From the NCBI GenBank assembly GCA_027922465.2, contig BQMF02000050.1, positions 186,001 to 250,000 of the forward strand: a stretch of DNA of 64,000 nt. The letters are read 5' to 3'. This DNA is from Turritopsis dohrnii (Eukaryota; Cnidaria; Hydrozoa; Anthoathecata; Oceaniidae). Shown here piece by piece: positions 1 to 64,000 of the stretch; position 1 is the first letter of the stretch, and the number at the start of each line of letters is the position of its first letter. A program made the position numbers and the translations under genes. Below the pieces are notes generated by a model. The model searched no databases. It was not told where the DNA came from and saw only the letters and a list, made by a program, of their open reading frames with translations.

Positions 1-249
1 TTAGTATAATAAAGCACAAATATCAGAAGAAATATGTAACGTATATGTTTGAATCTCAAACGATGATAATTTTTATATCATTGACAACATTATTGTTTCC
101 TCTTTCCAATGATGTATTTTTTTTTTTCGAAATTGGAAAAATAGAAGAGGAGAAAATCGAAAAAATAACTCTAGAAAAACTCATTATTTTCTTAATGATC
201 ATCTAATGATCAGAATTTATTGATATATAAACGATTATAATTCTTGTTG
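1..249. other. Non-genic flank left of the LTR retrotransposon
   Basis: AT-rich sequence with a T-run near 119-128 and no open frame of note. I see no gene, repeat or transposon terminus. It is the left-hand target sequence of the retrotransposon that starts at 250. Confidence 0.6.
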
Positions 250-365
250 TGGATAAAGATCATTCGATTCAACTTTATTATGTTATTGAATGTTTGGATC
301 TAACATACAAGCAGAATGAAATATAATTAAGATATAAACTAGGCAGGAGAGTTAATAACTGTACA
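250..365 (-). repeat. LTR, 3' copy (element sense)
   Basis: This 116-bp copy matches 5256-5371 base for base by eye. In element sense it begins TGTACAG directly after the purine tract and ends TATCCA. It is short for a Ty3/gypsy LTR. Confidence 0.92.
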
Positions 366-376
366 TCCCCCACCAG
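366..376 (-). promoter_or_regulatory. Polypurine tract of the LTR retrotransposon
   Basis: On the minus strand this reads TGGTGGGGGA immediately before the LTR start. It is the expected position and composition of the plus-strand primer site used in reverse transcription. Confidence 0.7.
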
Positions 377-504
377 TTCGTTAGCAACGTAAATGTATAG
401 GCCGATAGCCTCGTTGGAGCGAATTCATAAAGTCTTCATAAACACAACATCTGTCAACATAATATCTGTCCGTAGAGAATGTTTCTGCGATAGTGCAACC
501 GTTC

Positions 505-3500
505 TTATCCGGTCCATTTGCCGGACTCCGGCTCGTAACGCTTGGGTGGCCGTCTTTCGCGCTGTGGACGACGGGTACATGGTGCACTGCCCACCGTTGG
601 CGGGTTCGGACTCTCATTGAGCGCCTGGGGTGTAGACAGGTCTTCGGCTGAAAGTGATGACGGGTCCTCGATCGGAAGTGAGGACAGGGCCGCAGGAGTG
701 TGATGAGGAGTTGGAGGTAGCGTGGGTGAACTGTCGGTAACATCTGGTATTTCCTGTGCGGTAGCAGTATCACGGGGTGAGTTGTCAGCTGATGACGGTA
801 GGCGTGTGGGGGAATTCATATTGGGCGGATGTGGCATCGTTGGAGGGGCCCCGACGTTAATACTCTCGTATTGTACAAGTGGTGAGACTGGGGTAAATTT
901 ACGTAAGAATCTTCGGTTACGCTTGGTGAGACGTCCCGTACCATCCACCTTGATGAGATAACTGTCATGGTTAAGCAGGTCGACGACAGTTCCTGAGCGA
1001 TCCCAACGTTTTGGGTGGTTTCCTGTTTGATTTTGAACATAACAGCGGTCCCCAATCGCGAGGTCAGCAAGCTGCTGTGACCGCTCGTTGAGTTTTTCTG
1101 CTGTCCGGTGAAAACGTGCGCGTAGAGCTTCTTCCTTCCTCTCCCAGGCATCTTGCCATATGGGGCGAACGTGATGGCTGGAGAACTTGTCGAGGCGACT
1201 GATGAAGGCGAATGCATCCCGTATTGGTCTGCCAAAGACAATCATCGCTGGAGAGATATTGCAATCAGGATCGGGGGTATTACGTAGCTGCATCATCGCA
1301 CGCAAAAAGCTGTCGGTATCAAGTGTCCCAGATGGCCCTGTATTCGATCTGAGGAGACGTTTGGTGGTCTTGACGGCTACCTCGGCTCTTCCGTTGGATT
1401 GGGGGTTGTATGCAGAGGACAACCTATGAGATACACCCCAACGACGTAAGAACTCTTGAGTAGAGTGAGCAACAAATTCTGGACCGCCATCAGTGGAAAT
1501 TTCATGTGGCACCCCGAACCTGGCAAAGAAGTTACGAAGACAGGAAATCAATCCATCCGCGCCAGCCTGAGGGGATCCATGTGGTGATTGGAACACATCC
1601 GTCCATCCTGATAGTCGATCTCCAACAACAAGATAGTGCAATCCACAGCTAAAGAAGTCAGCAAAGATCTCTTCGAAGGGTGTGGACGGTGGAACGGCCG
1701 CTGTAGTTGGTAGGGCAGCTTGGGACGGGGCACTGGTATTGCAGTCTTGGCATCGAGCCCTAGTGCGATTGATATCATCAGTGATGCCAGGCCAGAACAT
1801 AATAGACCTTGCGCGATTTGACATAGTGGAGACTCCCTGGTGAGCAGAGTGAAGGGACTTCAGAACCATTGGTCGCAGAGATGAAGGAATGATGACACGA
1901 TCACTGTGCAAAATGACGCCATCTGATTCGTACAATCCATGACGGTATTGCCAGAACGGGATGATAGCAGGAGACTGACGACATCTGTCCGGGAAGCCGC
2001 TGCGTATCGCCTCGAGTAAACTGGTTAAATTAGGATCACTCTGGGTTTCTTTCTTCAGGAGATCCCAAGTGATCGCGGTTACAGATTCAGCGTCCCTTCT
2101 TATTGCGGCTGCTATGACCGTCTCGGACATGTCCACGTCGGATGGTATTGCAGATGGTGATGGATTACGTGACGCAGCGTCGGCCGCATGATTAGTTTTA
2201 CCCGGCAAGTGTGTGATGCGGAAAAACCAGGGCAGAGCACGTTGCTTCAATCTGAACAGTCGAGTGTTACTGATCTCGTCCAAGGTTCTGTCTCCAAAAA
2301 TCTTGGTGAGAGGCTTGTGATCGGTGACAACTGTCAGGTTGTCACATCCCATCGTGAAGAATTTTGTCTGTTCGAGGCCCCAAACTAGGGCCAATGCCTC
2401 ACCTTCAATTGGTGCATAACGTTGCTCGGTAGGTGTCAGGAATCGCGAGCCAGCCATTGAGATTCGCCAGCCATCAGCGCAGCAATCTGGGACATCAGAT
2501 AAACATCGACAATGCTTCTGGAACTAGAAGTATCCGATACCTTTGTTGGAGAAATCCGGACGCAGGCAGGTGGGTCGGTGGACATCGAAGATTTCCACTC
2601 CACTCTTGATGGCATCCATAATGGCTACTTTGGACTCTTCAAAAGCATCATTGAGTTCCTTATTCCAAGTGAAGGGGCAGCGTGGAGAGAGGAAAGGACG
2701 GAACGGTGCCATGTAGTTTCTCAGCTGTGCGTAGTTAGTGACCTGATTTACTAAGCCAAACCAACTTCTTATATCAGTTGCAGATTTCGGGGTTGGAAAG
2801 TTCTTTATGGCATCAAAGTACTTAGGAAGTGGGTCAATGGTTCTCTCTCCGATTCGAAAGCCAGCAAATTGAACCTCGCGTTGGGCAAACTGAAATTTTG
2901 AAGGATTTACGACGATGCCAGCCTCACCAAGCCTGGTCAGCAAATCGATTGTGCGCCACCAGTGTTTCTCGAGGTCTGTGTCATGGTGAAGGGTATCATC
3001 AACGATCCTCTCTTTCCTTTCAAAATCAGCTAATATCGCATCAAAACGATGGTTATATCCATCACCGGATGAAACGTACCCTTGCGGCGCACGTCGATAA
3101 CGCCAACGACCAAATGGTGTGATAAAGGTGGTGAGGTGTTTGTCTGATTCACGCAGCGGAACGCTATGGAAACCATTCCAAGCGTCTACTACAGTCTTCC
3201 ATGTGTTGTGCGGCACCCGTCTTGCCCAATGAAACGGAGATTCAGAATTGTGAGTCTCTCTCTTGCAATGCTTGTTCAAGGGGGAAAGGTCAACTGTACG
3301 ACGAGGTGAACCATCTGGCTTACGTGTCACGACCATGCGGTGGCACCAATCAACAGGCTCTCCGAATGGTACACGTTCGATAACCCCGAGAGCCTCATCC
3401 CGTTTGAGATCATCGTGTACCTGATCTTGCCAGTGCAGTGGTATGGATGCTGCTTTGTGACAAGCGACAGGCTGGGCGCCCTCCTTGAGATGGATTTCGA

Positions 3501-5202
3501 CAGGAGGGCCAGTCATCTCCGGTAAACCCTGGTGAGGGCATACATTGAATGTAGACCCAGAATAGCGTTTGAGCAGCCACTCCTTCATCAAGCCGTTGTT
3601 TTCAGGATGGCAGTTGAAAGGAAGAAATGTTGGTCGACCAGGAACGTTTGTGCGTCGGGGGCAACCGCATTGTGATCCATCGTCCTTCATTGCCCCACAG
3701 ATCTCATTCACTGTCTGTGGACATGGAGCTCCGTCTGAATCACCAGTGGTACGCTGAGGAGGGGGAGGGAAGGTGCCAACAGCTGGGAAGTTGCTGTCAA
3801 CGATACCCAACTCGATCATAGTGTTGTAGGACATGTAGAAGCGTTTCACATCAGGGCTGACATACACCAATGTTCGACATTTGATTGACTTTCCCATTAA
3901 GGATGTACCTTCCAATACGGCGGAGAAAGCTCCGCTGATTTTGATTGGTGAGCGGTTTGCTGCGAAGAGGCTGATGGATACTGGTGTTAAATTTTCCTTC
4001 TGGAATCCGGCGCTGATATACTTTTCCAGGGACCATAAGTCAGATTGGGCCCCGGAGTCTACAATCCCAGTGATATCTAGCGATCTGGAGTTCGTCGTGG
4101 TTGGTTGGAGCTTCAGACTAACTTCCGGATGAGCCATCGTCTTGCAGCGCCGCCACTCAGTCTTATTGAAGATCTGGTGTTGCATATTCTTCTTGTTGGT
4201 TATGCTGGAGATTTGACCAAAAGGGTCAGAGTCTGCGAGTCCGATGGAACTGTTCTCGACACGCTTTCCACTGCGTAGTTTCTTCCAGCATCCTTCACAT
4301 CGCTGATGAGGATTGGAATTCCATCCACGCGACTTCTTACTGAATAGGTGATAGGTCTGCCCGCAGTCCGGACAAGGGGCAGTTTTTTCACGTTCCTCCA
4401 GCGATGGTGACGGTTTGCTCTGGGACTTCTCTGCTATGGTGTGCTCTTTTCGGCTTCTCCGATAACCCGATACGGCAGAAAGGCTGAATGATGAGTTTGC
4501 GTTTCTGGCCATTTCCTTGCCTTCGATGAGCGCGATGACTTCATTCACAGATTTCTCTTGTATGCGTTCTGCGCTCAGTGCTTCCCTCCGTATATCGGTA
4601 TCAGCGATTCCATTAAGTAAAACATCCCGTACCGCACAGTCTGTATAATAAACACGCCCACCAAATGGAGCATTGCATCCAGAGCAGATTCCAGCAAACT
4701 CGGTTTGAAACTCACAAGTTTCAGCCTTCCCCTGAACTCGGGCAGCAAAGGTGCGGAAGGGTTCCTCGGGATCTTGCTTCATGGCGGCGAGTTCAGAACG
4801 CAGAACCCCAAGCGCGACCGGGACAACGGCGTGGGACTTGAAGATCGGCAACGCGTCAGCAATCGGACGGGTGGTGAATGTGGGGTCAGCACGGAGAATA
4901 ATATTCATCAGTTGGATATGAGCGCACTCCAGAAGTTGTGTTGACTCAGCAGGGGCTGGTATCGCGGATCCAACTCGGAAAGTGTCCCATCTACGCATGA
5001 ATGCGTTCCAGTCCTCTGAGGTGGCATTCAGCCCGATCCTTGGACGCTCCAGCTTGGGTGCTCTCTGTAGGTGAGGGGCGGCAGTAGTAGGTGTAGCAGT
5101 GTGGGTGTGTGCATGCAGGTTCAGGATAGCAGCAGCACCAACGACCTCAACATCATTTGTTTGGAATCCACAACCAGGTATGGGACAATCCAAGACAACC
5201 AT
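505..5202 (-). pseudogene. gag-pol polyprotein of the Ty3/gypsy element, one internal TAG
   Basis: A single minus-strand frame of about 1,565 codons runs from an ATG at 5202. The frame stays open upstream to a GTG, but this ATG is preferred because a C2H2-like finger follows it (CPIPGCGF...HAHTH). Order: a gag-like region, a Cys-rich knuckle (CPDCG...CEGCW), an aspartic protease (VDSGAQSDLW), reverse transcriptase with an IVDD active site, RNase H (TPTEQRYAPIEGEALALVWG, VTDHKP), an HHCC-like finger, an integrase core (STDGGPEF, NPQSNGRAEV), and a basic tail. A TAG near 2524-2526 interrupts it between reverse transcriptase and RNase H, and the frame continues unchanged on both sides. A stop inside pol, not at a gag/pol border, looks like decay and not programmed readthrough. 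Confidence 0.88.
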
Positions 5203-5255
5203 TTCCACCAAGGCCAACAAAATATTCACTGATCAAGAGTTAAAAGATCCAAACA

Positions 5256-5371
5256 TGGATAAAGATCATTCGATTCAACTTTATTATGTTATTGAATGTT
5301 TGGATCTAACATACAAGCAGAATGAAATATAATTAAGATATAAACTAGGCAGGAGAGTTAATAACTGTACA
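5256..5371 (-). repeat. LTR, 5' copy (element sense)
   Basis: Identical to 250-365. The gag-pol start codon lies only 54 bases inside this LTR, so the untranslated leader and primer-binding region are very short. I could not match a tRNA primer-binding site. Confidence 0.92.
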
Positions 5372-5569
5372 TGTTGCCACTTTCTTGAAACACACTGTAT
5401 GATTGAAAAGGTAATTATCAGTTTTTTTCTCGCAATTGAAGAAGAATTAATATGCATTTGACTATAGTAGGATGAAGTAGATAAAAAGTAGCTCAATTAT
5501 ATGAAGATGAATAGCTATCTACATAGAAAGAGATTAAGAAATGGCTACATTTAAATACTACATGTTTCA

Positions 5570-7005
5570 GAGATAAAATGTCACAATGGAATAAATAATT
5601 TCTTCTGCAGTTTATACATGCCAAGTGGGTGGTAATCTCTTAATTCTTTTATTTTGCACAAAATAAAGTTAGAACTCCTGGATACATCGTATGCATGGAA
5701 GTGTTTGTTACACTCGGTAATAACAAGGCTTGCACATAGCAAATGTACAGACTCATTAAATATGAATACGGATTTCCCCAAACTGAATTACACCCTGTTG
5801 TTTCGAAAGGACAACTGCATCACCCGTCATGTATATTTGACCATCTGCTATCACACCTTTGGCTTCAGTGAAGTCTGTCAGTAAATTAGGGAATCTGCCT
5901 TTGACAATTTCTCGAGTTACTTCAGGTAGAGATTCTAAAGCCATTTCCTTCGCACTTACTGTTTTGATATCAAATTGAATATCCGAATCCTGCTTTGAGT
6001 TAAGATAAAAGATCATTTGATGATGTATAGCCACTGATTTGCATACATTTATGCGGTTTCTAGATGATTCGATGGAATTTTTGAAATAGCTGTATTTTGA
6101 CTTAAAACGTAATGTTTAACTGGCGGTCAAAACTTGCGTATGTGCATTGGATAATGAGTAATGAAATGGCATTTAGGTTTAAGAGAGACATCAGGAAAAA
6201 CATGTAAGAGTTTTCCCAAAAATGCACTAATTGATTTATCCAGATTATTCACTTCTACATCAACGAAAGAAATTACCAAACTCCACAAATCATTACCAGG
6301 CTCAATGAACTTCCCAAACATCAAAGGATACAGGCATATAAAATTCCACATCTCACAGGCTGTCTGTTTAATACGAAGCTGAGTTAGTGGTTTTTCTTTA
6401 ATAGGTTGTGGTTTGTTACATTTCTCAACTTCAGCATAATTAAAATTACTGATGATTTCATTCATTTGGTGCAAATCAAGCTTTTTTCCACGAATTAAGG
6501 AAACAGTAACACCACTTAGCAAATCCACAGCAAATCCTTCAAAATCATTGTGACTTAGATCTCCTGAACTACCATCCATGATATGGTAATGCTTGAGCTC
6601 GTTTAAAGCTGATGAGTACTTTATCCCATACAGCTTTGTGAGTTCAGGATTTCTTTCAACCTCAATCAACTGAGCATCATAGGCTTCTTTCGTCCTAGCA
6701 ACATCAGTGCAATACAAATCTGAGATGGAATCTTTCACACGATTCAAAATCTGCAAAAGCGTTGTACTGTTGAGAAGATTTGATAGAAACCACCAATAGC
6801 GTGAGAAGCAAGGTTATCAGCAACCAGCATCGAGATGGTTCCAAAAAATGTATGTGTGGATTCATCAAAAACAATTTCAATTCCCTCAGATTCAAGGATC
6901 TTTAAATCATCTATAAATGGTCTTAAGATGGAACTATAAGAATAGTTTTTCAGAAGGTTAGCATTGCATAGCAATACCAGTTGAATGTCCTTTTATTTGG
7001 ACCGG
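5570..7005 (-). pseudogene. TE-X C-terminal part, frame-shifted transposon-type gene
   Basis: Minus-strand frames 6974-6744, 6756-6127, 6034-5756 and 5781-5581 follow one another and read as one protein broken by frameshifts. Recognisable pieces in order are FFGTISMLVADNLASHAIGG, a segment ending SLKPKCHFITHYPMHIRKF, MTGDAVVLSKQQGVIQFGEI, and ELRDYHPLGMY. I recognise this as a recurrent transposon-associated family in invertebrate and fish genomes but cannot name its superfamily. Its upstream parts lie at 16543-16664 and 26721-26995, separated by the Ginger-like and pogo-like insertions. A TAA near the Ginger junction and the frameshifts show it is dead. The 5372-5569 stretch beside it holds nothing I recognise. 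Confidence 0.6.
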
Positions 7006-9598
7006 TGTCGAGGTAAAATAAGACCCGTGAAATTAAGACTCTTGAGTCTAGTTTTCCCGGGAAATAAGAACCTTTCGAGTTTAAATTTACCGGGAAATTA
7101 AGAGTGGAAAGTTAAATTAAGACTCCAATATTATTTTGAAATCGAGAGATGATTACGATGCCAGTTATAATTTGCCAGGGAATTAGGACTCTATAGAGTC
7201 CTAAAGTATATTTGAAATCAGTCAATTTGAATATTTCGTATTGTGAAAATCAAAGATTTTTATCTGGTAGAAAATCTTCATTTTTCAATTTCCGTGCTTA
7301 AGCGTAGGAAATTGTTTGGTTTACACATCCTATCTATCTATCTGTCTCTGTAACAGATTTTTTTGCCGTTTTCGGAAAGTCCGTTCGGATTTCGGATTGT
7401 TTGTTTGTTTATTCAGAATAGTTAATGATAGACTCAAAACTCTATGCAAAATGTAATACAAAAAGGCCACTTTCAATATAAATTCATAAAAATATTAACT
7501 TTTTTATACTTTTGGAATACTTTTAGAAGTTATTTCAGCCGTTTTATATTGAAAACTTCCCAATACAATTATCTTTAAAATTTCCTTAAAAAGTCAGTAA
7601 AATATGCACACCGAGCACGTGAAACGTTCTCGAACCGATTTGGTTTATGTTTTAAGGAAGTTGTAGATGTGAAGAAGCTTCGAAGAAGGATTTTAAAGGG
7701 AAATTAAGCCTTCATGAAAAATTTTTTATATTAGCTGCAGAAAGGTCTCATTAATCCTCTGTGATCATTAAAAATTGTCAAAAACAATAATTATACTCAA
7801 TTTTTCGTTGTTTAATATCTAACAACAGACGCCATTACTGCTTAAAAAAGAGCACTCCGATGGAGATCATGCGTATTTTTGACGTCACAGCGCGATCGAA
7901 CTTTTTGTAGTGATAGCGTGAACGTGAAGATTTTGTTGTTTTTGTTGATGAAATTTTGTTAAAAAAACCTTTATTAAAAAGTATTTCGTTTTAGATTTAT
8001 AGCAGGTACATGTGCGTAAGTGAGTTTTTGCACAAATGTGTATATTTTAGATGTATAAAAAAATGAAATCTTCAGTATGACTGTTTTTGTTTTTCTTGAA
8101 TCGTTAACGATAAACTTATTTTACATTTTGCTGTTTCTTGATGTTTAAGATTGTTATGTTGGTGAATGATAAATATCTTCGTGTTGTCTTTGTTGTTTTT
8201 CTTCTGTTTCTCGTATCTTTAGAACATAGGCGTAAAAAACATGTCATCATGTGCTGCCTACGTCTGATATCCCGGCAAATAAAATTCGCTCTATGACGTC
8301 ATGATATTTATAACGAAAGCTGTAATGGCGATTTAACTAATTTGTTTTTTTAGCAGTTTTTTTCATTTGGAATACCTTTTATACATAAAAAGGTGTTCCT
8401 CTAGGATAAATGAAGTATTTCATGCTCAAAATCAGAAAATAAATTTTAAGGCTTAATTACCCTTTAAGACTTTATCTACTATTGCAATCGAAATATAATC
8501 ATGAGAACATTCCTTATGGAGGACATATTGATGTTTAGCTGACTCTGGGAAAAATTCTTGAAAAAGAAGGTGGTGAAGGTTTGATAGTAAACGAAATTTT
8601 GCTGTGAAAAAAACTTTCAATATCACAGCAGAAATGTATGTAGTATCAACACTGGTGAATACGTCGTATCAATAAATGCATGAAACATGTTCATTTCATT
8701 TAATAAATATTACACCGAAAAGTTGAAGATATTGAAAAAAAACAAACATATGAAATTGTCATAGCAGCACAAATCACTTGTGAATGAATTGACCCAAACA
8801 TACATATCTACTGAAAGTATAAACATGTGCAAGATATTGGTGAACAATACGTCCTATGAAACTGTTTTTCTGGCTCCGAAACGTCATAGTGAATTGAAAA
8901 GTGGTAATAAATTAAAGAAGGGAGTAATTTGGGGAATTCCAGACTGTATCAAATTATTCATCACTGTACAATGCTCGGTCAAGTTATCACTGTGTGGAAC
9001 TGATTAGTTTTAAATTCACATTTAAAAGATTTTAAGATGACATTGTTCAACATAATCCAGCAAACCGCTCAATGGAGGCACAATGATTTAGTTTGGATAT
9101 ATGTCAGGAAAACAAACTTTGGATGATGATTAGAATCCAACCAATTATATACAAGAATGATTCGCTAAAATAAACCCACGCAAAATTTCATGATTTTATT
9201 TGCTCAATTTTTGGCTCTGCGTACCTTTTGTATATTAACTATTTCCTTGTACTTATCAAGCACCCATTGGTTTTGCAATGTAGCAGGCATGGAAATGTTG
9301 ATTTTTACTGCTACTTCTAAGCTATATTATAAAGTACCCGCATTGCACTTTGTGCCCATTCACAAATATAAATCCATACATTTTCCTTGAGAACCTCTGA
9401 CTCGAAAAAATTAATCCATGCAAAACGCTCTCAAACTTTGGCTCGCAAAAATTAGTCCACGCAAAAAAATCCCCTTAAGGTATATCTTGTTCGAAAAGAA
9501 CATTTTCATACAGATCCTAACAAAGTTTTATTGTGTGATTTGTCTTTTCGTGCACATTGGTGTTATTTATAGACACCATGGAAATGGTAATATGCAGA

Positions 9599-10716
9599 CA
9601 GTAGCGGATCTAGAATGTAGTCGCAACTTGTGGAGAAGCGTATGAATATAATTTGTGTATCCAATTTATATTACCAACTAGTAACCCGTGTAAAATTTTT
9701 TTACAGGTTTTAATCAATGTGAGCTGAACAGAGAGAAAGGCTTATTATAATGAATTTTAGTATGATAAAGTTCCTCAATTTGTTTGGAATGTAGAATGTT
9801 GTTTAGAATGTAGTATCCCGTGTAGAACAGCGTGTAGAACACGGGTTTTAATTCATCAAAAATAAAAAATAGGCGCTGTGCGTCCACTTTTTTCACTCTT
9901 TACATAAATTGTATAAATTGAAGATGCAATGCAATGGTTCCCCATGATTAAAAATATCTAACGTAAATACAGAAAAAAAGACTCTTCACTCTTTTAATTA
10001 AAAATCTCTAGGTATTCCGGTTAAAGCATATTTAGTATGAACAGAAAAGCTTTTTAATCAGAAGATCTGAAACACATCAAAATATTCGTAATAAATCTTT
10101 CACAATACGATGTATGCAGTAGTAAAAATAAATTGTGCGTACAGGTAAACAACAAATAGATTAAAGTCGCTGTAACTGTTCATGGAATTCACACCCCAAT
10201 GTAAATAAAAGTCAAAACGCGAAAGTCGTAAAAGTGTCGAAATGTGAATTAAAAACAATTGCGATTTTCTTTACGAACCCAGACCGTCATGATTAAAAAC
10301 CATGATATTCATTTCTTCAATCCCGTATTATTTGAAAAGTAATGACGCAGAAACCCTATTAATACTATAAGAAAAAATAAAACAAACAAACAAAAAAGAA
10401 CAATAAATCTTCGCGCAATACTTTCGTTGTTGTCTATTGTTTGATCTCACGAATAATCAAAACATTTGAAACGATTAATTGCAATGCAATGTTTTCCCCT
10501 ATACTAATCGTAGAAAAATATTAACCGCCGTGGTCTGACACTCCATTATGAATAAGTGACCGCAAAAACGACCCGAAATTTTAGAGAGTGAAAGCGTGAA
10601 AAAAGCGGATGCACAGCGCGTATTAGAATATAGATGGTACCAATTTATATTACTTTATGTTTGAATTGCTAACACTCTCCTACACAAGTTGTGGCTTACC
10701 TCTGGATCCGCCACTG
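9599..10716. mobile_element. hAT-like MITE split by a Helitron
   Basis: The left end reads CAGTAGCGGATCTAG and the right end, inverted, CAGTGGCGGATCCAG. A second matching block follows (GCAACTTGTGG against the inverted CACAACTTGTG). Removing the Helitron at 9678-10634 leaves about 161 bp, a typical MITE size. The CAGTGGCGGATC terminus is a familiar hAT-type sequence. I could not find a clean 8-bp target duplication. Confidence 0.6.
9678..10634 (-). mobile_element. Non-autonomous Helitron, family 2, copy 1
   Basis: On the minus strand it begins TCTATATTCTAATACGCGC and ends in a hairpin (CCTGTAAAA...TTTTACACGGG) followed by CTAG. The flanking bases are A before and T after, the Helitron A|T target rule. 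The same termini bound 62340-63800. It has no coding capacity. It contains an inverted copy of its own 5' terminal motif near 9862-9890. Confidence 0.78.
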
Positions 10717-11623
10717 TCAGGTTTAGTAGAAATAGATTTTTATATTGTATGTTATGTTGATTTAAGTCATTTATAAGCAATATAGTTTTTATCTTCTTGT
10801 AATCCTGTTAAATGTCATGGATTAAAATCTCTGAAATGCCCAAGTTTCTCCTGCTCCTATTAATGCAAGTTATGAACAATTTTTTTTCAAATGATTTTGG
10901 TTCACTTCTATCGAATATCATTTTATTATCCATGTGAACCATAAGTCATATTTTGGGAATTGTAATTGACCTGTTCCCACGTAAGCAACAGGAACAGCAT
11001 GGATAGTCATTCAGATATCTTGAAAATTCGCCTAAAGCTATTTCCTCTAGGCCTGATGCGGAAATTGTTCTAGCCCTGAGGCTTGAACAATTTCAATTTC
11101 ATTTTCATTTTTTAAATAAAATTTTATTCCTTCAAAAGTTCTCACTTCAGATTATCTTTTCAACGAGATATTATTCATTATCATAGCTAATATACGGAGA
11201 AATATTTAAAAATATGTCACCTGCAATTTGTTTCGAATAGACTTCGAACAGTCAACGCTTCTTCATAAAAACATTGACGGAAAAATTGTATGGATACCTT
11301 TTCCAATTGATTACAGAGATGACTGCGATTAACGTTTGTTAAACAAGATTTTTCAACAAAGGACAAATGAATTGTACACGTTGTATTCGTAATTCGTATT
11401 AACGCAAATATGATTATTTTTCATAAAATTCTTAACAAATATAACGCTAAAGCTGAGTGTCCACCAAAGATTCATCAAAGCGTTTATGATAAACGCAAAT
11501 AATTAGATATAAAATTTATCGCCGGCGCCAGTATGTCTGGCGCAAAAACTAAACGCAAACGTGTCCATTGAATTTTATTAAAATGTTTTGAAACGATGAA
11601 GTATAGAGAAACATAGCAGCAGA

Positions 11624-13001
11624 ATGAATTTTGAAGAGGAAGACGTGCTTGATATTTTGCTTGTAATATTGATACGGAAAAGACGTCGTCGAAGAGCAAA
11701 TGCTCGTAAAAAGAGGGCTTTCTGGGTACGGGATATTTACAAAGACCGAGAACTGTTTGGTGCAACAAGACTTGTAAATAAAATGAGAGTTTCGAATAGG
11801 GAGGACTATTTCAAGTGAGTTGTATTTTCGAAGTACTGTTTATTTTTGTCACATAAGTTAAAAATGTAACGAAATGTTCAGAAGTCTTTTTAAAGATAGT
11901 GTTTGTTTTTTTAGTTTCCTTCGCATGTCCCCTGAAAGATTCGAGCACTTGTTATCCTTGGTTGGACCGCTGATTAAGAGAAATGATACTAATTTTCGGA
12001 AAGCTATTCCAGTAGCTGAACGTTTAATGTTAACTTTACGTTTTTTTGCATCTGGTGATTCACAAAGATCGATGAGTTTCTTGTTCTTGATGGGAAAGAA
12101 GACCGTCAGTCGAATCATCAGTGAAACATCAGAAGCTATTGTGAAAGTGTTACAGCCAAGTTACATGTCTCCACCAGAAAGTTCTGATGATTGGAAAAAA
12201 ATAGCTGCAGAATTTGAAGAAATTTGGCAATTTCCTCATGTCTTGGGTGCTATTGACGGGAAACATGTACAAATAGAAGCTCCAGCACACACCGGGACGC
12301 TATACCACAATTATAAAGGCTTCTTCAGTATTGTTTTGTTAGCAATATGTGATGCAAAGTATAATTTTATCCTGGTAGATGTGGGTCAGTACGGCTCTAA
12401 CAATGATAGCGGAGTCTTGTCCAATTCAGCTATAGGAAACGCATTTGAAAATAACACTCTGAAGCTACCAGAGAATGAAACATTTGGTGAGAAGCAACTT
12501 GATCTGCCTTATTATTTATTAGGTGATGAAATCTTCCCTTTAAAAACTTGGCTGATGAGACCGTATCCCGGTAATTTACCAGAGAGGGAACAAGTTTATA
12601 ACTACAGACATTTGAGAGCACGTCGTGTAATCGAGAACAGCTTTGGAATTCTTCGAGCACGTTGGAGAATTTTTAGCCGACCAATCATTGCTGCAGTCGA
12701 GAATGCTGAAAATTATACCATGGCTTGTTTGTGTCTGCATAACTACTTTCGTCAAACTGACAATGCAACATATTGTCCTAGTGGTTTTGTTGACAGTTAC
12801 AGTAGTACAGGGGAGTTTAAACCAGGAGCGTGGCGCAAGCAAGAGATGGGTGGAAATGGTAGTGGATTGCAACCACTTGCGCCAGTAAAAGGGTGTAGGA
12901 GTAGAGCCACTGCAGTTGAAGTCCGAGAAGCACTAAAAGAATATGTGAATGATGAATTCGGTTCGGTTCCATGGCAGTTACACCACGTGAGAAGTGTTTG
13001 A
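11624..13001 (+). CDS. Harbinger transposase (HARBI1-like nuclease), two exons
   Basis: Exon 1 is 11624-11814 and exon 2 is 11915-13001, joined by a 100-bp GTGAGT...TTTAG intron, giving 425 residues. Exon 1 encodes a basic stretch (RKRRRRRANARKKR) and a DYF motif. Exon 2 opens with FLRMSPERFEHLL, the usual Harbinger N-terminal helix region. The DDE_4 catalytic core is visible: GAIDGKHVQI (first Asp), VDVGQYGSNNDSGV (second Asp), and RRVIENSFGILRARW (Glu). The protein cuts and rejoins the ends of its own element, usually with the partner MADF/Myb protein encoded on the other strand. An alternative start in the intron at 11874 would remove the basic region and is less likely. Confidence 0.9.
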
Positions 13002-13218
13002 CAATGAGAACATTTGCTTATGAAATATTTTCTTCAAAATAACAAAAACATGTATTCTAGAAAGACAATAAGATAAGTAACAATAAGAACATTTGCGATA
13101 CAATATTACAATATAATGTAATATTTTCCTCTTTTTTTCTTCCTTTTAAGTAACAAAAACATGTATCCTAGTAAGTAGTATATAAAAATAAACAGAAAAA
13201 CATAAAATAGGCGTTTGT

Positions 13219-14341
13219 TTATTGTGTCAACTCATTCATTTTAGTTAAGCTTGTGTACCATGGCCTTGCTATTGATCCATTTTCGTTTCCTTGAGTTGAA
13301 CTACTACCATAATGTGGAATATTTGATGCAGAAGACGCAGTTGAATTTAAAGGTATTGATTGGTTATTTGCCTGCAGAAATGGGTGGTCACAAACATCTT
13401 GTTCGTCTGCCAACATATCATGATACTTGAATATACTGTTGTTGATGTCGTGTTTTAACCTGTGTCTTAACTTTTTTGGCAAAGATTTCAACTCGGAAGC
13501 CACCATTTCCCCGAAAATATCTTCATCAGTTTTTTCTTTCTGTGCACTTGAACTTCGATCAAGTAACCTTTCTTGAATGGCAAGCAATATGTCATTTTCT
13601 TTTTTTTCTTCTTCTGTGCTTGTAGCCTCTGCACGCTTGCGTTTCTGATGCTTTTGCCTTTTTACAGACTGATTTTGAATTTCTTTCCTTTCTTCCAATA
13701 TGCTTTCTTTGCTTTCTTCCTCGGCTTCATCTTCATCTAAAGGACTGAGTAAAACGTCATCAAAATTGTCAACCCCCTCCCTTGTATCGTCAGATTCCTC
13801 AGAAGAGTCTACATTATTTCCAGTAGGCAGATTTGTTTTTGTATTACTTCTCAGTCGTATGTAAGGATTTAGCCAGAAAAGAAAGGAATATTCATTCAGT
13901 TGCTTTTCAAAGCGATCAATATCAGCTTTTCCTGCTCCTGAGCGTTTCGCTTTTTTCAGTTGATTTCGTTTTTTGTGATATCTTTTCTTTAAATTTTCGA
14001 ATGACTTTTGTGATTCGCCTAAAAATGTTAGGAAGGTATGAATATTTTATGCATAATCAGAAACAAACAAAAACGTGGTGATAATAACGAAAATGTACTT
14101 CCTAGTCACATATAAAAACCTAGTTTGTGGCTGTTGATAGATGTTGATATGGGACATCATAAAAAACAAAAAAAGAACCTTTTTCAGCTCCAAGGGTATC
14201 ATCAACTGCACTCCAAGCGTTTCTGTTCTTTGTTCGATCTCTGTATCCCTCTTCAGATTTGTCATACAAGCATCGATACTTTCTTACTTCCTCCGCTAAA
14301 GTTTCTTCTTCCTGCAGTGAATTACTTTTTTTTCTTCCCAT
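13219..14341 (-). CDS. MADF/Myb-like accessory DNA-binding protein of the Harbinger element
   Basis: Exon 1 is 14341-14179 and exon 2 is 14018-13219, giving 320 residues. The join restores an uninterrupted MADF-like domain: AEEVRKYRCLYD..., RNAWSAVDDTLG, then after the splice SFENLKKRYHKKRNQLKK. A long acidic/basic linker follows, with a nuclear-localisation-like KRQKHQKRKRA. The C-terminal region has a short helical segment (FGEMVASELKSLP...HRLKHDI), as in BESS-type tails. PIF/Harbinger elements normally need such a protein for nuclear import and DNA binding of the transposase. The donor site GTTCTT is weak, so the exact splice is less certain than the domain call. Confidence 0.8.
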
Positions 14342-14510
14342 GTTATATTTTTTTTATCTCGATTGACACAACAGCATTATTTTATCCAACATTTCCATGA
14401 TTTATAGAAATATCTTAAACGCATTTCCCTAACACAATAGATTTTTTGTTATTAAATAGCACCACATGCTAAAGATCATCGGCATTTCTTTGACTTCTGA
14501 ATAATTTTTC

Positions 14511-14566
14511 GTTATAACCAAAAATAAGAAATGAAAACTTTTTCATTTCTTATTTTTGGTTATAAC
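14511..14566. repeat. 56-bp near-perfect palindrome in the Harbinger right arm
   Basis: A 27-base arm starting GTTATAACCAAAAATAAG is followed, after two unpaired bases, by its exact inverse ending CTTATTTTTGGTTATAAC. It lies inside the transposon about 145 bp from the right terminus. Confidence 0.85.
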
Positions 14567-14709
14567 CAAAATTTTGGCGTTAAAAATTTGCGCGCGCCTA
14601 AAATTTTTTGCGTTAGTTATTTGCGTTAAGGTGTCCATCTACGCGCGAATTTATTTTTTTGCGTTGATCATTTGCGTTAATGTTTTAGCGCGTTGGTGGA
14701 CACTAGGCT

Positions 14710-14999
14710 TAAGGAAGATAAGTAGTAAACAAATATACTAAAATCAAAATATTATAAACATGCGACGATGTATAAAATGAAATCAAGTCACGTTACTACT
14801 GAACTTTTTTGGGCCAAAGTAAAGTGTAAAGTAAAAGTCAACGATTTCATTTAGAATGATAGGCATTTGTTTAGATTCTTTGGAAAAAAATCAATAAATC
14901 CTGTAACCATTAAAGAAAAGAAAATAACGTTATTTTTTCGAACTAAATTAAACCTTAAATCAAATTATAAAATGAAATAATCTAATTTCGAATTAAAAC
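14710..14999. other. Non-genic stretch inside the Ginger-like element
   Basis: AT-rich sequence between the Harbinger right end and the Ulp1 fragment. I see no coding or repeat signal apart from the TAA target copy. Confidence 0.6.
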
Positions 15000-15495
15000 G
15001 TAAAAAAGTTTGTTGCTTGGAACATTTAGTGCTTTCTCATGTGTTGGGAAAGGATGCAAATCAACGTCTTTCAAGCATTTCATAAAGTGATTGCGCATTT
15101 CATTAACAACAAACCGAGCATCAACGGGAGATTTGCCATCCAACAAAATACTAGCATAGCCCAAAGCAAAGAGGCCGCAATTGAAACCATCGGTCTGTTT
15201 ATCAACGGGAAGAAATGTTACTCCAAGCTTGCCATTCTTCATAAGAGGTTGAAAGAAAGATTTTAAACATTTCTTTGAAATCGATGCTAGGTTAGTCGTC
15301 AGCTATCACAGACTTGAACCCTGCCATCCGAAGTGAATGATAATAACCAATAACTACTACCATTGTGCAATAACGGAATATGTTCGCCAGAAACTGGGAA
15401 ATATGTTGACTCTTTTTTTGGCAATTTAATACCGATTGATAGGTTTCAAGGCTGTCAAGAGCCTTACAAATTAGCTTTTGTCCTGCGTCCATCAA
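15000..15495 (-). pseudogene. Ulp1-type cysteine protease remnant of the Ginger-like element
   Basis: Two minus-strand frames make up one broken domain. 15495-15292 gives AGQKLICKALDSLETYQSVL, the N-terminal part, and 15266-15000 gives QTDGFNCGLFALGYASILL, the catalytic Gln-Asp-x(3)-Cys region of C48/Ulp1 proteases. The frames do not join without indels, and the His region is degraded. Ulp1 proteases are one of the known accessory domains of Ginger1 transposons, which supports the element assignment. Confidence 0.65.
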
Positions 15496-15892
15496 GTTAT
15501 CGTTTAACCAGCCATCTTTACCTTCCAGGATGTTCCTATCTGTGAGTTCAAGATTTTCTCTAACGAATTCAGCAAACCTATTGGCTTTTTCAACAGTTTA
15601 TACTGAGAAATCAAAATATATTTCTGTTTCAACTTTGTTAATATATTTTTCTGAATTTGTTCAAAAAGTTAACCACTTGGCAATCTTAGGAGATGGCTGA
15701 TACACTTTTGTCTTCGAGAAGATTCGATCTATGGTATACCAAGAATATTTCCCAGGTGTCAAGATGAGCCAAGAGGACCTCCATTTTTTTATCACCAATA
15801 CAATTCGATACAATTCGATTTTCCAAACGTACTTGTTAGCTTTCGGGTAGAAACAATGATTTTTTCGTTATAGGACTTTCCAAAAGGTTTCC

Positions 15893-16350
15893 ACGCATCA
15901 ATATATATCAGAAATGTTAATCACAGTGTAAGGACCGAGCCATTTGTATGAGAACTTCCTAACCTTTCGATCAAATAGTTTGTTCTTTCTCTATAAAACA
16001 GTATCATCAACCTTAATTTCTACTTTAGATGTATGTCAAAGATCAAAATCTCGTTTTTTTTTTTTTTTCAGAGAATCTTTAATATTGTCGACTGCATCAT
16101 TTACAATTGTTGTTTGGACTTTCTTTGCGGATTTAAAGCTGGCATCGAAGCAGTCGTGATCGAACGGTTGTTCTCTATGTCTTCTTCTTTGTCTCGTTTT
16201 TCGTTTTCAGTTTCATCTAGTTTATGTTTCACATCAATTGGCAAAACTGTCTCACGGTTATACATGAATGGCGAGTACTTCGTAGATGAATGTCGACTGA
16301 CACGATGGGCAAAAAGGATCCCCTCGATAATTTGCGGCCACATTTCATAC
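15893..16350 (-). pseudogene. Ginger integrase C-terminal remnant
   Basis: The minus strand reads IIEGILFAHRVSRHSSTKYS, followed by PF and VLPIDVK, the end of the retroviral-like integrase core of Ginger and gypsy elements. After an interval with an in-frame TAG it reads KFSYKWLGPYTV, the chromo-like C-terminal segment. The DDE catalytic residues are absent because the N-terminal half is deleted. It lies upstream of the Ulp1 remnant in the same orientation, as in Ginger1. Confidence 0.68.
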
Positions 16351-16542
16351 CTGTCTTCTTTTAGAGATTTAGAGTCCTGTTTTACCAGGAAAATAAGACT
16401 TGTAAGTCATATTTTTTGAGCCTTAAGTTACCGCTCCGATCATAATTTCCCGGCAAATTATGACTCATGACGTCTAAATTTCCCGGGAAATCAAGACTAT
16501 GAAGTCAAAATTTCCCGGGGTCTTAATCTTCCGTTACACCGG

Positions 16543-16664
16543 CACTTCACATTTAAATTTCCGTGGACATAATAACATTTTGTTTGCAAGTGGATTGGCA
16601 ACTTGGAAATCATGGAAATCATGGTAAAATACGAGCTGAATACTTTCAGGATGCCTTTGATATA
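16543..16664 (-). pseudogene. TE-X middle segment between two insertions
   Basis: This 122-bp piece is bounded by the Ginger-like CCGG copy on the left and the pogo-like TA on the right. On the minus strand it encodes HPESIQLVFYH and QVANPL, then in a shifted frame HGNLNVKCR. These segments sit between the N-terminal part at 26721-26995 and the C-terminal part at 5570-7005 of the same gene. Joining 26721 to 16664 across one TA keeps the reading frame. Confidence 0.65.
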
Positions 16665-16868
16665 CTTTCGCGGGCAGAAACTTTCGCGTGTAGGAAAAAA
16701 CGCGAAATTTTTGACATTAACTTTCGCGTTTTTGGTTTTTTTGAACAAATTTGAACGTGTTTAAAGTTACTTTTTTTTTCTTTCTTTTTTTATTGTTTAC
16801 AAAAAGATTTAAACATTTTCTTCCTCTTCCCATTCTGAATCTGAGTCTTCGTCGCATTCTAAATTATC

Positions 16869-19800
16869 TCATTGAATTTTATAACCGCATAACAGTTCGA
16901 AATCTTCCACAGTGATATCGCATACAGGTAGTAGATGCTGGTTGTCGTAGGGTTCGGAGTGTTCATTTAATAAAGGGTCGATATCTTTGAAGGGGTCAAT
17001 GGATTGCATTTTTTCTGAACCAACCTTAATCGCATCATAAATGCCCGCCGCCTTCCATCCGCTCTCGATAACTTCTTTTCCTTTGGATGTACTCATATGG
17101 TTATAGAAATCTACCAACCAGCCAGCATGAATGAGCTTCAACTTTGTTAACTGCAGACCGACTTGTAGACCTTCAATATTAATTCCTTTATCCAATTGTG
17201 TTTTGACTTGTCTAGAATACCATTCGTTAAATTTTCGTTTCAGGAATTGCTTAGCATAACCATTGACTGTTAAATCAAGTGTCTGATAAAACTTGGTCAT
17301 GTTAGCAGGGACGTTGACTATGCATATATTAGCGTCTTTATAAGCATCAAGAACGTCTTTGGTCATTTGACCAGTAAAAACATCCATCACAACTAGAGCT
17401 TTCTGGTTGGTTGGATATTTTAAGAGTTCTCTTTGTTTCTGAGCGTAAGGCACAATTATTTCCTTGAGGTATTTCAATGATTCTTCTGTGTTAGAAAAAT
17501 GTTTTGGGTTAGCGCTGAGTGAAAATCCATTCGGAAACTTGAATCTGGGCAGGCTTTGTTGAGTTTTTCCCTTATAGATAAGTTGCATGGGGAGAAACTC
17601 ACCATGTAGTGAAATGGCAAATGTTCCTGTTATTGAGCGTTTGTCTGCGCTTCCTTCAATCGTCACCGATGTCTCGCCTTTCGGAGCTAAGGTTCCATTT
17701 CCAACAGGGACGTATTTCAAAGGTGTCTGGTCAATGTTGATGATCAAAGCAGATGGTATGTCGTATTTTTCTACGACCGAAACAATCTCATGTAGGAACA
17801 AAAACTTGATCTCCTTTTGAGCCCCGTCAGGTATATCAACCTTGGAGGATGTTTTTCTCCTTTTAACAAAGTTCATCCGAGAAAATAAACTTTTTGCCCA
17901 ACGAGAGGAGTCAATGTCAATTTCTCCCACAACGTGAGGGTGCTTGCTCATCAGACCTTTGGCAGTTGCATTTGCCACTGTTGTGTTTACCACTCCTCCT
18001 CTCTTACTCAAACTGACTAGGTATTTTCTCACCATTTCATCAAGTTCTCCAAGCAGATACGGTCTTCCTGCCTTCTTTGAGTACTTTTTAATAATTCGCT
18101 CCTTTTCAGCTTCTTCTTTAGATTTTTGAGTCAATTGTTCATAGTATCGTTTTTTGAATGAACGTACAGTGCTCTCAGAAAGCGTAGGAAATTTGTTCTC
18201 AAAATTTCGGACAGCTTTGATGTTCCCATTATCTGCAGCATATTTGCCGATTTCGTATCTATCGTTGTCTGGCCACCTTTGATATTGCGATTTTCGTTTT
18301 TCATTCTCGGGAGAAGCAACGTGGTCACGTATCACTTGCATGTCAATTATACCAAGGTCTGGACTTGAAACTTCGGGTATTTCTATAAACAATAATTTTC
18401 TATAAGGTTTCAAATTTGAGCCGGAAAAAAACTCTTTTCCTGTTTTAAAATTTTTCAATATTTGCATGTAAGAAACATTTTCCGTGATCCTTACCCCCTA
18501 AATTAAAAAATTGATATTTCATTGGAATTTTTTGTTCCAAAACACTTGTTGGGTGAAGATATTTCAAAATGGGCGGAAAAATGAAAAAAAATTTTTCGTT
18601 GCCCTGGTAACATGGAAAATATGCCTTTTTTTGATCAAACCGGACAGTTACACCGGCAGAAAAATAATAAAAACTACACATAGTTCTAAGTTGAAAATTG
18701 GTAAAATAAATATTAATAGGTGGGGCTATACAATAAACCAAAAAAAATTCGAAAAAATTTTTTCAATTCAAAATGGCAGACATTGACATTCCAAACTCCT
18801 AAAAAGGGATTATTTTGAAATTGCGATGCCATAATATGCAAAAATCATAAACCTTATTTAAGTTTTAAAGGTTTATTGCAAAGTACTCTCTGTAGTGGAA
18901 ATGTGCTGAAAATTTGAAAGAAAAAGCTCAAGCGGTTCCTGAGATATTTGCGCCGGGAGTTTGAAAAATCACATTTTGAGAAAAAAGCCTTTAAAGTTAT
19001 AACTAACAATAAAAAAGGTATAAACCATCAAATAAAGTCAACAATAGAAAAATATAAACAAATTCAAACAAATTCTCCAGCTTCATATGTGACACCTTCA
19101 GTCAACTCATTTGAGTCTTGCTTAGTTTTTTTATGTCCCCGCAGAATTTTACGCCTCTTGCGTACTACTTTTACGGGTTTTGTTAAAAAGTCTCTTTGCA
19201 TTCAAAACCTGACAGTGTTTTTCCATAAAACGGCCTGGGTTCATTCCAATGGCTTTAAAAATCTCAATGGAACTTTTCCTGCCCATGTTATAATATGCCA
19301 CTGCATCGTAAGTTCCAAATTTTAACTGGGTCAGCGAGACATACACATTTTTCGGCACTGCGTCTTTCCATGGACGCATTTTTTCAACAGGCTGTCACTA
19401 CTTAAGTCCTCATACATAGGTTTCACATACTTGATGACATTAATGGGTAAACCAGGTCCTGGTTTGTAGGTTTGCTGACCAGTCGCCTTGTCCCGCTTGA
19501 AACGGCACCAACTTTCTTTTCCATCAGGACAATGGCCGTGATAGTCATTCACTCTTGATGAAGCCACATGGAATAGGGAAGCATATATGCTTTTTTCATT
19601 GTTTCAATATTTGAGGTGGATCTGATTGCAATGCCAAAATAATTTTGCAATTTGTCTATGATTGCATCGGTTAAACGCCCACGCCCACCAAGACCTTTGA
19701 CAGCTTTTTTTAAATTACGACACCTATTGCCCACACGCTTCTGAATGTGGCCCACACATTCAAGTTTTTCGACATTTCGACCAGGGTAAACAGGCCTCTC

Positions 19801-22800
19801 ACTGAAGAAATTCACCCTTACGCGGCATTTAGCGTCGGCGATTTTGGCAGCCTACGCGATCGCGTAACGTACGTAACCTCTTTTGCGTACGTGACTTTTT
19901 GATGCAAGACCCTGATGCAGTGAAAAATTTCTAATTCCATTAGATAGCCTTGAAACTTGTTTGAGACATAAATTGGGGTGTTCTTTCTTTATGGTCATCA
20001 GTCAAGCAGCCTTCGTCGTCGCGCTTGTTTACAAGAGCAATGGAAGAGTTTCATGTTAGACGCTCCTGAATGAGCGCTATTTACAGGACCACAGACACAG
20101 ATATTTGCACACCATTCTATTTCAGGACTACAGTCACACAGGAATGGATTCTCAAATAAAAGGAAAGATGAAATCGAATTTTAACAATAATATCTTTTTT
20201 ATTCATCACCATATAAAGTACAACCAATTATCTATACATCCATGCTTTCAATATTTTCAACCTCTGCTTCTTCTCTGTTGTCGTCCTCTTCACTGCTGTC
20301 ACTGTCACTTTCACTGTAATCAATTATTTGCACCTCAGTTTCTTGCATCGATGAAAGGCGTTTTCTTTTCGGCGGATTTTCGTTATCCATTTGCTTTCTC
20401 CTTCGTTTTTGCAAGTGGATTTCTACCGCTCTTTCAATGATATCTTCTCTCTCTTTTTCATTCCAAATTTTGTCATTGCCGTGTATCCTGATGATTTTCT
20501 CAACGGTATCGTGTTTCGTAGATAACCTTCGATCAGTCAGCAAAGTGGTTAGTGTGCCAAAAGACCTCTCAACACAGGAATTCGAAGGCGAAAGCACGTA
20601 AATAATACTCGCCATTATACATAGGTTGGGGAACTGGTCACGACGGTACTTGATAATATTTTTCCAAATGGCTTTTGCATCGATTGAGTTACTCTGCAAT
20701 TTGCTTCCAAAATTAATGTTCACAAATGGTTGGAATCGTTTCCATTCCCCAGCGATATGTTTGCCATCATATACTGTTTTTCTTAGGGGCACTTCAAAAT
20801 ACTCTGCTAGCGCTTTGATATCATTTATCTCGTCAGTGGTATTACCAGTCCAGCTTTTCGGGTCAAACCACTTCATTTGCTCAAATACTGAATCGTTAAA
20901 ACTCTTAAATCTGTTTTGCAAAAAAGGGATTAATTCAGTAGCGAGCTCTTTTTTAATTCGGGATGCACTCAGCATAGCATCATTGGTTAGTTCAGTAAAC
21001 CTCTCCAAAGCTATGGTTATATATTCTCGATTTTCCAACTTTTTTAACATGTTGTTATTTTTCACAAAAGCTGAAGACAATGTTTTAGTGCCATCCTCGT
21101 TTTCAACAAACTGAAATCGTGCCAAATGGCTATTGAGAAGTTCTTCCTCTGTGCCAGAACATTCAATTAAGTCTTCTAATTCGTTAATGGTGATCTGAAC
21201 TGTCGGCATGACCTCATACGGCAAAAGGCCTTCGCCTTCAAACACAAGAGAAGTTTGTGTTACTTTTTCTAAAATGTCCAGGTATACGCACACTAAACAT
21301 AGAAAAGAGTATGATCTTAACTCTTTAAGCTGTCCTTGAATTTTGGCTTTCGTGTCAGCTTTATGTGTCCTGATCACCAAACTGTTTTCTAAAGCCGTCA
21401 TAACGGCTGGCCACATATTCAAAAGATTTGTAAGTGCCTTTTTCCTATGTGATACGAAACGTGTACCCGTCATCTTCGGTAGTGTGTACACCGATATTCC
21501 AAGGGTTGTAGCGGCAGATTTTATGTTTGATTTGATTGCCACCTGAGTTTTTTAAAAGGTTGTAAAGGCCTATGTAAAATTTGTCGACCCTTTGGAATCT
21601 AGAGTTCTCAAATGTATCCTTCACTGCGAGCTCAGTTCTGTGATTAACGCAGTGAATTTTCACCAGCCAAGGCCGACCATCTTCTTCCAGCTTTTTCAAC
21701 ATACCATTGTATGCCCCAAAATTAACACTTGCTCCATCCGCAGTCGAAGAAATCAGTTTAGTCCCGTAGTCATTGATTTTCAAATCTCCTTCTTTGAATG
21801 TGTGATCAATTGCTGCTTTAGTTGATTCAGCATCTGTTCCACCAAATTGACTCATCTGCATTAACGCAGCAGTTACGAAAACAGGCTCACCTATTGATAT
21901 GTAAAAAAAGTAAAAACATTAAAATTCAGACATATAACATCACCACCTTGCTCCTACGTTTACTCTCTCTATCCTTCTTTCTAAAGCCAGGAGAAAGAGG
22001 AAGCCTGGGCATGAGGTTGATAATTGAATGAAATATCTTTCCTCTTTTTCTATTAAAAGATTTTATTCTCACGTGGAGAATTTTATGTTTTAAAGTTTTT
22101 CACTTGTGACCATATATGGGCATTAATTACAAATGTTCATTCATTTTGAAGTAAAAAAATATGTTTCGAGAGAAAAACTTGCACGTGCGCATGTTGCATA
22201 TTTATTTACCTGCTCAAACTAAATAAAGGATTGTTAATATTTTAAGTTTTAAAAATAATTTTCTAGTTAAGAGAAGAGAAGAAACTCATTGTTTACCATT
22301 CCTTTCGATTCTTGCGAGAATCATCTCTTTATCATCGCCTGTTTTTAGTCAGCGGCTTTAGCCAGATGACTATTGGAATAGGGTTTCGTCGTCGTCGTCG
22401 TCGTCGTCGTCTATGATTTTTTTATTAGAAATATCTTTGAAGGAGTGTCGTCTAATGGATTTTTATACTGAACACGTTTCATTTTAAGCTTGATCTCTGG
22501 CAAAACTTTCTATTATGTCATGGTGTTATGTTTTGATACTCTAGGGAATGTAAATGAATAAAATTATTTTTAAAAAAGCTTGCAAGAAATTGATGTTCTT
22601 TATAATAATAAGGTTGTTAAATTTGTTGAACACATGTGAGCTCTAGAAAAATAATTCTGGATCAGAAAATGTCATTCTGTTATTGTTTGAAAGCCTTACA
22701 GTCATTCGCAGGGAATACTTGTGCCTGTTAGGGCATCTTGTTGTTCTTTCTCTGGTCAGTACTGTTCAAGTAAATGATGAAAAAATTTTGCAAGATTAAC

Positions 22801-25622
22801 AAAAACGCCGCTGACTTGCTGCCGTAATCGGCTGCATTTTTCTTGCTTGAGATCCATCCGTTAGCAAAGACATAAATGGAGAGTCGTTTATCATATTAAC
22901 AATCTTTTCCCTGACTGCCTCATCAATTGATCCAATTAATTCTTTGGCAGTACGGCCATCGTGATTTCCTAGATAACATAAAATGCGAAAATCAATGCAA
23001 GATCAAACAATTGGGCCTTTCTGTGTTTAGCGGTGTTAGACAGAGGCAAAATGATACATGAAAAATATTTACCACTAATAAATTTTACACCATTCATACG
23101 TTGCGTTGAGATGAGCATCCCAAAACTACTTAATGACATTGCTGGGTGGAGAGACAGACTGTATGCAGTGTTCATAAGTCGGAGATAACCAGAACGAAAT
23201 GATTTCTCCGTCAAATCATCAACACGTTTTTGCAGTGGTACTTTTTTGGTTACCAGTTCGTCGTTTCTTTCGTTGCTTGGTTTTGACGCTTCTATTTCTA
23301 GAGCAATCTGGTGAATTCGGCTTTTCATGTGGCGTGAAAGCTAAAGCAATGCAATCGATAGCTTCACTAGCCTTCCTCATGTAAACAAGAACGTGAAAAC
23401 AAACACGAAAAAACTTACCGCATCATTCGTAACGTTATTTGTGCCATTAATGAATCGCTCTGCTGCTGTCTTCGTGGCACCTTTTACATCAGAATTTCTC
23501 AACATCGCATCCTTATTTCTAGCGCAAACTTTACACCAAACTTCGTTCACATATATCATTGAATCGATAGTTGTCTCTTTGTGCCCGAATACATTTCCAA
23601 CTCCCCATTTCATGAACGTTTGAAGTTTCACAATGTTTCCTTTAGTGGTACTCATTTTCATGAATCACAACAAGAAACACATTCGCTTTTCGTGTTGTTT
23701 AGTTGTTAAGTATTAAATAGGCAATTTTTCGAATCCTTTTTAAATAGTGTGTGTAACTGATTACACTACACAGAGCACAGGTGTTATAAACTCGTTCCTA
23801 ATGCTTTTGCGCAGATGAAAAGGTCTAGGAACAAATTTGCTCATGTCTATTTACGTAAATTGAGTCCTACTTAATTTTGAACAGCGGTTTCCGTAAAAAT
23901 GGTCAGCAAATCGGTGGGGAGAGAGACGAACGAATTTTTCAACTTTGAAAATTAGACATTGTGAAAAATGGTTTTGCGTACGCGATTATTTGCGTACATG
24001 CATAATTCTACCTACGCGATTGCGTGCGCTTACGCGATCGCGTAGGTCTTAATGAGAGGCCTGGGTAAATATTCTCAATGGAAGAAAAGGCTTTACTATC
24101 TCCATCCCCAAGATATTTCGAATAGCATAACTTTCTTTTTTCAACACTTCGCTTAAAAATGCGGGTAGCCCCAGTGATTTCCATTCCTCCTGCACTTCCG
24201 GAATGGTTCAGTTTACATACATGGTTTGCTTGCCACTTTTCAAATTTATCAGGGTTTGTCTTCTTGATTTTCTCATGATTTTTGCATCCCTTACAATACC
24301 GGCTCATAACTTCTGTGTCGATAATTTTTCCAGAGTCAAGGGCAGTGAAACAACCGTTCAATGATGAAAAACCTCGCCGTTGCCATGTACCGTCACAGGA
24401 AACACTGGTATCAAAAATTTCATCAGATGAAGGATTCAACTCAGCAGCAGCTTTGTTCATGGAACTCTCAGCAACTTCGTCAACATTTTCGCAATAAATT
24501 TCATAGAACGGTCAAAGTTTTTCACAGTCATCGGACCGGGCATATTCATGTATGTTGTAAATTTTTGGATACCGCTGTAACCTTGTCCAAGATTTCGCAT
24601 AGTGTAAATTATTCTTCTGTTTATATCAAATGATTTCCCAGCTGGTTTTGATGAATAAAAATCCTGCTTATAGCCACAAGAGCATTCAACAATCAAAAAT
24701 GAACAGAGTCCCTGCTTTTTGGTAAAGTTTTCACGCAATACAACTCCGTGATTGAAACATTCCGGGCACACCATGGAGGACGAAATGAATTCTGAAAGCA
24801 GTTCTACATCAATAATTCTATATCCATCAACTTGTTTGTCACTACTTTTTGGGGTATTTGTATGAATATCTTCAAAATTAGAGTTATTTAAAGGTGTAGA
24901 TAAAACGTGAGAGGTTGGTTGGTCACCAACAGTTGATGGTCCTGCGAAGGATGGTGTGGTTGATGCTGATGCTTCTTCTTTGAGATCTCTCTTTTTAGTG
25001 AATTGATTACCACTGAACCTTCTTTTTGGACGTCTTCTTGTGCTGAATTTAACTCTATCTGTCTTTCCCATTGCAAAATGTATTTAACCAAAGTATTTAT
25101 CAATATATAGCAAAAGATATAGTATATACACTGTATATGACTATAGGAGCCCTACCATCTCCAAAAACACACTTAGGCAATGGTTTTAGGTTTATGGCAG
25201 TGGTGTCAGAATATAGCTTTTCGCAAAAAGGCAAAGAAGATAAAACAAAGAAGATAATAGAGACAATTGGGTCGAAAAGGTGGGGGAAAAGCTCAAAATA
25301 TCGCAAATATCCCAAAATTTTCGCCATTTTTAAACTTTTTTCAGAAAAATTCATTCTACCTGCCTGTAGAAAAATTTAGATATCTTTTTTCTGAGAAAAG
25401 ATTTTTGAAAGCAGTAAAAAGGGTCTTTTCCCTAGATAAATTGTCTATCATTTTCAATAAAAATTTTTTTTTTGAAAATCTAAAAAATTTTGGGGGTAAT
25501 ACCACCTTAAGCAAAAAAAACATACCAAGTGCTTGACTATTATCAGTATCGCCACCTTCGTTGACTTGCTCCAATTCTTTTGTTGAAGCAGATTTTTCTT
25601 TTTGCATTTTTCTAAAAAATGA
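16869..25622 (-). CDS. pogo/Tigger-like DDE transposase, two exons around a 7-kb intron
   Basis: Exon 1 is 25622-25526 and exon 2 is 18382-16869, giving 536 residues with the frame intact across the join. An HTH-like region (RRYEIG-type KYAADNGN, FENKFPTLSESTVRSFKKRY) is followed by a CENP-B-like second helical domain. The catalytic DDE_1 core follows: LIINIDQTPLKYVPVG, ALVVMDVFTGQMT, and MTKFYQTLDLTVNGYAKQF. Exon 1 begins with SFFRKMQKEK. The intron uses GTATGT...TTATAG and would be about 150-170 bp without the Mutator-like insertion. The coding sequence has no stops, so the nested insertions may not have killed the gene if splicing still works. Confidence 0.85.
20232..23661 (-). pseudogene. 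hAT transposase with BED-like finger, degraded
   Basis: Exons read on minus: 23661-23419 has a BED-like VWCKVCARNKD; about 23341-23072 is a helical region; about 22972-22795 has SPFMSLLTDGSQARK, and its frame runs into a stop. Then 21861-21540 carries TKLISSTADGASVNFGAYNG and VKIHCVNHRTELAVKDTFEN, and 21542-20232 carries LPKMTGTRFVSHRKKAL, FDPKSW, and the C-terminal hAT dimerisation region SNSCVERSFGTLTTLLTDRR, ending in an acidic tail. This matches the hAT branch related to vertebrate KIAA1586. A one-base frame change near 21540 and the broken exon near 22800 make it a probable pseudogene. Confidence 0.75.
22388..22411. repeat. (GTC)8 microsatellite
   Basis: Eight perfect GTC units lie inside a non-coding part of the hAT element. 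Confidence 0.95.
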
Positions 25623-25892
25623 CATTTTCTCGTTGCTGTCAATCCCTGCCTTCCTACGAACGAACAACAATAACAAGACCATACCAGACGAGAGAACGAG
25701 AAAAACGATTTTCGAATGTTCACTCTAAAAATCGAATAATTTTTATTCGAATGATAATTCCGGACCTTCAAGAGAGCAATTTTCGAATGTCACTGCAAAA
25801 TTTGAATTGATAAGATTCGAAAAAATTATTGCAACATTCAAAAGCATCATTTCAAACCATCCACGTAACAATCACTAAACCTTTTTTTCAAC

Positions 25893-26462
25893 ATGGAAAG
25901 TTACACTTTTGTTGCTGCTGTTAGAGGATATCATTACTACAGAAGATTTTGGAGGCCAAAATTAAATGAAAAACTTGATTGCTTTCATGAAACAGGAAAT
26001 GCACACGATCGTTTTGCCATCAAAACAGTCGACGAAACTGGAGAGATCGTAGGCCATTTACCGAAGAAGATTTCAAGAGTGACAAAATTCCTTTTGGATC
26101 ATGGTGTTACAATGTACTGTAAATTAGTTTCAAGGCACTATAGACGTTCGCCTTTAGTAGAAGGAGGGCTGGAGATCAAATGTGAAGTTGTGTTTACAAC
26201 ACGTGCAACAATTCTTCAATCCAAGCTGTCGACTCGCTACCTCGATTTGGTAAAAAATCTCTACCTTGAGCCTGTACAAGACACGGTGGTTGGCGACATT
26301 TTCAACTTCGTCATGACCTTACCCCCAGCTGTGAACATACTTGCTACCAAAAACAATAAAAGAAAGAAGGTAGCAGATCCCAAGAAAAACCGTGACATTA
26401 GGGAAATGTTTAGCGCGGGCAAGAAAAAGAAGGCATCCCAAGTAATTGTAATCAATGAGTAA
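25893..26462 (+). CDS. HIRAN-domain protein carried by the pogo-like element
   Basis: One 189-residue open frame. Residues about 5-115 match the HIRAN fold: VAAVRGYHYYRRFW, NAHDRFAIKTVDETGEIVGH, LPKKISRVTKFLLDHG, and GGLEIKCEVVF. HIRAN domains (as in HLTF/Rad5) bind 3' single-stranded DNA ends. The C-terminus is Lys-rich with RDIREMFSAGKKKK, which may be a nuclear-localisation or partner-binding stretch. It is transcribed away from the transposase exon 1, 270 bp apart, and both lie inside the same terminal repeats, so it is probably element cargo. A role in handling transposon ends or repair is inference only. Confidence 0.8.
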   Translation: MESYTFVAAVRGYHYYRRFWRPKLNEKLDCFHETGNAHDRFAIKTVDETGEIVGHLPKKISRVTKFLLDHGVTMYCKLVSRHYRRSPLVEGGLEIKCEVVFTTRATILQSKLSTRYLDLVKNLYLEPVQDTVVGDIFNFVMTLPPAVNILATKNNKRKKVADPKKNRDIREMFSAGKKKKASQVIVINE

Positions 26463-26720
26463 TAAAAGAAAACAAAATATGTAATAAATATCGGAGTTTT
26501 GTTAATTTTCTTAGATTTTAAAAACAGTTTTTTTACTTGCAGATGTTTTTCGGTTCAAAAAATGATTTTTTTTTACCTTTTTTTTAAAAACTTTCGCGTT
26601 TTTTAAAAAATGTACAAATTTCGCGGAAAAAACTTTCGTGTTTTTGGCCTAAAATATTTAAAATGGCAGAAACTTTCGCGAAAATGACCAAACAACGCGA
26701 AAGTTTCTGCCCTTAAAGTA

Positions 26721-26995
26721 GCTCCTTTTCATGGAAAACAGTTCCATCACTAAAGGTCCTGTAGGTACCAGCAGGCGATTCTACCGGGCCATTAATGATT
26801 GAACCAAAATAGTCTTCACGAGAAAGGAGTTGCTTCAAATTTTTCAAAACAGGAACATAATAAACAGCAGCTGCATTGTCACTACCCTCCACAAAAATTA
26901 CTTCATAATTATCTTTCGAAGCTATGTAATTGTTTAATGTTTGACCATTGCTAAAAGATTGGAAGTTTCGCTTGATAATCTAAATTTTGGTTATT
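26721..26995 (-). pseudogene. TE-X N-terminal segment
   Basis: The minus-strand frame reads KDNYEVIFVEGSDNAAAVYY, VPVLKNLKQLLSREDYFGSI and GTYRTFSDGTVFHEKEL, where the pogo-like element cuts in. After removal of that element and one TA, the codons run on into YQRHPESIQLVFY at 16664. The true 5' end of the gene is not visible. A C2H2-type N-terminus of what may be the same family occurs separately at 53930-54317. Confidence 0.6.
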
Positions 26996-27854
26996 TTGCT
27001 TAGTGTCAGTTTTCTTCAGGGAACTTAAACAAATCCGGTTATTGATGTCGCGGCATGGTGAAAAGTACCGATTACGCCTGTTTAAACCAATGAGAATCCT
27101 TCTCGGCTGGAATTATGCAAATTGTTCTGTATTCTGTAATTTATCACTATATTGTGTGGAACGTTATTACCATGAGGCCTCTTTCACAAAATGACACCGA
27201 AGGATAATGGTTGCGCTCAACAAATCTGTGTAACATTGAGTGCAACCATCAAATTATATGTTAGATAAAACAAAGTAAGTGGACTAAGTTAAGTATAATA
27301 TCTTCAATTTTGATTTAAATTGTTTTGTCCCTGTTCTAGACTGTAAATTGATACTTGTGAATGTGTAATCTTGACTTGGCAGTTTAAGTAGGTAATAAAG
27401 TCTGAGAAAACAGGGTGTTTTTAGATAAAAGTCAAGGAAAGTGATATTTTTTCTCCTGAAAGTCAGGGAAAATCAGCGAGAATATTTTGGGAAAGTGCTA
27501 CGATCCCTGTTGTAATGTTGTATTTTAACTTTTTTTTTTAGATGAAATGAAGACACGTCGATTTCCCGAAATAGAGAAGTCGTTAAAATGTAAGTATAGA
27601 AGACATGCAATGCTACGATATTTTTGTGATACAATCATACTTTTTAAACTTCTTTGGTTTTAGCAAACCTCTCCATCTAGTGATATGTCATGAGGAAACC
27701 AAGTGCTAGCTAGCTCATTATTTCAATTACATAGGGAAATCGATAAAATGTAAGTGTAAAACAACAATGTATCATAGCAAATTCTTTTTTTTTTCTTAAC
27801 TATTAAACTATTTTGTTTTTCTAATTTTGCCACGATAATTTTTAAGTTTTAACG
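26996..27854. other. Non-genic stretch with one hairpin
   Basis: No convincing gene or transposon end. A 12-bp stem with one G-U pair at 27209-27220 and 27236-27247 (GGTTGCGCTCAA against TTGAGTGCAACC) encloses a 15-base loop. Two similar AAATGTAAGT donor-like sites occur near 27585 and 27747, but I could not build a coding exon on them. Confidence 0.5.
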
Positions 27855-29697
27855 TTAGCTTCTGCAGTCCTTTCTCCCATGCTTCTGTTGGTGAAAAGCT
27901 GCATACGCATTCAGTTTAATGCCTCTGATCCGGTCTGGGTCCAGCTTGCAGCATCCGTGATTGCCTTTTAGATTTGAGGTTGGCAATTCCTCCTTGCTAA
28001 ATGATGCAATGATCATCTTGAAAATGTAATCGATAAAAGCGTCGTTGCTTGTATCTTTAGGTGGTGAACTGGCACACTCAGCTCCACCAGGCAGTGAGTA
28101 GCCAGAGATTGGTACAACTGGCAAAGGAGTAGACATGAATGCTGGAAGTGGTGGTGTCTGCAATGTGGGTTCGTCTGTAGTATGTAGAAACATAGATGGA
28201 TGCTCGTCAGTTGGTGGAGGGGGTGGTGATGGTATTGATGGTGATGGGGGTGGTGGTAAATCAAATGTTTCTGCCTCTTTCTCGTGATCATGTAATGCTG
28301 TTGTGAGTATAGTAAGGGTTTTAACAACAGTACCCAGTACACCTGATATTTGCTGAAGTTGTTTATTCATCTCCTCATATTCATGTGTTGCTTCAGCTTT
28401 ATTTTTTTTGAGGAGCTCCCCTATTTTACGGAATTCCGTATTTTCCGTCACCTTCACCTCACCATCAAGGGTATGCAAGTATCCTTCATACGATGTGATG
28501 GAATCAATTTTCTTTACCTGAAAGGTAGATTTGCGAAAAATCTATTACGATTTCCTCTGCTTTGGAACTATAGTGGAAGTAATGCAGAAATCAGAAAGTT
28601 TAAGTTTGAATTGCGTTCGAATATTCTCGTTTCTACAGTGGTATCAGCTGGAACCAATTTCACTACATCTGCTTCATTGTTTGTTTATTCATACACACCA
28701 GGTTTTATTAAAACATGCGTGACTTATACAAATTGTATATATGTAATTATAACTTTGTCAATTATAACTAGTTTATAGATACATACATTTCCAGGTAAAC
28801 GCATAGTGTTCATGTCTGTAAAATGTCCCTCTGGATTTTGAATGTTTGTAGAATTCTGAGTAAAAAGAAATTCATAAAAAGACAACTTCACTGAAATATT
28901 ATGTACTGTTTGTTAATAGTCTTTAGTCTTACTAAAAGAATTTCGTTTGTCGCTGGATACTCAACCGAACTATGAAAATCTAGTGAAGGTACCTAAAGTG
29001 TAAGAAAATCCATAGTTATTTGCTAGGTATTCAAGTTTCACAGTATTTTTGTTTTGTTCTTTAGTTAGTTTTTTTTGTTTCTTTAGTTTACTTACGAGAG
29101 CATCGGAATCATCCACCTCTTCACCAGTATCATTGAGATTGTCATGCTTATTTGACTAACATTAAAACGTAAGCATTGGTATAATTTACAAATGAATAAG
29201 ATCACGATGTTTCATCAAGCATTAAAGATTGCAATACCATATCATTTGTGGATGCCGTTTTCGTTCTTTTCACGGCATTTTCGTCGATGGAGCTCGCCTG
29301 AAGAAATAAATCTTTACTTATTTTAGTCCGTCAACGACTAAAAGAACGATATGAATGGAACCTAACCAATACCTGCTCAGACTCTTTCCTTTTTCTGGAT
29401 TGGGTCGATTCCCAATCATTCAATTCGTTTGTTGTATCTATAACGTTTTGGTTCATTGTTTAGTTATTTAGTTCTTTGTACATATAATAATTTATAGTTC
29501 TATGATTTACCTGCCATTGAGAGTATCTTCACTGCATACCCTTTTCCTTTAAATTGCACAAGGCAATCGTTTCCCACCTCTACATCACCCTCGATGGTAG
29601 CGGTAGAATATACAGCCAATTCATTATCGCAGTGGAAACTCACTAACGCATACTTTTTGGTCTTCATTAGATCCTTGTCGAAGACATCGTATTTCAA
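27855..29697 (-). CDS. Seven-exon BEN-type protein
   Basis: Exons on minus: 29697-29511, 29437-29373, 29297-29238, 29155-29096, 28992-28933, 28855-28787, 28517-27855. All have GT-AG borders and join without a stop to give 387 residues. The N-terminus (KKYALVSFHCDN...QFKGKGYAVKILSMA) resembles the short beta-rich domain found at the start of many BEN proteins. The middle has a coiled-coil stretch (ELLKKNKAEATHEYEEMNKQ) and a Pro-rich run. The C-terminal 60 residues (FIDYIFKMIIASFSKEELPT...LDPDRIRGIK) resemble a BEN DNA-binding domain. Exons 3, 4 and 5 are each exactly 60 nt in phase 0. It diverges from the TE-Y transposase 262 bp away, so it may be element cargo or a domesticated host regulator. 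Confidence 0.72.
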
Positions 29698-29959
29698 GTG
29701 CGATTTTCAAAAATTAAAATCCCGCTAATTGATTTCGTTGTTAGGATAAACAATTTCTTTTAAATAATTGGAAAAACGTATAATCAAACGCGACTTGCGG
29801 AGGCCCCTGCATTGCTCATACGCCCGTATTATCCCGCGTAAAAGTTTAATATTCACGTATAATAGGGGAAACCGTAACATACAAAAATTCGAATATCGCT
29901 TTTCTTAGCAACGTGATCTAGATCATTCGATATAAGATTTCGAGAATCATTCTCGATAA

Positions 29960-31036
29960 GATCTGGATTTAAATGATCTTGAAGAATCTGAGAAAATCGA
30001 TCAATTTATTCTTTCACAATGTGGATGCCATTACGGACCAGACAAATCGTGCTGTTCCAATGTTTTTTCAAGGGATGTCATAGAGTTTTCTCGAAATCAT
30101 ATGCGGGAACTAACTACACAAGAAAAAGACGCATTTATTTTTTCATTTTTATTTTCGTCTCGTCCTCCTAAATTCGAAGGAGAGTGGAATCAACACATCA
30201 TTTATTCTATTCATGGCCATGAGGTTTGCCGAACTACTTATCTTTTCATGCTCGATGTCTCCCTGAAGAAATTTTCAAGTCTTTGTAAGCATTACGATGA
30301 TTGTGGAGTGACACCTAGACTTCATGGCAACACAAAACGTTTACCGAAAAACGCATTTAATTATGAAACCAACCACCACGTTAAAACCTTCATAGAAAAT
30401 TATGCGGAAGAGCATGGGGTATTATTACCAGGTAGGATACCTGGATGTCGTGATCAGTCAGTAACTCTGATATCTTCTGCAGAAACCAAAAAGCATATTT
30501 GGTCGTTTTACAAAGATACATGCCTTAAATCAAATAAATTGTATGTATCATACGTCCAATTTACACTTCTGTGGAATGAGTTGACCCCTTCAATAGTCGT
30601 TGCAAAGCCCATGACTGATCTGTGTGCGACGTGTCAGGGAAACAACAACTTGATATTTCGAAGTGCCAATAAGACATTGGAAGAAAAGTCAGTCACCTTG
30701 CGAGAACAGATGCAGCACCTGGAAATAGCAAAACAAGAACTTGAATATTACAGACTGCAATGCTCCAAGGCAAAAGTTGACCTAGAAAATAGGACATTTT
30801 ACATCGCTCAGTCCAAAAATGAACCTTGTTCTTTTAGTGGTACGGCTCATTATAGCTGGGACTACGCACAGCAATTACATTACCCACAAAACCCCTTTCA
30901 ACCGGGGCCAATTTATTTTAAAACCCCACGGAAATGCAATGTATTTGGCATTTGTAATGATGGCAGCAATATACAAACCACATACCTCATTGATGAAATT
31001 GTTAACACTGGCAAAGGTGCTAATGCCACAATATCA
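29960..31036 (+). pseudogene. TE-Y transposase, N-terminal part
   Basis: The frame opens after a TAA at 29957 (probably an exon start) and runs to 31036, where the Helitron begins. It shows Cys-rich QCGCHYGPDKSCCSN, the repeated family block YVSYVQFTLLWNELTPSIVV, VAKPMTDLCATCQGN, a coiled coil (EEKSVTLREQMQHLEIAKQE), and GNCNVFGIC-type and DEIVNTGKGANATIS segments. I recognise it as a widespread transposase-like family in invertebrates, with an RNase-H-like core continued downstream, but cannot place its superfamily. The C-terminal part resumes at 46285 with the codon phase preserved. Small frameshifts in the downstream part make it a pseudogene. Confidence 0.68.
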
Positions 31037-32042
31037 TCTTATTATACTAATTCGCGTTGTGCATCCCACTTTTATTTTAGAGAGTGATATATTTACTTTT
31101 CTTTTAACGGTCAAATCCTTCTTATTTTTTCCCTTTTCGTCGTAAAACCACGAAGAAGTGACAGACACTTTTTTTAATGTTACGTAATCTACGTAATTTA
31201 AGTGTGACGTTTCTTTCGGGAGACCAACACAATGCGCATAAACTACGTAGAGGCCGAGTTTTCTAATGTTACGTAATCAGTATACACGTAATGTAAGCGT
31301 GACGTTTCTTTCGGGAAACCTATACAATGCATTTATTTTGATTTATTTTGATTGTTTTGATTGACGTGATGCTTTTGAACCAATCAAAATTGTTTTCCAG
31401 AATCGGGCAAACTATAGCAACCAATTCGTTCAGAACGTAAACAAATTAATTTTTAATTTTCCAGTAAGGACGCTTGCGAAACAATATATTGTTTGTATAC
31501 ATTGTTTGTATTATCCAAAGATTTAGAGCGAAAGATCAGGTAAACCGTTTGTTTAAAATTTAAAAATAGGCTACTTACTGGATAATGTATAATTATTATT
31601 TTTTTTAATTAGATCATTTTGTTGTTTTTGTGTTGTTGTGGTTGCTGCCCTGTTGATGATCGAGAGACAGGTTTTGTTTATACTTGCAAAATATACGTCA
31701 ACGAGGTGAGATCTCTTTATTTGTTTTCATAATAATTTAAAAATGGTAAACTTTACGGCGGTTTTCCGTGTTTATCCCCAGTGTTCCTAAGAACTGTTTA
31801 TCCTTTGTTTATGTTTAAAACCTATTGCTCTTTCTGTCTTCTAACACGTTTTTTATCTGCATTCCAGGTTCGTTTTTTTCAGTTTATTTTCAAAAGAAGA
31901 AGTTAGTTCTTAGATAGAAAGGTTTGTTGAAGATTATTATCACAGTTTCGACTTTTCTTTTTATTTCGTATTAGTCAGTTTCCTTATGCTTCTGCCTAGA
32001 TTTGTGCTGTTTATTCACAGTTGGTAGCTATTTCTTTCTCTT
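31037..32042 (+). promoter_or_regulatory. Helitron A 5' region with tandem TTACGTAA blocks
   Basis: The first 150 bp are the conserved Helitron 5' arm, including TTTTAGAGAGTGA and TTTTCGTCGTAAAACCACG. At 31174-31231 and 31265-31330 there is an imperfect tandem duplication, each copy holding TGTTACGTAATC and GTGACGTTTCTTTCGGG. TTACGTAA and TGACGT are bZIP-type site shapes. No coding exon was found here, so the region probably holds the promoter of the Rep/helicase gene. Confidence 0.5.
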
Positions 32043-35000
32043 TTGTTATTAGTGTTTCTGAACTCTGTGATGTTTAATATAAGAGGCACTAATATTATTC
32101 CTGGCTTCCAAGCAGTTTTTAGGAATGGTCAGTTTGTGCTCCAGCCACCTGATCAGCAGCAAATTCGCTCTGTAATTCAGCGTCGGCATGCACATGAGGA
32201 TGTGGCTGAGGCAAGGCGCCAACAGCTTCAGCAAAACATTAATATCCAGCCACCAGATATTCAGGCAGATAATGAACGTCTTAGAATCAATGATACCGAA
32301 AGACGTGTTCAGTATCGTCAGGTTGAAGATGAGGGTCAAAGATCAGCCCGGCGAAATGCAAATGTTCGTCGCATGAGGGCTAGGCGGGCTAATCAACCCT
32401 TGCATCGTGCTGCTCGGCAAGACCAACTGCCTGAGCTACATTATCTTGGTGCCATGGACAAAGTCTGTCAGTTTTGTGGTGCCAAGATGTTTGTTGATGA
32501 AACTAATTTTAAGTGTTGTCACAATGGTAAAGTTCATTTAGATAACATTTTTTATCCTAATGACCTTAAAGATCTTTTAGTAGGTGATAACAATCAAGCA
32601 AAGAACTTTCAAGAAAATATTCGAAAGTTCAACAGTTCGGTTGCTTTTGCTTCTATGGGTGCGAAATTGGCTGTACCGCCAGGTCGTGGTCCACCAGTTT
32701 TTCGTATCAATGGCCAGGTATGTCACCGAACAGGTAATTTACACCCACCGCCAGGTGTTCCTCCATCATATGGTCAACTATATATTTATGATGGTATGGA
32801 TGCATTCAACGAGCGAATGGCAAGACCAGAAAATCAAGGTTGCTCCCCCGAAGTCATGCAAACTTTGCAAGATATCATTTTACGGGAGAGTCCTTATGCA
32901 GCTGCTTATAAACACATGAGTGAGGTAGAAGCAGAGGAACTGCGTCGCGCAAATGAACAGAATCGCCAACCATCTGAGGTAAGTGGAAATAGATATTTAC
33001 TAAATACTGATCTTTCAACTGCTTTTGATAATTTGCTTTTGATTTTCAGGTAAGAATGCACTTGAGAAGTGGCGGTGACAGGCGTCGATACAATCTACCT
33101 CATCATGATGAAGTAGCTGCTGTTTTTGTTGGTGAAGATGGTGCACCACCATTGGCTCGAGACATTGTTGTTTACCCTCGAGATAGACCATTGCAGGATT
33201 TGCCTGTTCATTCACCTAATATCGATCCAATGGTGTATCCTGTATTTTTTCCAAGAGGAGAGTTGGGTTGGAGTTCTGAAATTCCTCATGTAGCAGAATA
33301 TGCAACAGGCCAGCATTGTCGTACTACCATGTTGCAATATTATACTTATAGGTTTGCATTTAGAGATGCTTTTAACCCCATCTTAAAAGGTAAAAGATTA
33401 CTTCAACAATTTGCTGTAGATTGTTACTGCAAAGTTGAGTCCGACCGTCTTAATTACATTCGTCGAAATCAGGGTAATTTCCGGGTTGAGCAATATCAAG
33501 GGCTCATTGATTATCTTGAAAATGTTGCAGAAAACCGTGGCCTTCAAGCAGGCAGACCGGTGATTCTTCCTTCTTCTTTTCAGGGTGGTCCAAGGGCCAT
33601 GCAGCAGAATTATCAAGATGCTATGGCCATGGTAACTAAAATGGGCAAACCGGATTTGTTTTGCACATTTACCTGTAATCCAAAATGGAAGGAAATCACA
33701 GAAAACTTAGATAATGAGCCTGCTCATTATCGTCCTGATTTGATTACACGTGTTTTCAATTTGAAATTAAAAGCACTTTTGGAGGACATTAATAAAAATG
33801 GTGTTTTGGGGAAAGCCATTTCCCATTTGTATGTTATTGAATTTCAGAAACGTTCTTTACCTCATGCTCATATTCTTATCCATTTAGCACAAGAGGACAA
33901 ACTACGTAATGCTGATGACATTGACAGCTTAATTTCTGCTGAAATACCAGATCCTGAACAGGAACCTGAACTTCATAATGTCATCAAATCATGTATGATT
34001 CATGGTCCCTGTGGGAATGCTAACCCTAATGCAGTTTGTATGGGAGATGATGGCAACTGCACCAAGGATTTTCCAAAGCGATTTTGTGAAGCAACCCAAA
34101 TGAATGCAAATGGGTATCCACTGTATCGCAGACGTAACAATGGCCGTACAGTGAGGGTAAGGAATGTGGACTTTGATAATCAATGGGTGGTTCCATACTG
34201 TCCGTGGTTGTCCAAGAAGTATAATGCTCACATCAATTTGGAAGCATGTACCACAATCAAAAGTGTAAAGTATCTCTTTAAATACATTTACAAAGGACAT
34301 GATCGTGCTAATATCGAGATTAACGAACGTTTGGAACATGACGAAATTAAAACGTTTCTGGATGCTCGATATGTCAGTGCGCCAGAAGCATTATGGAGAA
34401 TATTTGAGTTCTCTATGCATGAAAAATCGCATACTATTAAGCGATTAGCTGTTCATTTACCTGATCGTCATCAAGTTTATTTTAGAGCTGGTGAAGAAGA
34501 GGAAGCTGCTGAAGGGGCATTGAATGATAGTCACCTTACAGCATGGTTTAATCTGAATGTAGAAGATCCTGATGCTCGGCAGTATCTTTACTCACATATT
34601 CCGTATCATTATGTCTTTCATGGCAAAGAGAAAAAATGGCAAAAACGAAAAAAAACATTTAAGCCTATAGTCGCTCGGTTATATAATGCACGACCGTCAG
34701 AAGGAGAACGATTTTTCCTTCGAGTTTTGTTGCTGCATGTTCCAGGCGCTACTTCATTCGAATATCTACGTACTTTTGATGGAGTGGTTTACGACACATT
34801 CCGAGAAGCATGTACTGCCAGACGTCTTCTTCAAGATGACGAAGAGTGGCACAATACATTGGAAGAAGCATCAACCTTTCAGATGCCTCAACAGCTTAGA
34901 CAACTGTTTGTCACGATTTTGACACACTGCGAACCCTCCAATCCTCTGGAGTTGTGGAATACATTCAAGGGGCATCTGTGCGAGGACTACGCTTGAACAT

Positions 35001-36571
35001 TGGCTGTTGCTCAAGCAGAACAAAGGGTTTTGGGTTACATTGATAATATCCTAAAACAATTTGGTATGTCGTTAACACAGTTTAATCTTCCAGAGTTGGT
35101 TCAGCAGATCCCTGAGGAAGAAGTCGATGTGAATATTTACATTGACAGGGCCCAGCAGGTAAGGCCTCAGCTTAACGAACAGCAGTTAGTTGTTGCAGAT
35201 GCGATTTTGTCTGCTGTTTCAAATGTGCGCAATGGTTTAGCACAACTTGAAACATTGTTTTATCTGGATGGACCAGCTGGCACAGGTAAAACATTTACAT
35301 ATAACTATGTTATTACAGCATGTAGAGCCAGAGGTTGGAAAGTTGCTACTGCTGCATTCACAGGTATCGCAGCCACTTTATTATCTGGCGGTTGTACATT
35401 GCATTCCTTATTTCGTTTGCCTGTTCCTGTTTTAGAAAACAGTGTATGTAACATAACGCCGACATCTAAACATGCAGAATACCTTCGAAGTATTGACCTG
35501 TTTCTGATCGATGAAGCCACAATGGTTTCTACGCACATTTTCCATGCTATCGACAGACTGCTTCGTGACATTTGCGGCAGTGACGCACTTTTCGGTGGAA
35601 AGGTACTGTTGTGGGGCGGAGATTTTCGTCAGTGTTTGCCAGTTGTTAAGAAAGCAAAACCAACTGATGTTATTGAAGTTTGCTTGACAAGTTCTCCTAT
35701 ATGGGCATCAGTGGTAAAATACTCACTTACCGAGAACATGAGAGCCAGGCCGGAAGAACAAGAATTCTGTGCTTGGTTATTACAACTTGGTAATGGTGAA
35801 CTGCCAACAAAACAAAATGAACCGGCCAAGGGTTCTATCGAAATCCCCGATTGTTGCGTTGTTCCCCACAACACTTCAATTATATCGGTGATGTATGACG
35901 GATTGGAACCTCACGAATACGCTTCAACAGCCATTCTGACACCAACAAATGAGCAATCATTGATCATTAACAATGAGGTGTTGGAAAGATTGGAAGGAGA
36001 TGCAATTTGTTATTACAGTGCTGATGAAGTGGTATGTGATGATGAAGACGAGCGGCAAAATTATCCACTTGATTTTCTGAACAGCATAACACCTTCCGGT
36101 ATGCCTCCACATTGTTTGAAACTTAAAGTTGGGGCTATCATAATGCTTTTGAGGAATCTGAACATTAGGAAAGGTCTCTGTAATGGCACCCGCTTGATTG
36201 TTCGGGAATTATCTCATAATTTTATTAAAGCTGAAGTTTTGACAGGGTCAGCAGTTGGAGAAATCATTTTCATACCTAGGGTTGAACTGTCACCTTCAGA
36301 TACAGGTATGCCTTTTATATTGAAACGCAGACAATTGCCTATCCGTTTGGCCTACTCTTTCACTATTAACAAGAGTCAAGGTCAAACATTTGATAAAATT
36401 GGTTTGTTTTTGCAGAGGCCGTGCTTTTCTCATGGTCAGTTATATGTGGCATGTTCCAGGGCAAAGGCATTTGATAATGTGAAGATCAAAGTTGCTGCTA
36501 CTGGGAAACAAGGTTATATCAATGGAAAGATGCATACTCAAAATGTCGTCTTTCCACAAGTATTACAGTAA
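32043..36571 (+). pseudogene. Helitron Rep/helicase, one intron and one in-frame TGA
   Basis: Exon 1 is 32043-32978, a phase-0 intron (GTAAGT...TTTCAG) spans 32979-33049, and exon 2 is 33050-36571. Together they encode nearly 1,490 residues. A zinc finger (CQFCGAKMF...CCHNGKVHL) starts the protein. The Rep nuclease follows with the HUH motif LPHAHILIHL and the two-Tyr motif YLFKYIYKGHD. The helicase is Pif1-type with Walker A GPAGTGKTF, Walker B LFLIDEATM, GGDFRQCLPV, and the C-terminal INKSQGQTFDK and YVACSRA motifs. It nicks and unwinds for rolling-circle transposition. A TGA at 34994-34996 separates Rep from helicase; the frame is the same on both sides, so it is one nonsense mutation, for example CGA to TGA. 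Everything else is intact. Confidence 0.9.
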
Positions 36572-36923
36572 CTTAATTCTGCATATCTTTTGTTTTCATC
36601 TATATACTTGGTATGTGCAAAGGATTTGGATTATGAGTTTCAAAGATACCGGAAAAGTAAAAGTATCAGTTTCCGGTTGTACATTGATCGTATCGTCACT
36701 CATTTGGGAGTGATTTGCATTGCAGTTGTTTAAAAGCAGCTTTTCCTCTATAGCGTCATGACTTTTATATTGTCATATATACTGTCATGAGTTTTCCTAT
36801 AGTGTCTGTTGCTCAACTGTTAATGATTGATATTATAGTGTTAATTTGTTAATTCAATGACATTTTCTTTGTTGCAATGCTGAATATGGATGTAAAGATA
36901 TGCTTTTATAGTTACTTTTTTGC

Positions 36924-37206
36924 CTAAAAAACAGTTTATTTCTGTATGTTTGTTTTTTAGGCGGAGTACAAGTCCCATTGACTTACGTTCACGTCGTGTA
37001 CTCTGTTACCATGGGTTGTGCATGCAATTGTTTTATTTTATAATTCATTAACCATGAGAAAGTTTCTCTAACCTTTTATTCATTACTAGAATCAACAGAT
37101 ATTAAGTGCTAACCTTTGCAGGCACAAACCATGAACCAAAAGTCAGGGCATTCATTCTGTTATCTATTTGATGTTAGGGAATTAGTATAATAAAAATTAC
37201 ATTATA
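36924..37206 (+). other. Conserved leader block upstream of the micro-exon gene
   Basis: A 12-bp hairpin (GCCTAAAAAACA / TGTTTTTTAGGC, 36924-36961) runs into a block of about 55 bp starting GGCGGAGTACAAGTCCC and ending CTCTGTTACCATG. The same block, nearly unchanged, occurs at about 47238-47292 before the second micro-exon gene copy, preceded there by a TTTGTTTAG acceptor-like sequence. The block contains GAGTACA and TGTACTC arms that could pair. A second shared piece is AAAAGTCAGGGCAT. It may be a 5' untranslated exon, a structured RNA or an element terminus. Confidence 0.5.
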
Positions 37207-38301
37207 ATGGCGACTAAGGCACCCAATGGTAATTTTCATCTTGCTACTTTCTTTATTGTGAATTTAAAATAAAATATCATTTTTTTCATTGTTTTCTTAT
37301 AGAAATTCAACAACAAGTGCAAGATGAAGGTAAGAAAGTGTTTATACTTTCCAACATGCTGAAAATAAATAAAGCAGCCCTTATCTATATGTTTGTTTAT
37401 GTTATTTTAGTTGGCGATGATGCTGCTAATAATGGTGGGCGTTCATAATAGAATGAATTATAAATTTAAAACAAGTTGCTTATTAAGACTGTATTCTTTT
37501 TTATTTCAGATGTAGAATCAATGGATGAGGATGGTAAATGAATTTATTTATTGAATGGAATAACATTATTGTGTTAGAATTACTATAATACTTTCATTCT
37601 TTTCAGAGGAAAGAGGAGTATTTGCAGATGGTAAAAATAATAAAGATTTGCTTTATGACATTTTTTGCATTTAATATATTTTCCATTTATCTATGTGCTA
37701 ATTACTTTAATTAATGTCTCCCTTCCTTTTTTAGAACAACAGGAGGCTGAGGAAACTACTAACCGTAAGTAACACAAATATTTCAGATAAAACTCAACTG
37801 AATTTATTCTTGGAAATAATAATTTTCATCCTCAATAGCACATTTTTCATCTGTCTATGTGTTAATTCCTTTAATTAATGCCTCCCTTTCTTTTTTAGAA
37901 ACAAATGCGCCTAATGAGCAAACCAACCGTAAGTAACACAAATATTTCTGATAAAACTCAACTGAATTTATTCTTGGAGATATTAATTTTCAGCGTCAAT
38001 AGCAAGTGGGTTGAATTTTTAGCCATTTCATAAGCCTTCGTTTCAATATTTTCTTTTCTTAGACAATCAAAAGCCTGATAAATTTGACAATCGTAAGTTA
38101 CATAAACAAATTATTTCATATTAATTATCTTAATTCATTAATAATAATTTTTGTTATTCTTACATCATAGTGACACGAAAAGCATTCAGGACATACAGAA
38201 AAACCCACCCAGGACCGCAGTCATCCCGCGCGTTCTGGGTGTGGCGCAAAAACGGAGGGAGAGACCGTGAAGGGTTTATCCCCCCCACAAAAACGATTTA
38301 A
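37207..38301 (+). CDS. Nine-exon micro-exon gene of Helitron A, unknown function
   Basis: Exons: 37207-37228, 37303-37329, 37411-37434, 37510-37533, 37607-37630, 37735-37764, 37899-37928, 38063-38092, 38171-38301. All introns are phase 1 and all internal exons are multiples of three (24, 27 or 30 nt). They join without a stop into 113 residues. The first two thirds are acidic and Gln/Asn-rich (DVESMDEDEERGVFADEQQE). The last exon encodes a basic, aromatic domain, FRTYRKTHPGPQSSRAFWVW followed by RKNGGRD. Exons 6-8 are 30 nt each, and exons 6 and 7 share their downstream intron sequence, so they arose by segmental duplication. The donor of exon 3 (GTGGGC) is weak. The pattern resembles schistosome micro-exon genes in architecture only. 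No family is recognised; the last exon might be a small DNA-binding motif. Confidence 0.7.
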
Positions 38302-39708
38302 AAATAAAAAAAAAATTCAAAATTATAAAGAAAGTAAATATTCTGGGCTTAGCACCAGTTATTTTGTAGAAAACGTTTATTTTAGGTAGTTTAGTTTTTA
38401 TATGGCATGGAACTACCATACATTGTGCTCAAACGTTTTCATTAAAACTAATTTTCTTCATTTTGGGAAACATGTTTGGCTGGAAGAAAAATGTCATGAA
38501 TAAGTTATTCAAGTGAATGGCTGATTAACACCCGTTGCCCATAACGCCGCTAGATTTCTAAAAAACCGCAGTAGGAGAATTTTTTGTTTTCTTAGATCCA
38601 TTCTATTATACAAGGTGTAGAAATTTACGATAGAGCTTCCACTAACAAGAAATGCATTGGTGTTTAATTAGTTATTCACGGTCAGTGTATGGTAGTTCCA
38701 TACCATCGTTATTTATGTTAATATTTGTTGTTTTCAGTTAGAATAAAAGTTGTTATATAGTTCTTTTGACCTTTATTTCACCATCCTGCAGCCTGTTTTG
38801 TGAAGTGACATTACCTATTATAGTTTAAAATGTCTTTGCCATTTTGAGAGATAACCAATCATAGCTTTAGTTTAGTTTTGTTCATTGAGGACAAAACTCT
38901 ACATTGCCCATATGTTAAAGATAATAAACTATTATATGGAGTATGCTGATGTCAGCAGAAATGGAATAGTTGAAAAATGGTCTTGGAACGAGCGAACTGT
39001 AAATAAATAAATAAATCACATCTTCTTTGCTGACTAATAAAATTGATTAACTGCTGATACACGTTTTTCTCGATCTTATGATAGTTCATTATCTTTAATG
39101 AAAAATGATTTGAATGAAATAGATTTAGGGAAAAACGTTCATTATCTTTAACTTATATTTATTCAGATTATTTAGAGTTATAGTATTGAAGTCAACTTGG
39201 TGTTGGTAGTTCACCTTTCTTGGCAGTATTCTGTGGATAACGGTATCTGCTGGAGTCTAGGTAGCGTTGTCAAGGTAACTGTGAATGAAAGTTTAGTTCG
39301 TTAAATTGAGATATATTGTCGGCTGCACATTTCGGATTTTAAATTCGATCTTATATTTATGTTTTTTTAGATTCTTTTGGATTCTTTGGTTTCTCTTACG
39401 AATGATATCATGTCATTTCCAGAAGATCCGATAATTCAAACTACGTTAAAAGATGCAATGCACTCGCTATTCACCGAGAATTATTATTTCCAAGAATAAA
39501 TGGATTACACCAAAAAACGCATTGGAAGACGGTTAACGAAGTCGATATACACTTTTGCAAAAGTGATTAAAGATAACCTTTTTTTGGTTTATTTATTTAT
39601 TTGTTTATGCGATCTTTATAGTATTGTCAACACTTTTTCATGAGAATATATGTTTCTGCTGAACATTCTATGACATTTTTTGCTCACCTTTATAGTCAAC
39701 ATTTCCAC
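38302..39708. other. Helitron A 3' non-coding part, left of the ISL2EU insertion
   Basis: AT-rich with no gene. It holds the inverted repeat listed at 38404-38707. A GACAAAACTC...ATTATATGGAG stretch and two related AGGGAAAAACGTT/GAAAAATG blocks near 39098-39140 look like local duplications. The junction with ISL2EU is at about 39709. Confidence 0.5.
38404..38707. repeat. Inverted repeat around ACTACCATACA, downstream of the micro-exon gene
   Basis: GGCATGGAACTACCATACA at the left pairs with TGTATGGTAGTTCCATACC at the right. The same pair of motifs, closer together, follows the second micro-exon gene copy at 50416-50512. It could be a MITE or a conserved 3' structure. Confidence 0.65.
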
Positions 39709-39811
39709 AATTCCCGGTTCCCCTCTTTCGACAAAACCGCAATGCATTCTGGTAGTTGTATTCAACGCAAAAAGAGAAATCACAACATCAACTAGTGGAG
39801 CACAAATAACT

Positions 39812-41356
39812 ATGTTAAATTCAACTACAAATAACAGCTTTTTTGAAAGCTCCATAAATACACCTTCGACTTCTTATTTACAAGTCACTCCTTGCGAAGA
39901 AGATGTTTCAAATCTGACGTCAAATGTCTTAAATAGCAGAGGAGGAGGGATAACATGCTGTGTGCCTCACTGTTACAACAACTCCAAACGAAATCCTGAC
40001 CTTAGTTATTATGTTATACCTAAAGATCCAGAACTACGTAAGAAGTGGTTATTCAAAATTAGCAGAAAGGATTTTCAACCACGTTCGTCACACAGAGTTT
40101 GCTCAGAACATTTCTTAGGTGGGAAGAAGACCTACATGAACAACATTCCCACTATAGTGCCCAAGACAATTAAACCAGTAGAAACTAAGCCAAGAGCAAC
40201 TAAAAATAGCTCTGGACTCAGAACAACTCTTTTTTCGCCTGTTAGACGTACTACAGAGCAACTTGAGAAACAGCTTTCACACGAGGAAGAGCTGAACATT
40301 CAAGTGGCAAACTTGACAATCGAACTTACAAACTTGAAAACAAAATTAGAGAAGAGGGAAGAGGAACTACAACAAACAATCAATAACATAGGATGTGAAC
40401 TTCAAACTAACAAATTTACATTAGACAGATTCAAACACAACACAGCACACTTTAAATTTTACACTGGTTTTGAATCCTATGCCATATTCCAAGCTGTTTT
40501 TGAATATTTGCAACCTGCAGCAAGTAAATTAATGTACTGGTCTTCAAAGACAAACATGGAAAACAAACTCTCAGCTGATATAAATAAAAGAGGCAAGAGC
40601 AGAACATTATCTGCTGAGGAAGAGTTTTTTATGACACTGGTTAGACTTAGGTGTGGATTTCCACTGGAGGATATGGCAGTCAGATACAATTTATCAACTA
40701 CACATATAAGTAGAATAATTATAACATGGATAGATTTTTTACATTCACAGTTGAGAATGCTACCAATATGGGCCAGTAAACAAACTGTCATAAATACAAT
40801 GCCGCAATGTTTCAAAACTTCATATCCTTCAACAAGAGTCATATTGGACTGCACAGAAATTTTTACAGAAATGCCAACTTCTTATCGAAGCCAGTCGGCA
40901 ACATTTTCCAGTTATAAACACCACAACACTGCCAAAGGTCTTGTTGGAATAGCACCTAATGGTGCAATAACATTTGTATCAGACCTCTATGCAGGCAGAG
41001 TTTCCGACAGGTGTTTAACACAAGACAGTGGAATATACAAGTTACTTGAACCAGGAGATAGTATAATGGCTGATCGTGGCTTCGATTTGGAAAAAGATTT
41101 GCCAGACACAGTTAACCTCAACATACCACCTTTTTTGAATGGAAAGTCACAACTGAGCATTACTGAGGAGAATGAAACACGACAAATTGCAAAAGTGAGA
41201 GTTCATGTCGAGAGAGCTATTGAGCGAGTAAAAAACTTTCGAATTTTACAAACTGTCTTCCCGTTATCTATGGCACCAGAACTTAATAAAATATGGGTAG
41301 TCTGCTGTTATCTAGTAAACTTTTTACCACAACTAATACCAGATAAGGATGAATAA
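39812..41356 (+). CDS. ISL2EU THAP-domain DDE transposase
   Basis: The start chosen is the ATG at 39812, 514 codons before the stop, because the open frame further upstream lies in the terminal repeat. Residues about 50-120 are a THAP zinc finger (CCVPHCYNN..., KKWLFKI, HRVCSEHFLGG). A coiled coil follows (EKQLSHEEELNIQVANLTIE). The catalytic DDE_4-type domain has GFPLEDMAVRYNLSTTHISR as its helix-turn-helix-like part, then VILDCTEIF (first Asp), IMADRGFDL (second Asp), and VHVERAIERVKNFRIL (Glu). The frame is intact. It should bind the element ends through THAP and cut them with the DDE domain. Confidence 0.88.
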   Translation: MLNSTTNNSFFESSINTPSTSYLQVTPCEEDVSNLTSNVLNSRGGGITCCVPHCYNNSKRNPDLSYYVIPKDPELRKKWLFKISRKDFQPRSSHRVCSEHFLGGKKTYMNNIPTIVPKTIKPVETKPRATKNSSGLRTTLFSPVRRTTEQLEKQLSHEEELNIQVANLTIELTNLKTKLEKREEELQQTINNIGCELQTNKFTLDRFKHNTAHFKFYTGFESYAIFQAVFEYLQPAASKLMYWSSKTNMENKLSADINKRGKSRTLSAEEEFFMTLVRLRCGFPLEDMAVRYNLSTTHISRIIITWIDFLHSQLRMLPIWASKQTVINTMPQCFKTSYPSTRVILDCTEIFTEMPTSYRSQSATFSSYKHHNTAKGLVGIAPNGAITFVSDLYAGRVSDRCLTQDSGIYKLLEPGDSIMADRGFDLEKDLPDTVNLNIPPFLNGKSQLSITEENETRQIAKVRVHVERAIERVKNFRILQTVFPLSMAPELNKIWVVCCYLVNFLPQLIPDKDE

Positions 41357-41499
41357 ACAGGATATAGATTTTTGATGATATACTTGTATACTTTTATACT
41401 CATCCTTATTCAGTATGTATTTATTTATGTACATATATGAAAATGTATAACACAAGTGTCACTAATGCTGTAACAGAAAAAAAATCTAATAATATATTT

Positions 41500-43224
41500 C
41501 TAACATGAAAAAACTCTATCTTTTATGAATTCAAAATAGAATTTAGTCAGTTTGGGTAACATCATAGTTTCCCATTGCATCTTGTTAAACTGTATTGTTT
41601 CTTTATGCAAGTCAATATTTGTATAAACAACAAAATCTAACTCCAATAGTCCAGTAATAGCCATCACGCCTTGGCATTGAAAATAATAGGGATGTTTTTC
41701 TTTCAAAGATGAACAGTTATTATCAAATGACAAAAAGAAATTCTTATCAGAGCACGCTTCTTCTATTGTCATGTCTTTTTTGGAATACGGACACTTCACT
41801 TCAATTGCTCTCAAATTTCCATCACTGGATTCATAAATACCATCAGGGCTCGCTCCTAACCAAGGCCACCTAGGATTAATAATGAATCCACATTTCTCGA
41901 TAGATATCCCCGACTTTGCAGCATATTTTTCCATAGCAACTGTTTCGTTTTGTTTCCCCCATTCACAAGCAGCAGATTTAAATTCTTTTACTTGGAAAAT
42001 CTTTTGAAGTATTGACTTTGGGAATATGGATTGACGTCGGTTCAAAACTAACCCAAAATTTGATGCGGTAAGGCGTTTCTTGCGTTCTTCAAACCAAACT
42101 GAAGAGGCAGCCTGGCTCTTTGTTTTATCCTCAATAGAATGGATTTCCTGTTTCGTTACCTTTAAATGCAAATTAACAAAGTCAATTTCATTTCCAGACA
42201 ATTTGTTAAAATCGACATCTTCAGATGGCATCATATTATGCAATAGCTTGGGAATGGTTGTAATCAATCTTTCAGGACATTCTTCACTTATTTTCCTTCG
42301 TTTGTATTGTGTAATTGATGTATAGTAAAAGTCACAAGGTTCATAGTTATTGCCTTTCAAAAGTTCAGCAAACACAACTCCTTTTCCCATAGTCAACAAA
42401 TCATAACTCAGCTTTTTTATTTTACTGCAATCAGCTTTGTGTGCAAAAACTGGGGTCGCACAATACTCTCGATCTCCAGAAACAATAGGTCGTTTTCGAC
42501 TGTTTTGCAAATCTTTTGAAAGGTCTGCCTTAGCAAATGTCAGCTCTGAAAACTTCATTGGAGCATTGTTCTTAATCTCACCAGGAACATGCCACTTTTG
42601 CAACAAATCTGTGCATGTTTTATCATCAGGCACACATTTAACATCCATTTCTTTAAACTCTACAAGTTGATACAGAGCAGTAGCAACATGTTTGCAACAC
42701 CCTCCAGCTCCAGCTTTACAAGTACATTTGGCATAAAAAATATCACCAGTTTTTTGGCACAGGTGTATATAAACTGTATATTTGTCTTTTTTCATGGAAG
42801 CTGCAACAAAACACTTGATTAAAAAACATAAGTTTTCTGCTTGTACATTGGGTTTCACCATCAACCTTTTCACATAGTTCTCTTTAAATAATTGATAACC
42901 CATTACTTTGTGTTTATGCGATCCTCGTGGTTTGTTATCGAAACTTTGACCAAGTATCATGTAAGAATGTATTCGTTCATGAGTTATTTTTGGCAAGAAA
43001 GACAAATCTGTTGTCCATTCCACAATATTCTGTACAAGAGTTTCTTCATTCGTTTTGGACGATTCTTCATTTGAAATCTCCCTGAAAACAGGCTTGGGAC
43101 CCACGCTAGAGCTTTGAAAAAAACTAGGGTCCATGTTTCCAGTTGTCAAAGTAAGATCAATGCTTGTATCAAAATCAATAATATTGCTCATTTTCCTCTT
43201 TCTTCTACTACTTTCTCCTCTCAA
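41500..43224 (-). CDS. YqaJ-type nuclease with SWIM zinc finger (ISL2EU second gene)
   Basis: Open frame of 574 residues, start at 43224 or at the Met 11 codons later. A SWIM-type finger (CTCKAGAGGCCKHVATALYQ) lies near residue 170. The C-terminal half is a lambda-exonuclease/YqaJ domain: SSVWFEERKKRLTASNFG, WGKQNETVAMEKY, GASPDGIYES, and IEVKCPYSKKDM, keeping the acidic and Lys residues expected for the active site. It runs convergently with the transposase, 143 bp between stop codons. YqaJ nucleases accompany ISL2EU transposases; their exact role in transposition is unproven. Confidence 0.87.
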   Translation of the reverse strand: MRGESSRRKRKMSNIIDFDTSIDLTLTTGNMDPSFFQSSSVGPKPVFREISNEESSKTNEETLVQNIVEWTTDLSFLPKITHERIHSYMILGQSFDNKPRGSHKHKVMGYQLFKENYVKRLMVKPNVQAENLCFLIKCFVAASMKKDKYTVYIHLCQKTGDIFYAKCTCKAGAGGCCKHVATALYQLVEFKEMDVKCVPDDKTCTDLLQKWHVPGEIKNNAPMKFSELTFAKADLSKDLQNSRKRPIVSGDREYCATPVFAHKADCSKIKKLSYDLLTMGKGVVFAELLKGNNYEPCDFYYTSITQYKRRKISEECPERLITTIPKLLHNMMPSEDVDFNKLSGNEIDFVNLHLKVTKQEIHSIEDKTKSQAASSVWFEERKKRLTASNFGLVLNRRQSIFPKSILQKIFQVKEFKSAACEWGKQNETVAMEKYAAKSGISIEKCGFIINPRWPWLGASPDGIYESSDGNLRAIEVKCPYSKKDMTIEEACSDKNFFLSFDNNCSSLKEKHPYYFQCQGVMAITGLLELDFVVYTNIDLHKETIQFNKMQWETMMLPKLTKFYFEFIKDRVFSC

Positions 43225-43393
43225 CTAATATATTTCGCTTGTTTACGCTAAAACCTTAGTCGTGTACTATGGAGATAATCAAAATAATGACAGAGATGCG
43301 AAAATTTTGTTTTAATAGCGCGCCAAAAGCAGTTATCTCCATTAATCAATACCATGTCATATTTCGAGAGTTTTTTCGCCGGAGAAACTACTA
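43225..43393. other. ISL2EU right subterminal region
   Basis: Short non-coding stretch upstream of the YqaJ gene, probably holding its promoter. It contains CTATGGAGATAATC and CAGTTATCTCCATTAATC, which form an imperfect inverted pair around GGAGATAA. Confidence 0.5.
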
Positions 43394-45580
43394 TCTTATT
43401 ATAATAATCCGCGATCGTGTGTCACACTTTTATTTTAGAGAGTGACATATTTGGTTTTTTTCTCACGGTCAAAACCTTCTTATTTTTTCCCTTTTCGTCG
43501 TAAAACCACGTCAAGGCGAGAGTGTTTTTTTTGATTTTCCGCGATTAGTATATGCTCCTCCGTTTTGTTATTTTTGGTTTGCGCAGTGGAAATCAGCCGA
43601 AAAACGTCTTTGGAGGAGTGCGAGCAATGCAATTTCTTCGTTCGAAATTTGTCAACGATCATTTCGTGAGCAAGAAACTTCGCGAAGAAGACGTGTTTCT
43701 TTTTGTATAGTTGCACAAAATTGAATTGAATGTTAAACTTTTATTGTTATTGTATTTTAGATTAATAAAAGAACATGTGTAAGTGATTAGTTGTTTGTTT
43801 ACAATGTGAAAGCATGGTGAGAATACAGAAGAAGTGCAGTGACGTTTTTAAAAATTGGCTGTGCAGAATGAACGAACAGGTCTGTACGAAAGTATTATTA
43901 TAAAACTTTTATTTTAATCATTAATAAAAGAACAGGTGACACATTGGTAAGTAAGTTATGTATGTATTTTAATGTTTGTTTACGTTTTAGTTATCAAATA
44001 TCGCTATACAGAAGAAAGCAGTTTGATATTTGATGGTTTTAATTTAGTTTTGAAAGCTTTGAGTGGATGTCTCAGTTATTCTGTCGTTTAGTATGTGTAT
44101 ATGCTGCTGGATGAAAAGGAAGATGAGAGAAATTTGTTTTGGTAACGCGCGCTATTATTACATTAAAAATGGTCCTACAGCTATGAATGTTTTTATTTCT
44201 TTTATTTGTCTGTCACTGTTATGCATTGAAATCTTTTTCTTTATTTATGCCTTTCAGTTTCAGGAAACTATGCTGGGAAGTAAATCGAGTGTAATTAATT
44301 TGTTTACAGGTATGAAATATAGAAAGAAAAGAGTTTAGAAGTGTTTGATGATAATGGCTACAGAACATAATGATCAATAATATTGTTTACTAACATGATG
44401 ATGTGAATTGGTATTGAAAGGTAAACCAAAGTTAAAATAGTATCTATTTAGTTAAAACACAGTTAGTATTAGTGGATAAATAAAGGATAAGAGGGATGTT
44501 TACTGTTGTGTTTTGAATTTTCCAGAGAGGAGCTTTGAACTGAAATAAAAAATGGCTTCACATATGTGAATGTTTTCATTATGTTAAAAATTCTTTTGCT
44601 ATACTAATTCTGTCATTACGTTTGTGTTTTTAATTATTATTTTTAAGGTAAATATATTTTCAAAGTTTCTTTTAGTTTGTTTTGTTTTTCTTTCGTTTTC
44701 GTCATAGTATGATTAGGTTTTTTGTATATATATGTTTTTTGAATATTTTCATCTGTTAAAATAGAAATGAAGCACATGATGGGTTAAATTATAATGTTGA
44801 GAGGGTTAGTTAAGAGAAGAATGGATTATGTATTTAAGAAGATCATTAATTATTACTGTGCAATGAAACTGTCCTACAAAAAATAAGCGTTATTGGTTGG
44901 TTTTTTCTTAAATATATTTTATCATGTTTATGCATTATTTTGTGTTATGGTAAATCGTTTACGTACTATGCATGGGTATATAACTTTGGCATTATGATTT
45001 TATTTGTGACTTTATCTTCTGGGTAAATTTTGATTCTTAGTTTATTGTTTTTAGGATAAATGCGTACTTGAATTTAATTTTTTTTTCTTTTTTTTGTTGT
45101 TGTTTATTTCAATATTCTTATAGCATGATCAGGTTTTCGGTATTACAATTGAAATATTATTCTTTTAGGTAATAATAAAAAAAGCATAAAGAAATGAAAC
45201 TCATGGTTTTAATCATGACGTTGATGGTTTTGGGAAGAACAGACTATATATCATTTCAAAAATTCATTAATGGTTGCAGTCCAGTATTAACTTTGGAACA
45301 AAAGAAAAAGTTGGAAGGTATCAATTTGTTTTGAATTAACATTTTGTAATGTTTGGTTTCGTATGTCTGGGTAAACAGTTCTGTGTTATATATTGCCATT
45401 TTTTTTACATTAAAGTTACTTCTCTTATGCGTATAAATATATATTCTGAGCCATGTTGCTATTCGTTTCTGTTTTTAATCTTCTGAATGTAATAACAAAT
45501 TAATGCCTATAAAAAAGTTAAATTCTGCGACAGAACGCATACTGAACATGGGTGGCGAGCGACGCCGCCTGGGCGGCTAG
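43394..45580 (+). mobile_element. Non-autonomous Helitron N1 (family of Helitron A)
   Basis: Begins TCTTATTATAATAATCCGCG after A43393 and ends GCCGCCTGGGCGGCTAG before T45581, a perfect 5' TC / 3' hairpin-CTAG Helitron with the A|T target. Its first 150 bp match Helitron A. A nearly full-length inverted copy lies at 47801-49885. No gene longer than about 90 codons is present, and I find none credible. It sits inside the right arm of the ISL2EU element. Confidence 0.88.
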
Positions 45581-45793
45581 TTCAACTAATATTGTTAAAT
45601 ACAACTACCAGAATGCATTGGGTTTTAGCGAAAGAGGGGAACCGGGAATTAAAACCCGTACACAATTTTTACCCGAGTTAAAACCATCCCATACATTTTT
45701 TATCAGTTTTTGGAGCCAATTCCTTAATTTAATTTTTCGTGAACTGGACGCATACTGAACATGGGTGGCGAGCGACGCCGCCTGGGCGGCTAG

Positions 45794-46284
45794 TCTAAAT
45801 ATTAATAGCCGATTCTCTGTCTGTCTGTTTGTTTGTTTGTAAGTCACACAAAATGGTAGATGTGAACTGCGAAAGAGAGTCAGCAATGTAAGATCACACA
45901 TAAATTATAACTTTTCTTGTGCGCGACGTCAGTGTGAAACCATTGTATTGAGACCCTAATCAAATGCGACGTTTAGGGAAAATTATCTCCGTAACCAATA
46001 GGGATAACTGACGTTTTTTGAAGTCCGCGATACAGGCGATGGGGTGACGAAAAATTTGGGTCTAATTTTTTTTGGGGGACGGGTCTGTGACGTCATCAAA
46101 ATATTTGATCAAGGATATCTCCGTAACGGTTGGCCGTAGCAAAACGTTCCCATACATTTTTTTGATCAGTTTTTCGAGCTCTACAACATGGGCACACTTA
46201 TTATTGCGAATTACTTAATTTTATTTTTCGTGACCTCTACGCAGGCTGAAGATGGGCGGCGAGCGACGCCGCCTTGGCGGCTAG
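45794..46284 (+). mobile_element. Short Helitron C, directly abutting Helitron A
   Basis: Begins TCTAAATATTAATAGCCG and ends in the same hairpin type (GCCGCCTTGGCGGCTAG) before T46285. A CTGT/GTTT microsatellite lies near its 5' end. No coding capacity. Its 5' TC touches the CTAG of Helitron A, and the other side joins TE-Y coding sequence in register, so it was probably the first Helitron to enter TE-Y. Confidence 0.75.
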
Positions 46285-46981
46285 TATATTCATGATTACT
46301 TCACTGAACATGGAATTGGTGAACAAACTGCAAACATGCTGATAACTGTGCTGGTAAGTTAGATATTATTTTGAGAAACAATGGTAATTTCAAGATAAAC
46401 TCTTGTTAATCTTAGCACTTGTTTAATTTTTCAAGGCCAAAACAAAAACAACTACGTACTTTGGTATCTGGTTTGGCGGACTATGGTTGGATTGCATCGC
46501 CAAATTGAGTATTCCTTCATGAGTGTTGGTCATACCAAATTCAGTTGTGACCGATGCTTTGGTGTACTCAAAAAACGAACATCAGTAACTGGATTGTGGA
46601 CTTTGTACGACATAGCACAATGCTGCAACAATTCTGGCTCCTGTTATCGAGCAAAACTAGTAGGAACTCATGATGGTAGAGTATTAGTGCCAACATATGA
46701 CTGGGCGTCAATGCTGTCAAACTACTTCAGAAAAATTGACAATATTACCTCATACCACCATTTCCGTATCAGTCATTTAGACCCTGGGACTGTATAGTCT
46801 GGATGCAGAACCAGTTATAGTTAGCACCTATAAAAAAAATAATATTCCTAATCAATTCAAACAACCAGATATCATACAACCACAAGGATTTACTCCTGCA
46901 AGAATTAAATATCTGTATGAGGAAATCCGTCCATTTTGTGCAGAAGGAACAGATGTTGTTGCACCCAAACCAATATCTTAA
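46285..46981 (+). pseudogene. TE-Y transposase, C-terminal part
   Basis: Continues the frame left at 31036 (YIHDYFTEHGIGEQT). After a small frame change it reads CKHADNCAG, an intron follows (GTAAGT...TTTCAAG, about 46354-46434), and then GQNKNNYVLWYLVW, which is a HADNC-GQNKNN RNase-H-like catalytic block. Next come FMSVGHTKFSCDRCFGVLKK and VLVPTYDW...YHHFRISHLDPG. A frameshift near 46790 leads into the last segment (GFTPARIKYLYEEIRPFCAE), with a stop at 46979-46981. At least two frameshifts mark it as inactive. Confidence 0.65.
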
Positions 46982-47237
46982 CCACCTTATCAAAAGCTTC
47001 TCGTAAAATGGTAAAATCAAAGTTGCCAGTGTAACATTATATAACATCATCTGTATGTTATGCCACTGTTGATTCATGTTGTGGCTTTTATAGTTGCAGG
47101 CACTGTTGATTCATGTTGTGGCTTGTTCTAAGTGCAGCTATAGTATTGGCCACTGTTGATAGTTGTTGTGGCTTATTTTAAGTGCTTATTTTTGCAACTT
47201 TGTACCTAATGAACAGCCTGTAGATTCTTTTTTGTTT

Positions 47238-47415
47238 AGGTGGAGTACAAGTCCCATTGACTTACGTTCTCGTCGTGTACTCTGTTACCATGAATTGTGC
47301 ATAAAGTAAACTTTGTGCTCAGTTCATGAACTAAAAGTCAGGGCATGTGGCATATTATATCTCTAGGAGTGTAACTTTTGTTTTATTCTTCATTTTAGTG
47401 ATAAATAATAACAGA
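47238..47415 (+). other. Second copy of the micro-exon gene leader
   Basis: GGTGGAGTACAAGTCCC through CTCTGTTACCATG repeats the block at 36958, and AAAAGTCAGGGCAT repeats the second shared piece. The two loci are not alike immediately upstream, apart from a T-rich TTTAG. The 46982-47237 stretch before it contains three imperfect copies of a CACTGTTGATTCATGTTGTGGCTT repeat, shown here by its shared core CACTGTTGAT...TTGTGGCTT. Confidence 0.55.
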
Positions 47416-47507
47416 ATGGCAGAGCTTGGCAGTGACGTTGATAAAGAATGTAAGTTTTCTTATCATCTACCATCAATTTTAATGTTATTTACGAGTATCA
47501 CGTTATA

Positions 47508-47675
47508 CCTTATTCGTACTAATTTTCGCGCGTACTAATTTTCGTGCATTCGCGCAAAAAAATCGATTTGTGCGCAAAATTTAGTACAGAATTTGCACTG
47601 AAAATAGCTGTGCGCCAAAATTAATACGCGCGAAATAAATCGATGTCCAATGGGCGAAAATTAGTACGAATAAGG
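47508..47675. mobile_element. 168-bp Tc1/mariner-type MITE
   Basis: Perfect-looking inverted ends CCTTATTCGTACTAATTTTC are flanked by TA at 47506-47507 and 47676-47677. The interior holds further CGCGCA/TTAGTAC repeats and no gene. It lies in intron 1 of the micro-exon gene copy. Confidence 0.85.
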
Positions 47676-47800
47676 TAACTTTCACAATCTCCTTGCATTT
47701 CAATTCATTTCATTTAGCTGTTCTACTATACATATATATACTTACCTATATATATTTTCTATATTATATTTTTATATTTTTATAATATATATTTATTATA

Positions 47801-49885
47801 CTAGCCGCCCAGGCGGCGTCGCTCGCCACCCATGTTCAGTATGCGTTGTGTCGCAGAATTTAACTCGTGTAAAAGTTTCTTTTCAGGCATTAATTTTTTA
47901 ATTCATTTCTTACATTCAGAATATCAGAATATTAGCAACATGGCTCAGAATATATATCTATATGCAGAAGAGAAGTAAAAAACTTTTGTGTAAAAAAATG
48001 GCAATATATAACACAGAACCGTTTACCCAGACATACAAAACCAAACATTGAATAACATTACAAAATGTCAATTGAAAACAAATCGATACCTTCCAACTGT
48101 GTTTCTTTCGTGCGGAAGTTACATTATACAGCAACCATTAATGAATTTTTGAAATGATATATAGTCTGTTCTTCCCAAAACCATCAACGTCATGATTAAA
48201 ACCATGAGTTTCATTTCTTTATGTTTTTTTTATTATTGTCTAAATAAATAATATTTCAATTGTAATACCGAAAATAAAAAAAAAAAACAAACAAAAAACA
48301 AAAAGGAAATTCAAGTACGCATTTATCCTAAAAACAATAACTAAGAACAAAAATTTACACAGAAGATAAAAAGTCACAAATAAAATCATAAAGCCAAAGT
48401 TATATACCTAGGCATAGTACGTAAATGATTACCATAACACAAAATATGCATAAACGCGATAAAATATAAACTTATAAATAAAAGTTATAAATATAAAATA
48501 TAACCCATCATGTGCTTCATTTCTATTTTAACAGATGAAAACATTCAAAAAACATATACGAAAAACCTAATCATGCTATGACGAAATCTAAAGAAAAACA
48601 AAACAAAGTAAAGGAAACTTTTAAAAATATTAACCTTAAAAATAATAATTAAAAACACAGCCATTTTTTATTTCCAGTTCAAAGCTCCTCTACTCTGGAA
48701 AATTCAAAACACAACAGTAGACATCCATCTTATCCTTTATTTATCCACTAATACTAACTGTGTTTTAACTAAATAGATACTATTTTAACTTTACCTTTCA
48801 ATACCAATTCACATCATCATGATAGTAAACAATATTTATCATGTTCTGTAGCCATTATCAAACACTTCTAAACTCTTTTACTTTCTATATTTCATACCTG
48901 TAAACAAATTAATAACACTCGATTAACTTTCCAGCATACTTTCCTATTGTAAACATACACTTTCTATTTGTTTTCTACTGCAATTTCACTACCATTTTTA
49001 TACAGTGAAAGACATAAAAAGGCTTTCTTCGTAACTTCATAACTGTGGAGCCATTTTGAAATAAATAAAATAAGGAACAGTTCGTAACCAAAACAAATCA
49101 GTAAACTAAACGAAAGAACTCATATAATAAGATATCTATTCAAAGCTTTAATCTTTAATCTTTAATCTTTAATCTTTCAAAACTAAATTAGAACCATTCC
49201 TTACTGTGTAAATAAACATCATTTTGTTCTGCATTTCTTCACTACACTTTCTTCTGTATAGCGGTATTTGATAACTAAAACGTAAACAAACATTTACATA
49301 CATTTAAATACAAATACATATACCTAACTTGTAATAAAAGTTTTATAATGATACCTTTTGTTCGTTCGATCTTTCTGCAGCTAATTTTTAAAAACTTCCC
49401 TGCACTTCTTCTGTATATCTAAATATGATTTTTCATTGTAAACAAACAACTAACTCACTTACACGTGCTACCCAATACCTTAACAATACCTTCGTGCATG
49501 CAAACCTGTGTTTCTTCGTCAGTTCTTTCGTCGATTTGCTGCCTAAAACAATCAAATTTAAATAAAAATATTCGTAAAGAAACACGTCTTCTTCGCGAAG
49601 TTTTTCCTCACGAAATGATCGTTGACAAATTTCGAACGAAGAAGATTTGCATTGCTCGCACTCCTCCAAAGACGTTTTTCGGCTGATTTCCACTGCGCAA
49701 ACCAAAAATAACAAAACGGAGGAGCATATACTAATCGCAGAAAATCAAAAAAACCGCTCTCGCTTTGGCGTGGTTTTACGACGAAAAGGGAAAAAATAAG
49801 AAGGTTTTGACCGTGAGAAAAAAAGTAAATATATCACTCTCTAAAATAAAAGTGGGATGCACAATCGCGGATTATTATAATAAGA
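47801..49885 (-). mobile_element. Non-autonomous Helitron N2, inverted partner of N1
   Basis: On minus it begins TCTTATTATAATAATCCGCG at 49885 and ends with the GGCGGC hairpin and CTAG at 47801, with A before and T after. The interior matches N1 in inverse orientation over long stretches, for example TATGTCTGGGTAAAC and the TTCTGTGTTATATATTGCC region. It contains four tandem TTTAATC-type heptamers at 49147-49177. No credible gene. Confidence 0.88.
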
Positions 49886-50415
49886 TATATATATTTTTCT
49901 AACTTATTTAATTTACTTGTAAATATTTTAATCTTTTGAATTATAATAAAATGTTTTTATTTTAGAGAGTTTGTTGTAAATATACATTCATCTTTCATTT
50001 AGCTGTGGTAGTAAACAGTGACGCTTATAAAGAATGTAAGTTTCCTTATCATCTACCATCAATTTTAATTATATAATGTTTAAAGCTGTAAAAAACTTTT
50101 ACGTCAGTTTTAATATCATCTTCACTTTGTTTTTTAACTAATACATAAATCAACTATCTATTATAGATTCATACAAGGATTTCCTGTTGTACCGGAAAGA
50201 GCATCCTGGCCCCGATCCCAAAAGGCCTATAGAGCATGGAAAAGGCTCGGGGGCCAGGACCACCCTAACTTTAAGTGGGTGGACAAGCAACGAGGAGGGA
50301 GGAAGTGGACACACTGTTATTTATAACAAGTATACGCTGTCATCAGTTTTCAATTCATAAGTGAGAACACAATATAATAAAGTCTCACTAAAATGAATTG
50401 GAAACTGATGATGGT

Positions 50416-50512
50416 GGTATGAAACTACCATACATTGAGATAATAGTTCTGTGGTAGAAAATATTGACCCCCAATAATATATTCTCACCAATAATATAAA
50501 ATGTATGGTAGT
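50416..50512. repeat. ACTACCATACA inverted repeat after micro-exon gene copy 2
   Basis: GGTATGAAACTACCATACA and TGTATGGTAGTTTCAT face each other about 80 bp apart. They match the pair at 38404-38707. An ATA-rich microsatellite follows at 50522-50562. Confidence 0.6.
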
Positions 50513-50599
50513 TTCATTTTATTATAATAATAATAATATAATAATAATAATATAAACGGTCAGAATAAAGTAAATATAGAATTTCTGTTGCTTACTTCG

Positions 50600-50725
50600 G
50601 CTAAAAAGCGATTCACTTGAATCGGAAAAGCGATTATTTGAAGCTAAAAATCGATTTGAAAAAATCGCTTTTTAGATTCAAATAATCGCTTAATCGATTA
50701 AACGATTTAAATCGCTTTTTAGCTT
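50600..50725. repeat. Cluster of AAGCGATT palindromic repeats
   Basis: At least eight copies of AAGCGATT or AATCGCTT in both orientations, separated by short AT-rich spacers (for example AAAAATCGATTTG, AAAATCGCTTTTTAG). The region can fold back on itself. No transposon end recognised. Confidence 0.7.
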
Positions 50726-52443
50726 GTTATCCTTTTCCCATAAACTGTCACATATTAAGTTTTTCATAACTGAAAATTGCTATGGGCCAATTTCTGATAA
50801 TTTTCATCAAATTACCACATCAAAACGAGGCAAGGGAGCACAGTTTGGTATTTAGACATTTGAAGTAATAAGGTCTTTGAATCGCAATATAACTAAATTG
50901 TACATTACATTGATAGGATACATTTCAAGAAAACTAACAAAAATTACTATTCTTTCAGTGGTGCTATTTTCTTTTCGTAGAGTGGTCTCCGTCCGGGATG
51001 TTTTAGGGTCAGGGTTAAGGTTAGGATCATGGTTATTTTTTATCTCCATGATGAAGAGCGAACAGTAAAAAATATGGCAGAATATTTAGCGGGGTGGTGC
51101 GAATTCAACTCGCTCGTCGGAATTTGTTGAATGAATATCCGGCTTTCACGCATTCCATATTTTCGCTGGAGAACGGGTGATTCCACGCACCCACTCCGCA
51201 AACCTTATATATTGACACCATCTGTGGAGGAGACCATTTTCGGGAATCGTTGCAAGTTCGTATCGTTGCAATGCTCCCTTCCACAGATGGTTTTCTAGGA
51301 ATTTAATTTTCTCAGAACACATTTTTTGAAAGATTGTCGAACACATTGTTACGGAACACGTCTACGTGGCAGCTCCTGAAAGCATAATTTGTTTGTTTTA
51401 GTTCAAAAATAAATTAAACTTCCAATGGATCCAATGAAATCCGAAAAGTCCCTGTGAACGAGCTAACTACATTCGCCTCTTAAAACGGTGTAGCTTGACC
51501 GTTCTTACTTCGTGCTATCCGCACATTTGCGTTTTGCTTGGGAAATTTTAATTTGAAGACGCACACATTGGGTTTGTTGAGATAACAATGCTGTCTGTTC
51601 CGTACAGTCGATACACTGGAGCGCACCTAGTGTCAGTGTAGTTGTTTAGGACGCTGAGTAGAAGGATTTGAATGATTTCAGGATCTGTTCACATGAACTC
51701 ATAAGAACGCGAACGGTTCAAAGAAGCGAGAGGAACGAAGAAAAGGTGTCCCAAGATCGTTTTCCATCGATCCTGAGACCCTAAAGTCCAAAAATTTTCC
51801 CTCGGCGCCAACCATGGTGACGCATACGGCAGCCACAAAACTAAGCAACGAAAACAACAGTGGCAAACACTGACTATTAAGTTAAATGGAATGAGTAAAA
51901 CAATGAATAGCATGAAAGCGAGTACCGACATGAGGTCAGGAATATAATGCAGTGTTTCTGTTTACACACTCGTCATTTATTTGTTTAAAATCAGTTCGCT
52001 CTGGGTCAACCCTCTTATTTCTCTTTGAGCACCTTTCTTCGCAGTATCGCTCTTCTGAGAGAAATATTCAAATGTTAATGTAGACTGTACTTCGCGGTGG
52101 GTATCAAGGTATTTGCTAAGTTAAAGAATTGGAAATGAACTACGGACCTAATGATGGGACGGGAATAAAAAATCTCTCTAATTCCATTTTTGCTGGTTGA
52201 AAACCGTCCTTAAACCAAATTTATAGTAGAACGACTCTTCTGAGAATATCTAGATTAGTCATGCAAAGAGACAAGATATGATATCGTTTGTATACAATGA
52301 TCAAGAATCTGTTATATCATTTGAGAATTTCAGATATTTTTGCGCGGAAGTTTTCCTATTGTATCCCATGACGATTATTCATACAATGTCTGTGGTGTGT
52401 CTGATATGAGCGACATTAGTAGAGAATCCATAAATTGCAAAAA
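50726..52443. other. Non-genic stretch
   Basis: No gene, only short chance frames. A 12-bp perfect stem (ACCATCTGTGGA at 51217-51228 with TCCACAGATGGT at 51280-51291) encloses about 50 bases that contain a second small inverted pair around CGTTGCAA. Nothing else stands out. Confidence 0.5.
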
Positions 52444-52498
52444 CAACAATCATTGAACGTCCACAACAATCATTGAACGTCAGCAACAATCATTGAAC
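52444..52498. repeat. 20-bp tandem repeat, nearly three units
   Basis: Unit CAACAATCATTGAACGTCCA, repeated with one or two changes. It directly precedes the GACTCC-rich region. Confidence 0.85.
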
Positions 52499-53538
52499 AA
52501 ATGAGAGGAGTCAAATGACTCCTTTTAAACTAACGTGACTCCTTTTCGGTACTCAAGGATTACATGACTCCCACAAAAGGATTCAACATAAGATAATTTT
52601 AAATGACACCTTTTAGGGAGTCATTTTGACTCCTTTAGGGAGTCGAAAAGGAGTCTTTTCTCAAAGAGTATGTTTTAGGAGTCAATTGACACCTTGAAAT
52701 TTATCAGTGTACCCGATTTCGATCTGCTTAAAGCTATAAATGACATCCGCCAGAAAGTTTTCAAATACAACATCAGCCGTTATAAAAGTTCTCCAACTAT
52801 TAGCGCCACTCCGGTTATAAACTCCACCTCTCCGTTATCAGCAATTCAACATTATGGTCCCTTTATTAGCAAGATTATGCAATATGGAAGAGACACAAGA
52901 ATAAATGAAAATACGCAACAATGATTTTACACGTGTTTTCTTATAAAAAACTTACTGAACTTAACAAATTTGCTGCGCTGACAATTTTAATAGAATCAAT
53001 GTGAGAACTCTAAGGGAGTCATTTCAGAGTGCCTGTGTCGACTCCTTTTGCGAGTCATGTTGTTTCTCTCTTTTTTTTACTTCTTTTTTTTTTACTTTTT
53101 ACTTCCTTTAGCTTCTCATTGGTATGAATGACTCCCTTTCAGCTCTCTAAAATGGCGATATTTGTGACTCTCCAAAGGGAGTCAATTGAAAATGACTCTC
53201 TCACGATTCTTATTTCGTGACTCCCGTTTGAGAGTCACTTCGAATTAATGCTCAAACAAGATTCATTTTTTTGATCACCTTTAATGCTTCAATCCGCTAT
53301 GACTCCCTTCAGAGCATCATTGCGTTGATATCAAATGACGCGCTTCTGGGCATAATGTGTTAATATTAAACGATTCCCATTCCAGTATCATAATATTGAG
53401 GCACTTCTCAACGCTTGGTCATCTTGCTGATCTTGCCCCCGAATTTCATGGTGATCTCAAGGTAATTAAGAAAACAATGCCATTTACTTGAAATCATGTA
53501 TTGATCTTTTCATATAAAACACTATGAATACATACATA

Positions 53539-53904
53539 CAAAAACATTTATGAAAACGCACATAGCTTATATATAAACTTGGATATTTCATAACAACAAA
53601 TATTTTTTGAGTGTTTTTTAATTTCTACGATATACAATATTTCTTTTTTATATAGTATAATTCGATTCTCTCTCCCACTTTTCAATAAAGGTAGACCGAG
53701 AATGAAGAAAAACCACGAAGAAAGTTTTTCACGGCGCTAATTTGTGTTAATTAATATTTCACTCAAAATGAATACCAATTCTGTCTCGAAAATAGTGAAA
53801 ATACAAACACAAAGAAAAATTGAATTTTGGATTGCAGATTAAATAAGATAAAACTTTTCAAAATTACGTCACATACAGCCGAATAATGACGTTTACAAAT
53901 GAAA
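53539..53904. repeat. Duplicated block, copy 1
   Basis: About 365 bp similar to 54877-55226, sharing for example AACATTTATGAAAACGCA, TCTCTCCCAC, AAGAAAGTTT and ATTACGTCACATACA-type segments, with several small indels. It is an old direct duplication or two copies of an unrecognised repeat. Confidence 0.75.
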
Positions 53905-53929
53905 CTATAACAATAATTTGATTACAAAT

Positions 53930-54317
53930 AAAAAAATTGCACTTTGAGTAATATCCTGCATTTCTCTTAGTTCAATTAAAACATCTGCTACACCATCATC
54001 ATCATTCATGGAACAGTGCGGCTCAAAAAACTGATAATAAACATCTTCATCATCACTGCTATCACCAGCAAGATTATTGTCACTTGCATTGATATGTAAA
54101 AGTCACTTCGAGTGTATCATTCTCTGAACTAAGTCTTCATGTTAAACTTTGATGTTTTTGCACAGCTCTTTTGATTTTTGAATTTCAATACACATCCAGA
54201 AGAATTGCATTGAATAGCGAAGTTGCCCTGCATTGCATGAAAGTTCCAAAAATGTCGCACGAGCCATTTGTAATTGACTGTTTTATAAGAGCAATCAAAT
54301 TTACAGGAAAATTTCAT
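53930..54317 (-). pseudogene. C2H2-finger N-terminus of a transposon-type gene
   Basis: Minus-strand frame 54317-54129 reads KFSCKFDCSYKTVNYKWLVR, then HFWNFH, a C2H2-like finger with C-x3-C and H-x4-H. After a gap it continues with an acidic segment (NNLAGDSSDDEDVYYQFFEP) and DDDGVADVLIELREMQDITQ. I associate this arrangement with the start of the TE-X family, but no downstream part follows here, so it is a fragment. Confidence 0.45.
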
Positions 54318-54876
54318 AATAAGAATCTAAAGAAAAAGTAATATACTGTAAAAATTAAAGCTGTCACAAGTAACCAAAATATAGTAGCTAATCATTCAAA
54401 ATCATTTAGCTTTTCCCCAAATACTTTCATTTGAAGTCTATGGCTGATAAAGGAAAAACAGCGTACTTATAACATATTCAGTTACTGTCTGCATAGCCGA
54501 CCGTGTTTTGTGGGCCATCATCAGTGTTGTTTTCTTGTTCTTTAAAAGAAATTTAAGGAGTAAGCAAGCTAACTTATCATATAGAATAATAATAGCCGAT
54601 TATTTAAGAACAAGAAAACAAACGAAAGAAACTGTCAGTCACACGGACACATTCAATTTCGTCAAGAAAAGAATCCAAAAATAGTACAACTACAAACCTC
54701 CTAATATGAAATATGTATATGTTACCAATGAAACCATTGAACCAGTGAAGGTGATAAAAATGACTCCCTTAAGATGCTCTCTGTATCATCTGATTTACTC
54801 TCTTAGGTTATCATTGTTCAATGACTCCCGTTTAGGAGTCGCAATGACTCCGCTAAAACTGTCAGTGTATACATGC

Positions 54877-55226
54877 CAAAACATTTATGAAAACGCAAAT
54901 AGCTTATATACAAACTTGAATATTTCTTAACAATAAATATTTATTGCGTGTTTCTACGATACACAATATTTCTTTTTTATATGTTATCATTCGATTATCT
55001 CTCCCACCTTTCAATGAAGGGTAGACGAAAGAATACACGAAGAAAGTTTCACGGCGCCAATTTTCGTTAATGAATGTTTCAGTTAAAATAAATACCAGTT
55101 CTGTATCGAAAAATAGTGAGAAAATGAAGAAACGCAAAGAAACATAAAAAAGATGGAGATTAAATAACATAGATCTTTTCGAAATTTACGTCACATACAT
55201 ATGAATAATGAAGTTTACAAATGAAA
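54877..55226. repeat. Duplicated block, copy 2
   Basis: Partner of 53539-53904, same orientation, starting positions 1,338 bp apart. Both copies end at a TTTACAAATGAAA motif. Confidence 0.75.
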
Positions 55227-55239
55227 TAGTACCTCAAGG

Positions 55240-55722
55240 AAAAATGTTCTTTCGAAGCTTTAATATCATCCTTGAGTACGTTGCAGACAACGGAAGCCCT
55301 TTAATATTCACTTTACATGTTATCTCTGTGACATAACAATGAAATATATCTGACAAAATTTAAATACAATTACTAAAAACTTCACTCTTGTTCAATTTAG
55401 TAATAAGATTTATTACTTTAGCAACAGGTTGTGTGACATCGTGAATTCTAAATACTTCTTTTTGAATAAAAAGTAATGGTCCATTAATAGCTTTCGGGTA
55501 CGCTTAGTTATTAACATAAGAAGGTACCAAAAACCGCATTATTGCTGAAATAAAATCGTCTGCATGCCCAACTTTAACATTATTGACAATGACAGCAAAT
55601 TGGTCAGCTATTATAATATCTAGCAATGTGTTAACATCTTTTTTGCAAACAATTTGCGGATGAAATTTTGCTCCAAAATTCTGAAAAATTTTGGAAACAT
55701 CTTCCCGAAATAGCGACGGCAA
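55240..55722 (-). pseudogene. Fragment of an unrecognised transposon-type protein
   Basis: Minus-strand frame 55722-55504 reads EDVSKIFQNFGAKFHPQIVC and KVGHADDFISAIMRFLVPSY. With a small frame change, coding-like sequence continues (NGPLLFIQKEVFRIHDV, VINLITKLNK) to about 55390. Composition and continuity suggest a real gene remnant. I do not recognise the family. Confidence 0.35.
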
Positions 55723-55744
55723 AAGAATAGCAGCACAGGATACA

Positions 55745-56920
55745 GGTCAGTTTGTGCTCCAGCCACCTGATCAGCAGCAAATACGCTCTGTTATTCAGCG
55801 TCGGTATGCACTTGAGGATGTGGCTGAGGCAAGACGCCCACAGCTTCAGGAAAACGTTAATATTCAGCCACCAGATATTCAGCATGTCGCATCAGAAAAT
55901 GAACGACTTCGAATGAATAATGCTGAAAGACGTGTTCAGTATCGTCAAGTTGAAGATGACGGTCAAAAGGTAGCCCGGCGAAATGCTAATGTTCATCGCA
56001 TGAGGGCTAGGCGGGGTGTTCAACGAAATGTTGTTCCACCCTTGCATCGCGCTGCTCGGCACGATGAATTACCTGAGCTAAACTATCTTGGTGCCATGGA
56101 CAAGATCTGTCAATTTTGTGGTGGCAAGATGTTTGCTGCGGAAACTAATTTTAAGTGTTGTCACAATGGTAAAGTTCATTTAGATAACATTTATTATCCT
56201 AATGACCTTAAAGATCTTTTAGTAGGTGATAACAATCAAGCAAAGAACTTTCAAGAAAATATTCGAAAGTTCAACAGTTCGGTTGCTTTTGCTTCCATGG
56301 GTGCGAAATTGGCTGTACCGCCAGGTCGTGGTCCACCAGTTTTTCGTATAAATGGCCAGGTATGTCACCGAACGGGTAATTTACACCCACCACCAGGTGT
56401 TCCTCCATCCTATGGTCAACTTTATATTTATGACGGTATGGATGCATTCAATATATGTAACTGCAATTATATGTAACTGCATATAAACACATGGGTGAGG
56501 TAGAGTTCTTCGGGTTGAACAATATCAAGGCCTTATTGATCATCTAGCCAATGTTGCGGAAAATCGTGGCCTTCATGCAGGCAGACCAGTAATTCTACGT
56601 TTCTACCTAAATTATCAAGATGCTATGGCTATGGCCACTTAAATGGGAAAACTAGATTTGTTTTGCACTTTCACGTGCAATCCCAAATGGCGAGAAATTA
56701 CTGAAAATTTGGATAATGAGCCATCACATTATCGACCTGACTTGGTTGCACGTGTTTTTAATTTGAAATTGAAATGACTCTTAGAGGATATTACTCAAAA
56801 TGGTGTTTTGGGGAAATCCATTTCGCACCTGTATGTTATTGAGTTTCAGAAACATTCTTTACCTCATGCACATATTCCTATCCATTTAGCTCAAGAGGAC
56901 AAACTGCAGAATGTTGATGA
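55745..56920 (+). pseudogene. Truncated Helitron Rep gene, deletion derivative
   Basis: Matches Helitron A from GGTCAGTTTGTGCTCCAGCC (32128 region) at high identity through the zinc finger and YGQLYIYDGMDAF. It then jumps to the region around 32906-32930, then to about 33483, and ends at the equivalent of 33920. At least two internal deletions, a frameshift and several stops (for example TAA at 56640) break it. Both edges are abrupt: the left edge joins unrelated sequence, and the right edge is where the viral element begins. The HUH region has the altered LPHAHIPIHL. Confidence 0.85.
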
Positions 56921-57258
56921 AGAGATAGGAAAGTGCGGATGTTAGCGCAGAAATTATATCATCATAATCATAAGCGAGAATCCCTGTCAATTATTCTCTC
57001 ATAACATGGGAAATCATATGATTTCGGGAATTTCCCTACTATAGCTAATATTATCATCTAAGACCTTTGTTTTCATAACGCGATACGAGTTATGAAACGT
57101 GTTATTTTGATTACATAGCAGTTTCTATTATTATTATTATAACCACAAATTACTCATAAATGTAAACAATTAAATATCTCATAAAAATGTAGTAAAAAGC
57201 AGTTTGTAGTAGTTTCATTTTTATAACATAAATGAGCTAACAATACATATGACACACA

Positions 57259-57332
57259 GATCAGCGTAGTCTAGTGGATAAGAACGCCAACTTGTAACAG
57301 CAAGGTCGTGTGTTCGAACCCCACGCAGTTCG
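57259..57332 (+). tRNA. tRNA-like sequence (degenerate or SINE-type)
   Basis: A-box-like TAGTCTAGTGGATAAG and B-box-like TGTTCGAACCC are correctly spaced for a 74-base tRNA. The acceptor stem (GATCAGC with GCAGTTC) has two mismatches and the T stem has one. The anticodon stem does not pair, so an anticodon cannot be assigned safely. It is probably a tRNA-derived pseudogene or SINE head. A perfect palindrome GAAGTATATATACTTC follows at 57341-57356. It lies inside the left end of the viral element. Confidence 0.45.
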
Positions 57333-57356
57333 TCTGAGAGGAAGTATATATACTTC

Positions 57357-57602
57357 GGCGGTTGTAGATCTCTCATGTTCTGGTTGTAAAACTTGCATGA
57401 GTGCGCACTTCCCCGCAGTTGTGTTGAATATATCGCGGAATGGTTAGCATTGCGTCTGGGTGATTTATCACTGTCAGGTTTCTCTGGTCCATAGAGACAT
57501 TCAGGTTACCGTCATTTCGATCGAAATTCAACAAACGCCAGGGCTTAGAAGTGTTAGCATGTATCCACAATGCCGACTATAATTGCAAACTACATGCGCT
57601 GA
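57357..57602. other. Non-genic spacer of the viral element
   Basis: Contains TGTAGATCTC and short open frames only. The 65-codon minus frame at 57373-57570 has no recognisable features. It lies downstream of the minus-strand structural gene and probably holds its 3' untranslated region. Confidence 0.5.
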
Positions 57603-58745
57603 TCAGCGAAATACATACCATATACTAAACATCGTGGTAATCGCTAAAACCAAAGCTATTTTCTCTTCTTCGTGAGATGGGGGTGAATCTGTTTGACTCA
57701 CTACTCTTGTTTGAACTTTCTTTTGTGTTGGAGAGCTAGTCACTTTGTGTGAAATATGATGCTCTTGCATAACATTAATCATTTTGTTTCTTCCGAGGCT
57801 CAAGTTCTCATTAGATATGAGAATTTTGTTATTATAACCAGACACCCCCGACTTGATGTTTAGATTCATATCACCAGGTAACATGTAAATACCTTGTCCA
57901 ACTGAATAATCAACTTTGCTTGAAGCGTAATTTAAAGTATCTTGATAACGTTTAATGTCATCTTGAATATCAACTCTGCGGTTAACAATGTCTTCAAAGT
58001 TGTTCATAAAAACTCTTTGAGCTGTCAAAGAGCTTGAATTATTACCTAAAATAGAAGAACGAGCTGAGGCTTGTGAACTAAGAACAAGATAAGAATATGC
58101 TCTAACACTCTCTGAAATTTTTACAAGACCTGTTTTTGTAAAGCCTTTAGATTTTTCTATAATCCATCGTGTCATGGAGTCGTCTGTGAAATAACTCAGA
58201 CCTGGCGTTGGATAGTCTCTACGTCTTTTTTGATACGAGCTATAAAAATATTGCCCTTTGTATTTTTTAGGATCAGAATCGACACCGTATTCACTACAGA
58301 TTTTTAAAAACTCTTCTTTGTTATAAGGATTATCGTATTGGTTGAAACTATCTTCAAAAGGCAGAGGTGTCTGCAAGCGCTTAATGATTCGTCTAATGTG
58401 ATAATAGACGTGAAAACGATATACTGCTCTAATAATAGGAGTAGAGCGACATTCTTTCAGATGTTCAGAACTGACCCCACAAGCACTTGAAGCACACCAA
58501 GTGACAAAATTGAGTTGGGTTTGCCATAATTTAAATGGTTGTTCCTGCCAAATTTTCATGCGTTGTTCATTTTCATCCATTTCATAATTAGTAAAAATAT
58601 TGGGAAAGCTCGCAGGAAAAGAACCATTTTCAGAGACAATAATTGTTTGTTTGTATAAATCTTTAGAATTCAATATCTGAAGGTATTGTCCTCCATTTGG
58701 TTTATAAAGCGCATTGGGAGCATATTTAAAAATATAATCCTCCAT
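57603..58745 (-). CDS. Polinton-like virus protein, tail-anchored, probable virion component
   Basis: 380 residues, intact. The N-terminal two thirds are rich in Tyr/Phe with a Cys pair (WCASSACG) and an Arg/His-rich helical part (YRFHVYYHIRRIIKRL). The C-terminal region is Ser/Gln/Lys-rich, then ends with a hydrophobic segment (IALVLAITTMFSIWYVF) that looks like a tail anchor. It is divergent from the candidate minor capsid gene, with a 38-base gap. I recognise it as a companion of this capsid cluster but know no function; a membrane-associated virion or assembly role is inference. Confidence 0.6.
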   Translation of the reverse strand: MEDYIFKYAPNALYKPNGGQYLQILNSKDLYKQTIIVSENGSFPASFPNIFTNYEMDENEQRMKIWQEQPFKLWQTQLNFVTWCASSACGVSSEHLKECRSTPIIRAVYRFHVYYHIRRIIKRLQTPLPFEDSFNQYDNPYNKEEFLKICSEYGVDSDPKKYKGQYFYSSYQKRRRDYPTPGLSYFTDDSMTRWIIEKSKGFTKTGLVKISESVRAYSYLVLSSQASARSSILGNNSSSLTAQRVFMNNFEDIVNRRVDIQDDIKRYQDTLNYASSKVDYSVGQGIYMLPGDMNLNIKSGVSGYNNKILISNENLSLGRNKMINVMQEHHISHKVTSSPTQKKVQTRVVSQTDSPPSHEEEKIALVLAITTMFSIWYVFR

Positions 58746-58783
58746 TATTTAAAAATATAATCCTCTATTCTCTAATACAAGAA
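58725..58783. promoter_or_regulatory. Divergent promoter between two viral genes
   Basis: A 19-bp direct repeat ATTTAAAAATATAATCCTC occurs at 58725-58743 and 58748-58766, spanning the start codon of the minus gene and most of the 38-base gap. Such a tight gap must serve both genes; the repeat may be a binding site for a viral transcription factor. Confidence 0.5.
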
Positions 58784-59344
58784 ATGTATATCACGGTAAA
58801 TATCGCAAAAGGAGAAAAGACCATATATCTATCTTACCCCATTCAAAACTTGGATGGCTCAAAAGAAATTGCATTGGTTGATATGTTTGTAGACAATGTT
58901 ACGTATGAAATAACCACAGACCTAACAGTGAAACTGTCTGCTGATGGGAAAGCTGAAAAGTTGGTACCTCAAGGAACATTCACGAGCAGGGAATTGAATG
59001 CCTTTTTAGCAGATGCCTTTTTAGAGGGTGATGTAGAACTTACCTCATTAGTCAAAGACCCTCGAATAATCAAAACCAATACATTAGATAAAATAATCAA
59101 AATTAATTTGCATCTCTCTGAACTCGACAACACTCAAAATCTTGAGAATGGAAAGCTAAGTGATATTTTACTAACCTATCACATGGCTGAATATAGTGAC
59201 TTCACACATGTTGAGCCTAAAAACCCTCAGTACAAAAAATTAAAAAATGGTGTATTTCAGTCTCTCACGTTGAAACTCACAGATCAGCATGGCAATATGC
59301 TAAAAGAAGACCTAGGAAGAACCGTTGTTTTGCACATCCGCTAA
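58784..59344 (+). CDS. Candidate minor capsid (penton-type) protein
   Basis: 186 residues, intact, predominantly beta-strand in composition (for example YITVNIAKGEKTIYLSYPI, QSLTLKLTDQHGNMLKE). It lies immediately upstream of the candidate major capsid gene, the usual place of the minor capsid gene in Polinton-like viruses, and its size fits a single jelly-roll. There is no specific motif to prove it, so the call rests on position, length and composition. The gap to the next gene is 43 bases. Confidence 0.55.
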   Translation: MYITVNIAKGEKTIYLSYPIQNLDGSKEIALVDMFVDNVTYEITTDLTVKLSADGKAEKLVPQGTFTSRELNAFLADAFLEGDVELTSLVKDPRIIKTNTLDKIIKINLHLSELDNTQNLENGKLSDILLTYHMAEYSDFTHVEPKNPQYKKLKNGVFQSLTLKLTDQHGNMLKEDLGRTVVLHIR

Positions 59345-59387
59345 ACCGAGATAAAAAGGAATAATTAATTATATATCATAATTAATA

Positions 59388-60704
59388 ATGGAGTATGGAA
59401 AGAGGTTAAATCCAGAACGTTCACTTAGAACTGCTCGCGGTGTAAAAGGTTCTCGTCAAAAAGTAATTGTCACACACAATCCGAGTGAGATCGATCAAAA
59501 TCAGCTATTATTGGTTAGGTTTCCAAATTTAGGAAGCGATGATGTTATTATTCCAGGAACAACTAATCTAAGTTTTGATATTGAACTCGAATCGAAAGCT
59601 GATTCAAAAAGAACATTGGTCAGTAACATTGGGAGAGCTATCGTTAAAAAGTTGGCTGTCAAGTTCGAAGGTAACGAGATATTGAGTATCGATGACTTTG
59701 ATCTTTTTGGGTGTTACAGAGATTTATGGTTAACCAAGTTTGAAAAGACAAACGCGATAAGACAGGGTATCATCATCGACGATGGGTGTACAGAGAATTG
59801 TATGAAATTGAGGATTGGTGCTTCTGATAAAGACACCACTGATGCAGAAGACAAAGCCATTGCTGACACCTATAAAAACAAGTTTGTCATTCCACTCGAC
59901 TTTGAGATGCTAGATAGTACTATCCCATATTATCAAGCGGGTTTAGGGAATAGACTTTGCTACGAGATCACATTTAACGACTATAACCGAGTTATTTATT
60001 CTGACCCTCCAGATACTGCCGCAGGTCAAAAACGTAACCCAGATGGTAAATACAAAATATCTAACATCTCACTTGAATATGAGCTTGTAACACAACCCAC
60101 GTTGGCTAGACAAATCGCTTCTGAATATCAAAACATGGCTTTGCTCTATGATAGGATTTTGCGGCACAGACAAATTAGAGTAAACAAGTCAGACACAACG
60201 TGGAATTGGTCATTCAACACACCTGCCAAATCTTTGAAGGGTATTTTAGTTCTATTTGAAGAAGAAAAATCCTACAAACGAGAAACCTGTAAATTCTATA
60301 ATCCAAAGATCAAAAAGGTATCTGTCATCGTTGAGGGCAAGCCTAACCAACTTTTTGCTCAAGGGATGCAGCCGTTTGAACAATACAATGAGATTTGCAA
60401 GTATTTTGCTGAAGGAAAACCAAAAGATAATAGCGTCGGTGAAAACCGAAAGCGCTTAGGATTACATGATGTAAAAGTCTCTGATTACTTAACAAACAAG
60501 TATGCTCTATGGTTAGATTTCAGAACAATTGATGAGAATGCCTTGCATGGGACCGGTCGAAGGATTGAAAATGCGAGTGAAGGCATCACTTTACAGATTG
60601 AAAAGACCGCTGAAACTGCAGGAAACTTAAACGCATATATATATCTAATAATGGACGCTCAATTAAATATTCAAAACGGAGAATTTATGTCTGCATTATA
60701 TTAG
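59388..60704 (+). CDS. Candidate major capsid protein
   Basis: 438 residues, intact. A basic N-terminus (KRLNPERSLRTARGVKGSRQ) is followed by a beta-rich body with IIPGTTNLSFDIELES near the start of the first half and GILVLFEEEKSYKRETCKFY near the start of the second. Length and two-part pattern fit a double jelly-roll capsid protein. It is followed after 4 bases by the packaging ATPase, the classic arrangement. I recognise the family as one repeated in cnidarian-type genomes, but the fold is inferred and not shown. Confidence 0.65.
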   Translation: MEYGKRLNPERSLRTARGVKGSRQKVIVTHNPSEIDQNQLLLVRFPNLGSDDVIIPGTTNLSFDIELESKADSKRTLVSNIGRAIVKKLAVKFEGNEILSIDDFDLFGCYRDLWLTKFEKTNAIRQGIIIDDGCTENCMKLRIGASDKDTTDAEDKAIADTYKNKFVIPLDFEMLDSTIPYYQAGLGNRLCYEITFNDYNRVIYSDPPDTAAGQKRNPDGKYKISNISLEYELVTQPTLARQIASEYQNMALLYDRILRHRQIRVNKSDTTWNWSFNTPAKSLKGILVLFEEEKSYKRETCKFYNPKIKKVSVIVEGKPNQLFAQGMQPFEQYNEICKYFAEGKPKDNSVGENRKRLGLHDVKVSDYLTNKYALWLDFRTIDENALHGTGRRIENASEGITLQIEKTAETAGNLNAYIYLIMDAQLNIQNGEFMSALY

Positions 60705-60708
60705 TAAA

Positions 60709-61314
60709 ATGAACACACTTTACATGAAAGAGCCTCACACAGCATTATTCGTTGGACCAACATCATGCGGTAAAACTGCTCGTGTCATAAAATTATTAGA
60801 AAATCAATACTTTGATCACTTTGATTTCATCGTGATTATATGTCCCACATTGAGGTGGAATCAGACTTACAGAGATCGGAAGTGGTTCTGGAATGACAGC
60901 TATGTGATTTTAATTGAGCCGGAAGGTCGCTTGTATGAATGGATTAAGAAAATGGACTTTTTCTGTGCTGGATACAAAACCTTATTTTTGATTGATGACA
61001 TCATCGCTGATGAAAAATTGGACAAAAAGAGACAGCCTTTGCTCGAGTTGGCAATTAGCGGTAGACATCGAAATCATTCGCTATGGTTACTTACACAATC
61101 ATACACAGCTATACCTAAAAATTTACGACGACAAGCTAAAATGTTATATGTGTGGTATCCAAAAGATAGAAACGATCTAGCCACTATTCATGAAGAGAAT
61201 GATGTGATTGATTCGCAAGAAGAATTGAAAGATGTCAAGGAAAAACTGAAAGGAGGGAAACACGCGTGCCTAGTCATGAGAATGGAACATCCGAGAACGC
61301 ACATGATTTGTTAA
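60709..61314 (+). CDS. DNA-packaging ATPase (FtsK/A32-like)
   Basis: 201 residues. Walker A is FVGPTSCGKTAR at about residues 15-26; Walker B is TLFLIDDIIAD; a polar sensor LTQSY and a downstream RRQAK follow. These are the landmarks of A32-type genome-packaging ATPases. It lies directly behind the candidate capsid gene in the same direction. The protein is on the short side for the family but complete. It would pump viral DNA into the preformed shell. Confidence 0.88.
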   Translation: MNTLYMKEPHTALFVGPTSCGKTARVIKLLENQYFDHFDFIVIICPTLRWNQTYRDRKWFWNDSYVILIEPEGRLYEWIKKMDFFCAGYKTLFLIDDIIADEKLDKKRQPLLELAISGRHRNHSLWLLTQSYTAIPKNLRRQAKMLYVWYPKDRNDLATIHEENDVIDSQEELKDVKEKLKGGKHACLVMRMEHPRTHMIC

Positions 61315-61357
61315 ACAGGTTGACGTTATTTGTTACATGACTCTTGTAACAAAAAAT

Positions 61358-61528
61358 ATAAGACTACTGTAAGACTCCTATAAGACTCCTATAAAACTAC
61401 TGTAAGACTCCTATAAGACTACTGTAAGACTCCTATAAGACTACTGTAAGACTACTGTAAGACTACTGTAAGACTACTGTAAGACTACTGTAAGACTACT
61501 GTAAGACTCCTATAAGACTACTATAAGA
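61358..61528. repeat. 11-bp tandem repeat between convergent viral genes
   Basis: About 15 units of two 11-mers, AAGACTACTGT and AAGACTCCTAT, in a mosaic order. The array lies between the ATPase stop and the end of the minus-strand gene, whose last codons (SSLIGVLQ) and stop codon fall inside it. Confidence 0.92.
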
Positions 61529-61744
61529 GAATAATTTACGTCTCAATACAGGTTCTAGAATTTTACCAATATGTTTAATCCTCGATTCAAAGCGTACTCT
61601 GTCAACAGCAGCCTCTATCCAGTTACCTCTACGAGATTCACAAGCATAGATATAATGGACCATTACTATATCATTAAAAGTAACCCTTTTTGTATCTTGA
61701 TGGGAAAATATAATATCATCATCTGAAGATTCATCATCGGACAT
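61496..61744 (-). CDS. PPP1R15 (GADD34/CReP)-like small protein of the viral element
   Basis: 82 residues. An acidic start (MSDDESSDDD) is followed by a PP1-docking RVxF motif KRVTF, then VMVHYIY, a CESRRGNW segment, and AAVDRVRF..RI, ending in a LEPVL block. This spacing of RVxF, Trp and DRxRF-x-x-RI is what I know from the C-terminal core of PPP1R15 proteins and their viral counterparts such as ICP34.5 and DP71L. Those recruit PP1 to dephosphorylate eIF2-alpha and so keep translation running under stress or antiviral signalling. The last dozen residues come from the tandem repeat and may not be functional. Gene order: convergent with the ATPase, divergent from the next virion-type gene. The match is by eye. 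Confidence 0.68.
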   Translation of the reverse strand: MSDDESSDDDIIFSHQDTKRVTFNDIVMVHYIYACESRRGNWIEAAVDRVRFESRIKHIGKILEPVLRRKLFSYSSLIGVLQ

Positions 61745-61875
61745 AATTGTTTAAGTAAACAATGTTTATTTATTTAACAATGTAAGAATATATCAACTTT
61801 ATATTATTAAGCATACTGCTGGTCTCGCTATTTTACTTTTATTCTGTATTAAAAAAATACCTCTCCCTAATAAAA
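61745..61875. other. Divergent intergenic region of two viral genes
   Basis: 131 bases, AT-rich, between the PPP1R15-like gene and the next plus-strand gene. Probably holds both promoters; no shared motif with the 58.7-kb divergent promoter was seen. Confidence 0.45.
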
Positions 61876-62376
61876 ATGGCGGAAACAGCGATCGATAATT
61901 TAATCAACCAGAGTTATGATGTTCCGGGTGAATTTCCACCTTCAGATGGTAAAAGACAAAAATTACTCGAGTGTGTCTTAACTGGAAATAGCGAGCTATA
62001 CTTAGGGAAAATGTTCACGGAAGAGCAGATTAACAAACTCAAAGATGAACATGTAGAAAAACTTTTTAGTATTTACGAGGCTAAACTATCAGGTCAAATG
62101 GTAAAATCCTTGGGGAAATCACTCATACGTATTTATTCCATGGGAGCTTGTGCAACGTTAGGAATAAACAATCAAGATGCGTTGAGCAATGACCTGGAAA
62201 CTGACCCCTTCTTAAACTCTGCCCTTCAAAGATTTACATGTGACTTATATTATAAATTCGGCTCATTATTAGCACCACTCAGTGTTGGACTTATTACTGG
62301 GAGGCATTATATCAATGAAAGGAATTTAAATAAATCCAATCTATATCCTAATACGCGCTGTGCATCCAGTTTTTAG
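61876..62376 (+). pseudogene. Polinton-like virus protein of unknown function, 3' end cut by a Helitron
   Basis: Viral coding runs from the ATG at 61876 to 62339; the last dozen codons of the open frame (LYPNTRCASSF) belong to the Helitron that starts at 62340. The protein is mostly helical, with LYLGKMFTEEQINKL and RIYSMGACATLGINNQDALS, and a hydrophobic run LLAPLSVGLITG near the end that could be a membrane segment. I recognise no domain. The interruption replaces only the C-terminus, so the remaining product might still be made. Confidence 0.6.
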
Positions 62377-63800
62377 CTTAGAGAGTGAATGTTTCGGGTC
62401 GTTTTTCACGGTCAAAATCTTCTTAATCGTGGTCATATAGCGGCAGTTAGACCGCGCATGACACATTCACGATTAGTATAAGCAGAAGAAACCCTCACAG
62501 CGCATTTTATCGTTTCAAATGTTTTGATTGTTCGCAAGATCAAGAATCGATAGAGTTGACGTTCGTTTACCAGCAAGTTTTCATTTGCTATTTTGAAAAA
62601 GAGGTAATGAAACATACGAGAGTAAGAAATCTCAGGACAACGAAGTTAGTAACGAAAGTATTGCACGAAGATTTATTAATGTTTTTAGGGTAAGTACGCT
62701 CTTGAACTTTTTTGTTTGTTTTGTTTTTCTTATAATATAAATAGAGTTTCTGCATCATTACTTCTCCTTTAGGGAAGACCAATAAAAACAATGAACTTTG
62801 AAGAAATGAATTTTAAATCATGACGTTCTGGATTGGTTCGAAGGTATTAATTTGTTTTGACACGTTTACGACTTACGGTTTTGACTTTTCAAAATAGCAA
62901 AATAGCTTCTGTTTACCTTGGATCTTGGATTTTAATCTTTCTGTTGTTTTCATGTGCGCACCATTTATTTCTAGATCGTATCGTGAAAGGATTTAATATG
63001 AGTATTTTTAATGTGTTTCAGATCTTCCGAGTAAAAAGATGTTTATGATGTGCAGTGTTGATAATGAACAGGTAAAATGCTTTATCTGGAATACCTACAG
63101 AGTTTTTAATTAAAAGGGTGAGGAGTTTTTTCCATATTGACGTCACATTTTTTAATCAACGGGGAATTGCAACTCGAATCGTGCAAAGCGCTTTTCGGAA
63201 GATATCTCGAGAACTACATTTTGATGGTCCGCGCAACATTGGTGAACAGGGCTGTGATGTTTAATCGCCGACATCTCGGTAACGGTTACTGTATTTTTCA
63301 GATCAGTTGGATGTACTTTCTCAACATCTTTCCGTGATTAAAATTTTTGTGGCCATTTTCTGGGACGTTATTATTTTAAAATCAAAACACGTAAAATATT
63401 TTACACAAGATGCAATTTATTTTAGGGAGTGAAAATAGCGGATGCACAGCGCGTATTTTTTATTTTTGATGGGTTTCAGATCTTCCAAGTAAAACGATTT
63501 TTTTGAGCGCACTCCAGTGATGATTGCAAACTTGGAAAATATTTTATCTAGGTTGTGTCTGTTTAAGTGGGTGTTTAAAATCAGAGGAACCATCGCATTG
63601 CCTCCTAAATTAGACTCGAAGTTATTTGGAAAAGATCTTTAAAACCTCTAAGAAAATAACTGGTATTTTATTGACGAAGTGGTGACCACAACACTAATGC
63701 ACTTTCTGTTGATCATTTTGTAAATTAATTTTTTGACACCATTTTTGAGATGTCATTTTCAGAATTAAAACCCGTAAAAAATTTTTACACGGGTTACTAG
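62340..63800 (+). mobile_element. Non-autonomous Helitron, family 2, copy 2
   Basis: Begins TCTATATCCTAATACGCGC after A62339 and ends with an ACCCGTAAAA...TTTTACACGGGT hairpin, then TACTAG, before T63801. Same family as 9678-10634. An inverted copy of its 5' motif (GCGGATGCACAGCGCGTA) lies near 63443-63460. No gene. It sits in the 3' end of a viral gene, so it arrived after the virus integrated. Confidence 0.85.
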
Positions 63801-63829
63801 TGATAATATAAATACAGCAGATAATAAAA

Positions 63830-64000
63830 ATGTCAGAAGAACAGACTCCCATTCAAGTGACAACGAAGAATCCAAAAAAGGTTGAAGCGGGTAAGAAGTT
63901 GGCGGAATACAACCGTAAAAAACGAGAAGAATTGAAACAAGTGTCACCTCAAAAAGAAATGGAGAAGCCCGATGACTCTCTCACCAAACCAAATGAACAA
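63830..64000 (+). CDS. Small basic viral protein, N-terminal part only
   Basis: 57 codons to the window end, open. It has a Lys-rich segment (KVEAGKKLAEYNRKKREEL) preceded by TTKNPKK. I associate this start with short Polinton-like virus proteins that have a membrane segment further on, which would lie outside the window. Its start is 30 bases from the Helitron 3' end, so its promoter may now be in the Helitron. Confidence 0.5.
   Translation, partial: MSEEQTPIQVTTKNPKKVEAGKKLAEYNRKKREELKQVSPQKEMEKPDDSLTKPNEQ

What the first reader, a model, noticed from the sequence alone, without database searches (positions are those of the whole stretch)
37207..38301. A Helitron-borne gene built from symmetric micro-exons
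Seen in sequence: nine exons, eight of them 22-30 nt, every intron phase 1, all internal exons multiples of three, joining without a stop into 113 residues that end in a basic YRKTHPGP domain. Exons can be lost or gained without frameshift, so alternative splicing could yield many acidic linkers on a constant C-terminus. Known: schistosome micro-exon genes have this architecture, and Helitrons are known to capture gene fragments. I know of no Helitron-encoded micro-exon gene. Inference: a diversified accessory protein of the element.
Basis: partly seen in the sequence, partly recalled or inferred. Interest (0 to 1): 0.87.

Follow-up and report, generated by a model that had tools for sequence, protein, structure and literature searches.

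The report
Jumping element carrying a micro-exon gene
A rolling-circle jumping element (Helitron) in an unnamed eukaryotic genome carries a gene cut into eight tiny interchangeable exons, and many copies of it show a protein with a conserved tail whose small exons are duplicated, swapped between copies and change fast.

Summary
The exon chain is real: nine GT-AG exons at the stated coordinates, all introns phase 1, 113 codons; 200 shuffled controls gave at most one micro-exon. The gene lies inside a canonical Helitron, 31037-46284, inserted A|T into a transposase-like ORF. In the window's own 436-Mb genome its last exon is a large family: 150 scored of 645 candidates, 145 without a stop. Of 82 scored helicase copies 63 have a listed last exon 1.3-4.5 kb downstream, 0 of 82 in reversed orientation. 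Twenty extended copies share Rep/Hel sequence (89-98%) up to 37026; the gene behind it falls into six types, domain dN/dS 0.08-0.37. Types do not follow the chassis tree; copy L041 joins exons 1-3 of one type in frame to later exons of another. A second subfamily occurs in a 3.9-kb tandem unit with Helitron ends but no Rep/Hel. A signal peptide, which all schistosome MEG products have, is not seen. Expression, alternative splicing and function are untested; a nucleic-acid-binding domain with a host-facing variable arm is inference.

The parts
31037..46284 (+). Helitron carrying the gene: 5' TCTTATTATA, 3' GGCGGCTAG, inserted between A (31036) and T (46285)
33056..34996 (+). Rep (Helitron_like_N) ORF
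   Evidence: Pfam PF14214 E 9e-58
35000..36571 (+). PIF1-type helicase ORF
   Evidence: Pfam PF05970 E 2.2e-54; 82 scored genome copies at 95-100% identity
36955..37026 (+). conserved block that ends the shared chassis, upstream of the gene
   Evidence: identical over 72 nt in 40 of 40 scored copies (636 candidates)
37207..37228 (+). exon 1 (22 nt, start codon)
37303..37329 (+). exon 2 (27 nt)
37411..37434 (+). exon 3 (24 nt)
37510..37533 (+). exon 4 (24 nt)
37607..37630 (+). exon 5 (24 nt)
37735..37764 (+). exon 6 (30 nt), first unit of a 164-nt tandem duplication
37899..37928 (+). exon 7 (30 nt), second unit of the duplication
38063..38092 (+). exon 8 (30 nt)
38171..38301 (+). last exon, basic domain TRKAFRTYRKTHPGP...
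38403..38706 (+). inverted repeat behind the gene (arms 38403-38425 and 38682-38706), also behind copy 2
   Evidence: similarity of the 3' sides reached by 9 of 300 shuffles
39709..45650 (.). nested element with THAP/DDE_Tnp_4 and YqaJ genes and 58-nt inverted ends, itself interrupted by a non-autonomous Helitron (43394-45580)
47228..47302 (+). copy 2: the same block
   Evidence: 92% over 75 nt
47416..47449 (+). copy 2: first micro-exon (34 nt)
50003..50035 (+). copy 2: micro-exon (33 nt), beyond a non-autonomous Helitron inserted at 47801-49885 (-)
50167..50326 (+). copy 2: last exon, frame broken within it

Best explanation
The gene is a standing accessory gene of a multicopy Helitron family, placed between the helicase gene and the element's 3' end. 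Shown by sequence: the exon chain, its place inside the element, its recurrence behind the helicase in many copies, purifying selection on the C-terminal domain, exchange of cassettes between copies, and one crossover inside the exon array. Follows from the anatomy: since every intron is phase 1 and every internal exon a multiple of three, duplication, loss or crossover in any intron stays in frame, so the array can act as a recombinational diversity device for the acidic N-terminal arm. Inferred (about 0.3): the basic domain binds nucleic acid, as a cofactor of rolling-circle transposition or an anti-silencing factor, and the variable acidic arm meets a fast-changing partner such as host silencing or rival elements. 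Alternative splicing is possible and unshown.
For: Chain beyond chance. Inside Helitron ends. 63 of 82 helicases followed by a listed last exon, 0 of 82 reversed. Domain dN/dS 0.08-0.37 in 15 type pairs. Chassis tree: six type labels need 10 changes against a shuffled mean of 10.6; domain tree: 5, the minimum. L041: 43 of 43 informative sites up to exon 3 follow type A, 269 of 276 later sites follow type B. dN above flank divergence in 26 of 26 unit pairs kept of 36. A Helitron unit with this gene and no Rep/Hel match.
Against: No transcript was available. Lists were capped, and the 20 extended copies were picked from the best matches. 19 of 82 helicases and 7 of 40 blocks have no listed last exon downstream, and at least 77 of 150 last exons have no listed helicase or block upstream. 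Copy 2 stands behind a DUF7869 gene, not a helicase. Between window copies 1 and 2 the exon/intron regions themselves show no DNA similarity above shuffles (194 and 245 of 300 as high). Introns may be held back by splicing signals, so faster exons need not mean diversifying selection. No known domain, and the structure models are weak.
Confidence: 0.85

Rival explanations
1. A host micro-exon gene family was captured by Helitrons and is carried as a passenger; selection acted in the host gene, not for the element.
For: Helitrons are known to capture genes (recalled; titles in the listing). A second large subfamily exists, copy 2 stands behind a DUF7869 gene, and 77 of 150 last exons have no listed helicase or block upstream.
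Against: The gene stands at the same place behind the same block in 20 of 20 extended copies with the domain still under purifying selection between types; even the one subfamily-2 unit read (L051) has Helitron ends. No copy clearly outside an element was identified, but only 21 places were read at length.
Confidence: 0.2
2. The mosaic needs no selection for diversity: gene conversion or recent spread homogenised the Rep/Hel chassis, while old cassette lineages simply persist.
For: Introns and 3' noncoding sequence of the cassettes diverge too (80-85% to the window in most copies); young duplicates in type B differ little in the exon (2 of 30 against 7 of 125).
Against: In 26 of 26 unit pairs kept, exons change faster than their own flanks by a factor 1.4-10; in 13 of 15 comparisons of exons 2-4 the exon rate is the higher. 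Pairs are not independent.
Confidence: 0.4
3. The gene unit is an independent transposon that repeatedly inserted into Helitrons.
For: It also occurs behind a DUF7869 gene (window copy 2).
Against: Same position relative to the chassis in 20 of 20 copies and 63 of 82 helicases. I found no terminal repeats around the window copies, and in L051 the unit has Helitron ends.
Confidence: 0.03
4. Chance: GT and AG are frequent in AT-rich DNA and the reader picked a chain.
For: Some sites are weak; with a stricter acceptor threshold only 4 of 8 micro-exons survive.
Against: 0 of 200 shuffles reach two micro-exons; 0 of 60 in each of seven copies; phase 1 in 53 of 54 introns without being imposed; domain conserved between types.
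Confidence: 0.01

Closest known systems
Schistosome micro-exon genes, MEGs (PMC4350168, passages read)
   Same: Most of the coding region in very small symmetric exons (here 211 of 342 nt); fast change of the variable part, as reported there for mature MEG proteins.
   Different: No signal peptide seen; carried by a Helitron; basic conserved C-terminal domain; no sequence relationship shown. That paper says MEGs appear restricted to platyhelminths; the host here is unnamed.
Helitron-borne RPA-like genes and the Mothra family (PMC4683698, passages read)
   Same: An extra gene besides Rep/Hel in autonomous Helitrons, and a Rep/Hel-less element that keeps only the extra gene (compare L051).
   Different: No RPA or other Pfam match here; RPA is a conserved single-strand binding protein, this one has a fast-changing arm of micro-exons.
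Accelerated exon change in venom genes (recalled, no call)
   Same: Exons diverging faster than their introns.
   Different: There host genes, here a transposon gene; not compared by any tool.
Mosaic immunity regions of lambdoid phages (recalled, no call)
   Same: Sharply different cassettes on a near-identical chassis.
   Different: No immunity function shown; eukaryotic and intron-based.

Membership tests
Canonical Helitron (the carrier) | Rep domain and PIF1 helicase | tested here: met
   PF14214 E 9e-58, PF05970 E 2.2e-54
Canonical Helitron (the carrier) | 5' TC, 3' hairpin with CTRR, insertion between A and T without target duplication | tested here: met
   A|TCTTATTATA at 31037, GGCGGCTAG|T at 46284; the flanks read on in one frame when joined
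Schistosome MEG | most of the coding region in symmetric micro-exons | tested here: met
   211 of 342 nt; all introns phase 1
Schistosome MEG | signal peptide, secreted or membrane-anchored product | tested here: not met
   by inspection only: the N-terminus MATKAPNEIQQQVQDEVGDD and those of the other types show no hydrophobic stretch; no predictor was run
Schistosome MEG | alternative splicing of micro-exons | not testable with these tools
   no RNA reads
Schistosome MEG | platyhelminth host | not testable with these tools
Helitron RPA-like accessory gene | RPA / OB-fold domain | tested here: not met
   no Pfam match for any of 11 last-exon sequences at E up to 1, no PDB match; the spliced window product had one match below cut-off, RRN3 at E 0.045

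The most novel reading that the evidence does not exclude
This Helitron family carries a built-in protein-diversifying device: a symmetric phase-1 micro-exon array in which intronic crossover, exon duplication or exon loss gives a new in-frame protein, exchanged between copies on an otherwise homogeneous chassis and driven by diversifying selection on the micro-exons, in an arms race with host silencing or with rival copies.
Probability: 0.45. Interest if true: 0.92.

Novelty: new variant of a known kind. Interest (0 to 1): 0.82.

Why it matters
My searches showed no paper on a transposon-borne micro-exon gene: one paper held both 'Helitron' and 'micro-exon', a schistosome transposon review seen only as a listing; none held 'Helitron', 'transposon' and 'microexon'; of 144 papers only 10 were listed, so this absence is limited to those searches. 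If the reading holds, micro-exon genes are not only host inventions: a mobile element keeps one, holds its domain under purifying selection and reshuffles its exons among many copies. The question how symmetric exons speed up protein change becomes testable inside one genome, with near-identical flanks as internal control, and it points to an unknown step of Helitron biology that needs a fast-changing protein.

Tried and rejected
Rejected: chance chain; independent transposon. From the window alone I first suspected that the gene belongs to the DUF7869 element behind which copy 2 stands; the genome search moved the main reading to the Helitron. Similarity upstream of the block between the two window copies was no better than chance (191 of 300 shuffles as high), nor was that of their exon/intron regions (194 and 245 of 300); block-to-ATG similarity was (0 of 300). 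Rfam: no match in the window at gathering threshold; for the block three matches, best E 1.2. Viral contigs: nothing with the helicase, alignment A1 or a 25-base block pattern; genome contigs: nothing. Protein database: no hit with the first two queries; with an 11-sequence alignment one hit, P0001, 84 aa on an 844-base contig, E 9.3e-8. PDB: none. Two structure models had mean pLDDT 66.7 and 65.6 and disagree behind the first helix, so no fold search was made. The PF25273 genome search never got through (12 tries), so the link with DUF7869 elements is open. DUF7869 in papers: none. Searches ended by time limit without output and were replaced. One search used thresholds above the weakest real sites, found no chain in the real sequence either, and was replaced. 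The exon finder allows phase 1 only; lifts that.

Full report
What was claimed. Every number holds. With thresholds at the chain's weakest site the same eight micro-exons were recovered; 200 dinucleotide-preserving shuffles gave none or one (19); of 82 tiled stretches of the window on both strands 80 gave none or one, the other two overlapping the gene. With a stricter acceptor threshold only four of the eight survive in the real sequence (shuffles none or one). A finder free in exon length and phase put 53 of 54 introns in phase 1 in seven copies of seven types; the phase-1 finder beat all 60 shuffles in each of the seven.

Is it inside the Helitron? The element begins TCTTATTATA at 31037 and ends GGCGGCTAG at 46284, between an A and a T. 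ORF 30101-31036 and the sequence from 46285 read on in one frame when the flanks are joined; a piece further downstream matches DUF7869 (E 2.5e-12), while the joined part upstream of it has no DUF7869 match, so the continuity rests on the open frame. Rep and helicase are canonical. An element with THAP/DDE and YqaJ genes is nested at 39709-45650, with a non-autonomous Helitron inside it. The gene lies between the helicase stop (36571) and these nested parts.

A second copy in the window. Behind the DUF7869 part lie the same block (92% over 75 nt), phase-1 micro-exons of 34 and 33 nt, and a last exon with YRKEHPGP. The last exons match as protein: tblastn E 6e-7 with the copy-2 domain read through its frame break as query, E 0.001 and 0.052 for its two pieces with the copy-1 exon as query; they gave no DNA match at E 1e-3. 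Copy 2 is decayed: the frame is broken within the last exon and a non-autonomous Helitron sits in the gene.

The genome. The window belongs to a 435,911,712-base assembly in 891 contigs. The 113-residue query gave 645 candidates; the 150 scored match at E 2.4e-11 or better, 145 of them without a stop. The copy-2 domain gave 287 candidates, 150 scored, 148 at E up to 0.01; of 21 of these places none is in the first list. The helicase gave 2407 candidates, 82 scored, at 95-100% identity. A listed last exon lies within 8 kb downstream on the same strand for 63 of 82 (1288-4519 bases), for 0 of 82 with orientation reversed; for 33 of 40 blocks; 73 of 150 last exons have a listed helicase or block upstream. 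All lists were capped, so these are lower bounds, and 19 of 82, 7 of 40 and 77 of 150 found no listed partner.

Chassis against cassette. Twenty of the 30 best last-exon places were extended to about 10 kb. In 20 of 20 Rep/Hel sequence matches the window at 95-98% (one at 89%) up to 37026-37031; alignable pieces behind it match at 68-86%; in 13 of 20 the Helitron 3' piece near 45667-45771 matches again at 90-95%. The 443 nt behind the helicase are 98-100% identical to the window in all 20, the next 192 nt 66-69%. The 72-nt block was identical in 40 of 40 scored copies. Of 21 copies (window and 20 loci) 20 gave gene models; L031, where an insertion separates block and gene, was dropped. I sorted them by identity into types A (8), B (3), C (6), D (1), E (1) and W (the window). 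For type C two last acceptors compete; the domain is the same with either.

Selection. Over 37 codons of the domain dN/dS is 0.08-0.37 in 15 type pairs, dS 0.13 to about 2, while the 1.7-kb helicase end is on average 98.3% identical between types A and C and 98.0% within A. In the 30-nt exon units the pattern is inverted: window exons 6 and 7 differ at 13 of 30 sites, their flanks at 12 of 133 (p 2.8e-5); among 36 pairs of nine units, 10 were dropped because flanks differed by more than 20%, and in 26 of the 26 kept dN exceeds flank divergence, 1.4 to 10 times. In exons 2-4 the exon rate is the higher in 13 of 15 comparisons listed. Young duplicates in type B differ little (2 of 30 against 7 of 125). 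Pairs are not independent, the cut on flanks favours this outcome, and splicing signals hold introns back, so diversifying selection is suggested, not proven.

Exchange. On the chassis tree types A, C and B need 4, 4 and 3 changes, well-supported branches forcing at least 3, 2 and 3; all six labels need 10, against a shuffled mean of 10.6 (86 of 200 as low). On the domain tree they need 5, the minimum (0 of 200), although support for B as one group is weak (79/30). L041 shows one event directly: 43 of 43 informative sites up to position 1058 (exon 3) agree with L036 (type A); from 1132 (intron 3) on 269 of 276 agree with L040 (type B). Its protein is an in-frame hybrid.

Elements with this gene only. 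L051, one unit of a 3902-base tandem array, has the block, seven or eight micro-exons and the last exon, and no blastn match to the window's Rep/Hel. A Helitron 3' end lacking its last G abuts a 5' end there; in L046 CTAG is followed directly by TCTTATTATA twice. Genome-wide the junction pattern occurs 468 times with at most one mismatch, the reversed control 0 times; these junctions belong to the Helitron family at large and were not tied one by one to this gene.

What it does. Shown by sequence: a coding, selected, element-borne, recombining micro-exon gene. The window protein has an acidic arm (20 D/E, 4 K/R in 69 residues) and a basic domain (2 D/E, 11 K/R in 44). No Pfam match above cut-off and no PDB relative; two weak models agree only on a first helix. 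One relative outside this genome, P0001, has the domain behind a stretch that reads like a pyrimidine tract with an acceptor (the last point is my reading). Nucleic-acid binding and a host-facing arm are inference. The nearest parallels are schistosome MEGs for architecture (PMC4350168, passages) and RPA-bearing Helitrons with their Rep/Hel-less kin for biology (PMC4683698, passages); it is shown to be a member of neither.

Noticed in passing
genome G000; reverse-complemented L046 at 8134 and 9025; L051: Helitron 3' ends joined directly to 5' ends: 468 junctions with at most one mismatch against 0 for the reversed pattern; head-to-tail products of rolling-circle transposition are the likely source.
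   Followed up: partly
window 36955-37026 and 47228-47302: Block conserved at the DNA level (72 of 72 nt in 40 of 40 scored copies) while coding sequence behind it diverges; can be drawn as a three-way stem (my reading); no Rfam family.
   Followed up: partly
window 30101-31036 and 46286-47000: A DUF7869 gene split by the Helitron; a decayed micro-exon gene copy stands right behind it.
   Followed up: partly
window 39709-45650: Element with THAP/DDE_Tnp_4 and YqaJ genes and 58-nt inverted ends at 93%, like ISL2EU (name recalled), nested in the Helitron.
   Followed up: partly
window 55745-56920: Broken piece of a second Helitron of the same kind (79-89% to 32127-33918).
   Followed up: no
window 57603-62376: Several ORFs that look by eye like a Maverick/adintovirus-type element; a Helitron 5'-end-like match lies at 62344-62425.
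   Followed up: no
genome C257:196436-233399 and C11:1466013-1473897: Second-subfamily last exons at even spacing of about 9.25 kb and 3902 bases: tandem arrays.
   Followed up: partly
P0001: The one relative of the domain in the protein database, 84 aa on an 844-base ENA contig.
   Followed up: partly
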